Below, one piece after another: positions 1 through 37,614 of a stretch of DNA of 37,614 bases. The notes under the pieces were generated by a model, which did no database searches, was not told where the DNA came from, and saw nothing but the letters and a program-made list of their open reading frames with translations. Made by a program: the position numbers and the translations under genes. Origin of the DNA: Coriobacteriales bacterium (lineage in GTDB: Bacteria > Actinomycetota > Coriobacteriia > Coriobacteriales > UBA8131). Each line of letters opens with the position of its first letter. The first letter of the stretch is position 1. The DNA is taken from contig JAISGJ010000144.1 of the NCBI GenBank assembly GCA_031263105.1, positions 1-37,614 of the forward strand. The letters run 5' to 3'.

Positions 1-30
1 AGCCAGGGGGCAGGCGATGCTTGCGTTACG

Positions 31-80
31 GCTGTCGGCTGGCCCCTGGAGGCGAGGGCGCGTAAAATACGTCAGACCAG
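31..80. repeat. Short repeat, copy 1 (3' flank of the MarR-like gene)
   Basis: This stretch shares two blocks with 7776-7826: about 28 bases beginning gctgtcggctggcc, and about 13 bases ending gcgtcagaccagc or its close variant. A variable middle separates the blocks. Here the second block contains the stop codon of the MarR-like gene. Function is unknown; it may be a recombination footprint or a shared 3' processing/termination segment. Bases 1-30 hold nothing I can identify. Confidence 0.45.
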
Positions 81-935
81 CTCGCGCAGTTCCCGCAGAA
101 ACGGTTGTGAGTTGCCCAGTACCAGGTTGCGCTCATCGGTTTTCAGCAGGGTCTTCTGGTTCTTGATGTACTCACCGAACAGCTCCCTGAAACCCGTTGC
201 GATGCCCTTCCCCTCTTCGGTGACATTGATCTCCCGCATCCGGCGGTCGATTCCGACCGTCAGCCTTACCAGGCCCTTCTTCTCCAACGGAGCGATAATC
301 TGGACGACCTTGTTCGGGGGCAGCAGGATCATGCGCGACAGCGTCTTTACGGTGAGCTGGCTGGGCTTATAGTCGCAATACGCCAAGGCCACGAGGGACC
401 AGGCCGAGAGGCCGTACCTGGCGGCAGCGTTCTTGATGACCTTGGAAGAGACGGAGATGCAGCGGATGTAGGAGTCCTCGAACGATATCCTGTTGTATTT
501 GGTCGAGAGGTTCTGACTCGTCTTAAAGAAGCTCATCGTCTCTCGCAGCGTCAGATTGAAGATGGTGTAGTCGATGTTCTTGTGACGCAGACGTATGTGC
601 TCGCGCATGGCTGCGTTGACCCGGGAGTAACAGTAGCGCCCCGCTGTGGCGAGCAGGTATTCCACAGAGCGGCCGTCGATGCCGGAAGGCTGGCGCTCGA
701 TGTAGCCCCGAGAAGTCAGGCTTGCGGCCATCTGCGAGATGGCGCCATCGGTAAGGTTGAGCTCCTTGGCGATCCGGCGAGAGGAGACAGGCACATTGTT
801 GATGGCCAAGGTCTGCAAAAAGGAATACTGGCTTAAAGAGATCTCCCCCGTGCCCTTGATCACGTCCGAAAGGCGATCCTTCGCCAACAACGTGAGAACC
901 AGCGTGTCCATGACCGTTGAGTCTTCGATATGCAT
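72..935 (-). CDS. Tandem winged-helix MarR-like transcriptional regulator
   Basis: A cytoplasmic DNA-binding regulator of about 287 residues. Two MarR-type winged-helix modules are visible. The N-terminal one (about residues 30-95) has a recognition-helix-like stretch around RRIAKELNLTDGAISQMAASL followed by a wing with the DGRS pattern. The C-terminal one (about 180-260) has LTVKTLSRMILLPPNKVVQII followed by the wing GIDRRMREI, matching the MarR D-x-R-x-R wing. A single chain with two such modules is about twice the usual 140-residue MarR size, so it may act as a pseudo-dimer. I chose the ATG at 935 because a perfect TATAAT sits just upstream, at 942-947, which leaves no room for the longer reading. 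It is divergent from molybdoenzyme operon I and is the obvious candidate regulator of it (inference from position). Confidence 0.8.
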   Translation of the reverse strand: MHIEDSTVMDTLVLTLLAKDRLSDVIKGTGEISLSQYSFLQTLAINNVPVSSRRIAKELNLTDGAISQMAASLTSRGYIERQPSGIDGRSVEYLLATAGRYCYSRVNAAMREHIRLRHKNIDYTIFNLTLRETMSFFKTSQNLSTKYNRISFEDSYIRCISVSSKVIKNAAARYGLSAWSLVALAYCDYKPSQLTVKTLSRMILLPPNKVVQIIAPLEKKGLVRLTVGIDRRMREINVTEEGKGIATGFRELFGEYIKNQKTLLKTDERNLVLGNSQPFLRELRELV

Positions 936-941
936 ACGCGG

Positions 942-947
942 ATTATA
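942..947 (-). promoter_or_regulatory. -10 box of the MarR-like gene; probably leaderless mRNA
   Basis: A perfect TATAAT on the minus strand ends six bases before the chosen ATG at 935-933. Transcription normally starts about seven bases after a -10 box, so the transcript would begin at or next to the A of the ATG. No Shine-Dalgarno sequence is present. No convincing -35 hexamer is seen at 16-18 bases. Leaderless starts are common in Actinomycetota. Confidence 0.6.
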
Positions 948-1020
948 CCAGAAGCAGGTGCCTGCGGACGGCACTATGGAATTCAACCTACCTCAGTTAC
1001 TGTTCACACCCTCCACGGAC

Positions 1021-1156
1021 CCCCACTGTCATTCCGAGCCTGTCGAGGAATCTTCGACCGCGCCAGCGGTCGAACGCAGGTCGAAGGGCCCCCTGACCTG
1101 CCGTTGGACACTGCGTGTCCAAAGATTCCTCGGCGGAGCTCGGAATGACAGTGGAG
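1021..1156. repeat. Palindromic cloverleaf repeat, copy 1
   Basis: The outer arms are CACTGTCATTCCGAG and its inverse CTCGGAATGACAGTG. Inside are a hairpin of the tcgaccgc/gcggtcga type and, second, a hairpin ttggacac-tgc-gtgtccaa, with a G+C-rich block between them. It lies in the divergent gap between the MarR-like gene and operon I. Copies 3 and 6 have the same hairpin order; copies 2 and 4 have the reverse. It has no coding capacity of its own. Confidence 0.9.
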
Positions 1157-1263
1157 CGTGAACTGTAATGGTCGTCATAGAATAACTTTAGAAATACATA
1201 TATTACTAAAATTACTGTCTCCTTTATCGCATGCCAACTGCCTATCTCCAACAATTAAGTTTA

Positions 1264-1285
1264 TTATCACATCTATTCATGATAA
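1264..1285. promoter_or_regulatory. Inverted repeat in the AT-rich leader upstream of operon I
   Basis: TTATCA and TGATAA form six-base arms ten bases apart, about 90-110 bases before the start of the molybdo subunit. The surrounding stretch (about 1165-1300) is conspicuously AT-rich and should hold the operon I promoter, but no single -10/-35 pair stands out. This is a possible operator, perhaps for the divergent MarR-like protein; no more can be said. Confidence 0.3.
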
Positions 1286-1374
1286 GAGGTATTCAATGTC
1301 GAAAGCGCGACCAGCATAATGACAGCCATCGGGAAACACCACCAAAGAAGAACCAAGAAGAGAGGATGTGGCGT

Positions 1375-3960
1375 ATGGCTGAAGCGCTGAGTCGGCGCAG
1401 GTTCACAGCTTTGGGGCTGGGGGCTGCCGCAGCACTGGCAACCGGCACGTGGGCCGGTGCGAATCTCGGGGTGTTCGACCGCAAGGCCTTTGCCGAAGGC
1501 GACGCGGCAGCGGAAGGCGAGGCCCTGGAGCAGACCTACCATTCGGGCTGTCGCGGCAACTGCGGCTCACGGTGTCCGATGAAGGTCCATGTTCGAGAAG
1601 GGCACGTGGTAAAAGTCGAGCCGGCCACACTGCCTGAGGGCGACACGATCTATGAGCGCTTCTGCGTCAAGGGCTTCACGCAGCCCTTGCGGCTCTACGA
1701 CCCGGATCGTGTCAAGTATCCGATGCTCCAGGTAGGCGGCAAAGGCTCTGGCGAGTGGGAGCGGATCTCCTGGGAGGAGGCCTTCGATCTCATCGCCGAG
1801 AAGATCAATGCCGCCCAGGCATCGGAGTACGGGCCGGCGTCGATCGGGTTTTACAGCTCCTACGGCTCGTATGGCGTCCTCAATGGCGCGATGGCCGGGT
1901 ACCTGTCCTTCGCCTACGGGCGCTTTATGTCGGCCATGGGCAACACCGTCCTAGGGGCTGCGGCCGATCAGGCCCAGATACAGGAGCAGATGCTCAACTT
2001 GGGAATCTATGGATCCCAGCCGCAGGACATCGTCAATTCCAAGACCATCCTGTGCTGGGGCGGAAACCCGGCCGAGGCCTACGTGCACGACTGGAAGTTC
2101 GTGATGATGGCGCGTGACAAGGGCGCCAGGATAATCACGATCGACCCGCAGTACACCGCATCGGCAATTCACTCGGACCTGTATCTGCCTATCCGGCCGG
2201 GCACCGACGGCGCCCTGATGCTGGCAATGGCCAACTACTACATCGACAACGATCTGATCAACCGCTCCTTCATGGCAACGACCACCGTCTCCCCCTTCCT
2301 GGTCAAGCCCGATGGCAGCTATTTTCGGGCTTCGGACACCGGAGTGGCGCCCACCGAAGGCCCGATCTCGGCAACAACAGGCCAGCCTACGGTGATTGAC
2401 CCCATCATGGTCTTTGACAACGCCGCATCAGGATTCGTCGCTCAGGAGGTGGCGCAGGATCCGGCCGTCGAGGGAAGCTTCGACCACACTGCGGAAGACG
2501 GCGCGACCGTCAGGGTCCAGACCTGCTTCGAGAAGGTCAAGGGCGAGATCAAAGAGTGGACAGTCGCCAGGGCGGCCGCTGAATGCGACCTGAGCGAAGA
2601 GCAGATCGTGGAGCTGGCTGAGATCTACGCGGATCAGAGCGCCCCTGCTGCGGTGCTTACCTTTCAGGGCTTCGGCCATCACGTGAACTCGCATCACAAC
2701 TACAAGAACCTGGCCCTGATCGCCGCCCTTGTGGGCCAGGCCGCCAAACCGGGAGCCATGCTCACCCGAGGCAGCGCCGGCTCCTACTCCCTGGACCGAG
2801 CCGCCTACTTTATGGGCTATCCTCCTCAGACCATAACCGGCATGTACCTGCCCAAGGTGATGAAAGAAGGCAAATGGGGCGACAAGCCCCTGAAGTTCGA
2901 GGTCGTGTGGTTCACCAACGGCAACCCCTTGTCCTGCGACAGCGGCCGCCAGGAGCTCATCGAGGCCGTCAGGCAGGTCGACTTCGTCATCTGTTCGGAC
3001 GTCAGCTTCACCGACAGCGCCGCCTACTCCGATCTGGTGCTGCCCGTGCCGCACGCCTTTGAGACCGAGGACTTCGACTCCAACTGTCCCACGGCCTATC
3101 CCACGTATTACCACAAGGTCATAGACCCGCTCTATGAGTGCAAGGCAGACATCGACATCATGCGCGAGGTCGCCAACCGCTGCGGCATCGAGTTCGCGTT
3201 CGCCGAGAGCAACGAGGAGATGATGCGCAAGACCATGGACACGGAGGCCAACGTTGCCGCTGGCGCCGGATACGACGCCTTCCAAAAAGGCGAGCTGGTC
3301 AAAACCCCCATGGCCTTTCCGCAGATGGCCACCGACACCTTCCTGGCATCGAGCATCCCCGGCAAGCTCCAGTTCTATCTGGAGAAGCCGGTCCCACGCA
3401 ACAATTTTGGCCAGTCGGTCGCCGAATACGAGAAATGGCCCTACTACGAACATGCATACGAAGCCTACAAGGAGAATCCGGATATGTCCACGTATCCGCT
3501 GATGGGCTGCTCGCAGCACGATAAGTACCACGTCCACAGCCAGCTTTCCTACACCGCCTGGATCCGCGAGATCGACCCCTACCCGATGCTCAAGATAAAC
3601 GCATCGGATGCCGCCGCGCGCGGCATCGGTCAGAACGACGTCGTCCGGGTCTACAACAGTCGCGGGGAAGCGGTTTTACATGCAAAGGTCACAGAGGGCA
3701 TCAAGCCCGGCGTGGTCTCCATTCCTCACGGCTGGCAGGCCGACCAGTTCATCAAGGGCCATACGCAGGATCTGACCTCGATCGTCATGAACGACTTCGT
3801 CTCCAACTCGGCGTTCTATGACTTTATCTGCGAGGTCGAGCGTTACAACGAGGGGCTGGCGGACGAGCAGAGCGATCAGTACAGCGCCCTCAACGGTGTG
3901 GCCGGGGCATTAGGCAGCCCTTATCGCACGCAGGTCGCCGTCGCAGGGGAAGGAGCGTGA
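1375..3960 (+). CDS. DMSO reductase-family molybdopterin oxidoreductase, catalytic subunit (A1)
   Basis: An exported bis-MGD molybdoenzyme of 861 residues. The N terminus carries a twin-arginine signal (SRRRFT followed by a hydrophobic Ala-rich stretch). A DmsA-type [4Fe-4S] motif follows: C59-x3-C63-x3-C67 and C97. The rest matches the molybdopterin oxidoreductase fold and the C-terminal dinucleotide-binding domain (ARGIGQNDVVRVYNSRGEA, about residue 740). By comparison with DmsA and Rhodobacter DMSO reductase, the Mo-ligand position is Asp198 (GAAADQAQ) rather than Ser. A segment GPISATTGQPTVIDP is nearly identical in A3. The ATG at 1375 is preferred over that at 1366 because the AGAGAGG ribosome-binding site lies nine bases upstream of it. 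It begins an operon with B1 and C1. The substrate is not predictable; sulfoxides, N-oxides, catechols and other acceptors are all possible in this family. Confidence 0.9.
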   Translation: MAEALSRRRFTALGLGAAAALATGTWAGANLGVFDRKAFAEGDAAAEGEALEQTYHSGCRGNCGSRCPMKVHVREGHVVKVEPATLPEGDTIYERFCVKGFTQPLRLYDPDRVKYPMLQVGGKGSGEWERISWEEAFDLIAEKINAAQASEYGPASIGFYSSYGSYGVLNGAMAGYLSFAYGRFMSAMGNTVLGAAADQAQIQEQMLNLGIYGSQPQDIVNSKTILCWGGNPAEAYVHDWKFVMMARDKGARIITIDPQYTASAIHSDLYLPIRPGTDGALMLAMANYYIDNDLINRSFMATTTVSPFLVKPDGSYFRASDTGVAPTEGPISATTGQPTVIDPIMVFDNAASGFVAQEVAQDPAVEGSFDHTAEDGATVRVQTCFEKVKGEIKEWTVARAAAECDLSEEQIVELAEIYADQSAPAAVLTFQGFGHHVNSHHNYKNLALIAALVGQAAKPGAMLTRGSAGSYSLDRAAYFMGYPPQTITGMYLPKVMKEGKWGDKPLKFEVVWFTNGNPLSCDSGRQELIEAVRQVDFVICSDVSFTDSAAYSDLVLPVPHAFETEDFDSNCPTAYPTYYHKVIDPLYECKADIDIMREVANRCGIEFAFAESNEEMMRKTMDTEANVAAGAGYDAFQKGELVKTPMAFPQMATDTFLASSIPGKLQFYLEKPVPRNNFGQSVAEYEKWPYYEHAYEAYKENPDMSTYPLMGCSQHDKYHVHSQLSYTAWIREIDPYPMLKINASDAAARGIGQNDVVRVYNSRGEAVLHAKVTEGIKPGVVSIPHGWQADQFIKGHTQDLTSIVMNDFVSNSAFYDFICEVERYNEGLADEQSDQYSALNGVAGALGSPYRTQVAVAGEGA

Positions 3961-3965
3961 CTGTC

Positions 3966-4586
3966 ATGAGGATGGGATTCGTGTTCGACACAACCCGCTG
4001 CGTGGGCTGCAACGCCTGCTCGGTGGCCTGCAAGCAGGCCAACAACCTGCCGGCGACGGTCTGGTACAGCCGTGTTCTCACCGATGGCGGCGATGTGGCC
4101 GACACTCCGGCGGGGACCTTCCCCCACTTGAGCCAGCGATACTTCACCTTGGCCTGTCAGCATTGCGCCAACCCTGCCTGCACCCGTGTCTGCCCGGTCG
4201 GGGCAACGGCCAAAGACGCTGAGACCGGCATCGTGCATCAGGACACCGAACGCTGCATCGGCTGCAGGATGTGCGTGGCGGCCTGCCCCTATACGGGCGT
4301 GCGCAGCTTCAACTGGCAGGAGCCCGCCTTCGAGCTCGGCTTTGCCCTGGGCGAGGCGGACGCGCCGACGCATTACAAGCAGACCGTGGAGAAGTGCACC
4401 TTCTGCTCGGGCCGTCTCGGGCGTGGCGAGCAGCCGGCCTGCACCGTGCTCTGCCCGGCCCGGGCACGGCACTATGGCGACCTGGACGACCCCGAAAGCG
4501 AGGTCAGTCACCTGATCCGCACCAAGAGCACCACACGCCTGCTGGAGGAAATGGGCACCGACCCTTCAGTCTACTTCATCATATAG
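3966..4586 (+). CDS. Four-cluster ferredoxin electron-transfer subunit (B1, DmsB-like)
   Basis: A 206-residue DmsB/NrfC-type protein that passes electrons between the NrfD subunit and the molybdo subunit on the outer face of the membrane; it lacks its own signal and is presumably exported with A1. Cysteine groups for four [4Fe-4S] clusters are visible: CVGCNACSVAC near the N terminus, CQHCANPACTRVCPVG, CIGCRMCVAACPYTG, and a later CTFCSGRL...CTVLCPARA set. An ATG at 3966 lies ten bases after AGGAG (3951-3955) and gives the same N terminus as B2 and B3. A GTG at 3957 overlapping the A1 stop is the alternative. The next gene follows after 14 bases. Confidence 0.9.
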   Translation: MRMGFVFDTTRCVGCNACSVACKQANNLPATVWYSRVLTDGGDVADTPAGTFPHLSQRYFTLACQHCANPACTRVCPVGATAKDAETGIVHQDTERCIGCRMCVAACPYTGVRSFNWQEPAFELGFALGEADAPTHYKQTVEKCTFCSGRLGRGEQPACTVLCPARARHYGDLDDPESEVSHLIRTKSTTRLLEEMGTDPSVYFII

Positions 4587-4600
4587 GAAGGGCAGCTATC

Positions 4601-5821
4601 ATGACAAAACAGGAAGCCGTCACAGAGTCTGGGAAGGGCACTGCGCCCACGCCGAAATCGCGGGTCCAGTTGGCAGCGATTGTTGTTCTGGCGGTCATCG
4701 TCCTTGCCGGTATCGCACTCTGGGTGTATCAGGTGAGCGGCAATTACTGGCAGACCAACATGCGCGACCTTGACTCCTGGGGCCTGTACCTCATCAATTT
4801 CATGTGGTTCGTCGGCCTTTCGGCCGGTGGCCTGATCATCTCCTCGATGCCACGGGCGTTTGGGCTCAAGGGCTACGGAGACATCTCCAAGGTCGCAGTC
4901 TGGGTTTCCCTCGCGGCAATAATCGCCGCTGCCGCATTCGTCGTCGTGGACTTGGGGAGTCCCTGGCGCATATGGGAGCTCATCGTCTATGCCAACTTCA
5001 CGTCGCCTTTGTTCTGGGATGTGCTGGCCATCTCTGGCTATGCCATCGTTTCGATTGTCTATCTGGTGCTCTATCTTCGGGCCGACAAGGGAAAGGTCAA
5101 CGAGAAGGCCATGCGCGTGATAGCTGTCGTCGCTCTGGCGGTGGCGATACTCGTGCATTCCGTGACAGCCTGGATCTTCGGTCTGCTGCAGGGCCATGAG
5201 TTCTGGTACACGGCGCTTCTGGCCCCTTGGTTCGTCTCAAGCGCCCTGGTCTCAGGTCTGGCTCTGGTGCTTATCGTCGTTGCCGTGCTGAATAAGACAA
5301 GCTATCTTACGGTGACGCACGACAACTTCGTCAGACTGGTCAGGCTGTTGGGCGTCTTTACCGTCGTCGATCTCTACTTCTATGCCTGCGACATGCTTAC
5401 GGCGGGTTTTCCGGGGGCGCATAACCTCGGCCTGGCGGTCGTGCAGATGCTCACGACAGGGACATTGGCGCCGTTCTTCTGGCTGGAGATCGTCCTCTCG
5501 GCGCTCGTGATCGGCATTGCCTTTGTGCCGGCGCTGCGTCGTATGGGGGCCATCGTTTTCGCCTCATCCTGCGCGGTTCTGGCGATATTCTTCAAGCGTG
5601 TGCAATTGCTGATAGGGGGCTTTCAGCAGCCTAACATCGATCTGCCCACATCGGTCACCTCTCTGCCGTTAAGTGAGGGCGGAGAGCTTACGCAGGGCAT
5701 GAACTGGGGGCTGGTCTACTTTCCCAGCCCTCTGGAGCTCGGTGTCGTTGTCGGCGTCCTGGCCCTTTTCGGCCTGATCCTGCTGGTGGGCCTCAGGGTC
5801 ATGAAGTTGGGCGACCGCTGA
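4601..5821 (+). CDS. NrfD/PsrC-family membrane anchor and quinone-interacting subunit (C1)
   Basis: A 406-residue integral membrane protein with about ten hydrophobic segments. Family signatures include LDSWGLYLINFMWFVGLSAGG near residues 50-70, VVDLGSPWRIWELI near 120, and a TAWIFGLLQGHEFW stretch after the fifth helix. In PsrC/NrfD complexes this subunit carries no metal and binds menaquinone, passing electrons to the ferredoxin subunit. It ends operon I. Unlike C2 and C3, it is not followed by a D-E pair; only decayed fragments of related genes lie downstream. Confidence 0.9.
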   Translation: MTKQEAVTESGKGTAPTPKSRVQLAAIVVLAVIVLAGIALWVYQVSGNYWQTNMRDLDSWGLYLINFMWFVGLSAGGLIISSMPRAFGLKGYGDISKVAVWVSLAAIIAAAAFVVVDLGSPWRIWELIVYANFTSPLFWDVLAISGYAIVSIVYLVLYLRADKGKVNEKAMRVIAVVALAVAILVHSVTAWIFGLLQGHEFWYTALLAPWFVSSALVSGLALVLIVVAVLNKTSYLTVTHDNFVRLVRLLGVFTVVDLYFYACDMLTAGFPGAHNLGLAVVQMLTTGTLAPFFWLEIVLSALVIGIAFVPALRRMGAIVFASSCAVLAIFFKRVQLLIGGFQQPNIDLPTSVTSLPLSEGGELTQGMNWGLVYFPSPLELGVVVGVLALFGLILLVGLRVMKLGDR

Positions 5822-5883
5822 CTTCGCGAGCTCAGGAACCGTAAGGTAACCCGCCTTTCGATGGCCGACGGGCGTGCGCGACG

Positions 5884-6012
5884 CTATGCGCCGCAGGCGT
5901 CGTGCACGATGGCAACGCCGTTGCTCGTGCCGATGCGGGTGGCGCCGGCCTCCACCATGCGGAGGGCGTCCGTGGCCGTCCGGATGCCGCCGGAGGCCTT
6001 GACGCCTGCGCT
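5884..6012 (-). pseudogene. 3' fragment of deoC (C-terminal about 42 codons)
   Basis: On the minus strand this reads [16 protein letters not shown] and on to the family end, terminating in [12 protein letters not shown] and a stop at 5884-5886. It matches the 3' end of the intact deoC at 14373-15155 at roughly 95% over about 110 bases, with a different final tail. Nothing upstream encodes the remaining three quarters of the protein, so this is a dead fragment. It sits directly downstream of the ferredoxin/NrfD chimera. Bases 5822-5883 hold no recognisable gene. Confidence 0.85.
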
Positions 6013-6030
6013 TAGTCTGCCCAACTTGCA

Positions 6031-6255
6031 CTAGCTTTGGCATTGCGCCGACAAGAGGAAGATGAGCACGCCCGTGGCGATCATGCCCACGAAGAGGCCC
6101 ACCTCCATCATAGCGGGAGCGTACACCAGCCCGGAGTAGATGCCCGACATACTGTCTGCGCCGCTGGCTCCTAGGGCGGTGTACTTCTGGTGCGCAGGGA
6201 CGTCCCTGTCTCCCACAGCGAACTCTACCGAGTACTTCGGCTCTTCCCAGTTCAA
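6031..6255 (-). pseudogene. In-frame chimeric remnant: ferredoxin (B) middle fused to NrfD (C) C terminus
   Basis: The reading runs NWEEPKYSVEFAVGDRDVPAHQK, which is the middle of a DmsB-like subunit (compare B2), and then continues without a break as YTALGASGADSMSGIYSGLVYAPAMMEVGLF and the last NrfD helix (compare the end of C2). In an ordinary B-C gene pair, roughly 1.2-1.4 kb would lie between these points. An internal deletion has removed the second half of B and most of C while keeping frame. The first codon is TTG, overlapping the ATPase stop, and there is no ribosome-binding site. Probably not functional. Confidence 0.85.
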
Positions 6256-7664
6256 TGCGGTTGGTCGGATGCCCGAACCATCTCATCAAAGCGAATCAGG
6301 CGGACATCGCCCCTTACCTCTGCCTCCCTCACGAGCCTGTCTGTAAAGCCTGTCTTTGCGAACAGCCAGTACCAGGTGTGCTTGAATGTGAAGAGCTCGC
6401 TCTGGGCTTTGAGGTCATCGAGCACTCTGCTGCCCACAAGGGTGTTGGTCCATTTGCACTCGCAGAAAAGAGCGCTGTCTTTGCGAAAGGTCAGGATATC
6501 TATCTCCTCCTGCCTCTTCTCTTTGGGGTTGTTGCCCCACCACCTGCCGAACTTGCCGACAAAGAACGGCAAGCCGTCGCGCTTCGCCTCCTCCAACAGG
6601 TACTGCCTGCATATCTCCTCAAAGACCAGGCCCGTGTAAGCAGACATGGCACCCTTGACATCAAACTCATATACCGCCTTGCCCAACCCTGACGCAATGG
6701 CACTCATATTGGGGAATACGAACCTATACCAGAAACGAAACATCATGTCGTCCAGCAGGTAGATGCTTTTTTTGGAAGAAGACGCATCGGTTACGGGAAA
6801 CTCTTTTCTGACAATGCCCAGAGCCATGAGCGATGTCAGGTATTTGGCGCATTTATTGCTCTCCATGCCGCATTTCGTCGCAATCTCATTGAGACGCGAG
6901 GCGCCTCCCGCAATCGCTTCGATTACTCCGTTATAGGTGGAGGGCTCACGGAGCTCCTGCTTCAGAAGGTTGGACGGTTCTTCGTAGAGATGGCCCGAAG
7001 GAGTGAGGAACAACTCGATGATATTCTCTTGTACGGTCTTGGCCGGGTTGATCTTGTTCAGATATTCAGGGATGCCTCCGGTGCAACCAAACAAAATGGC
7101 CTTATCCTCATTCTCAAAGCCTTCAAAAAACGGCAAAGACTCGAAGAAGCTGAACTGCGTGACCTTGAATTGCGAGGTTCTTCTCCCATAGAGAGGGCTT
7201 TTATAGCCCAGCACTTGTTCCTCCATAAAACTCATGCTTGACCCACAAAGAATCAGAAATAACTTGCTGTCCTTCAAATGAGTATCGATGTGTGCCTGGA
7301 TGACGGATGATATAGGCCGATAGCCGCCGGCCAGATACGGATATTCGTCTATCGCCAAAATCAAGCGGGTATCCTTAGAGATTTGGTAGAGGTACTCGAA
7401 GGCTCTTTCCCAGTCGGAGAAGACAGCCCTCCCTTTTGACACCTTCGCGGTCACAGCGTAGACATCGTTACTGAAGCCCTTAAGATTAATCATGCCGTCT
7501 GCTTCGCGGGCAAGGAAATAGATTGCGTTCTTGTCTTTGATGAATTCCTTGATCAACGTGGTCTTGCCTACACGCCGACGTCCATATATGACTGCGAATT
7601 CAAACCTGTCGCTGGAATACATCTCGTTCAACGTATCGAGCTCAGCCTCTCTGCCGATGAACAT
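6252..7664 (-). CDS. AAA-type ATPase with C-terminal DUF234/nuclease-like domain
   Basis: A 470-residue cytoplasmic protein of the archaeal-type ATPase family (ATPase_2 plus DUF234). Walker A is GRRRVGKTT near residue 30 and Walker B is LILAIDEYPYL near residue 105. A winged-helix segment lies around 245-290. The C-terminal part contains EEIDIL followed by LFCECKW, resembling the D...ExK core of PD-(D/E)xK nucleases. These proteins are common orphan or mobile-associated genes of unclear function. I start at the ATG at 7664, eight bases after AAAGG, rather than the GTG at 7670. The base composition is visibly more AT-rich than the neighbours, and the gene lies between decayed fragments, so it was probably acquired. 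Its stop abuts the chimeric remnant. Confidence 0.85.
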   Translation of the reverse strand: MFIGREAELDTLNEMYSSDRFEFAVIYGRRRVGKTTLIKEFIKDKNAIYFLAREADGMINLKGFSNDVYAVTAKVSKGRAVFSDWERAFEYLYQISKDTRLILAIDEYPYLAGGYRPISSVIQAHIDTHLKDSKLFLILCGSSMSFMEEQVLGYKSPLYGRRTSQFKVTQFSFFESLPFFEGFENEDKAILFGCTGGIPEYLNKINPAKTVQENIIELFLTPSGHLYEEPSNLLKQELREPSTYNGVIEAIAGGASRLNEIATKCGMESNKCAKYLTSLMALGIVRKEFPVTDASSSKKSIYLLDDMMFRFWYRFVFPNMSAIASGLGKAVYEFDVKGAMSAYTGLVFEEICRQYLLEEAKRDGLPFFVGKFGRWWGNNPKEKRQEEIDILTFRKDSALFCECKWTNTLVGSRVLDDLKAQSELFTFKHTWYWLFAKTGFTDRLVREAEVRGDVRLIRFDEMVRASDQPH

Positions 7665-7683
7665 ACGCACATCCTTTCAATAC

Positions 7684-7744
7684 TGCAACTCATAAGTATG
7701 CAACTTACGAGTTGCATTATATCAGGAACGTCTGAGGCTGTCGA
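7684..7744 (-). promoter_or_regulatory. Promoter and palindromic operator of the DUF234 ATPase gene
   Basis: On the minus strand a -35 TCGACA (7739-7744) and a -10 TATAAT (7716-7721) are separated by exactly 17 bases. Overlapping the -10 and the start point is an inverted repeat with 14-base arms, tgcaactcataagt (7684-7697) and acttacgagttgca (7703-7716), with one mismatch and a five-base loop. Such placement fits a repressor site or an early-transcript hairpin. No repressor gene is adjacent. Confidence 0.75.
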
Positions 7745-7775
7745 CTTCGCGCCTGATACCATAATTCTGCTAAAG

Positions 7776-7826
7776 CTGTCGGCTGGCCTCTGAAGGCGAG
7801 AGTGCACGAGGCGCGTCAGACCAGCC
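7776..7826. repeat. Short repeat, copy 2 (3' flank of operon II)
   Basis: This is the partner of 31-80: both carry gctgtcggctggcc, aggcgag and gcgtcagaccagc in the same order and spacing. Here it lies beyond the 3' end of operon II. The remaining bases between the ATPase promoter and the E gene stop at 7865 show no gene. Confidence 0.45.
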
Positions 7827-7864
7827 CCGCCGCGCGCCGTTTGCGCTTCCGTGCACTGCGCCAG

Positions 7865-8308
7865 TCATACATCCTCCTCCGGCTCTGCGCCAGGCCTTCG
7901 CACCAAGGTTCTAAGCCGAGGCCAATGCAAGACCACGTGTATGATGCCGAGGGCCAGCATGGCCTTGGCGGTAAAGGCGTGAATCGGGTTCCACACCAGA
8001 TAGCCCGGGGCGTAAAGCCCGAGGGTCGCCAACACGCTGCCCGACATCAAAACGCCCGAGACCAGACATGCAGCGAGGTCGATGAAAAGAAGCACGCTCA
8101 CAAGAAAATCCCCGACCACGGTCGGCCTGCGCAAGGCCCAGGCCTGGCGAGCCAAGACGGGCAGGCGCATGGCCACATGAACGGCAAGTACCGCTGCGAA
8201 AGCGAGGCCGAGCCACTCGTGCAACACGAAGCCGGTGAGCGTTGGATTCAGGGCTGCGGCCAGTCCCGCGAAAAGGCATATGTCGAAGACAAGGATGCGC
8301 CTATCCAT
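7865..8308 (-). CDS. DUF4405-like b-type membrane protein (E subunit, operon II)
   Basis: A 147-residue protein with four hydrophobic segments. Histidines recur at helix positions: LHEW near residue 30, AVHVAM near 44, a central IHAF, and IIHVVLHW near 120. The second copy (15444-15917) keeps the same set (IHEW, IVHVAQH, PLHSLF, MVHVVVH), as expected for heme b ligands in DUF4405/cytochrome b561-like proteins. The start is the ATG at 8308 after GGAGGGAGAA; the longer upstream reading in this frame is the D gene out of frame. It overlaps the end of D by eight bases, indicating translational coupling. Heme binding is inferred, not seen. Confidence 0.75.
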   Translation of the reverse strand: MDRRILVFDICLFAGLAAALNPTLTGFVLHEWLGLAFAAVLAVHVAMRLPVLARQAWALRRPTVVGDFLVSVLLFIDLAACLVSGVLMSGSVLATLGLYAPGYLVWNPIHAFTAKAMLALGIIHVVLHWPRLRTLVRRPGAEPEEDV

Positions 8309-8672
8309 TTCTCCCTCCTCCCCGGAAAAGTGCGATGGCCCCCGCCGCCGCAACCGCAGGGACAAGGAGCCAGAGGGAAAGGGATGCATCTGAGGCGCTG
8401 CCGTAGTTGTTGCCGCGCAGCGCCTCCCAAGCATGGCATTCGATGCTGGCGCAACCTGCCTCGGGACAAGCCATCTCGTGAACCCCATCGGGTTCAGGGA
8501 CATCATCGAAGCCATGGCACGAGCCCGAGGCACATCCTGCCGCAGGGCACACGGAGCTTTCCACGATAGCTTGGGGCGCACCGACCCGACCCGACGATGC
8601 GGATACCGCACCGAAGACCACAAGCTCGCAAAGAACCAAGGAGACCAAGACCGAGGCCAAGCGCCTGGGCAT
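8301..8672 (-). CDS. Small membrane-anchored cytochrome c-like protein (D subunit, operon II)
   Basis: A 123-residue protein: signal peptide (MPRRLASVLVSLVLCELVVF), a periplasmic Cys-rich part, and a C-terminal membrane anchor (LSLWLLVPAVAAAGAIALF). The Cys-rich part has two similar units, CPAAGCASGSCH and CPEAGCASIECH. Each ends in C-x4-C-H, a spacing known for heme c attachment in some cytochromes c3, and each is preceded by a further C-P. The second copy of this gene (15922-16293) aligns throughout, including CHAW and the start of the anchor. It probably carries one or two hemes c and relays electrons between E or C and an outside partner; metal binding by the extra cysteines is the alternative. 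The ATG at 8672 follows a G-rich ribosome-binding site by about seven bases. Confidence 0.65.
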   Translation of the reverse strand: MPRRLASVLVSLVLCELVVFGAVSASSGRVGAPQAIVESSVCPAAGCASGSCHGFDDVPEPDGVHEMACPEAGCASIECHAWEALRGNNYGSASDASLSLWLLVPAVAAAGAIALFRGGGRNG

Positions 8673-8696
8673 AGCAAGACCCCCCTTTCGGACAAA

Positions 8697-8718
8697 GGCC
8701 CCGCAAGGATGCGGGGCC
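8697..8718 (-). terminator. Hairpin between nrfD-like C2 and the D gene
   Basis: A perfect nine-base stem, ggccccgca/tgcggggcc, with a four-base loop lies just after the C2 stop (8736) and before the D start. On the minus strand it is followed by TTTGTCC, a poor U tract. It is likely a partial terminator or mRNA-stabilising stem that sets the ratio of A-B-C to D-E transcript. Confidence 0.5.
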
Positions 8719-8735
8719 CCGCATGCAACCAAGGC

Positions 8736-9959
8736 CTAGTGGGACCTCTCGTTGGGCTTGAGGTCGATGAACTTGACGCCCAAGAGGAAGATGAGCACGC
8801 CCATGGCGATCATGCCCGCGAAGAGGCCCACTTCCATTACGGCGGGGGCGTACACCAGCCCGGAGTAGATGGCCGACATGGTGGTGTCGGCACCGCTGAC
8901 TCCTGTGGCAGTGTACTCGGTCACAATGCCCGCCATGCCGACGTTTGGGATCTGGAAGCCGCCAGCAATGAGCTGGAAGCGCTTGCAAAAGATGGCGACC
9001 ATGCCCAAGACGCCCGCAACTGTCATGAGGGGCACGGAACGCAGCTTGGGCACAAAGCAGACGGCGGCGGCTATGGCGCAGCAAATCGTCTGGCTCCAGA
9101 AGAAGGGCGCCAGCACACCGGAGATGAGCATGGCCACCACCTCGGCACCCTCGCCGCCGGCCCATCCGGAGGTCAGCAAGTCACAACCGAAGAAGTACAG
9201 GTCCACAATGCAGAAGGCGCCCAGCCATTTGGCCATCTTGTCCAGATTGGCCTTGTCCATATCCAAGTAGCCGACCTTGCGCAGAGCGACACAGACCACC
9301 AACACCAATGCGGTGCCGGAGACCAAGGCGGAGCACACGAACCAGGGACCCATGAGGGCCGTGTTCCACAGCTCGTGGGAAGGCTGCACGCCAATGATCC
9401 AAGCGGTGACGGTGTGTACCATGACGGCAATCACCAGGCACACGACGCTGAAGACGCGCAAAGTGCCATCTGACAGTTTGCCGACCTCGTTGCGCAGCGT
9501 GAGCGCCAGGTAGACGACGGACAGGATAAGGTAGGTGGTGATCACCAGCACGTCCCACATGAGCGGGCTCATAAGGTTGGATGAGATGAAAAGCTCCCAG
9601 ATGCGGAGCGGATTGCCCAGGTCCACGACGATAAGGCCCACCGCGCAGCAGGTGGCAGCAATGGAGGTCCAGATGGCGATCTTTGAGATGCCGCCGAAGC
9701 CCTCCATGCCGAGCACACGGGGCACGGAGCTGACAATCAAGCCGCCGGCGGAAAGACCTACGAACCACATGAAGCCCATGATGTAGAGACCCCAGTTGTC
9801 CAGGTTGCGCATGTTCGTCTGGACAAGGCCGCCGGAAAGCTGCACGACCCACAAAGCGATCGCGGCGACTGTGACCACGGCGGCCGCAACGATGCCGACG
9901 TTCAGGCCCTTCCCGCCCTGCTTGGGGGCGGTGCCAGCAGTAGAGGCATTTTCAGCCAT
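8736..9959 (-). CDS. NrfD/PsrC-family membrane subunit (C2)
   Basis: A 407-residue, approximately ten-helix membrane protein, paralogous to C1 and C3 throughout: LDNWGLYIMGFMWFVGLSAGGLI near residues 50-72, VVDLGNPLRIWELF near 120, VTAWIIGVQPSHELW near 175, and a C-terminal helix ending FLLGVKFIDLKPNE. Its role is quinone exchange for the molybdoenzyme of operon II. It starts at an ATG 15 bases after the B2 stop, with a GGAGGAG site. Its last 35 residues match the second half of the chimeric remnant at 6031-6255 closely, so that remnant derives from an operon of this subtype. Confidence 0.9.
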   Translation of the reverse strand: MAENASTAGTAPKQGGKGLNVGIVAAAVVTVAAIALWVVQLSGGLVQTNMRNLDNWGLYIMGFMWFVGLSAGGLIVSSVPRVLGMEGFGGISKIAIWTSIAATCCAVGLIVVDLGNPLRIWELFISSNLMSPLMWDVLVITTYLILSVVYLALTLRNEVGKLSDGTLRVFSVVCLVIAVMVHTVTAWIIGVQPSHELWNTALMGPWFVCSALVSGTALVLVVCVALRKVGYLDMDKANLDKMAKWLGAFCIVDLYFFGCDLLTSGWAGGEGAEVVAMLISGVLAPFFWSQTICCAIAAAVCFVPKLRSVPLMTVAGVLGMVAIFCKRFQLIAGGFQIPNVGMAGIVTEYTATGVSGADTTMSAIYSGLVYAPAVMEVGLFAGMIAMGVLIFLLGVKFIDLKPNERSH

Positions 9960-9974
9960 TGTTCTCCTCCCTCT

Positions 9975-10604
9975 TTATACCAGGTAGTACACGGACGGTT
10001 CGGTGCCCTTCTCGGGCTGGAGCTGAATCCACGCATTGTTGACAAGCAGCTGCGACACCTCGGAATCGGGATCGTTGAGGTCACCCCAATGACGCGCACG
10101 GCCAGGGCAGTCGGCAACGCAGGCCGGCTGCTCGCCACGGGCAGTGCGATGCCAGCACATGGTGCATTTCTCAACTACATGCTTCTGGTGTGCAGGGACG
10201 TCCTTGTCTCCCACAGCGAAATCCACCGAGTACTTCGGCTCTTCCCAGTTGAAGGAGCGCACACCCGTGTAGGGGCAGGCGGCGAGGCACATGCGACAAC
10301 CCAGGCATCGATCATAGTCTTGGCGGACAACGCCTGTCTCCGCATCCTTGTAGGTGGCACCAACAGGACAGGCTTTCACGCAGGCCGGATTGTCGCAATG
10401 TTGGCAGGCTACCTGGAAATAGCTCATTTTCAAACGGGGGTATTCGCCGGAAGGCGTGTCCATGTGCAGACCGCCTTCGGTCAGAATCCTGTTCCACCAA
10501 ATACCGTTGGGAAGGTTGTTCTCCACCTTGCAGCGTGTTGCGCAGAACTGGCAGCCGATGCAGTCCTTTGAAGAGAGCACAAAACCATATCGCTTCTCTG
10601 CCAT
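9975..10604 (-). CDS. Four-cluster ferredoxin subunit (B2, DmsB-like)
   Basis: A 209-residue protein with four [4Fe-4S] cysteine sets: CIGCQFCATRC, CQHCDNPACVKACPVG, CLGCRMCLAACPYTG, and CTMCWHRTARGEQPACVADC. It links A2 to C2. The ATG at 10604 overlaps the A2 stop by one base (TGATG), so translation is coupled. A longer in-frame reading upstream lies wholly inside A2 and is not used. The segment NWEEPKYSVDFAVGDKDVPAHQK is the closest match in the window to the chimeric remnant. Confidence 0.9.
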   Translation of the reverse strand: MAEKRYGFVLSSKDCIGCQFCATRCKVENNLPNGIWWNRILTEGGLHMDTPSGEYPRLKMSYFQVACQHCDNPACVKACPVGATYKDAETGVVRQDYDRCLGCRMCLAACPYTGVRSFNWEEPKYSVDFAVGDKDVPAHQKHVVEKCTMCWHRTARGEQPACVADCPGRARHWGDLNDPDSEVSQLLVNNAWIQLQPEKGTEPSVYYLV

Positions 10605-13081
10605 CACTCCTCCTCCCATTTCTCGATCTTCACGCGGATATCCGCGAAATTGGCATTGAGCAATTGAGGGTTGTACTCCAGCATGTGCAGGCCATGAAAG
10701 CGACCGCTTTTCAGGAAGAACTCCTGGAAGCCTTGGGGAAAAATCAACGTGCCGCGACGGATGGCGTCGGAGCAATGCACGCGGGCGACCGCGAAGTCGC
10801 GATCATTGGACACCTTCATGTAGCCCATGTCCTCCAAACCGTACTCCTGCGCATCAGCAGGATTGATGTCGATAAACGGATCGGAGCCATCGAACTCTCG
10901 CAGCCACTCCGCATCATAATACTGAGAATGGAGCAGGTACCGATAGCGGGTTTGCAAAAGCACGAACGGGAACTTCTCAGCCAACGCATTGTCGGGGCCC
11001 ACCTCTTTTGCTGGCTCATAGCAAGGCAGGCAGCTGGTTTCAAATTCATCTTCGGCAATAGGACTGCCCAACCAGTCGAGAGGGTTCTCGCAGTAGAACT
11101 CGAACCGCTTGGTTCCCGTACCGATGTTGCCTGCCTCGAAGCTCTGCGGGTGGAAGCCATCGGGAGTATGACGGAAGATGTGCTCCTTGCGGTACTCCTC
11201 CAGCGTCGGTGTGTCCGGATACGTGGTCAATATCTCCATCTGCTCTTCAAAGGAGGGGAACCAATCCTCGTAGCCCATGGCGCGGGCAACCATGGATCGG
11301 ATGTCTTGGTCGGGCAGCGACTCAAACTGAGGCTCGATTGCCTTTTCGCAATACATGGCGTATGGCATCGACGGAGGACCCGTATGCACGTCTTCGGTTT
11401 CAAACCAATGGCACGCAGGCAGCAGATAGTCGGCCATCTTGGTGGCGGTATCTGTCCAAGTACGGTTGACATGCACGATCATCTCGAGATGCGGGGCCAC
11501 CTCATCCCAACCGTTGGCACCCAAGAAGCTGCTGTAGGTATTGTTGGCGCACCAAAGTGTTCTCGGCGGAACAAAGGTGCGGCCACGCTTGGTGATGGTG
11601 CCCTCCCTGAGCAACTCGGGCAGCTCCATGACAGACAATGACTTGACGCCCAGGTTCTTCATCTCCGGGAACATGAACAGGGCATTGGCGTTGGACTTAT
11701 AGCCGGTATCGCCAGCGGAGATGATGTTTCCGATAGTGCCTTTCTTGCCGATCTGGCCAGTCAACGCAATAAGGGTCGCAAAGGCGTGGCCGGTGTTCGC
11801 GCCATTCCAATAGGCATTCGTGCCGTAAGAGGTGAAGGCGGCAACCGTGCCTCCGTTGACGAAGGCTTCAGCCAGCTTCACCGCGTCATCTTCAGAAATT
11901 CCGGTGAGGCCTTCGACCATGTCCGAGGTGTACTCATCGGCGCGCCTGCTCAACAGGTCAAGCGCAGTTTCCACTTGGGTGCCATTCGCCTTGTAGGTAC
12001 CATGGAGTGCGGGGGCGGTGGTTTCATTCATTCCAACGAATGTCCTGGTGGCTGTATCGTATACAACCGGATCATCGGTTGCCCCCTCAGCCTCCTCGGC
12101 CTCCCCAGCTTTCCCAGCGAGCGTGATGCCCAGATCGCTCAAGCGGAGGTACTTGCCGTTGTCTTTGCGGACAAGGACGGGGGCAACGGTGGCTTTGCCC
12201 ATCCAGTCATCATCCAACATATCGTTGTCCAGCAAATGGCGAATCATCCCCATGAAGAGCGCCGCATCCGTTGAAGGGTTGATGGGAATCCACCAATCGG
12301 CTTTTGAGGCAATGATCGTGTACTCGGGATCGATAACAATCAGCTTGGCCCCATGCTCACACGCCTTCACAATATGGGTCCAAGTGTCCCAATTGGAAAT
12401 CGTCAAGTTCGAACCGAAAATAACGATGGTGTCGGCATACTGAACCTCACCGTTTTCTGTGCACTGAGAGAACCATCCACCCGGGCCATACACGCGTTTG
12501 ATGCCAACGGAATTGCCGCTGTCGCATGCAATGTCCAAAGATGTCATGCCCAGCGCGTTTTTGAAACGACCCATGCCGTAAGCACCGGACATAAGTGAAA
12601 TGCTGCCGCTTCCTATGACGTAATTGGCTTCTTCGCCATCTTCCTCGGCGACCTGCTTCAGCTTGGCGGTTATCTCCTCCACAGCCTGCTCCCACGAGAT
12701 ACGCTCCCATTTCGTATCGTCGCCGCGATACCGGGGGTCACGTTTCATCGGATACTGGAGGCGTTTCGGCGAGTAAATGACCTGCGCGTGCGAGAGACCG
12801 CGCAGGCAGCACCTGGTGTAACGTTCCTCGGGCATCTCAGCGGGCCACGTCTGAACAACTTTTCCGTCACGCACCTTGACGTTGAGATAGCAACCGGTGT
12901 TGCAGCCATTGCGGCACGCATGCTGAAAGATCCTCTCTTCCGACTGCACGGAAGACTCCCCTGATGCCAGAGCAGCCAGCATCGTGTTGCCGACAACGAC
13001 CGCAGCACCTGCACACACTCCTGCTGTTCTCAGGAAGCTCCTTCGAGTGAGCCCTGATGGCGGCACTTTCGTCTCACCCAT
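10604..13081 (-). CDS. DMSO reductase-family molybdopterin oxidoreductase, catalytic subunit (A2)
   Basis: An 825-residue exported molybdoenzyme. Twin-arginine signal LTRRSFLRT near residue 10, then [4Fe-4S] ligands in CRNGCNTGC (C-x3-C-x3-C) and a fourth Cys in CCLRG. The Mo-ligand position aligns with Ser188 (ACDSGNSVG), as in canonical DMSO reductases and unlike A1 and A3. The MGD-binding features include IVIFGSNL, IDPEYT and the C-terminal DAQEYGLEDMGYMKVSNDRGF-like region. A segment VAPVLVRKDNGKYLRLSDLG is shared in form with A1 and A3 and marks them as one Coriobacteria-type clade (inference). The start at 13081 has GAGGAGG upstream. First gene of A2-B2-C2-D-E; divergent from a LysR regulator. 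Confidence 0.9.
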   Translation of the reverse strand: MGETKVPPSGLTRRSFLRTAGVCAGAAVVVGNTMLAALASGESSVQSEERIFQHACRNGCNTGCYLNVKVRDGKVVQTWPAEMPEERYTRCCLRGLSHAQVIYSPKRLQYPMKRDPRYRGDDTKWERISWEQAVEEITAKLKQVAEEDGEEANYVIGSGSISLMSGAYGMGRFKNALGMTSLDIACDSGNSVGIKRVYGPGGWFSQCTENGEVQYADTIVIFGSNLTISNWDTWTHIVKACEHGAKLIVIDPEYTIIASKADWWIPINPSTDAALFMGMIRHLLDNDMLDDDWMGKATVAPVLVRKDNGKYLRLSDLGITLAGKAGEAEEAEGATDDPVVYDTATRTFVGMNETTAPALHGTYKANGTQVETALDLLSRRADEYTSDMVEGLTGISEDDAVKLAEAFVNGGTVAAFTSYGTNAYWNGANTGHAFATLIALTGQIGKKGTIGNIISAGDTGYKSNANALFMFPEMKNLGVKSLSVMELPELLREGTITKRGRTFVPPRTLWCANNTYSSFLGANGWDEVAPHLEMIVHVNRTWTDTATKMADYLLPACHWFETEDVHTGPPSMPYAMYCEKAIEPQFESLPDQDIRSMVARAMGYEDWFPSFEEQMEILTTYPDTPTLEEYRKEHIFRHTPDGFHPQSFEAGNIGTGTKRFEFYCENPLDWLGSPIAEDEFETSCLPCYEPAKEVGPDNALAEKFPFVLLQTRYRYLLHSQYYDAEWLREFDGSDPFIDINPADAQEYGLEDMGYMKVSNDRDFAVARVHCSDAIRRGTLIFPQGFQEFFLKSGRFHGLHMLEYNPQLLNANFADIRVKIEKWEEE

Positions 13082-13321
13082 TTCAATTCCTCCTCTCTTT
13101 GCATTCATGCACCTTCTTGATGCATCCTCAGCCCACATTCTATGGTGCGGAAGGCGAGGGCGGAATCAAGGTAATTGCTGCCTCTCTCAAACAAGACGTT
13201 TCGATTCAAGGGAAAGAAGAGGGTCTTTTTGCAGTTGAGCGAGCTCGCAAGGCTCTCACAATCGCTTCTCGTCGAGCGACGGAAAACGCCTTCTTTGATT
13301 AACCCAAACAGGTTGTTTCCC

Positions 13322-13327
13322 TATAAT
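13322..13327 (+). promoter_or_regulatory. -10 box of the LysR gene in the A2/LysR divergent region
   Basis: TATAAT lies 116 bases before the LysR ATG. No strong -35 occurs at normal spacing (TTAACC at 17 bases is the nearest candidate). The 362-base gap between A2 and LysR must hold both promoters. On the minus strand TAGAAT, about 55 bases before A2, is a weak -10 candidate. No repeat element is inserted here. Confidence 0.4.
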
Positions 13328-13443
13328 TGGGCAGAAGGGCGAAGTGCGGGGCTGCGCAGTCGCCTACAATCATAGATGGCTGCACGGGTCAAAGGCTCTC
13401 GGTCGACCGTCGGTTTTCACCAACTGCTCGTGGGAGGTTGGAT

Positions 13444-14376
13444 ATGAATCTGGAACACTTGCGTTATTTTTTGGCATTGGAGGAACACGGTTCCATCTCA
13501 TCTGCGGCACAGCACCTCTTCATAACCAATCAGGGATTAGGCAGGGCGCTCAAGGCTATGGAGACCGAATTGGGCGCACCGCTTGTTGAACGGGATCGCA
13601 GGGGCGTCTACCTGACCCGATACGGCAAGACCTTCCTTGTCGCCGCCAAGGAAATCCTGGGAACCTACGATGAGGCCCTCCGACGCATAAACAATGGCGA
13701 CCCGGACACAAGGGATGAGAAACCCCTGTTCCTTATCACGGGCTACATTATGGAGTCGTCGACCGTTTCATTCGCCAACAACGGCATACTTCAACGCGTC
13801 TGCATTGAGGAATGCTCCATGCGGGACATCTACGAAAAGCTCCGTAAGGGCGATGGCAATGTCTTGGGATCGTGTGCACTCACGAACGATGAGTACGATT
13901 TCGTCAGCGCACGTGGTGAATTCATTTTCGAAGAGACAAGGAAATCCTGCCTCGGAATTCTCTTGAAAAAGGATGCGAGGGTGCCTAAAGAGCTCGCATT
14001 GTCCGACATGCTCGTCGAAAACGCTACCGTAGCATACACCAATCGATTCCTCGACAACGTGTACAGCACGGCTGTGCCTGGTTTCTCGTCGATGAACTTG
14101 CTTTTCAAAACAAGCAGCAGCAGAACCGTTGTCGATTGCGTACTGCGGAAAAACTGCATCGGTATTATCGATTCGTTTTCTTTTCTTACCCACTCCATGT
14201 ACATTCCCGCAACAATGGAAAAGTGCGTGTTTGTCCCGTTTGAGTACGATTCATCGAGCTTTCACGTCGGCCAACTCTATTATGCAAAGGCAGACCTTTC
14301 TCCGCAGCTGGAGAAATTGATGCAGGACACCATACGGGCCTACGACGACTTTAAGCTGCAGCAAGATATATCCTAG
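13444..14376 (+). CDS. LysR-family transcriptional regulator
   Basis: A 310-residue regulator. The N-terminal helix-turn-helix is typical: MNLEHLRYFLALEEHGSIS, SAAQHLFITNQGLGRALKAM, then ELGAPLVERDRRGVYLTRYG. The C-terminal ligand-binding domain (about 95-310) is divergent, with several cysteines (VCIEECSM, DCVLRKNC), and the ligand is unknown. GGGAGG lies seven bases before the ATG. It faces away from the A2 operon across 362 bases, the classic arrangement for a LysR protein controlling a divergent operon, here probably in response to the substrate of A2. Its stop overlaps the deoC stop by three bases. Confidence 0.85.
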   Translation: MNLEHLRYFLALEEHGSISSAAQHLFITNQGLGRALKAMETELGAPLVERDRRGVYLTRYGKTFLVAAKEILGTYDEALRRINNGDPDTRDEKPLFLITGYIMESSTVSFANNGILQRVCIEECSMRDIYEKLRKGDGNVLGSCALTNDEYDFVSARGEFIFEETRKSCLGILLKKDARVPKELALSDMLVENATVAYTNRFLDNVYSTAVPGFSSMNLLFKTSSSRTVVDCVLRKNCIGIIDSFSFLTHSMYIPATMEKCVFVPFEYDSSSFHVGQLYYAKADLSPQLEKLMQDTIRAYDDFKLQQDIS

Positions 14377-15155
14377 ACGTCGCGCACGATGGCAACGCCG
14401 TTGCTCGTGCCGATGCGGGTGGCGCCGGCCTCCACCATGCGGAGGGCATCCGTGGCCGTCCGGATGCCGCCGGAGGCCTTGACGCCCGCACGCTCCCCGA
14501 CGACTTGGCGCATGAGCCGCACGTCGGCGACGGTCGCACCTCCCCCCAGGAAGCCCGTGCTCGTCTTCACGAACGCCGCCCCGGCGTGAACTGCCGCCTC
14601 GCAGGCCGCGCGCTTCTCGGCATCGTCGAGCAGGCAGCACTCGATGATGGCCTTCACGAGGACGCCCGGGCGGGCGGGCGTGGGGGCCCCGCTCGTGACA
14701 GCCCCGCCTGCGACCACACGGGCGGGCGTGGGGGCCTCCGCCCCGCCTGCGCCCGCCTCGCCCACAGGCGCCCCGCCCACTTCCGCCCAAGCCTCTGCGG
14801 CTACCCGGACGACGGCGGCGACGTCCCGCGAGACCTCGTCCCACTCCCCCGCCTTCGCCGCGCCGAGGCTTATGACCATGTCGAGCTCGCGGGCACCGTC
14901 GAGAACGGCGCAGCGTGCCTCGGCCTCCTTCGCGCACGTGCCCATGGCCCCCAAAGGGAAGCCGATGACCGAGCACACCGCGACGGGGCCAGCACCCAGC
15001 GCATCGGCCACCAAGCGGACGAAGCGCGAGTTCACGCAGACCGAGGCGAAGCCGTGCTCAAGGGCCTCAGCGCACAGGCGCTCGACCTGCGCCGACGTGG
15101 CCTCGGCCTTGAGCAGGGTGTGGTCGATGTACGATGCAAGCGGCGGATGCGCCAT
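14373..15155 (-). CDS. deoC: Deoxyribose-phosphate aldolase with an Ala/Pro-rich insertion
   Basis: Cleaves 2-deoxyribose 5-phosphate to glyceraldehyde 3-phosphate and acetaldehyde in deoxynucleoside breakdown. Family landmarks: SYIDHTLLKAEAT (8-20), LDMVISLGA with Asp92, the Schiff-base lysine Lys197 in FVKTSTGF, and Lys226 in KASGGIRT. At 260 residues it is about 40 longer than usual. The excess is a low-complexity stretch at about 121-164 with two APTPAR units, between AVVRVAA and VLVKAIIE, where other DeoC proteins have a short loop. That loop is on the surface, so activity may survive. The ATG at 15155 is preferred over 15191 because the longer form lacks family homology. Its 3' end is duplicated at 5884-6012. 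Confidence 0.9.
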   Translation of the reverse strand: MAHPPLASYIDHTLLKAEATSAQVERLCAEALEHGFASVCVNSRFVRLVADALGAGPVAVCSVIGFPLGAMGTCAKEAEARCAVLDGARELDMVISLGAAKAGEWDEVSRDVAAVVRVAAEAWAEVGGAPVGEAGAGGAEAPTPARVVAGGAVTSGAPTPARPGVLVKAIIECCLLDDAEKRAACEAAVHAGAAFVKTSTGFLGGGATVADVRLMRQVVGERAGVKASGGIRTATDALRMVEAGATRIGTSNGVAIVRDV

Positions 15156-15274
15156 CGGTCTTGTCCTCTCTCCAAAAGGTTCCTTTATCATACCTCAGAT
15201 CTCTTGATCTTGTTTAGATATTCAGAGATGCCCCAATGCCCCAATGCCCGCCCCAGTGCCGTTACTGTGTTCAC

Positions 15275-15431
15275 ACCCCCACTGTCATTCCGAACCCCCA
15301 CTGTCATTCCGAGCCTGTCGAGGAATCTTTGGTCGCGAAGCGACCAACGGCAGGCCGGGGGGCCCTTCGACCTGCGGTCGACCGCTTGCGCGGTCGAGGA
15401 TCCCTCGGCAGGCTCGGGATGACAGTGGGGG
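15275..15431. repeat. Palindromic cloverleaf repeat, copy 2
   Basis: The outer arm CACTGTCATTCCGA is present twice in tandem on the left, 20 bases apart. The right arm is ctcgggatgacagtg, with one change. The first inner hairpin is ttggtcgc-gaa-gcgaccaa, replacing ttggacac-gca-gtgtccaa of copy 4 with paired changes on both sides. The third hairpin is tcgaccgc-ttgc-gcggtcga. The element fills the gap between deoC and the operon III E gene. Confidence 0.9.
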
Positions 15432-15443
15432 TATGTAACCTCT

Positions 15444-15917
15444 TTACTTTTTTTCGGATGAGTCGTCGCTGGCGCCCTTGCCCTGTCTCAGAGACCTGAA
15501 AAACGCCCAGAGCCATTTGGCGTGCACCACGACGTGCACCATCAACAGGGCGAGCAGCACCTTGGCGAAAAGCGAATGCAGCGGATTCCAGAAGAAGTAT
15601 CCCTGTGCCACCAGCCCAAGCGCGGGAAGGATGTGCCGCGAGATCATGATTCCCGAGACGGTGACCACCATGAGCACCACCACGGTCACGACGTCCAAGA
15701 CGAGGTTTCCGGTAGTGGCCAGCGATGGGTTGCGCCGTGTCCTCTTAAAGGCGTCGATGACCCAGTCGTAGTGCTGGGCCACATGAACGATGAGCACAAC
15801 GAGGATCCCGAGGCTTGCCCACTCGTGAATCGCCAGCCCGGTAAGAGCCGGGTTGGCAGCGACGAGGTAGACGACTGCGGCGATGACATCGACCGCGAAC
15901 GACTGCGAGAGCTTCAT
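15444..15917 (-). CDS. DUF4405-like b-type membrane protein (E subunit, operon III)
   Basis: A 157-residue protein with four hydrophobic segments and a charged C-terminal tail (GKGASDDSSEKK). Histidine positions match the operon II copy: LAIHEW near 30, LIVHVAQHYDW near 45, NPLHSLFAK near 120 and LMVHVVVHAKW near 133. It probably binds heme b and exchanges electrons with quinone or with D. It follows D with a four-base gap. Overall identity to the other E is moderate, so the two pairs diverged long ago and are not a recent duplication. Confidence 0.75.
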   Translation of the reverse strand: MKLSQSFAVDVIAAVVYLVAANPALTGLAIHEWASLGILVVLIVHVAQHYDWVIDAFKRTRRNPSLATTGNLVLDVVTVVVLMVVTVSGIMISRHILPALGLVAQGYFFWNPLHSLFAKVLLALLMVHVVVHAKWLWAFFRSLRQGKGASDDSSEKK

Positions 15918-15921
15918 GCGC

Positions 15922-16293
15922 CTACCTGATCTTCCGGACGAGGAGAACGAGTCCGACGGTGAAAAGCACCGGTGCCAGGATCCAGAGGTTCATGCTGGAG
16001 TCGCTGGGCCTGCGGTAGTGGGCGGTGAGCCTGTCCCAGGCGTGGCACGTGGCGTCCGCGCAGCCTTCGACCTTGGGGCAGAGCATCACGAAGCCGCCGT
16101 CAGGAACAGGTGCTGCTGCTGCCGCGTGACAGCCGCCGTCAGGCTGGGTGCAGCCGGCAACAGGGCAGGGAGTGTCAGGCGTGATCCGCTCGGGAAGCGA
16201 TGCGCCCTCAGGGGCCGTTGCCGTCAGCGCGGGATACACGCTGGCGGCAACGAGCACAAAGAAAAGACAGGTAACGGCGAGGCGCTTGAGCAT
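15922..16293 (-). CDS. Small membrane-anchored cytochrome c-like protein (D subunit, operon III)
   Basis: A 123-residue protein with a signal peptide (LKRLAVTCLFFVLVAASVYPALT), a Cys/His-rich periplasmic part and a C-terminal anchor (LWILAPVLFTVGLVLL). The two units are CPVAGCTQPDGGCH, with six residues between the last two cysteines, and CPKVEGCADATCHAW, a C-x4-C-H. The first unit is therefore altered relative to the operon II copy, so only one canonical-like heme site may remain. The block CHAWDRL through SDSSMNLWILAP aligns with CHAWEAL through SDASLSLWLLVP of the paralogue. No strong ribosome-binding site is seen. It lies just after the palindromic insertion that ends C3. Confidence 0.65.
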   Translation of the reverse strand: MLKRLAVTCLFFVLVAASVYPALTATAPEGASLPERITPDTPCPVAGCTQPDGGCHAAAAAPVPDGGFVMLCPKVEGCADATCHAWDRLTAHYRRPSDSSMNLWILAPVLFTVGLVLLVRKIR

Positions 16294-16322
16294 TGCTCAG
16301 TCGGCGTCTGCGGCTGCAGGCA

Positions 16323-16488
16323 TAAGGAGATGACTACTAATCATTGCACGCCGTCTTCCGGCCGGTTTGCCCCGTCCCCGCCCGTGCGGACGGCGGATTC
16401 CCGGAATGTGGGCCCCCGGCCCGCCCGAACTGGGAGGGGCCAAACCGACTCGGAATCCGGCATACAAGCATTAGTCATCATCTCCTTA
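16323..16488. repeat. Second palindromic family, long copy, overlapping the C3 3' end
   Basis: A 166-base imperfect inverted repeat bounded by taaggaga and tctcctta. Left-arm blocks (ggagatgac, gcacgccgtcttccgg, cggtttgcccc, cccggaatgtggg) are matched in reverse in the right arm. The outer parts match 24553-24613. The C3 reading frame runs through nearly all of it, so the element supplies the last 36 or so residues of that protein. Unrelated to the CACTGTCATTCCGAG family. Confidence 0.8.
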
Positions 16489-17669
16489 AGCGGCAGCAGC
16501 CTGAGCCCCAGCAACAGCAACAGGACACCCAGCCCCAGCACGCCGACAACGACGCCGAACTCCAAGGGCGAGGGGACGTAGACCAAGGCCGGAGCCACCG
16601 AAGCCAGACCTGACCCCGCGTCGGTGAGCCCTGGGCCCGTGGTCACGGTGGCATAGTCGATGTTGGGGATCTGAAAGCCGCCGACGAGCAGCTGGACGCG
16701 CTTGCAGAGGATGGCCAGTATGGACAAGACCGATGCCGCGACAATCAGCGGCATGCTCCGCAGCCCGGGCACGAAGGCCACCAGGAGCGTGACGATGCCG
16801 ATAATGGCCTCGGTCCAGAAGAAGGCTGCGAGCGGGCCGGTTGTGAGCATCGCCACGATGGTTGCCCCCTCTCCTCCCGGGAACCCCGAGGTCAAGAGGT
16901 CGCAGCCGAAGAAATACAGATCGACGGCCGTGAAGATGCCCAGGAACTTGGCCATCTTTACGATGCTCTCCTGCTCCAATGCAAGATATCCCGCCTTGCG
17001 CAGCGCGATGACGATGACGAGCACCAGTGCCAGCCCGCTGACGAGTGCCGAGGACACGAACCAAGGGCCGAGCAGCGCCGTGTGCCACAGCTCGTGAGCC
17101 TGCAGAAGCCCGAAGATCCAAGCGGTCACCGTGTGCACCATGACGGCACAGACAAGGGCCAGGGCGGAAAGCACGCGCAGCGCCTTGGGCGAGCCCTTGC
17201 CGGACTCGACACGAAGCGTGGCCCACAGATAGACGATCGAGACAATCAGATAGGCGGTGAGCACGACCACGTCCCACATCAGAGGCGAGGACAGGTTGGC
17301 ATAGGCAATCAGATGCCAGATGCGCAGCGGCCCGCCCAGATCGACGACGATGAAGCCCATCGCCAAGACCGTGCAGCAGATGGACGCCCATATCGCCACT
17401 TTGGAGATGGGGCCGAAGCCCCTGGCCCCAAAGACCTTGGGGGCAGACGAGATGATCAGCCCTCCGGCGGACAGTCCCACAAACCACATGAAGTTGATGA
17501 TGTACAGCCCCCAGCTGTCAAGGTTGCGCATGTTGGTGTTGACGAAGCCGGCCGTGGACTGGAAGACCCAAAGGGCGATGCCCGCTATGGCTACGACGAC
17601 AGCGATGACGATCGCCGCAAGCTGGGCCTTGGAACGGGAGGGGCTTGCGTTTGAAGTGTTGTCACTCAT
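16341..17669 (-). CDS. NrfD/PsrC-family membrane subunit (C3) with repeat-encoded C-terminal tail
   Basis: A 442-residue, approximately ten-helix protein homologous to C1 and C2: LDSWGLYIINFMWFVGLSAGG near 50-70, VVDLGGPLRIWHLI near 120, VTAWIFGLLQAHELW near 175. The family part ends at LRLLPLKE, near residue 403. The remaining residues (MMTNACMPDSESVW and on to RPEDGVQ) are hydrophilic, have no counterpart in C1 or C2, and are encoded by the palindromic element at 16323-16488. The original stop was evidently lost. The ATG has GGAGGAG nearby and follows the B3 stop by 14 bases. Base composition is clearly richer in G+C than in the B3 and A3 genes upstream. Confidence 0.88.
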   Translation of the reverse strand: MSDNTSNASPSRSKAQLAAIVIAVVVAIAGIALWVFQSTAGFVNTNMRNLDSWGLYIINFMWFVGLSAGGLIISSAPKVFGARGFGPISKVAIWASICCTVLAMGFIVVDLGGPLRIWHLIAYANLSSPLMWDVVVLTAYLIVSIVYLWATLRVESGKGSPKALRVLSALALVCAVMVHTVTAWIFGLLQAHELWHTALLGPWFVSSALVSGLALVLVIVIALRKAGYLALEQESIVKMAKFLGIFTAVDLYFFGCDLLTSGFPGGEGATIVAMLTTGPLAAFFWTEAIIGIVTLLVAFVPGLRSMPLIVAASVLSILAILCKRVQLLVGGFQIPNIDYATVTTGPGLTDAGSGLASVAPALVYVPSPLEFGVVVGVLGLGVLLLLLGLRLLPLKEMMTNACMPDSESVWPLPVRAGRGPTFRESAVRTGGDGANRPEDGVQ

Positions 17670-17683
17670 GCTATTCTCCTCCC

Positions 17684-18310
17684 CTATACCAGATAGTAGA
17701 CGGACGGATTGGTGCCTTCTTCAGGCTTAATCTGCTTATACGCTCTCGATGCAATGAGTTTCGCTACCTCAGAAGTGGGATCGTTCAAATCACCGAAGTG
17801 GCGGGCTATTGCCAAACAACCCACAACGCACGCAGGTTCTTCGCTACGAGCAAGACGGTGGGTACAAAACGTACACTTCTCCGCCGTATGTTTCTGATGT
17901 GCCGAAACGTTTGCGTCTCCAACTGCAAAATCGAGATAGTACTTCGGCTCCTCCCAGTTGAAGCTCCTGACTCCGGTGTAGGGACATGCAGCTATGCACA
18001 TCCTGCAGCCGATGCACTTGTCATAATCCTGATGGACAACGCCAGTCTCCTCGTCTTTATAGGTAGCCCCAACTGGACAAACCTTGGTGCAGGCAGGGTT
18101 CTCACAGTGCTGACAGTTAATCGGCAAATATGATAGAAACAGGTTTGGCCATGATCCGCCTGGCGAATCCATATTTTGACCGCCCACTGTGTGTATGCGA
18201 CACCACCAGTTATCATTTGGCAGATTGTTTTCCATCTTGCACGCCATTGAGCAGGTATGGCAGCCAACACAACGCTTTGTATCAATGACCATGCCGTATC
18301 TCTTGAACAT
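17684..18310 (-). CDS. Four-cluster ferredoxin subunit (B3, DmsB-like)
   Basis: A 208-residue electron-transfer subunit with four [4Fe-4S] cysteine sets: CVGCHTCSMAC, CQHCENPACTKVCPVG, CIGCRMCIAACPYTG, and CTFCTHRLARSEEPACVVGC. It connects A3 to C3. The ATG lies two bases after the A3 stop, with AGAGGG upstream. Composition is lower in G+C than in C3, D and E, and resembles A3, suggesting that A3-B3 arrived together. Confidence 0.9.
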   Translation of the reverse strand: MFKRYGMVIDTKRCVGCHTCSMACKMENNLPNDNWWCRIHTVGGQNMDSPGGSWPNLFLSYLPINCQHCENPACTKVCPVGATYKDEETGVVHQDYDKCIGCRMCIAACPYTGVRSFNWEEPKYYLDFAVGDANVSAHQKHTAEKCTFCTHRLARSEEPACVVGCLAIARHFGDLNDPTSEVAKLIASRAYKQIKPEEGTNPSVYYLV

Positions 18311-18312
18311 AA

Positions 18313-20775
18313 TTAACCCTCTTTCCCATCCCAGACAACAACTTCCGCTCTGTTGTCCATAAACGATGCGTTAACGCCTGCAGGATCAAAGTCCCATGTC
18401 AATAGCTGACTCCAGCCACCCGCCTTGTGCTCGAAGCTGTTCCAACCTTTTGGATAGACCGCTATACCCTGCCTGATGCCTTCAGAATAATTTGCCTTAG
18501 CAACCGCAAAGCCTCGATCGTTGTAGACTTTTACATAGTCGCCATCCTGAATGCCTCGTACTGTGGCGTCCGACGGATTGAGTTTAATGATCGGTTCAGG
18601 TGATATCTCCAAGGTCCATGGCTGAAGAAACCCATTGCAATGCCAGCGCGTACGTAGTCGTTCGGACTGAAGAACAAGAGGGTACTTCTCTGCAAGCGGT
18701 GAGTTTCTGCCTACTTCGGCTGGTTCAAAATAATGCGGAAGACGCTCGCGCTCCATATCAATATCTTGGCCGTAGTCGATGCGCGGAGTAGGCTGATCAA
18801 CGTAAAACTCCATCCTCTTGGTAGACGTGCCGAACTCGCCATTCTCTGCTGCTATATAGGGAGTAGTCCCATAGAGTATCTGTTTTTCTTTCTTCAGCCG
18901 ATCATAGGTGATATTCAGTGTCTGGGCCAGAGGGGACTCATCAATATGCTGCCTAAAGAACTCTTCCATAGTTATTTCGAAATGTTCTCCTACACCCATA
19001 CCCTTTGCGATGAGCTTGACGATTTCGGCATCCGATTTCGCTTCGTAGAGAGGCTCAACTGCCTTTTCCATGATGTCCATTCCTGGATAGCTTGTTAGAC
19101 TCACGACATCATCAACTTCATAACAATGCGTAACAGGTAATACGAGGTCCGCATAACGGGCTGTCTCGGTCATCTGTATTTCGACAACCGAGATAAATTC
19201 AATTTTGTCAAAGACTTCGGTTTTCAGCTTGTTTGTGTCGGGAAGTCCCGTAAACGGGTTTGCAAAAGTGACGTGGAGTGATTTGATGGGGAACGGCTTT
19301 CCTGCATAGGTTCCCGTTTCGAGGATATTGGGCAGCTCAAGTACCGGTACTGTGGTTTTAAAGGTCATGGACGGGAATTGAACGGCAAAGTTTCCTGGGA
19401 ATACGAATGCCGGTGGTGTGGTGTTGGCTCCATGCTTCGCCGCATTACCCGTTAAAGCTGCGAGACATATCTGCGCATGTCCTTGATGGACGCCATTTAC
19501 ATGTGCTTGGGGCCCATACTGGGTGTAGTTCCAAATTGGCCCATTTGCTGCAATCTCACCTAATTCGATAATATCTTCGGGTTTGAGCCCGGAAATCTCA
19601 GCAGCTTTCTCAGGAGGATACGTATTGACTTCATCAACAAGGTGGTCGAATGCGGTTCGGCATTTAAGGCCACCGGCTGTGAAAGTGCCGCTCAGGGCAG
19701 GGTTGACAGATTCTCCAAGAGCCATCGGGCTTTCAGTCGCCTTGTCCCAAACTGCGGGCGGATCAAGAACCTCTGGCTTACCGGTAGTCGCACTTATCGG
19801 ACCCTCGATTGGCGGTATTCCACAATCGCTCATTCGCAGATAACAGCCCTTTTGTGGATGTATGAGCACTGGAGCAACAGTATGTGTGAGTAAAAATTCT
19901 TCGTCGTGTAGATTATTGTTAACAATGTAATTCATCATGCCCATGAGTATTGCCACATCTGTTCCAGGATAGGGTGCGTACCAAATGTCGCATTTTGCCA
20001 CTGTGCTATTAAAGTTTGGATTAACACAGATGAGCTTTACGCCCTGCTCAATGGCATCGGCAACGTATCTCCAATTCGGGAAGTCTGCGTCGGCAACATT
20101 GGCACCCCAGACGATGATTGCCTTGGAGTTGACAATATCGGCCGTCTCACTGCTTACGTATGAACTCCCGCCAACAGTTCTCTGGAAGGCGTAAATAAGT
20201 GCCATATCTGTACAGTATTCAGCGTCAGTCATTTGAAGAACATTGGCCAAGCGCGGCATCATTCCCAACAGCCCGTTATACGTGGTTGCGTTCCCTGAAC
20301 CGTGGTACCAGCAAAGCGCCGTGTTTCCATACTCCTCCGCATAAGACTTCCACTTCTCGACGAGCAGTGAGATCGCTTCATCCCAACTGATACGCTCCCA
20401 CTCACCGGCGCCACGCTCTGAGCCATCCCTGCGCTTCATGGGATATTTAATCCTTTCGGGACTGTATAGCCGCTGCATCTGCGCTCGTCCACGAAGACAC
20501 ATGCGTGCACCATGCAAATCACCACCCTCCAACGGACGAGCCATTACCACATGCCCATCTCGAACTACAACTTCATATTGACATTGGACACAAGTCCACC
20601 CGCACTTCTGCCGTACAACTTTTTCCTCGACGTCAGTCATTTTTTTATTGTCACTGCCTGTGCAGCCGAGCGCACTCCCCAAAGCCGCTGTCCCAGCTAT
20701 TGCAGCGGTTGTTTTCAGGAAGCTTCTTCGAGTTAAACCCGGTGATTTCTCCACGTTCTCCACTAATCCTGACAT
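18313..20775 (-). CDS. DMSO reductase-family molybdopterin oxidoreductase, catalytic subunit (A3)
   Basis: An 820-residue exported molybdoenzyme. Twin-arginine signal LTRRSFLKT near residue 15, ending in SALGC, so it may also be a lipoprotein. The [4Fe-4S] motif is CGWTCVQC (C-x3-C-x2-C) plus a Cys in MCLRG. The Mo-ligand position aligns with Asp190 (EYCTDMAL), as in NarG-like enzymes and A1. GPISATTGKPEVLDP is shared with A1. The C-terminal domain has ATVRGIQDGDYVKVYNDRGFA. The ATG at 20775 sits behind GGAGGAG; one at 20790 is possible. First gene of A3-B3-C3-D-E. More AT-rich than its downstream partners. The substrate is unknown. Confidence 0.9.
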   Translation of the reverse strand: MSGLVENVEKSPGLTRRSFLKTTAAIAGTAALGSALGCTGSDNKKMTDVEEKVVRQKCGWTCVQCQYEVVVRDGHVVMARPLEGGDLHGARMCLRGRAQMQRLYSPERIKYPMKRRDGSERGAGEWERISWDEAISLLVEKWKSYAEEYGNTALCWYHGSGNATTYNGLLGMMPRLANVLQMTDAEYCTDMALIYAFQRTVGGSSYVSSETADIVNSKAIIVWGANVADADFPNWRYVADAIEQGVKLICVNPNFNSTVAKCDIWYAPYPGTDVAILMGMMNYIVNNNLHDEEFLLTHTVAPVLIHPQKGCYLRMSDCGIPPIEGPISATTGKPEVLDPPAVWDKATESPMALGESVNPALSGTFTAGGLKCRTAFDHLVDEVNTYPPEKAAEISGLKPEDIIELGEIAANGPIWNYTQYGPQAHVNGVHQGHAQICLAALTGNAAKHGANTTPPAFVFPGNFAVQFPSMTFKTTVPVLELPNILETGTYAGKPFPIKSLHVTFANPFTGLPDTNKLKTEVFDKIEFISVVEIQMTETARYADLVLPVTHCYEVDDVVSLTSYPGMDIMEKAVEPLYEAKSDAEIVKLIAKGMGVGEHFEITMEEFFRQHIDESPLAQTLNITYDRLKKEKQILYGTTPYIAAENGEFGTSTKRMEFYVDQPTPRIDYGQDIDMERERLPHYFEPAEVGRNSPLAEKYPLVLQSERLRTRWHCNGFLQPWTLEISPEPIIKLNPSDATVRGIQDGDYVKVYNDRGFAVAKANYSEGIRQGIAVYPKGWNSFEHKAGGWSQLLTWDFDPAGVNASFMDNRAEVVVWDGKEG

Positions 20776-20890
20776 TGCTCCTCCATTCATTCTCCAATCC
20801 AGAATGATGCGCTGAAACCCTCAATATCTGCCATGACAATGATGGCTCGGGGTTTTCGAGGGTTTCAAATTAGTCAGAATCGGCCGATTC

Positions 20891-20955
20891 TCTGTCCTAT
20901 TCTGTCATAGTAGTTGGGTGGGTGTCAAGAGGATTCATATGACAAACTATGACAG
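20891..20955. promoter_or_regulatory. Double tandem-inverted TGTCATA operator upstream of A3
   Basis: On the left, TGTCCTAT and TGTCATAG lie ten bases apart. On the right, ATATGACA and CTATGACA lie ten bases apart in the opposite orientation. The two 18-base arms match at 14 positions when inverted, with about 26 bases between them. It is 116-180 bases before A3 in the divergent region shared with the antitoxin gene. The same heptamers occur before the stand-alone NrfD gene at 23848-23881, so one regulator may read both. The rest of 20776-21002 shows no gene. Confidence 0.6.
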
Positions 20956-21002
20956 CATACTCCTATGTTTAAGATAATTCTGAACACAAAGAGTAAATTG
21001 CA

Positions 21003-21031
21003 TTGACAGATGTATGCTATACACATACAGT
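21003..21031 (+). promoter_or_regulatory. Promoter and operator of the antitoxin gene
   Basis: TTGACA (21003-21008) is a perfect -35, and TACAGT 17 bases later is a fair -10. In the spacer, TGTATG and CATACA form an inverted repeat, the usual kind of site for a ribbon-helix-helix antitoxin that represses its own operon. A strong AAAGGAG ribosome-binding site follows at 21047-21053. Confidence 0.6.
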
Positions 21032-21058
21032 GGTATTTGTTTAATGAAAGGAGTTGCG

Positions 21059-21340
21059 ATGAGTAACACAGCTTTAGTGCAGGCCCGCGTTGAGCCTGAT
21101 ATAAGGGATGCCGTTGACAGCATCCTTGCTGAGAACGGCTTAGACATACCCACTGCCATCCGCATCTATTTCGCAAAGATACTGCGCGTCGGCGGCATCC
21201 CCTTCGAGGTGCGCACCTATAATGCCGAGACCATAGCCGCGATGGGTGAGGCGAACCGCATCTCCCGCGACCCCAACGCGAAGTCCTACGCCAGCTTCGC
21301 CGAACTGGTGGCCGACTTGGACTCCGACGACAATGAGTGA
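21059..21340 (+). CDS. RelB/DinJ-family antitoxin
   Basis: A 93-residue protein. The first 50 residues show the ribbon-helix-helix pattern of RelB/DinJ: a short strand (ALVQARVEPDIRDAVDSIL), then AENGLDIPTAIRIYFAKIL. The C-terminal part is acidic (AELVADLDSDDNE), as expected for a segment that wraps the toxin. The ATG follows AAAGGAG by five bases. Its stop overlaps the start of the toxin remnant by eight bases (ATGAGTGA), the standard arrangement. Because the toxin is truncated, this is now an orphan antitoxin, possibly kept as a repressor or as protection against related toxins. Confidence 0.85.
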   Translation: MSNTALVQARVEPDIRDAVDSILAENGLDIPTAIRIYFAKILRVGGIPFEVRTYNAETIAAMGEANRISRDPNAKSYASFAELVADLDSDDNE

Positions 21341-21458
21341 GGGATACCGGGTCAAGCGTACCAAGTCGTTTAAGAAAGATTTGAAACGCATTATCAAACA
21401 GGAATTTGAGGTTATCCATCCCCTTTATCAGCAGCGCTATCCGCAAAGCCGTCGCTGA
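21333..21458 (+). pseudogene. Truncated YafQ/RelE-type toxin
   Basis: The first 26 or so residues, MSEGYRVKRTKSFKKDLKRI and KQEFE, match the start of YafQ/RelE-family mRNA interferases (about 90 residues). From about 21410 the sequence becomes the 3' end of the convergent slipin gene, and the frame ends after 15 unrelated residues. The catalytic histidines in the missing part are gone, so it cannot be an active toxin. Confidence 0.8.
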
Positions 21459-22371
21459 AGGCGCTCGGTATCACAACGGTGCCGCCTGATCTTCTCACCG
21501 ACTCATAGGCGAGGTGCATGGTGCGGAGTTTCATGGCATTCTCGTTATTCTCATAGGCGACTGAGGCATCGGCAAACATTTCAGAGATGTCCTTCTCTAT
21601 TTCAGCCAAGGCTAGGCGGGCGTTCTTCTCGCGTTCCACAGCGGCTTCAAAAGACATCGCCTCTTGCAGTTCCTTCGGAATGACGATGTCACGGATTTCG
21701 ACGTCGATGATGGCTATTCCCCATGCTGAAAGCTTTTCTTCTATCACAGCTTTCAGGCTTTCATCGATCTGGTCGCGTCGGGACACGACCTCCGCGACAG
21801 TGGTACGGCCAATGGCATCCCGCATGGTTGTTTGAGCCACCCAGGCGACAGCGGACGCGTAGTCTTCGACCTCCGTACACGCTTTCTTTGTGTTATAGAC
21901 AACCCAAAACAACACCGCGTCCACGTTGAGCGGCACCAGATCAGAGGTCAGAGTCTCCTCGGCCCCAAAATAGGTGGCCATGACGCGCTGGTCGATCCAC
22001 AGGGGCTTATACTCAAGTATCGGGATGGTCAGAACCAGCCCCGGCCCGGCGACGCGATTGAAGTGCCCCAGCCTGAGCACGACCGCCCGTTCCCACTCCT
22101 GCACGATGCTGACCGATGAGGACGCCAGATACGCAAGGACAAGGCTCACCAGAATCACAACGATGCCGATGCCGCCGACGAACAGCTCTGCAACGACCAA
22201 GGCAAGCGCGAAAACGACAACGAACACGGCGACCGTGAAGACAGTCGCCCCGTTACGCGACGCCATCCTCCGATTGGCATCGAAGCGATACCCGTCAGAG
22301 GTCAGGCTAGAGCCGGAAGATGCCGGCAGCCGCTCACTGCTGCTCCTCGGGGCGGTGCTCCTTCTCTTCAT
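21412..22371 (-). CDS. Slipin/stomatin-like SPFH (band 7) membrane protein
   Basis: A 319-residue protein with a basic N terminus and two closely spaced hydrophobic segments (about 43-85), then a band 7 domain (about 90-270): VQEWERAVVLRLGHFNRVAGPGL, IPILEYKPLWIDQRV, and an alternating-charge helix AMSFEAAVEREKNARLALAEIEK. Slipins oligomerise on the inner membrane and are thought to organise or guard membrane proteins. GAGAGGAG precedes the ATG. It is the third gene of an operon with NrfD-like and GntR genes. The 3' end abuts the truncated toxin, so its arrival or a deletion probably broke that gene. Confidence 0.88.
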   Translation of the reverse strand: MKRRSTAPRSSSERLPASSGSSLTSDGYRFDANRRMASRNGATVFTVAVFVVVFALALVVAELFVGGIGIVVILVSLVLAYLASSSVSIVQEWERAVVLRLGHFNRVAGPGLVLTIPILEYKPLWIDQRVMATYFGAEETLTSDLVPLNVDAVLFWVVYNTKKACTEVEDYASAVAWVAQTTMRDAIGRTTVAEVVSRRDQIDESLKAVIEEKLSAWGIAIIDVEIRDIVIPKELQEAMSFEAAVEREKNARLALAEIEKDISEMFADASVAYENNENAMKLRTMHLAYESVRRSGGTVVIPSAFSDGFADSAADKGDG

Positions 22372-22393
22372 GAACGCTCCTCTCGAACGACTG

Positions 22394-22810
22394 TCACCGA
22401 TCTTCCCTCTCGGCTTTCAGGGCTTTGAGCGTCTTGTTGAACTGGGCCTCGACGCTCTCCAGCGTCATGCCCAGTTCCTGACAGCGCTTGAAGTACTCCT
22501 TCGTCACTATCTCCACGGTGGTCTCGATGCTGACGCCGGGCTTATCGCTCACGTCGCCCACAAAGGCGCCTTGCCTGGGCTTGGACTCGATGTAGCCATC
22601 CTGCTCCAGGCTGACATAGACCTTGCTCACCGTGTTGTAGTTAACCTCGATGTCCGCCGCAAGGCCGCGAACAGTGGGCAGTTGATCCCCTGACAGATAA
22701 TGCCCGGATGTTATCAGGTAGATGAAGCGGTTCTTGAGCTGCAGCCAGAGGGGGATGCTGCTTTTCTCATCGACCTTGAAGAGGGTCGAGTTGCTGAGAG
22801 TGCTAGTCAT
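22394..22810 (-). CDS. YtrA-subfamily GntR transcriptional regulator
   Basis: A 138-residue regulator: GntR-type winged helix (PLWLQLKNRFIYLITSGHY, LPTVRGLAADIEVNYNTVSKVYVSLEQDGYIESKPRQGAFV, about 18-85) and a short helical C terminus of the YtrA type (about 95-138) with no metabolite-binding domain. Such proteins usually repress their own operon through an inverted repeat in the promoter. A perfect 8-8-8 inverted repeat is present at 23848-23871, upstream of the first gene. Its ATG overlaps the end of the NrfD-like gene by eight bases. Confidence 0.88.
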   Translation of the reverse strand: MTSTLSNSTLFKVDEKSSIPLWLQLKNRFIYLITSGHYLSGDQLPTVRGLAADIEVNYNTVSKVYVSLEQDGYIESKPRQGAFVGDVSDKPGVSIETTVEIVTKEYFKRCQELGMTLESVEAQFNKTLKALKAEREDR

Positions 22811-23780
22811 GGGTCGTCATTTCCCTTGAACGAAGCTCGCTGTTCTGCTCTTCGCTGGTCGCATAGCCTTCAATCAGACTCCCCTGCGTTCCCGCTTCGA
22901 CAAACCCGTATCGCAGACTGAAGGCACCGACCAGTATCAGGATCGCTGCGAGTGCCAGACGGGTCTGCGCGAAGCGACGGTCGCCCTTGACGAACAGCAG
23001 TTCCACCGCCAAGGGGAGCAGCATTCCGCACACCGCAAAACCAAGCCACCAAACCAAGGCCTCCTGTCCGAAGAGCAGAGTGTGCAGGGATTCCTGCGTG
23101 GCGGCACTCTCCGCAAGGCTTGAGAGCCAGATCAGCACGAAAGCGCATATGACCTCCAGAAGAATCAGCAGCACATCAGCCAGAACGAGCCTCTTCAGCA
23201 CGGCTGCACGCCATTCGCCTCTCTCAGAAAAGAACCCCACGACGGCCAGTACGGCGATACCGGACGAGAGCGAAGAAAGGACGAAGGCGACCGGCAACAG
23301 GGGGTTGTCCCAGAAATGCACCGCCTTCATGCTGAAGAGCAGAAGCCCCGTATAGAGCATGGCAGCAAAGGCGACGCAGGGCGTTATAACCTCTATGGCC
23401 CGTACAAACACCGTGCCGATCGACGGCAGATAAAGCAGCCGAGGAAGAACGAGCAGAAAGCCCAGAACGGCCAAAAGCCCTAGGACGTAGGCACCGAACG
23501 TAAGGATGGACAGGCTCGGATTGAAAAAGAGGCTCAACACCCTGTCCTGGCGCCCGAGATCAAGGAGCAGACAGACGATTCCCAACAGCAGCAAGACCTC
23601 GCCTACGATGAACCCGGCATTCAAGAACCGCTCGCCCTGCTTTTGCGCCGCTGTCGAACGCCCGGCTGCACCGCCGAAAACTTGTTTCAAAGAGAACAGG
23701 TCGATCAGCGAGCACACCAGAAGAGCCCCGGCGCCGGAGCCGCCGAGAAACAAATAGCATATGGACAATACGTCAAACAT
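22803..23780 (-). CDS. Stand-alone NrfD/DmsC-like membrane protein
   Basis: A 325-residue protein with eight to ten hydrophobic segments; it begins MFDVLSICYLFLGGSGAGALLVCSLIDLF, typical of the PsrC/NrfD family, and contains LLLDLGRQDRVLSLF near 75 and a conserved-looking MKAVHFWDNPLLP. It is distinct from C1-C3 (about 80 residues shorter, little direct similarity). No catalytic or ferredoxin gene lies next to it, and its operon partners are a GntR regulator and a slipin. It may serve a molybdoenzyme encoded elsewhere, perhaps A3, whose promoter carries similar operator heptamers. Confidence 0.8.
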   Translation of the reverse strand: MFDVLSICYLFLGGSGAGALLVCSLIDLFSLKQVFGGAAGRSTAAQKQGERFLNAGFIVGEVLLLLGIVCLLLDLGRQDRVLSLFFNPSLSILTFGAYVLGLLAVLGFLLVLPRLLYLPSIGTVFVRAIEVITPCVAFAAMLYTGLLLFSMKAVHFWDNPLLPVAFVLSSLSSGIAVLAVVGFFSERGEWRAAVLKRLVLADVLLILLEVICAFVLIWLSSLAESAATQESLHTLLFGQEALVWWLGFAVCGMLLPLAVELLFVKGDRRFAQTRLALAAILILVGAFSLRYGFVEAGTQGSLIEGYATSEEQNSELRSREMTTHD

Positions 23781-23847
23781 CTGTCCTTCCGCAACTCCCG
23801 GCGTGCCTGCTCGTTCCCTGTCCCGGGCCTCAGATACCGTGGCTTGC

Positions 23848-23881
23848 TGTCATATCCCATACTATATGACAAAGTATGATA
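23848..23881. promoter_or_regulatory. Inverted-repeat operator upstream of the NrfD-GntR-slipin operon
   Basis: TGTCATAT and ATATGACA form perfect eight-base arms separated by eight bases (23848-23871), and GTATGATA follows ten bases after the right arm. The size fits a GntR/YtrA site. It lies about 70 bases before the first gene. The tandem ATATGACA/GTATGATA pair is nearly the same as the right half of the site at 20937-20954. A matching -10/-35 pair is not clear. Confidence 0.65.
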
Positions 23882-23902
23882 CGTCACTCTTTACTTTTCC
23901 GT

Positions 23903-24047
23903 CCACACCCCACTGTCATTCCGAGCCTGTCGAGGAATCTTCGACCGCGCCAGCGGTCGACCGCAGGCAGAGGCGTTTCTCGGCCTGCGGTTGGACACTG
24001 CGTGTCCAAGGATTCCTCGACAGGCTCGGAATGAAAGTGGGGTGTGG
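23903..24047. repeat. Palindromic cloverleaf repeat, copy 3
   Basis: The ends are ccacaccccactgtcattc and its near-perfect inverse, with one change (atgaaagtg). Inside: gaggaatct/ggattcctc, hairpin tcgaccgc-gcca-gcggtcga, a middle hairpin ccgcaggc...gcctgcgg, and hairpin ttggacac-tgc-gtgtccaa. It lies between the NrfD-GntR-slipin operon and the DUF6110-like gene. Bases 24048-24213 contain no gene I can recognise. Confidence 0.92.
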
Positions 24048-24213
24048 ACTGCTGTAATCTCTTTACTTTTCTCGGCGACCTGTGTACTATGTGGGACAAC
24101 GGAAGAGTTAGTGATTTCTAATTTTGTGGGCCCGGCGGAGGGGAGACCGGACTTGCGAGAGCCGCTGCTCTGCCAGAACTGCTGTCGTAACGGGATCGGG
24201 AAAGGAGCACCAC

Positions 24214-24552
24214 ATGGCTTTCAGCAAGGAGATAGGGCTTATCGCGGCCGGGTTCGCGCTCGGTACCATCGGCGTCAAGGCGGCGACCTCCGCCACCGCC
24301 AAGAAGCTCTGCGTGCAGGCGGTGTCCAAGGGCCTGCAGGCAAGGGCCGCAGGGCAGGACATCATAGAGCAGGCGAAGAGCAACGTCGACGACATCGTCG
24401 CCGAGGCGAGCTACCTGAACCAGCAGGAGGCGGCGGGCGCCACGGGGGCGGCAGGAGCGGAGGCGGCCCAAGAGGCCCCTGCGGGCGCAGGCGCAGAGAG
24501 CACCGTCAGGGCCGCACGCGGCACCGGCAGGAAGCGCACGAAGAAGAGCTAG
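24214..24552 (+). CDS. Small DUF6110-like protein upstream of a P-type ATPase
   Basis: A 112-residue protein. The N terminus MAFSKEIGLIAAGFALGTIGVKAATSATAKKL holds one hydrophobic, Gly-rich helix, followed by a helical stretch (QAVSKGLQARAAGQDIIEQA) and a low-complexity Ala/Gly/Glu segment ending in a basic tail (GRKRTKKS). The first half resembles the DUF6110 family as I remember it, found next to metal-type P-type ATPases, as here. The role is unknown; it could be a membrane-bound partner or assembly factor of the pump. AAAGGAG lies six bases before the ATG. Confidence 0.7.
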   Translation: MAFSKEIGLIAAGFALGTIGVKAATSATAKKLCVQAVSKGLQARAAGQDIIEQAKSNVDDIVAEASYLNQQEAAGATGAAGAEAAQEAPAGAGAESTVRAARGTGRKRTKKS

Positions 24553-24613
24553 GGAGACGACAACCAGTCATGGCACACCGTCTTCCGACACACAGGCATT
24601 GACCGTCGTCTCC
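24553..24613. repeat. Second palindromic family, short copy
   Basis: The ends ggagacgac and gtcgtctcc are exact inverses. The left part aligns with the left arm of 16323-16488 (shared TCAT.GCAC.CCGTCTTCCG), and the right part aligns with its right arm. The middle 100 or so bases are missing. It starts directly after the stop of the DUF6110-like gene and may act as a terminator-like stem before the ATPase gene. Confidence 0.75.
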
Positions 24614-24681
24614 TCAAGAAAGCAGCAACCCATGCCCACATGCCGTCTCCCGAGCCCGAAGGAAGGGTCGGTCGCCCCCTC

Positions 24682-26787
24682 ATGCGCCACACCGTAGAAC
24701 ATCGCATACCCGGTCGCCTCCGCGTGTCGCTCCACGGGCGCATCCCTGCGCCTGACGCCTACGCGCTCTCCGCCATCGTCGAGCAGTGGGAGGGCGTGCG
24801 CAGCCTCACCCTCTATCCGCGCACAGGCTCCCTCGCCATCGTCTACGACCCCGCCCTGCCGGATGCCGAACAGCGGCTGCTCGACCGCCTGGGGCGGCTT
24901 GCCGCAGCGGACGTAGCACAGCGTCGCCCCAGCGAGGCCCAGCTCCGGGCGCAGCCCCACCGCTTCGACCGCTCGCTCTCGGAGCAGATCGCCTGGCTCG
25001 TGCTGCGCCGCCTGGCCGCCAGGCTCCTGCTGCCGGCGCCGCTGCGGCTCGTCTACCAGATAGGCTGCTCGCTGGCCTTCGTCGCCGAGGCCGCACGCTC
25101 GCTCGCGCAGGCCCGCGTGGACGTGCCCGTGCTCGACGCGGCGGCCATCGCCGCCTCGCTCGTGCAGGGCAAAGGGGACGACGCAGCCTCGACCATGTTC
25201 CTTTTGACCCTCGGCGAGCTCATGGAGGAGCACGCGCGCGACCGCACCCAGCTCGAGCTCATCAACTCCCTCCTCGAGGTGCCGGAGCGGGTCTGGCTGC
25301 AAAGGCCGAAGAGGGCCGGCGGGGACGTCCTCGTCGAAGCCGGCGCACTGACAGTCGGCGACCGCATCGTCGTGCGCACCGGCTCGCCCGTCCCTGTGGA
25401 CGGCGCGGTCGTCTGCGGCCGCGCGCTCGTCAACCAGAACTCGCTGACGGGCGAGCCCCTCGCCATCGAGCGCAGCACGGGAGACAGCGTCTTCGCAGGC
25501 ACAGTGGTCGAGGAAGGGGAGCTCGTCATCGAGGTCACGTCCACCGTCGGCAACACCCGGCTCAGGCAGGTGGTGTCGCTCGTGGAGCAGTCCGAGGCGT
25601 ATCGCTCGAAGGGTCAGATACGGCTCGAGGACCTCGCCAACAGGTTCGTGCCCTACAACTTCCTCTACGCGGGCCTGCTCCTGCTGCTGACCCGCTCGCT
25701 CGCACGCGCCTCGACGGCCCTCATGGTCGACTACTCCTGCGCACTGAAGCTGACCGGCTCCATCTCGTCGCTTGCGGCACTGCGCGAGGCGGCGCGGGCG
25801 GGCATCACCGTCAAAGGGGCACGCAGCCTGGAGGAGCTTGCGCATGCCGACACGCTCGTGTTCGACAAGACGGGAACCCTGACCCAGACCACCCCGCAGG
25901 TGGCGGGCGTGATCGCCTTCGGGGCATGGGAGCAGCGCGAGGTCCTGCGCCTTGCGGCCTGCCTCGAGGAGCACTTCCCCCACCCGGTCGCCCGGGCCGT
26001 CGTCAACGAGGCGACCGCCCAAGGCCTCAACCATCGCGAGAAGCACGCGGCGGTCAACTACCTCGTCGCCCACGGCATCGCCTCGACGCTCGACGGCAAG
26101 CGCGTCATCATCGGCAGCGGGCACTTCGTCTTCGAGGACGAGGGTGTGCCCTACCCTGCCGCCAAGCGCCGCACGGTCGAGAGGCGGGCCGCCCATGGCT
26201 CCCCGCTCTTCCTCGCGGTCGATGGGGAGCTGGTCGGCGCCATCTGTATCAGCGACCCGCTCAAACCGGAGGTCGCCGCCACCGTCGCCGCGCTCCGGGC
26301 ACAGGGCTTCAGGCGTATCGTCATGCTCACGGGCGACAACGCCGCCACGGCCGCCCACATCGCCCGCGAGGCGGGCATCGAACAGTTCGAGGCCGACCTG
26401 CTCCCCGAGCAGAAGCATGCCTTCCTCGAGGGACTCCGCGCAGGCGGCGCCCGCGTGGTAATGGTGGGGGACGGCGTGAACGACTCGCCGGCGCTCAGCT
26501 GCGCCGACGTGGGAATCGCGATGGGCAACGGGGCCGCCATAGCACGCGAGGTCGCGAACATCACGCTGAGCAGCGGGCAGCTCGAGGACCTCGTGAGGCT
26601 CAGGCGCCTGGGCTGCGACCTCGACCGGCGCATGCGCCGCTCGTTTCGCTGGACCATGCTGCTCAACACGGCCCTCCTCGCCCTCGGCGGCCTGGGGCTT
26701 CTCCAGGCAGGCACCTCGTCTTTGATCCACAACGGCTCGACCGTGCTGCTCTGTGCGAACAGTGCCCGCTCGTATCAGATGGCCTGA
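24682..26787 (+). CDS. P1B-like P-type ATPase lacking the CPx motif
   Basis: A membrane cation pump of 701 residues. The N terminus (HRIPGRLRVSL) is a degenerate heavy-metal-associated domain without the CxxC. The actuator loop has LTGEP in place of TGES; the phosphorylation site is Asp395 in DKTGTLT; HFPHPVA matches the HP motif of P1B nucleotide domains; and GDGVNDSPAL is intact. The membrane motif normally CPC/CPH/SPC is instead DYSCALKLT (Cys353), so the ion cannot be predicted from known classes. The start is uncertain: ATG 24682 begins right at the family similarity, while ATG 24640 would add 14 residues. It is paired with the DUF6110-like gene. Confidence 0.88.
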   Translation: MRHTVEHRIPGRLRVSLHGRIPAPDAYALSAIVEQWEGVRSLTLYPRTGSLAIVYDPALPDAEQRLLDRLGRLAAADVAQRRPSEAQLRAQPHRFDRSLSEQIAWLVLRRLAARLLLPAPLRLVYQIGCSLAFVAEAARSLAQARVDVPVLDAAAIAASLVQGKGDDAASTMFLLTLGELMEEHARDRTQLELINSLLEVPERVWLQRPKRAGGDVLVEAGALTVGDRIVVRTGSPVPVDGAVVCGRALVNQNSLTGEPLAIERSTGDSVFAGTVVEEGELVIEVTSTVGNTRLRQVVSLVEQSEAYRSKGQIRLEDLANRFVPYNFLYAGLLLLLTRSLARASTALMVDYSCALKLTGSISSLAALREAARAGITVKGARSLEELAHADTLVFDKTGTLTQTTPQVAGVIAFGAWEQREVLRLAACLEEHFPHPVARAVVNEATAQGLNHREKHAAVNYLVAHGIASTLDGKRVIIGSGHFVFEDEGVPYPAAKRRTVERRAAHGSPLFLAVDGELVGAICISDPLKPEVAATVAALRAQGFRRIVMLTGDNAATAAHIAREAGIEQFEADLLPEQKHAFLEGLRAGGARVVMVGDGVNDSPALSCADVGIAMGNGAAIAREVANITLSSGQLEDLVRLRRLGCDLDRRMRRSFRWTMLLNTALLALGGLGLLQAGTSSLIHNGSTVLLCANSARSYQMA

Positions 26788-26829
26788 GGGCGCTCCGCGC
26801 AGGGCGCACCAAGGAAATGCCGATCGGTT

Positions 26830-26870
26830 GGCACCGTGCGGGCGCTGCGGGTGCCGCAGCGCGCCGTGCC
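26830..26870. terminator. G+C-rich hairpin between convergent genes
   Basis: gcgctgcgg-gtg-ccgcagcgc is a perfect nine-base stem, extended outward by ggcac/gtgcc with small bulges. It lies between the ATPase stop (26787) and the stop of the convergent small membrane protein (26873). There is no U tract on either side, so termination is plausible but not certain. Confidence 0.45.
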
Positions 26871-26872
26871 CC

Positions 26873-27217
26873 CTATCCGAATATCAGGGGGATGGCCTGC
26901 TTGAAAACGAAGAAGCTGGCGAGCATGACGGCCCCCAGCGCGACGAGCAGCACGCCCCTGCGTCGGATCCTGCCTTCCCGCCTGCCCTTCTCCCCCGTGA
27001 GGAGAAAGACGCCGGACAGGACGACGAGCGCGGCCAGTATCCCCGTGGACGCCGGTATCAGGGGATGGAACATCCCGGTCGGGTTGCCCGCATGGCCGAG
27101 GAGGCGGGCGAGGAACTCGAGCGCCATGCCTGCCATGATCAGGGCCGTCCACAACGCGACAAAGCCTGTGCCGCTTGAGCCCTGCGTGTCCTCCTGCATG
27201 TCCCTGTACTCTGACAT
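26873..27217 (-). CDS. Small three-helix membrane protein of unknown function
   Basis: A 114-residue protein with a hydrophilic N terminus, three hydrophobic segments (about 20-42, 50-75 and 88-110) and a basic loop GEKGRREGRIRRRG between the last two. I do not recognise the family. A near-perfect AAAGGAGG lies before the ATG, and the hydrophobic pattern favours this frame over the overlapping alternative in the same strand. It is convergent with the P-type ATPase. Confidence 0.65.
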   Translation of the reverse strand: MSEYRDMQEDTQGSSGTGFVALWTALIMAGMALEFLARLLGHAGNPTGMFHPLIPASTGILAALVVLSGVFLLTGEKGRREGRIRRRGVLLVALGAVMLASFFVFKQAIPLIFG

Positions 27218-27443
27218 CGAACCTCCTTTGTCGCCTGCGGGCCATTATACGCCACTCTCGCGTCGCAACGGCTGCGCGGCGGTGTGCGCGTCAGGAGAAG
27301 GGATACGGACACGGACGAGGATCCTCTGTGCCATGGTGTCGTTTTGGCCGGAAGGGCGGGGCAGGCGGCCGTGCCGCACCACAGCGCCGTGCCGCTGCGC
27401 TGTCGTCCCGCTGTCGCCGCGCCGCCTCCGCGCCGCCTCCGCG

Positions 27444-27482
27444 CCGTCGGAGGCCGCACCGATACCGGGCGGCCTCCGACGG
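27444..27482 (-). terminator. Hairpin downstream of the flavoprotein reductase gene
   Basis: ccgtcggaggccg and cggcctccgacgg form a perfect 13-base stem with a 13-base loop, 22 bases after the flavoprotein stop on the minus strand. No U tract follows. The remaining bases of 27246-27443 are G+C-rich short repeats (gccgcctccgc) with no gene. Confidence 0.55.
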
Positions 27483-27504
27483 CAGGGGCTACGCCGTCAG
27501 AGGG

Positions 27505-29112
27505 CTACGCCGACTTGGCGATGTAAAGTGCGGCCTGCTCGGCGGCGTTGGGGCCGAAGACCATCGTGTCGCAGACACCGTTCCCGCCCAGGCGGTTGGA
27601 GCCATGCAGCCCGCCGGTGGACTCGCCGGCGGCGTACAGGCCTGCGATGGGCTTCCCCTTCGCATCCAGTGCACGGCTCTGCTCGTCGATCCGTATGCCG
27701 CCCATGCAGTAGTGGATGCCGGGGGCGATCTTGCAGGCATAGAAGGGGCCCGAGCCGAAGGCGATGAGGCCCTTGGTGCGCCCGAAGGGGTCGGTGGCGC
27801 CGTCGGTGGTCACGGCGTTGTAGGTCGCCACCGCCTCCTCGAGGGCGGCCGTATCGACCTTGATCTTGCTGGCCAGCTCCGCCAGCGTGGGGGCCTTGAC
27901 GCTCAGGCCGCGCTCGTCGTAGCTCACCGCGTCGAGGTTGCTCTCATAGACCTGCTGGTCGTAGACCACGTAGGCATACTTGCCCGGCTGCTCGAGCTCG
28001 GCCTCAGAGACGGCGTCGCGCGTCTCCATCTCATTGAAGAAGCGCTTGCCCTCGGAGTTGATGAGGATGGCGCCGCCGCCCCTGATGCCTTCGGCGATAA
28101 GCGCGCCGGTCGTCTGCTCGACCGTCGGATGCGTCTGGACCTGCTCCATCAGGACGAGCTCCGCGCCCGCCTTCTGCGCCATGATCATGCCGTCGCCGGT
28201 GGTATACGGGATGTTGGTCGTGACGAAGTCCGCGACCTCGGGCCTGTACTTGCGGAGCATCTCCTTGTTGGAGCCGAAGCCCCCTGCAGCGATGATGACG
28301 GCCTTGGCCTCGAAGGTGGTCTCCGCACCGTCCTTCGTCTGCGCCTTGACTCCTGTGACGGCACCGTTCGCGTCCACCACCAGCTCGGTCGCGGGGGTCT
28401 CGACGAGGGTCTCGACGCCCTCCCGCTCGACCGCGTCGCGAAGGCCGGGGATGAGGGTCTTTCCGATGGCGCTCCCGTCGGTGGGACGATGGCAGCGCTT
28501 GACGCTGGCCCCGCCCATCTGCGTGATGTTGTCGAGCGTGATGCCCGCCTCGTCAAGCCAGTCGATGGCAGCCGACGAGTTGCTGCACATGAAGTCGACC
28601 AGGGTGCGCTCGCCCAGTTCGTGGCCGCCCTTGAACGTGTCCTCTGCGAACAGCTCGTTGGTGTCCTCGATCTTGTCCTTCACCTGGAACCTGGTCTCTG
28701 AGGCGTTCATGCCCGATGAGGAGAAGTTCGTGTTCCCGCCGCTGCCGATGCCCTTCTCCAACAGGAGCACCTTCGCGACGCCTCCCTGCTTGGCCGCCAA
28801 TGCGGCAGCAAGGCCGGCGCCTCCTGCGCCCACGATAACGATGTCGTAGGCCTCGACCTGCGGGGCAGGCTTCTCTGCGTCCGGTGCCTTCTCCTGCTTC
28901 GGCCCGCAGCCGGCCAGAGAGGCAAGCGCCGTGGTGCCCAGCGCCATCGCCGCAACGGATGCAGCGCCGCCCTTGACGAAGCTGCGCCTGTCAAGCGCCG
29001 CAGGCAACGGCCCTGCCTCCCGAGCAACAGGAGCCGACCCCTGGTGCCGTGACGTGCCGCCTTCCTCGCCTTGGGACACCGTCTGCGAGGCTTCTTGTTC
29101 GGTCTTAGACAT
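27505..29112 (-). CDS. Secreted FAD-dependent fumarate reductase-like flavoprotein
   Basis: A 535-residue flavoprotein of the FccA/UrdA (fumarate reductase-like) family. Twin-arginine signal DRRSFVKGG near residue 45, ending in ASLAGC, so probably a lipoprotein. FAD is bound by DIVIVGAGGAGLAAALAAKQ. Active-site landmarks: His in QVQTHPTV, the catalytic Arg region EGIRGGGAILINSEGKRFFNE, His in GIHYCMGGIRID, and Arg in GGLHGSNRLGGNG. It lacks both a heme domain and an FMN-binding domain, so its electrons must come from a separate carrier. The acceptor could be fumarate, urocanate, an acrylate or another enoate. ATG 29112 has an AGAAAGG site upstream. Divergent from the TetR operon. Confidence 0.88.
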   Translation of the reverse strand: MSKTEQEASQTVSQGEEGGTSRHQGSAPVAREAGPLPAALDRRSFVKGGAASVAAMALGTTALASLAGCGPKQEKAPDAEKPAPQVEAYDIVIVGAGGAGLAAALAAKQGGVAKVLLLEKGIGSGGNTNFSSSGMNASETRFQVKDKIEDTNELFAEDTFKGGHELGERTLVDFMCSNSSAAIDWLDEAGITLDNITQMGGASVKRCHRPTDGSAIGKTLIPGLRDAVEREGVETLVETPATELVVDANGAVTGVKAQTKDGAETTFEAKAVIIAAGGFGSNKEMLRKYRPEVADFVTTNIPYTTGDGMIMAQKAGAELVLMEQVQTHPTVEQTTGALIAEGIRGGGAILINSEGKRFFNEMETRDAVSEAELEQPGKYAYVVYDQQVYESNLDAVSYDERGLSVKAPTLAELASKIKVDTAALEEAVATYNAVTTDGATDPFGRTKGLIAFGSGPFYACKIAPGIHYCMGGIRIDEQSRALDAKGKPIAGLYAAGESTGGLHGSNRLGGNGVCDTMVFGPNAAEQAALYIAKSA

Positions 29113-29341
29113 AAACACTACCTTTCTTTCGCAGGCCCGGCCGGTATGACCTGACGCCTGCCCCCTAGCTGATGGAATGCGCATCCGCGCATCGTGCCCG
29201 GATGCCTGTCGTTCCTCCTTGTGCCCTAAAAAAGCAACAGGGTCCCAAGCGACCCGAAAGCCGCCAAGAACCCGTCCGGGTAAGGATAGTCGATTTGCCG
29301 ACGCTTTGCAACATCAAATTTGCACAAAATTGCGCCCTCTG

Positions 29342-29391
29342 TTGACCATGTGGTCAATCTATGGTAGCCTCTGTGTTGACCGTGTGGTCAA
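29342..29391. promoter_or_regulatory. Twin TTGACC-N4-GGTCAA operators of the TetR operon
   Basis: Two 16-base inverted repeats, at 29342-29357 and 29376-29391, start 34 bases apart and end 16 bases before the TetR ATG. They are very likely binding sites of the TetR protein itself. The second overlaps the expected transcription start, so binding would block the operon. The rest of the 295-base gap to the flavoprotein gene holds no other gene. Confidence 0.8.
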
Positions 29392-29407
29392 TCGAAAGGA
29401 GAGACCC

Positions 29408-30187
29408 ATGAGGCAACAGGTGCCCGACACCCCTGCCCACCTGCGCATACAGGCAGACGATGCCCCCGCCCCTGTGCAGGAACACAGGGCGGACGCTCCC
29501 GCCCCCGTGCAGGAGCAGACGGGCGATGCCCACGCGCACTTCCACGCCATCGCAGCCGAGAAACAGCAGCGCATCCTGCAGGCAGCCTTGGAGGAGTTCG
29601 CGGCCAAGGACTACGCGAGCGCGTCCACCAACACGATCGTCGCGCGGGCCAGGATAAGCAAGGGGCTGCTGTTCCACTACTTCAACGACAAGCTGGGCCT
29701 GTACCTCTACCTGTTGGAGCACGTCGCACAAAAGCTCTACGGCGACGTCATGGCCCTGATCGACCTCGAGAACGACGACGTCTTCGACCTCATGCAAAAG
29801 ACCATCGAGGCGAAGCTCGGTGTCGCGAACCGCTCGGTGCTGGAGACGCGCCTGTACCTCCGCGCCCTGACCGGCGACATCCCTCCGCAGGCAAAGGAGG
29901 CCCTCGGGCAGTCGGTCGACCAGGCATACGACACCTTCGCGTTGATGACCTCCCTGCTCAACGAGGACTACCTTAAAGAGGGCCTGGACAAGGAGAAGGC
30001 CGTCCAGATCATCTATTGGGTCGGCGAGGGCATAACCAACCAGTTGCTCTCGACCCTCGCCCTTGAGGCCGAAGGCGATGCCTACGCACACATGATGACC
30101 TACACGGCAGGGTACTTCGACCTCCTCCGCAACCTGTTCTACCGGTCGGACGCGACACCGCCTTCGAGGCAGGGGAAGGGAGACTGA
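29408..30187 (+). CDS. TetR-family regulator with repeated N-terminal extension
   Basis: A 259-residue regulator. The TetR DNA-binding domain is at about 50-95 (QQRILQAALEEFAAKDYASASTN, TIVARARISKGLLFHYFNDK), followed by a helical ligand-binding domain. The first 45 residues are unusual: APAPVQE is repeated (DDAPAPVQEHRADAPAPVQEQTGDA), reflecting a tandem DNA repeat, and they precede the normal family start. AAAGGAG lies eight bases before the ATG. It heads an operon with an ABC exporter and probably represses it, with a hydrophobic compound as inducer. Confidence 0.88.
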   Translation: MRQQVPDTPAHLRIQADDAPAPVQEHRADAPAPVQEQTGDAHAHFHAIAAEKQQRILQAALEEFAAKDYASASTNTIVARARISKGLLFHYFNDKLGLYLYLLEHVAQKLYGDVMALIDLENDDVFDLMQKTIEAKLGVANRSVLETRLYLRALTGDIPPQAKEALGQSVDQAYDTFALMTSLLNEDYLKEGLDKEKAVQIIYWVGEGITNQLLSTLALEAEGDAYAHMMTYTAGYFDLLRNLFYRSDATPPSRQGKGD

Positions 30188-30188
30188 C

Positions 30189-31067
30189 ATGGCTGTTCTG
30201 GAGACACAGGGCCTGCACAAGCGCTTTGGGAAGGTGCAGGCGCTCGACGGCGTCGACCTGAGCGTGGAGCCGGGCGAGGTCTACGGCTTCATCGGGCCGA
30301 ACGGGGCGGGCAAATCGACGACCATCCGCATCCTGCTCGGCATCCTCCGGGCCAGCGCGGGCAGCGCCCGCATCTTCGGGCTCGACGCCTGGAGGGACGC
30401 CGCCACGATACACCGGGACATCGCCTATGTCCCCGGGGACGTGAGCCTGTGGAGCAACCTCTCCGGCGGCGAGGTCATCGACCTGTTCCTGCGCCTGCGC
30501 ACGGGACGCGAGGGCCGCTACCGCAACGAGCTCATCGAGCGCTTCGACTTCGACCCGACCAAGAAGTGCGGGGCCTACTCCAAGGGCAACCGCCAGAAGG
30601 TCGCCCTGATAGCGGCCTTCTCGGCAGATGCCGGGCTCTACATCATGGACGAGCCGACCTCCGGCCTCGACCCCCTCATGGAGCTGGTCTTCCGCGAATG
30701 CGTCGCAGACGTCAAGGCACGCGGGGCGAGCGTGCTGCTCTCAAGCCACATCCTCAGCGAGGTCGAGCTGCTCTGCGACCGCATGAGCATCATCCGCCAG
30801 GGCAGGGTCATCGACAGCGGCACGCTGGCCGACATGCGCCACCTTACACGCAACAGGGTCTCCCTCGAGACGGACGCGCCGGTCCGAGGACTCGACCGGC
30901 TCTCCGGCGTCCACGACCTGCAGGCCGACGGGACGACGACGACCTTCACCCTCGACAACGCCCAGACCCCGCAGCTCCTTGCGTTCCTTGCGGACAAGGA
31001 CGTGCGGCACCTCACCTCGGCGCCGCCGACGCTCGAGGAGCTGTTCATGGGCCACTACGCAGGATAG
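30189..31067 (+). CDS. ABC transporter ATP-binding protein (drug/polyketide exporter type)
   Basis: A 292-residue ATPase. Walker A GPNGAGKST near residue 40, a Q-loop region, the signature in the variant form YSKGNRQK rather than LSGGQ, Walker B LYIMDEPTSGLD near 155, and the switch His in LLSSHILSEVE. The C-terminal 70 residues resemble the DrrA-type extension. It begins one base after the TetR stop and powers the permease encoded next. Confidence 0.92.
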   Translation: MAVLETQGLHKRFGKVQALDGVDLSVEPGEVYGFIGPNGAGKSTTIRILLGILRASAGSARIFGLDAWRDAATIHRDIAYVPGDVSLWSNLSGGEVIDLFLRLRTGREGRYRNELIERFDFDPTKKCGAYSKGNRQKVALIAAFSADAGLYIMDEPTSGLDPLMELVFRECVADVKARGASVLLSSHILSEVELLCDRMSIIRQGRVIDSGTLADMRHLTRNRVSLETDAPVRGLDRLSGVHDLQADGTTTTFTLDNAQTPQLLAFLADKDVRHLTSAPPTLEELFMGHYAG

Positions 31068-31077
31068 GGGGAGGGCC

Positions 31078-32796
31078 ATGCTCGCCATGTCGTCAACGCC
31101 GGCGCCCGCCGCATCTGCCGCGCCCGCCGCCTCGCCGCCGCCCGCCGCGCCCGCGCCCCCTGCGCCTCCTGCGCCCGCGCCCGCGCCTCCTGCGCACGCA
31201 CTGTCGTCGCTTCACAACTTCCCCGGGCTCATGCGCTTCATACTCAGGCGCGACCGTCTGTGGCTCGCACTCTGGATGGGGGGCCTGCTCGTCCTCGGAA
31301 CCTTCTTCGCACCTATGATCGTCGAGGTGGTGGGGGACGCGTCTGCCCAGGCGGCGCTCCAAGAGACGCTCTCCAACCCCGCCATGGTCGCCCTGTGCGG
31401 CCCTTCCTATGGGGACGGGTACAGCCACGGCGCCATGTACGTGCAGTTCATGCTCGTGTGGACCGCCCTCGGCTTCGCGGTCATGAACATCATGTTCGTC
31501 GTACGCCATACGCGCAAAGACGAGGAGGACGGGGCGAGCGAGATGGTCGGCGCCCTGCCGGTGGGCCGCGGGGCCGCGCTCTTTGCGACACTCGTCGTCG
31601 CATGCGCCGTCGACGTGCTCCTTGCGGTGCTGACGGGCGTGACCATAGCGCTCTTCGGCGTCGAGACCCTCGACCTGGAGGGCTCGCTCGTGTTCGGCTG
31701 CGCGCTCGGGGCCTGCGGCATCGTCTTCGCGGGGACGGCCGCCCTGTTCGCACAGCTGTTCCCGACCGCACGGTCGGCAACGGGCGCCTCGCTTGCCGTC
31801 CTCGGCGCGGCCTATCTCCTGCGCGCCGCCGGTGACGTGGGCTCGGAGGCCCTGGCGCACATCTCGCCGCTCGGGCTGGTCGAGCGTTCCGAGGCCTACG
31901 TGGGCAACTACCTCTGGCCCGAGCTCGCCTTGGTGCTGGCAGGCCTTGCGCTCTGCACGGTCGCCTTCCTCCTGGGCGCACGGCGCAGCAGCGGCCAGGG
32001 CATGCTGCCTGTGCGCACGGGACGGGCGCATGCCTCGACGTTCCTCAGGGGCGGGCTCGGGCTTTCCTGGCGGCTCTCGCGCGGCATGATGCTCGCCTGG
32101 GCGGCGGCCGTGCTCGTCTTCGCTGCGACCTATGGCTCGGTGTTCAACGACCTCGACGCCTTCGTCGCGAACAACGACATGTACCGGGCTATGCTCGGCA
32201 TCGGAGCCGGCAAGGGCGACATCATGGACCCCGTCATCGCCACGATGACGCTCCTCATGTCGATCATGGCGACGATTCCCGTGATCGCCGTGACACTCAG
32301 GCTCAGGACCGAGGAGGGCAAGAGCCGCATGGAGCAGCTGCTGGCCGGCTCGGTCTCGCGCGTCCGCCTCATCGTCTGCGAGGTCACCGTAGCCGTCCTG
32401 CTCGCCGTCGTCCTCCAGCTCCTGAGCGCTCTGGGGATGTGGGGCGCCGCCGCCACGGTCATGGACGAGCCCGGGGAGCTCGCCCTGTACCTCGCCTCGG
32501 CGATGGGCTTCCTCCCCGCGATGCTCGTCTTCGTCGGCCTGGGCGTCCTTCTCGTCGGCGTCGCCCCCCGGCTGTCGGCGCTCATCTGGGCGTACCTTGC
32601 CTATGCGTTCTTCGTGGCCTTCCTCGGCGACGTGTTCGCCCTGCCCGCATGGGCGGAGAACATCTCGGTCTTCGGCCTGCTGCCGCGCTATCCCGCCGCC
32701 GAGATCGAGCCTGCGCGGATCGCCGCGCTGTGCGCCGCCTCGGCGCTGCTCGCCGCAGCAGGAGCCGTCGCCTATCGCCGCAGAGACCTCGCCTGA
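31078..32796 (+). CDS. ABC exporter permease with Pro/Ala-rich N terminus
   Basis: A 572-residue membrane protein with about 12 hydrophobic segments in two similar halves, of the group annotated as exporters of polyketide antibiotics. It partners the preceding ATPase. The first 42 residues are nearly all Ala and Pro (APAASAAPAASPPPAAPAPP and more), and a conventional start of the family region is at SSLHNFPGLMRFILRRDRLW. The ATG follows GGGGGAGGG. An internal start after the low-complexity stretch cannot be excluded. Confidence 0.88.
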   Translation: MLAMSSTPAPAASAAPAASPPPAAPAPPAPPAPAPAPPAHALSSLHNFPGLMRFILRRDRLWLALWMGGLLVLGTFFAPMIVEVVGDASAQAALQETLSNPAMVALCGPSYGDGYSHGAMYVQFMLVWTALGFAVMNIMFVVRHTRKDEEDGASEMVGALPVGRGAALFATLVVACAVDVLLAVLTGVTIALFGVETLDLEGSLVFGCALGACGIVFAGTAALFAQLFPTARSATGASLAVLGAAYLLRAAGDVGSEALAHISPLGLVERSEAYVGNYLWPELALVLAGLALCTVAFLLGARRSSGQGMLPVRTGRAHASTFLRGGLGLSWRLSRGMMLAWAAAVLVFAATYGSVFNDLDAFVANNDMYRAMLGIGAGKGDIMDPVIATMTLLMSIMATIPVIAVTLRLRTEEGKSRMEQLLAGSVSRVRLIVCEVTVAVLLAVVLQLLSALGMWGAAATVMDEPGELALYLASAMGFLPAMLVFVGLGVLLVGVAPRLSALIWAYLAYAFFVAFLGDVFALPAWAENISVFGLLPRYPAAEIEPARIAALCAASALLAAAGAVAYRRRDLA

Positions 32797-32820
32797 GCAA
32801 AGACGCCTCGTAGGTTACAC

Positions 32821-32970
32821 GTCACACCCCCACTGTCATTCCGAGCTCCGCCGAGGAATCTTTGGACACGCAGTGTCCAACGGCAGGCCAAGGGGCCCTT
32901 CGGCCTGCGGTCGACCGCTGGCGCGGTCGAAGATTCCTCGACAGGCTCGGAATGACAGTGGGGGTGTGAC
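32821..32970. repeat. Palindromic cloverleaf repeat, copy 4 (best preserved)
   Basis: The ends gtcacacccccactgtcatt and their exact inverse form an outer stem, extended further by ggttacac/gtgtaacc (32813-32978) and inward by gaggaatct/agattcctc. Three hairpins sit inside: ttggacac-gca-gtgtccaa, gcaggccaaggg/cccttcggcctgc, and tcgaccgc-tggc-gcggtcga. Hairpin order is opposite to copies 1, 3 and 6. It lies between the ABC permease and apbE. Confidence 0.95.
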
Positions 32971-33067
32971 GTGTAACCCTCGTAACGAGGAGTCGTTCCG
33001 TCTCTGTTGGTGGATTGGCCGCATCAAGAGAAGTCCGCTATGATGGGCTTCGGCCACGAGGCTACCG

Positions 33068-34087
33068 ATGGATTCCTGTAAGCATGCGTGGAAAGGAAGC
33101 GCCTTGGAGCAGGCAGAAGCCGCAGGCAGGACGACGGGCACCTTCGAGGCCGAGAGCTTCCTGATGGACACCGCCGTGACCCAGAAGGTCTGCGGCGCAC
33201 AGGCGGAGGCGGCCTATCGGAAGGCAGTGGCAGAGCTGGGACGCCTGGAGGGCCTTCTGAGCTTCTTCCTCCCCACCAGCGACATCGCACGGATAAACGC
33301 GAACGCCGGAAAGGCACGCGTCGAGGTCCATCGGGAGACAAGGGCCGTCCTGGAGTGTGCGCAGCGCTTCTCAGGGCTGTCCGAGTCCGCCTTCGACGTC
33401 ACCTTGGCGCCCCTCATAGACCTGTGGAGAAGACGCGGGGGAGAAGGCCGGGTCCCCGCCCAAGACGAGATAGAACAAGCCCTCTCCTGCGTGGGGATGC
33501 GCTTCCTCGAGCTTCGGGGGGACACCGCGTACCTGTCGAGGGAGGGCTGCGCGATAGACCTGGGCGGAATCGCCAAGGGCTATGCCGCAGACCGGTGCAT
33601 CGAGCTCTACCGCGCAAACGGGGTCGGCTCCGCCTTCGTCAACCTGGGCGGGAACGTGAAGGTGCTGGGCGAGGCGGAGGGCGGCAGGCGCTGGGCCATA
33701 GGGCTGCAACACCCCGACGAGCCCAGGGGCACCTGCTTCGGGCTCCTCCTGATGTCGGGCCGCTCCGTGGTGACCTCGGGCGGGTACGAGCGCTACGTCG
33801 TCGTGGACGGCAGGCGTTACCACCATATCCTCGACCCGAGAACCGGCAGGCCCGTCGAGTCGGGCCTGAAGGCCGCCACCGTGGTCTGCGAGGACTCCAT
33901 GGCAGCGGACGCCCTCTCGACCGCAGCCTATGTGAGGGGCCTGGACGAGGGGCTGGCACTGGTCGCCGCCCAGACCGACACGGACGCCGTCTTCGTGACG
34001 GAGAAAAACGAGGTGCTCGTCACCCGGGGGCTCAAGGACTGCTTCCAGGCCCTGCGACAGACCGGCCTCACGTGCTCCTTCGTGTGA
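33068..34087 (+). CDS. apbE: FAD:protein FMN transferase
   Basis: A 339-residue ApbE-family enzyme that attaches FMN covalently through a threonine phosphoester to exported flavoproteins such as RnfG/NqrC or FMN-binding reductases. Landmarks: FLMDTAVTQKV near the N terminus, FDVTLAPLIDLW near 115, AIDLGGIAKGYAADRCIE near 160, AFVNLGGNVKVLG, and YHHILDPRTGRPVESGLKAATVV near 255. No lipobox is visible. GAGG lies six bases before the ATG. No FMN-binding-domain protein is encoded in this window; the flavoprotein at 27505-29112 lacks that domain, so the client is elsewhere. Confidence 0.9.
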   Translation: MDSCKHAWKGSALEQAEAAGRTTGTFEAESFLMDTAVTQKVCGAQAEAAYRKAVAELGRLEGLLSFFLPTSDIARINANAGKARVEVHRETRAVLECAQRFSGLSESAFDVTLAPLIDLWRRRGGEGRVPAQDEIEQALSCVGMRFLELRGDTAYLSREGCAIDLGGIAKGYAADRCIELYRANGVGSAFVNLGGNVKVLGEAEGGRRWAIGLQHPDEPRGTCFGLLLMSGRSVVTSGGYERYVVVDGRRYHHILDPRTGRPVESGLKAATVVCEDSMAADALSTAAYVRGLDEGLALVAAQTDTDAVFVTEKNEVLVTRGLKDCFQALRQTGLTCSFV

Positions 34088-34115
34088 GTCGTGTGGGCCG
34101 CGTCGCTACCGCTCG

Positions 34116-34293
34116 CACTCCCACTGTCATTCCGAGCGGAGCGCCCGCAAGGGCGCACAGCGTGAGAATCCTCGGACACGCAGTGCCCGACTGGCCCGGT
34201 TGGGCGCTGGCGCGCACAAAGATTCCTCGGCGGAGTTTATTCCGAGCGCAGCGAAGGACCTTCGCTGCGCTCGGAATGACAGTGGGGGTGTGA
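34116..34293. repeat. Palindromic cloverleaf repeat, copy 5 (degenerate, composite)
   Basis: The outer arms (cactgtcattccgag, ctcggaatgacagtg) are intact, but the interior is diverged and longer. A nested palindrome, 34239-34277, has exact 19-base arms, attccgagcgcagcgaagg and its inverse, around one base. It resembles the common CATTCCGAGCG(C)AGCGAAGGA repeats of other bacteria. Bases 34294-34363 show no gene. Confidence 0.85.
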
Positions 34294-34363
34294 ACAGTAA
34301 CGCCGTGTCCGCACGCCTGCGCACAACGACTGTCCCTGCGTAAATTGCTTGTCAGGAAAATGA

Positions 34364-34369
34364 TATAAT
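34364..34369 (+). promoter_or_regulatory. -10 box of the hybrid histidine kinase gene
   Basis: TATAAT lies 28 bases before the ATG. The -35 at 17 bases is poor (taaatt); TTGCTT is present but only 13 bases away. GGGGGG, four bases before the ATG, serves as the ribosome-binding site. Confidence 0.45.
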
Positions 34370-34397
34370 GGCTTGACATCGCTGCTCAGGGGGGACT

Positions 34398-36536
34398 ATG
34401 AGGACAGGAACGCCGACGGTGACATCTGGACAAGGTACCAAGGGGCAAGACTACAACCGGCGCTTCCACAAGCTGGCCACGTGGCTGATGCTGCTGTCGA
34501 TGTTCCTCTTTGCGACCGTGCGTGTGGCGGCAGCCATCGCCCAGCAACGTTACCTGCAAGGCATCGTGGTCCTGCTGGCAGTGCTGGTGTTGGCGGCGCT
34601 GATCCTCGTCGCCACCCGCATCAAACGCCTGGGCGACCCCTCGTGGTACATGCCGTTCCTGATGTTCGGCATCTGTGTGGGAGCCTCCCAGATCATGGGC
34701 AGCTACACCTACTTCTACCTGCTCTGCGTGATGATCCTGGCCGCCAATACGCTTTACCTGAACAAAAAGGCGATGTTCGCCTATGTGATCGTCTCCAACA
34801 TCGTCGGTCTGGCGCTGGTCTACTTCCATCTGCCGTTGGCCAGCCCGGATCGTCCGGCCTCCGAGGTGCCGATGGTCGAGATGCTGGTCAATTGGTCGTT
34901 GCTGCTCTGCGCCTCATGGGTCCTCTATTACTTCGTGCGCTTCGCTTCGGACAAGAACGACATCGCCAGCCGGGACCAGGACGCCTTCAGGACGATGTTC
35001 AACACCACGCCCAACCTCATCCTGCTGACCGACGATGGCGGCCATGCCCGTTACGTCAGCAAGAACCTGATGCGCCTGACCGGATACGAGAACCCGCAGG
35101 ACGCGGCAGGACGGCCGCTTGACGAGCTGTTCGGCGACCCGCACAGCAAGCGCCTGTTCGCCGAGCTGATGAACAACGAGGGCAGCTACGAGGACACGCG
35201 CACGCTCGTCGTCGAAGGCGCGACCCGTCACTACCACATCATCAGCGACAAGATGCATGGCGATGCCGAAGGCACCTACATCGACATAACCGACATAACC
35301 CCCATCGTGGAGGCGCGTATCGCCGCAGAGGAGGCAAACGTCGCCAAGAGCGCCTTCCTTGCGAACATGAGCCACGAGATCCGCACTCCCTTGAACGCCA
35401 TCATCGGCATGTCCGAAATAGGCGAGCAGGCCGACGAGCCCGAGCGCAAGGGCTATGCGTTTTCAAGGATCAAGGAGGCGTCCACCCATCTGCTCGGCGT
35501 CATCAACGACATCTTGGACATGTCGAAGATAGAGGCCGACAAACTGGAGCTGTCGGATATCGTCTTCGACTTCAACCAGATGCTGACGAGGGTGCTCGAC
35601 ATTGTCCGCTTCAAGACGGACGAGAAGGACCAGCGCCTTGTCTTGGAGTTCGATCCGGACATCCCCCCGTGTCTGGTCGGTGACGACCAGCGGCTTGCCC
35701 AGGTCATCGCCAACCTGTTGTCCAACGCCGTCAAGTTCACGCCGGAAGGCGGCACCGTCACGCTGCGTGCCGGGCTCATCGCTGCTACGGCCGACCTTGT
35801 CACGCTGCGGGTCGAGGTCGAGGACACGGGCATCGGCATCACCGAAGAGCAGGGGGCGCATCTGTTCGAGCAGTTCGAGCAGGCCGAGAGCTCGACGACG
35901 CGCACCTACGGCGGCACCGGCCTGGGGCTGGCGATCTCCAAACGGCTGCTCGAGATGATGGGCGGCGCCATCGCCTTCGACTCGGTGCCGGGCGAAGGAT
36001 CGCGTTTCTTTTTCACGGTGCAGCTGAGGCATGCCGATGCTGCTGCGAATGACTCGCCCGCCTGCGATGACTGCGAGCAGAATGACCGCAGCGAAGACTG
36101 GTATCGAGGACGTTTTGCGAGCTGTCGTCTCCTGCTTGTGGAGGACGTCGAGATCAATCGCGAGATCGTCAGCGCCCTCTTGGAGGCCACGCGGATCGGC
36201 ATAGACTATGCCGAGAACGGCCAACAGGCATTGGAGGTGTTTGCCGCAGACCCCGAGCGCTACGACATCATCTTCATGGACGTGCAGATGCCGGTGATGG
36301 ACGGCTACGAGGCCACACGCCGCATCCGCGCACTCGGTGCTGCCAAGGCCCAGAAGATCCCCATTGTCGCTTTGACCGCCAACGTCTTCAAGGAGGACGT
36401 CGATGCGGCGCTGGCAGCAGGTATGGACGACCATCTCAGCAAGCCCCTTGACAGCAAAAAGATGCTCGCCGTCCTTGCCGCCCATCTGCCTGACGCCGCC
36501 CTCGCGGGCACCGCCGACACAGACGGCGCCCCCTAA
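34398..36536 (+). CDS. Hybrid sensor histidine kinase with membrane sensor, PAS and receiver domains
   Basis: A 712-residue protein. The N-terminal membrane part (about 25-190) has six hydrophobic segments and no large outside loop. A PAS domain (about 200-300) has [19 protein letters not shown]. The HisKA domain has His326 in [15 protein letters not shown]. The ATP-binding domain has [21 protein letters not shown] and GGTGLGLAI. The C-terminal receiver domain has [12 protein letters not shown], Asp628 in [13 protein letters not shown], and a Lys in HLSKPL. There is no output domain and no adjacent response regulator, so phosphate must pass to a separate phosphotransfer protein. It is convergent with mntP, overlapping by four bases. 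Confidence 0.92.
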
Positions 36537-37105
36537 AAGAACAGTGCCTTTATGCCGATGGCGACAAGGACGATACCGCCCGCTATTTGGGCCCGGTCGC
36601 CCAAAAGCGCACCAAAGCGCTTGCCCAGAAACAGCGCACCCAGGCAGCAGAGGGCGGTTGTGGCCGCGACGACAGGGGCGGCCAGCGCGATGTCGGCGCC
36701 CTCGGCGAGAAAGCTCACTCCCACCACAAAGGCATCTATCGACGTGGCGAAGGACTGCACGAGCAGGCTGCGGAACTTCAAGCTTGCGGCGTCCCGCTTG
36801 CATACGATGCCCCCGACCTTGGCCTCCCGCAGCGCCAAAGCGCCGTCCCGCATCATCTTGCCGCCGATGAAGCCGAGGATGACGAGAGAGACGATGCCCG
36901 CATAGCTGCTGATGGTCTCGGCCGCAAAACCGCCGGCGAGGTAGCCGAGCAGCGGCATCGCGCCCTGAAAGAGCCCGAAGAGCAGCGGCATCAAAAGGAG
37001 CTTGCGACGCGAGACGTCCGGAAAACAGAACACATTGGCGACCGTGACGGCAAAGGCGTCCATGCTCAGCGCAAGCCCCACAAGGACTGTCTCAGAAATG
37101 CCCAC
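36533..37105 (-). CDS. mntP: Manganese efflux pump MntP
   Basis: A 190-residue MntP (DUF204) protein that exports Mn2+ across the cytoplasmic membrane. Six hydrophobic segments lie in two related halves with the family motifs ALSMDAFAV near residue 15 and [10 protein letters not shown] near 120; the Asp residues are the known functional positions. The start is a GTG at 37105 with GAGGAAGG five bases upstream. A yybP-ykoY Mn2+ riboswitch and terminator precede it, which supports the assignment. The length is normal for the family. Confidence 0.93.
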
Positions 37106-37121
37106 GGCGCCTTCCTCTCAT

Positions 37122-37181
37122 AAAAAAAGACGCATCCATAGCAGAATCGCCGCAACGAACGGCTCTGCTATGCATACGTCT
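37122..37181 (-). terminator. Riboswitch-controlled intrinsic terminator before mntP
   Basis: On the minus strand a long stem pairs agacgtatgcatagcagag with the nearly exact inverse (ttctgctatggatgcgtct) around a short loop, followed at once by seven U residues (37122-37128). It is the strongest intrinsic terminator in the window. It overlaps the last bases of the riboswitch aptamer (acaagacgt), the arrangement expected for Mn2+-dependent anti-termination. Confidence 0.9.
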
Positions 37182-37280
37182 TGTCCTTTACTGCAAGCCA
37201 GGTGCGCACTCTCTCCAAGTGCGGCACCAGCATGTTGACTTGCAACGCACGGGGTCATGCGCGAACTACTCCCCTATGCA
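37176..37280 (-). ncRNA. yybP-ykoY manganese riboswitch
   Basis: The transcript reads aggggaguag near its 5' end, then caagucaacaugcuggugcc, a variable stem (gccgcac...gugcgca), and cacctggcttgca followed by gacaagacg. These are the conserved GGGGAGUAG, GUCAACAU, CCUGGC and AAGAC elements of the yybP-ykoY class, which binds Mn2+. Binding should disrupt the terminator downstream and switch on the exporter. The class is recognised by eye; the fold was not computed. Confidence 0.88.
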
Positions 37281-37293
37281 TATAAGCACACGT

Positions 37294-37299
37294 ATTATA
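37294..37299 (-). promoter_or_regulatory. -10 box of the mntP riboswitch transcript
   Basis: A perfect TATAAT on the minus strand ends about 14 bases before the first bases of the aptamer, putting the transcription start near 37286. The -35 at 17 bases is weak (tggcgc). Confidence 0.6.
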
Positions 37300-37382
37300 A
37301 CGCTTTACGCCTCATGGCGCCATACCGGCGTCGGCGTTCTTCCCAACGCGTTCTTCCCGCTCTTCCCGCTCTTCCCAAGTGT

Positions 37383-37614
37383 TCACACCCCACTGTCATT
37401 CCGAGCCCCGCCGAGGAATCTTCGACCGCGCAAGCTGTCGACCGCAGGTCGAAGGGCCCCCTGGCCTGCCGTTGGACACTGCGTGTCCACAGATCCCTCG
37501 GCGGGGCTCGGAATGACAGTGGGAGGCGTACAGTAACTCCCAAGTCCTTCCCAGGTCTCCTGCTTGTCGAGTTCGTCCAGCACCGTCGTGGTCATGTCGT
37601 TCACGGACTGACCC
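37383..37614 (-). CDS. Possible 3' end of a gene entering from the right edge
   Basis: A reading frame on the minus strand is open from the right edge and reads GQSVNDMTTTVLDELDKQETWEGLGSY, which looks like real protein. It then runs into repeat copy 6 and stops at 37383. If real, the repeat has replaced the natural C terminus. The family is not recognisable from 25 residues; a chance open frame is possible. Confidence 0.3.
   Translation of the reverse strand, partial: GQSVNDMTTTVLDELDKQETWEGLGSYCTPPTVIPSPAEGSVDTQCPTAGQGALRPAVDSLRGRRFLGGARNDSGV
37384..37523. repeat. Palindromic cloverleaf repeat, copy 6
   Basis: The outer arms are cactgtcattccgag and ctcggaatgacagtg, with matching inner flanks ccccgccgag/ctcggcgggg. 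Inside are tcgaccgc...tgtcga, with damaged pairing, a middle block, and ttggacac-tgc-gtgtcca. Hairpin order is as in copies 1 and 3. Upstream, 37325-37380 has short direct repeats of cttcccg and no gene. Confidence 0.92.

Follow-up and report, generated by a model that had tools for sequence, protein, structure and literature searches.

What do a small Cys- and His-containing protein (D) and its DUF4405 membrane partner (E) contribute to the molybdoenzymes at the end of whose operons they are encoded? We addressed this for two operons on a 37,614-nucleotide contig of a Coriobacteriales bacterium, the whole of which is referred to here as the window. Much of the drug, polyphenol and catechol chemistry of gut Eggerthellaceae is due to molybdoenzymes, but to our knowledge descriptions of how they draw electrons from the membrane go little further than the catalytic subunit (A), the ferredoxin-like subunit (B) and the membrane anchor (C). 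Because the D-E pair almost always directly follows the gene of an NrfD-type membrane subunit, it is probably an extra electron-transfer branch common to many different molybdoenzymes in Eggerthella-related gut bacteria.

Two D-E pairs follow NrfD genes in the window

The D and E genes of operons II and III are all open and, like the other genes of both operons, lie on the minus strand. In operon II, D (8301..8672) and E (7865..8308) overlap by 8 bases. They are preceded by C (8736..9959), encoding an NrfD-type, DsrP-like membrane subunit (Pfam NrfD, 3.8e-39; NCBIfam DsrP, 1.9e-38, below its cut-off), by B (9975..10604, its start chosen within the ORF 9975-10775), encoding a DsrO/ArrB-like ferredoxin-like protein (Pfam Fer4_11, 7.4e-22; NCBIfam DsrO, 1.1e-53, below its cut-off), and by A (10604..13138), encoding a predicted Tat-exported molybdopterin catalytic subunit (Pfam Molybdopterin, 1.2e-32; Molydop_binding; a weak TAT_signal match). 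In operon III, 4 bases separate D (15922..16293) from E (15444..15917), and the pair is preceded by an NrfD-type C (16341..17669; Pfam NrfD, 3e-43), a ferredoxin-like B (17684..18310; Pfam Fer4_11, 3.8e-20) whose 16 Cys, counted by eye, make up four cluster motifs, and a predicted Tat-exported molybdopterin catalytic A (18313..20790; Pfam Molybdopterin, 4.5e-39). By Pfam and gene order, A, B and C in one operon are the molybdenum subunit, the four-cluster ferredoxin subunit and the NrfD anchor of a complex iron-sulfur molybdoenzyme. Coordinates and NrfD matches agree with the original prediction that the two D-E pairs stand behind the NrfD genes of operons II and III; its count of two copies was too low, as the genome carries five D and four E copies.

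D-E is linked to one NrfD clade across Coriobacteriia

Among 400 Coriobacteriia genomes, 48 carried D, in 87 copies, and E lay directly downstream of 85 of these (listed coordinates compared by eye). An NrfD gene was found upstream of D at 52 of 53 fetched loci, in the order A-B-C-D-E, which supports the proposed tight linkage to NrfD operons. In the NrfD tree, D-E was present with 52 members of one clade, absent from 3 and unclear for 3, and in the sister clade the corresponding numbers were 1, 10 and 1. Median identity over 43 complete operons was 36% for A, 68% for B, 69% for C, 61% for D and 47% for E. The catalytic A thus varies widely and B, C and D much less, so B-C-D-E looks like a single membrane electron module common to many different molybdoenzymes.

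E is a predicted heme-b protein of the DUF4405 family

The E proteins of operons II and III score 47.8 and 41.1 bits (2e-12 and 2.6e-10) against Pfam DUF4405 (PF14358), both above the curated cut-off of 26.7. Identity between these two cytochrome b-like proteins is 35%, and both have H30, H44, H110 and H124, which are invariant in an alignment of 21 sequences. The model of operon II E has four helices. A profile search of E against PDB sequences returned no match, and neither did a Foldseek search of the E model against the PDB at E <= 0.001, a search that is uninformative for a four-helix bundle. A purified DUF4405 member binds heme b (PMC11334425) and this, together with family membership, supports the earlier proposal that E is likewise a heme-b protein.

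D carries two conserved Cys/His units

D is a previously unnamed protein that matches no family and no solved structure: family scans and PDB profile searches yielded no relative in Pfam, NCBIfam or PDB, and a phylum-wide search gave only chance-level matches beyond Coriobacteriia. These resources also gave no link between D and any cytochrome c, an observation that speaks against heme c. The AlphaFold model has helices at 2-26 and 95-122. The latter agrees with the C-terminal anchor originally predicted; because the supposed signal peptide is modelled as the former, D may cross the membrane twice and expose a loop of roughly 65 residues on the outside. The pLDDT of this loop is about 50, and ligand geometry is too uncertain to be read from it.

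In operon II D, the translation and alignment place two C-P-x3-C-x4-C-H units in the loop between the two predicted transmembrane helices. Operon III D belongs to the same family; it is 38% identical and shares the six Cys and both CH His, which are arranged as C-x4-C-x6-C-H in unit 1 and C-x5-C-x4-C-H-A-W in unit 2. The units described at first therefore need correcting for unit 1 of operon III D, in which C-x6-C-H stands in place of C-x4-C-H. Six Cys and two His are invariant across the 64 distinct D sequences, grouped as two units that mostly read C-P-x3-C-x4-C-H. Cx4CH is found in unit 2 of all 64 and in unit 1 of 56, Cx6CH occupies unit 1 in 8, and canonical CXXCH is absent from the 64. 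Among the 2.14 million residues translated from the fetched loci, CPx3Cx4CH occurs 154 times and the reversed pattern 0 times, a frequency far above chance that tests the shape of the motif and not its genome-wide rarity, since these loci were chosen for D or E.

Heme c attached through Cx4CH is our best guess for the cofactor of D. C-H adjacency is typical of heme c. Heme c needs only two Cys, which makes the third conserved Cys of each unit superfluous, and we know of no heme c with Cx6CH spacing. The invariance of all three Cys and the His, the occurrence of the 12-residue unit singly or doubly and the tolerance of Cx6C in unit 1 would also suit a site in which three Cys and one His hold an iron-sulfur cluster or some other metal, in which case D would not be a cytochrome c and D-E would be a relay of heme b and a new metal center. 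We regard this as rather unlikely, given the C-H adjacency, the presence of cytochrome c maturation (Ccm) genes in nearly all D-bearing genomes, and the lack of a visible Tat motif in D; exported iron-sulfur proteins usually fold first and then go by Tat.

The original prediction had named a genome devoid of cytochrome c maturation genes as evidence against heme on D. Heme on D passes this check: in the genome of the window (G000:C58) there are two Cytochrom_C_asm genes, one CcmF-like and one CcmC-like, as well as a CcmE-like gene that encodes a CPSKY motif. Because a search of this genome for ResB (System II) was negative, the system present is of the System I type. Ccm genes were found in 46 of the 48 D-bearing genomes, which is weak evidence since 183 of the 352 genomes that lack D have them too. 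A point against heme c is that one genome with D (G181), 98% complete, gave no Ccm match, although its 11.9-kb D contig looks mis-binned.

The outside loop with its six conserved Cys could instead have a structural or assembly-related role, with D forming disulfides and helping to place or mature the complex while moving no electrons. NarJ/TorD-like chaperone genes (PF02613) do adjoin the pair, in some operons with a radical SAM gene as well. Such a role is highly improbable in our judgment, because the two invariant CH His and a constant partner from a heme-b-binding family point to a redox function.

D-E also occurs outside molybdoenzyme operons

In deep-branching Coriobacteriia, one- or two-unit versions of D adjoin a DUF4405 protein or are fused with it, and molybdoenzymes are absent there. 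At one such locus (L055), the D-E pair lies beside complex-I-like genes, and further upstream are genes for a Tat FAD-reductase and a multiheme cytochrome that includes a CLSSACH (Cx4CH) site. We therefore rejected a restriction of D-E to molybdoenzyme operons, and these versions indicate that D-E is an older module that was recruited to them. It is possible, though we hold the idea only tentatively, that C-P-x3-C-x4-C-H is a new extracytoplasmic cofactor unit dedicated to DUF4405 heme-b proteins, which it would serve as their partner on the outside. It would bind either heme c, with the third Cys acting as axial ligand, or a cluster held by three Cys and one His. Found at first in proteins of one or two units that accompanied DUF4405 or were fused to it, it would have entered the molybdoenzymes of gut Eggerthellaceae later, as a two-unit protein. 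The resulting complex would have five subunits, and two of its membrane subunits, the heme-b protein and NrfD, would be linked to quinone.

The pairs and fusions at L055 and elsewhere also fit a separate outlet or inlet, which would draw electrons from quinol, or from the branch through NrfD, and deliver them to outside acceptors or other reductases and not to A. The same reading suits DUF4405 proteins of other phyla, which are linked to flavin electron transfer outside the cytosol (PMC11334425). In Eggerthellaceae, however, D-E goes with a single NrfD clade and is co-conserved with B and C, as a subunit would be, which makes an outlet or inlet unlikely.

The divergence of the two window pairs had been taken as a sign of an old association. 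This does not follow, as one copy may have been transferred: the NrfD of operon II groups among Eggerthellaceae-type sequences, with a support of 88/91 that is not decisive, and the unit-1 spacing of the operon II D matches theirs, whereas operon III has the type of the family to which the window belongs. A simple recent duplication was rejected on the alignment of the two D proteins and the NrfD tree.

Discussion

The findings as a whole are best explained, with a probability of roughly 0.55, if one class of NrfD-anchored molybdoenzyme complexes has D-E as an accessory module for electron transfer. E would be a four-helix cytochrome holding heme b within the membrane between its conserved His, and D a small protein with a helix anchor at each end, whose two outside units most likely bind one redox cofactor each. 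Joined by B with its four FeS clusters and by C on the quinone side, they would form a conserved membrane module docking many different A. Electrons most likely enter from menaquinol at E, at C or at both; those entering at E would pass to D on the outside face, then to B and finally to A, and the enzyme would thereby gain two quinone-linked routes. This picture builds on the observed gene order, conservation, family membership and motif invariance and on the D-E fusions in relatives; heme c on D, the direction of electron flow and the union of the five proteins in one physical complex are inferred.

Within the literature searched, the earlier statement that no system with this set has been described stands, yet DsrMKJOP has a very similar division of labor and is the closest known architecture. 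It comprises an NrfD-like DsrP, a DsrO with four [4Fe-4S] clusters, an outside heme-c DsrJ and a di-heme-b membrane DsrM (PMC8076601), to which C, B, D and E would correspond in role. C and B gave their best or near-best NCBIfam scores against DsrP (132.8-140.3 bits, cut-off 350) and DsrO (182.1-185.1 bits, cut-off 200), all below the cut-offs. The operons differ from DsrMKJOP in having a molybdenum catalytic subunit, with no DsrK recognized among their genes, a D that is not DsrJ-like and an E of the DUF4405 family. D and E matched no Dsr model in the NCBIfam scan, whose library may not hold DsrJ or DsrM models, and on that scan the identification of D as DsrJ was rejected.

PsrABC, DmsABC, ArrABC and TtrABC share the Tat-exported molybdenum A, the four-cluster B and the NrfD-type C, and in the portion of PMC8076601 used here none of them carries a heme-b protein of the DUF4405 family or a protein with Cys/His units. 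The catechol dehydroxylases Dadh, Cadh and Hcdh of Eggerthella lenta, from the same bacterial family, have a Tat-exported molybdenum subunit, a 4Fe-4S subunit and a membrane anchor, and the part of PMC7028382 drawn on presents them as three-component only, unlike the five-gene A-B-C-D-E. The DUF4405 cytochromes of flavinylation clusters belong to PF14358 and have four conserved His, as does E, but they have six helices and stand beside ApbE and flavinylated partners (PMC11334425), whereas E is a four-helix protein whose partner carries CPx3Cx4CH.

A conserved B-C-D-E serving very different A suggests a common, testable electron source for these enzymes. If D binds heme via CPx3Cx4CH, this would be a new cofactor motif, one missed by standard CXXCH scans, and DUF4405 cytochromes would be paired with a new kind of outside partner.

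Two D-E gene pairs close molybdoenzyme operons in the window

Two genes for a small Cys/His-unit protein (D) and two for a DUF4405 cytochrome b-like protein (E) had been predicted in the window. All four are present on the minus strand, and each pair ends an operon of the order A-B-C-D-E, in which A is the molybdopterin catalytic subunit, B the ferredoxin-like subunit and C the NrfD-type membrane subunit (operon II, D 8301-8672, E 7865-8308; operon III, D 15922-16293, E 15444-15917). Both E copies matched DUF4405 (PF14358; 47.8 and 41.1 bits, above the Pfam cut-off of 26.7), and one came near cytochrome b561 (Ni_hydr_CYTB, 1.1e-6, slightly below cut-off). Searches of Pfam, NCBIfam and PDB gave no relative of D, an unnamed protein family. 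The pattern C-P-x3/4-C-x4/6-C-H ... C-P-x3/4-C-x4-C-H, usually followed by A/G-W, was kept in 64/64 distinct D proteins and is, at sequence level, a repeated unit. Elsewhere in the window, 27505-29184 encodes an FAD protein that resembles fumarate reductase and carries an RR leader, and 33068-34087 encodes an ApbE flavin transferase.

Five D and four E copies, each E immediately 3' of a D, are present in the source genome, which is 2.9 Mb in size and 86% complete. The fifth D (contig C104; L007:559-1500) lies downstream of an NrfD gene, is truncated within its C-terminal helix and is followed by a frame resembling a phage-type repressor; E was not found at this locus. This D was likely damaged by a mobile element insertion.

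Strong D matches lie within Coriobacteriia, next to E

A class-wide search of 400 Coriobacteriia genomes showed 87 strong D copies (E-value <= 1e-17) in 48 genomes, one of which had a partial D only. Nearly all of them lie in a single order, spread over two of its families, with a class-level outlier (locus L055, genome G023) besides. Across 297 genomes drawn from the phylum, matches outside Coriobacteriia did not rise above chance level. Among the matches listed from the named collection, D occurs only in Eggerthellaceae and uncultured bins, in the genera Adlercreutzia, Gordonibacter, Paraeggerthella, Rubneribacter, Enteroscipio, Parvibacter and Enterorhabdus. When D and E coordinates were compared by eye, E lay <=300 bases downstream of D in 85 of the 87; of the other two, one is the damaged C104 copy and one sits at a contig end. 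Genome G071 has two A-B-C-D-E operons in tandem. Such pairs are frequent in loci L056-L063, from several genera, with D genes 10-13 kb apart; those of the window are 7.6 kb apart.

Cofactors of E and D

A purified DUF4405 member binds heme b (PMC11334425), and by family membership E would be a heme-b protein. The predicted structure of E shows four long helices at a mean pLDDT of 83.5, and H30, H44, H110 and H124 are kept in 21/21 aligned sequences.

Heme c on D is favored by the C-H pairs (Cx4CH in 120/128 units), by the lack of a visible Tat motif on D, and by the multiheme cytochrome at the L055 locus, which contains a CLSSACH site. Cytochrome c maturation (Ccm) genes, whose absence would have spoken against the original prediction, also count in favor, being present in the source genome and in 46/48 D-bearing genomes. 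Against heme c stand a third invariant Cys in each unit, Cx6CH in eight sequences, and the presence of Ccm genes in roughly half of the genomes that lack D. The predicted structure of D shows two terminal helices joined by a loop without resolved structure, which fits a cofactor-organised loop and proves nothing. The source genome's Ccm genes (L015, contig C58) are of System I type, with a CcmE variant carrying CPSKY in place of a histidine motif. No Ccm match was found in two D-bearing genomes, G379, which is 77% complete, and G181. The 11.9-kb D-E contig of G181 (L196, G181:C1) has two long stretches 92-96% identical to another genus, and its tetranucleotide use scores 0.967 to that genus versus 0.91-0.92 to G181's own contigs; it is therefore probably mis-binned.

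A possible electron route

A-B-C matches the family of complex iron-sulfur molybdoenzymes; D-E is an addition absent from the members described in the consulted passages of PMC8076601. As covered there, NrfD subunits, which have no redox cofactors, contact quinones and may transport ions, and di-heme b subunits carry electrons across the membrane. Because both membrane-subunit types (NrfD and heme b) share one operon, as in DsrMKJOP, the arrangement suggests that a single electron acceptor on the outside is fed by two membrane subunits, both linked to quinone. Electrons from quinol would enter at E (heme b), pass to D on the outside and go on to B and A, with a parallel route from C through B to A. 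Flow through E-D-B-A may possibly run the opposite way, or E and C may cycle quinone between them, as has been suggested for Dsr. D-E is not among the E. lenta dehydroxylase components in the consulted descriptions (PMC7028382, PMC11574389), nor did the open-licence papers searched give an earlier description of the addition. What is new, although an earlier description elsewhere is possible, is the D-E addition to the known A-B-C type, with the unnamed family D at its centre.

A probable origin of D-E as a portable module

Searching with E located loci in deep-branching Coriobacteriia in which one or two units stand directly beside DUF4405 (L203, L205, L209, L211, L218) or share a single reading frame with it (L210, 32.9 bits, above the DUF4405 cut-off; L212, 25.7 bits, marginally below). 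Such fusion links D functionally to E in the absence of any molybdoenzyme. Some deep Coriobacteriia encode, directly after DUF4405, a different small membrane protein that lacks Cys units (L200:8168-8665; L204:7695-8129, the latter without a Pfam match). At the L055 outlier (6146-12578), D-E adjoins NuoL/Mrp-like and NuoH-like subunit genes, with genes for a multiheme cytochrome and a Tat FAD reductase farther upstream; an ion-pumping complex possibly employs the D-E module there. Since units occur beside or fused to DUF4405, and the pair occurs at L055, these gene arrangements are most simply read as D-E being an older portable module later taken up by A-B-C operons.

Of 53 D loci, 52 have an NrfD gene upstream of D; A is found upstream in 49, as is B, and contig ends account for several of the missing genes. 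In the NrfD tree, which has some long branches, the D-E clade comprises 52 members with D-E, 3 without and 3 unknown, and its sister clade 1 with, 10 without and 1 unknown. The D-E label has to change four times or more on this tree, so D-E must sometimes be lost or transferred. Operon I of the window (1231-5821, plus strand; A-B-NrfD) lacks D-E; its NrfD is basal within the D-E clade, and its A subunit shares 53-62% identity with Eggerthellaceae A subunits that do have D-E. A subset of operons with A subunits at this 53-62% identity to that of operon I carries a radical SAM gene (CFNPNQ motif) between NrfD and D (L053, L054, L058, L059; e.g. L059:3263-4651, minus strand) and a NarJ/TorD-like chaperone gene (PF02613) downstream of E.

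Across 43 complete operons, median pairwise identity is 36% for A, 68% for B, 69% for C, 61% for D and 47% for E. The electron-carrying parts are thus more alike than the catalytic subunits, and by this comparison a single electron module seems to serve many different enzymes.

Follow-up and report, generated by a model that had tools for sequence, protein, structure and literature searches.

What does a heavy-metal P-type ATPase carry when the CPx motif of its ion-selective membrane helix is replaced by another sequence, and does the small helical protein encoded just before it take part in transport? The question is raised by two genes in a contig of 37,614 nucleotides from a Coriobacteriales bacterium (GenBank assembly GCA_031263105.1, contig JAISGJ010000144.1), the whole of which is referred to here as the window. 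An initial annotation of the same DNA had considered the transported ion not predictable. We found that the pair is a further example of the already known FezAB-type system and not an unknown pump. It is likely to be a fezAB locus, in which a FezB iron pump, loading ferrosomes if it works as in Clostridioides difficile, is accompanied by FezA, a PacL-like scaffold that clusters it. Support computed here comes from the similarity of both genes, their nearly invariant linkage and their place in a clade, and relatives contribute a neighborhood of iron genes and a promoter box common to fezA and feoB.

The ATPase is an intact P1B-type pump with an altered membrane helix

The fezB-like, P1B-6-type ATPase gene lies at positions 24682..26787 of the forward strand, as do its motifs given below, and encodes 701 amino acids; its assignment draws on TIGR01525, the alignment to C. 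difficile FezB, a tree and a structure model. An in-frame ATG further upstream, at 24640, would give an ATPase of 715 amino acids. From the alignment, 24682 is probably the true start, because in the majority of aligned relatives the M of M-x(8)-PGR is the first residue. The protein matched the heavy-metal P-type ATPase family TIGR01525 at 466.2 bits (cut-off 346.25), and this score above the curated cut-off, together with the presence of TGE (first base 25447), the phosphorylation motif DKTGT (25864..25878), HP (first base 25981) and GDGxND (here GDGVND, first base 26467), places it among the P1B P-type ATPases. The initial annotation had described DKTGT, HP and GDGVND as intact, with DYSCALK in place of CPx and no CxxC, all of which we confirmed in the sequence. 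It had also counted TGEP, at the actuator motif, as a departure. In this case the apparent oddity was rejected: TGE is the canonical actuator motif, and the residue that follows it in relatives may be P, S, A or one of a few others.

In TM4, DYSCALK (25729..25749) replaces the CPx motif, and its D, S and C are invariant in both of our alignments. HNGST lies in TM6 (26728..26742), where both alignments, of 15 and of 13 sequences, keep H, N and T without change. An HN in TM6 is a named P1B6 feature in the available excerpts of PMC9374683, and it is combined here with SCA[LI][KR] in place of CPx in TM4, the pattern of P1B-6/FezB pumps. The N-terminal ferredoxin-like domain, recognized in the alignments and the model, carries PGRLR (24709..24723), both arginines of which are invariant in the 15 aligned sequences and more than 90% conserved in the 13. 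A scan of the full protein found no CxxC, and the first cysteine, residue 129, lies past this domain. A structure model built from 13 sequences (pLDDT 77, pTM 0.61), in which the domain order is reliable enough and the fine details are not, predicts a beta-beta-alpha-beta-beta-alpha order for the N-terminal domain and some eight membrane helices that follow one another as in P1B pumps, with TM4 broken right at DYSC. The best PDB fold matches of the model (4bbj, 7qbz, 7r0g and 4umw) were P1B pumps for copper, cadmium and zinc, 22-29% identical to it, and P1B pumps for these metals were also the top PDB matches by sequence.

Both genes are related to FezA and FezB of C. difficile

The gene in front of the ATPase (24214..24552, forward strand) encodes a fezA-like DUF6110/PacL-like protein of 112 amino acids, assigned through PF19605, alignment to C. 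difficile FezA and linkage. Its match to PF19605 (DUF6110) reached 34.1 bits against a cut-off of 26, which bears out its earlier description as DUF6110-like. A reference locus was sought in the family of C. mangenotii (71 genomes), where we found 8 Clostridioides-like genomes, 6 of them matching at E 1e-256 or less. The sortase fragment of genome G254 is identical to PDB 5gyj at 126/126 aligned residues, and the sortases of its seven sibling genomes differ. We take 5gyj to be the C. difficile sortase and name G254 C. difficile on this basis. In this genome FezA (131 aa) and FezB (699 aa, with MVDFSCALK) are encoded side by side.

In single comparisons, the window ATPase was 38% identical to this FezB over 701 aligned positions (E 2e-178), and the 112-aa protein was 26% identical to FezA over 101 aa (E 4e-13). 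PF19605 also recognizes C. difficile FezA, with a score of 79.8 bits, and the window protein is a FezA relative both by its score above the cut-off of this family and by its similarity to C. difficile FezA. The latter similarity is low, in a short and compositionally biased protein; for the pump, and against the reading of its cargo as iron, an identity of 38% is no guarantee of the same ion.

The window locus resembles that of C. difficile in having two adjacent genes in the same order, the DUF6110 protein and then the P1B-6 ATPase, and is in this sense an adjacent fezA-fezB pair. The two ATPases also share SCALK in TM4, HNxST in TM6 and an N-terminal GRxR domain. The C. difficile genes (CD630_05910-05920, according to the available part of PMC11651100) differ in that Fur control and ferrosomes have been reported for them, and the window pair has no strong regulator box in front. 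In the portions of the literature at hand, C. difficile is reported to make ferrosomes using FezA and FezB (PMC12574912), and FezB is presented as a component of this iron-storing machinery and as a putative transporter of ferrous iron (PMC12574912, PMC10979944). The same TM4 helix is thus found in a pump of a ferrosome system, and the view that the ion cannot be predicted no longer holds: the cargo of the window pump is probably iron, because the pair is a relative of the C. difficile ferrosome proteins. Collecting homologues with the same helix, as the initial annotation had advised, gave a proposed substrate (iron, for C. difficile FezB) and no measured one in these excerpts. The iron assignment itself is drawn from statements of a review and of citing papers, as far as their available text goes.

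A quick maximum-likelihood tree of 52 pumps, with SH-aLRT support only and 28 of its 52 rows of odd composition, contained a 28-row clade (SH-aLRT 96) made up of 27 pumps with S/T-C in TM4 and the R. capsulatus pump with DYACPIK. The window ATPase and C. difficile FezB fall together inside a 22-row subclade (SH-aLRT 100). Outside the larger clade are the CPx pumps, including the three of the window's own genome, and a Peptostreptococcaceae group with DYSCG[IV], which leaves the window ATPase with the reported FezB in a supported clade and apart from the CPx pumps.

The two genes are linked throughout the class

Of the 246 genomes sampled from Coriobacteriia, the class to which the window belongs, 80 encode the ATPase (E <= 1e-100) and 61 encode DUF6110, with both genes in 60 (Fisher p 1.5e-38, a descriptive value since the genomes are related). 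The sole genome with DUF6110 only (G073) has a match below the family cut-off. A DUF6110-like gene stands directly upstream of the ATPase in 79 of the 80 genomes; in the remaining one (L036) the pair is split over two contig ends, with the ATPase at a contig edge and the DUF6110 gene at the very end of another contig. The suggestion that the small protein belongs to the system is upheld by these counts, and the inconsistent linkage that the initial annotation had named as the sign of its being wrong was not seen. At the level of Pfam matches, all pairs that share one contig are adjacent and on the same strand, with DUF6110 first (59/59). A profile started from the window and C. difficile proteins placed a FezA-like gene upstream in 77 of the 78 class loci read; because the iterations that built it used these very loci, its E-values are optimistic, and the Pfam-only count is independent of it. 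The two of the 80 outside the 78 loci read (G177 and G205) have DUF6110 and ATPase adjacent in the genome search. The TM4 helix in the 78 ATPases reads D-Y-S-C in 77 and D-Y-T-C in one (L066), and in another (L061) the C is followed by a G.

Relatives connect the pair with ferrous iron uptake

Iron genes are found near the pair in part of the class. FeoB, which imports ferrous iron, is encoded upstream and in the same orientation in 9 of the 18 SCA[IV]-subgroup loci whose upstream sequence spans 3 kb or more. Two others of the 18 have it some 4.5 kb upstream, giving at least 11 of 18, although these are not independent events because several such genomes share one family. Of the 31 loci of the SCALK type, to which the window belongs, that have roughly 3 kb or more of upstream sequence, one (G173) adjoins FeoB, on the opposite strand. 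The window itself has no adjoining iron gene and its palindrome, described below, is weak, both of which speak against the iron reading. The draft state of the window's assembly, with 6.5% contamination, is a further point against the proposed locus. We also looked for an iron operon in the window and rejected it: the neighboring genes are of the NrfD-like, GntR-type, SPFH, RelB-type and FAD reductase kinds, plus one assigned to no family.

A 19-bp palindrome, roughly AGTTAACCTAAGGTTAACT, is prominent in 47 non-redundant fezA promoters, with a log-likelihood of 115.7 against 36 to at most 51.4 in six shuffled promoter sets, which were searched with 120 seeds vs 250 for the real set. The 47 promoters were kept after removal of near-copies, and those of related genomes are not independent. 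With a matrix made from 23 of the 47 fezA sites, hand-picked and mostly the better ones, 13 of 21 regions had a palindrome scoring at least 8 in the 1 kb before feoB, where 100 shuffles gave a mean of 1.64 and a maximum of 5 and the coding part of FeoB gave 0/21. The 21 regions belong to 16 chosen genomes, 15 with a SCALK-type pair and the window's own. In the window, a weak copy of the fez/feo palindrome (GAGTTAGTGATTTCTAATT, no strand assigned) lies at 24105..24123, 109 nt before the fezA-like start. Its score of 6.1 was equalled by 130 of 1000 shuffles and is not significant alone, and the best score in the feoB region of the same genome, 8.8, belongs to a site beyond the tested 1 kb. The palindrome therefore supports the family and not the window's copy, since the site in the window is weak and the genome's own feoB is unconvincing. 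A scan with the textbook Fur consensus before fezA gave best scores of 8-13 of 19 over the promoters covered, with 12 for C. difficile and 10 for the window, and a textbook Fur box was set aside because these values are uninformative.

A regulatory hairpin between the two genes was likewise considered and dropped; a stem is present, and 41 of 200 shuffles fold equally well (z -0.86). The promoter and terminator scan of the locus returned nothing on the forward strand.

The DUF6110 protein has features of a probable PacL-like scaffold

FezA is described in the available ferrosome literature as a membrane protein, without further mechanism. The 112-aa protein of the window has one N-terminal hydrophobic helix, with G-T-I-G at residues 17-20 inside it, followed by VDDIVAEA and an Ala/Gly-rich tail. 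In the accessible text of PMC13043812, DUF6110 proteins are termed 'PacL-like', and PacL of M. tuberculosis is stated to cluster via a GxxG membrane motif, with EA repeats that hold the N-terminal domains of the pumps. Since DUF6110 proteins are PacL-like, the best reading of FezA, by analogy, is that of a scaffold in the membrane which gathers its pump into clusters. The window protein shows both PacL features, a membrane helix with GxxG and a cytoplasmic helix with AEA. In a set of 93 distinct FezA-like proteins, 71 carry GxxG in the form searched for and 79 carry AEA. The C-terminal metal-binding motif of PacL is absent from the window protein, whose tail contains no His and no Cys; the last 40 aa are free of both in 62 of the 93.

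Like the window pair, PacL1/CtpC of M. tuberculosis (DUF1490 and a P1B6-like ATPase) combines a P1B ATPase with a small protein, encoded alongside it, that crosses the membrane once, and PacL1 also has GxxG in its membrane helix and a Glu/Ala-type cytoplasmic helix. Unlike the window ATPase, CtpC has CPC in TM4 and zinc as its cargo, and unlike PacL1, the window protein has no metal-binding tail and falls below the DUF1490 cut-off (PF07371, 15.3 bits vs 28.4). In a one-sequence search, the FezA profile matched a Rhodococcus DUF1490 protein at 28 bits across the membrane and AEA region. No text joining FezA with PacL was found among the matches listed in our literature search, and the word 'ferrosome' is absent from PMC9374683 and PMC13043812; the original ferrosome papers may already make this connection.

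The SC helix extends beyond the class

The SC helix is seen in other phyla too. A genome scan by general P-type motifs gave at least 80 loci, among them at least 14 with an SC helix and one, from R. capsulatus, with DYACPIK. A FezA-like gene lies just upstream in 13 of the 14 SC-helix loci listed, and none was found just upstream by the profile in the other (L093). Five plasmid loci were read among the matches listed, four of them with an SC helix and one with CPC beside a DUF1490 gene. The SCALK ATPases of Azospirillum, Vibrio, Arcobacter and Hahella belong to the same wider clade. In the Azospirillum and Arcobacter plasmid loci the FezA profile had no match. The Azospirillum SC-helix ATPase is part of a six-gene cluster with two HMA2-like proteins, one YtxH-like protein and two unannotated proteins, and this may be a fez cluster. 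The multi-gene systems of two further species were compared by description: R. palustris has six fez genes, RPA2333-2338 (PMC12016538, in part), and the fez genes of D. magneticus include a cytochrome, FezC (PMC10979944, in part). The fez clusters of Pseudomonadota and D. magneticus carry extra genes, unlike the two-gene locus of the window.

Iron storage and its alternatives

In the proposed mechanism, the FezB-type ATPase would expel iron, most likely as Fe(II), from the cytoplasm at the cost of ATP. Should it act as its C. difficile relative does, the iron would enter membrane compartments, the ferrosomes, for storage. The FezA-type protein, predicted to be single-pass, would self-associate through its GxxG membrane helix, and its cytoplasmic AEA helix may hold and stabilize the pump at the cysteine-free N-terminal domain, by which the pumps would be clustered into a patch or vesicle. 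We infer Fe(II) as the cargo from similarity and context, as well as the direction of transport, the formation of vesicles and, from PacL, the scaffold role. Mildly new here are the extent of the system in the class, the fez/feo box and the direct connection between FezA, DUF6110 and PacL as a mechanism. What had been an unknown metal pump becomes, for many members of the class, a hypothesis of iron storage that can be tested, with the shared fez/feo box as a regulatory handle. For FezA, similarity to PacL suggests a mechanism in which particular residues (GxxG and AEA) can be named. We found no paper on ferrosomes with Eggerthella, Collinsella or Coriobacteri in a literature search. If the relatives make ferrosomes, organelles that store iron would be more widespread than the small number of species mentioned in the literature available to us implies. 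More tentatively, at a little short of an even chance, ferrosomes and mycobacterial effluxosomes may follow one principle, with FezA as a PacL-type scaffold, storage widespread in the class (80/246) and one box switching ferrous uptake along with it. If so, the formation of a ferrosome would be pump clustering taken to its extreme, with a vesicle as the outcome.

The same components could instead make up a simple exporter of Fe(II) located in the cell membrane, an iron 'effluxosome' with a PacL-like scaffold that removes surplus iron and builds no organelle, which we consider unlikely. PacL proteins do cluster exporting P-ATPases in the plasma membrane, according to the available parts of PMC9374683 and PMC13043812, and the locus has two genes vs six in the proteobacterial Azospirillum cluster, as in R. 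palustris (PMC12016538, in part). However, C. difficile, with the same kind of two-gene locus, is reported to make ferrosomes. feoB serves uptake, and a palindrome common to it and fezA suggests that the pair is expressed when iron is scarce, which would fit storage better than the export of surplus.

Compared with storage of iron, it is quite improbable that the pump has diverged from the iron pumps to carry another divalent metal (Mn, Zn or Co). Membership in the clade alone does not fix a substrate, and the related DUF1490/CtpC pair handles zinc (PMC9374683, in part); the lack of iron-gene neighbors and of a strong box in the window would also fit such a pump. The TM4 and TM6 motifs are nevertheless the same as those of C. 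difficile FezB. In addition, the window's genome encodes three further P1B ATPases, each with a CPC helix, which can cover Cu and Zn/Cd, presumably their usual roles.

A degraded or mis-assembled CPx exporter, with SCALK as a product of decay or a sequencing artefact, has in its favor the odd motif and a draft assembly (86% complete, 6.5% contamination) and nothing more, and is refuted by the intact catalytic motifs, by the occurrence of the helix in other phyla and by the D-Y-S/T-C kept in all 78 class loci read, a conservation which means that the SCALK helix is not due to chance.

Features around the fezA-like and fezB-like genes

The fezA-like DUF6110 gene and the fezB-like P1B-6 ATPase gene are separated by 129 nt (24553-24681), a gap that exceeds that of most relatives. 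Within it lie a 10-codon reading frame (MAHRLPTHRH) and a hairpin, GGAGACGAC ... GTCGTCTCC, whose folding was not better than that of shuffles. The intergenic region 5′ of the pair contains a long inverted repeat, found by eye at about 23918-24043 and consisting of ATTCCGAGCCTGTCGAGGAATC and its complement, which resembles a REP-type element. Farther upstream, a gene for a RelB/DinJ-type antitoxin (TIGR02384) is located at 21014-21340 on the forward strand.

Related ATPases in other genomes

A six-gene cluster on a plasmid of Azospirillum brasilense (L077, 2682-6668) encodes an ATPase with the SCALK helix, a YtxH-like protein, two HMA2-like proteins, and two small unannotated proteins, and looks like a plasmid-borne proteobacterial fez operon. 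An ATPase of Rhodobacter capsulatus (L100, 6001-8013) was placed by the tree in the FezB clade, the group that holds the window ATPase and Clostridioides difficile FezB. Its helix reads DYACPIK, in which the serine is replaced by alanine and the cysteine is followed by proline. A further group of P1B ATPases, from the family of C. mangenotii (L171-L184), has DYSCG[IV][KR] in TM4 and HNxST in TM6; four of its members were placed in the tree, all outside the FezB clade.
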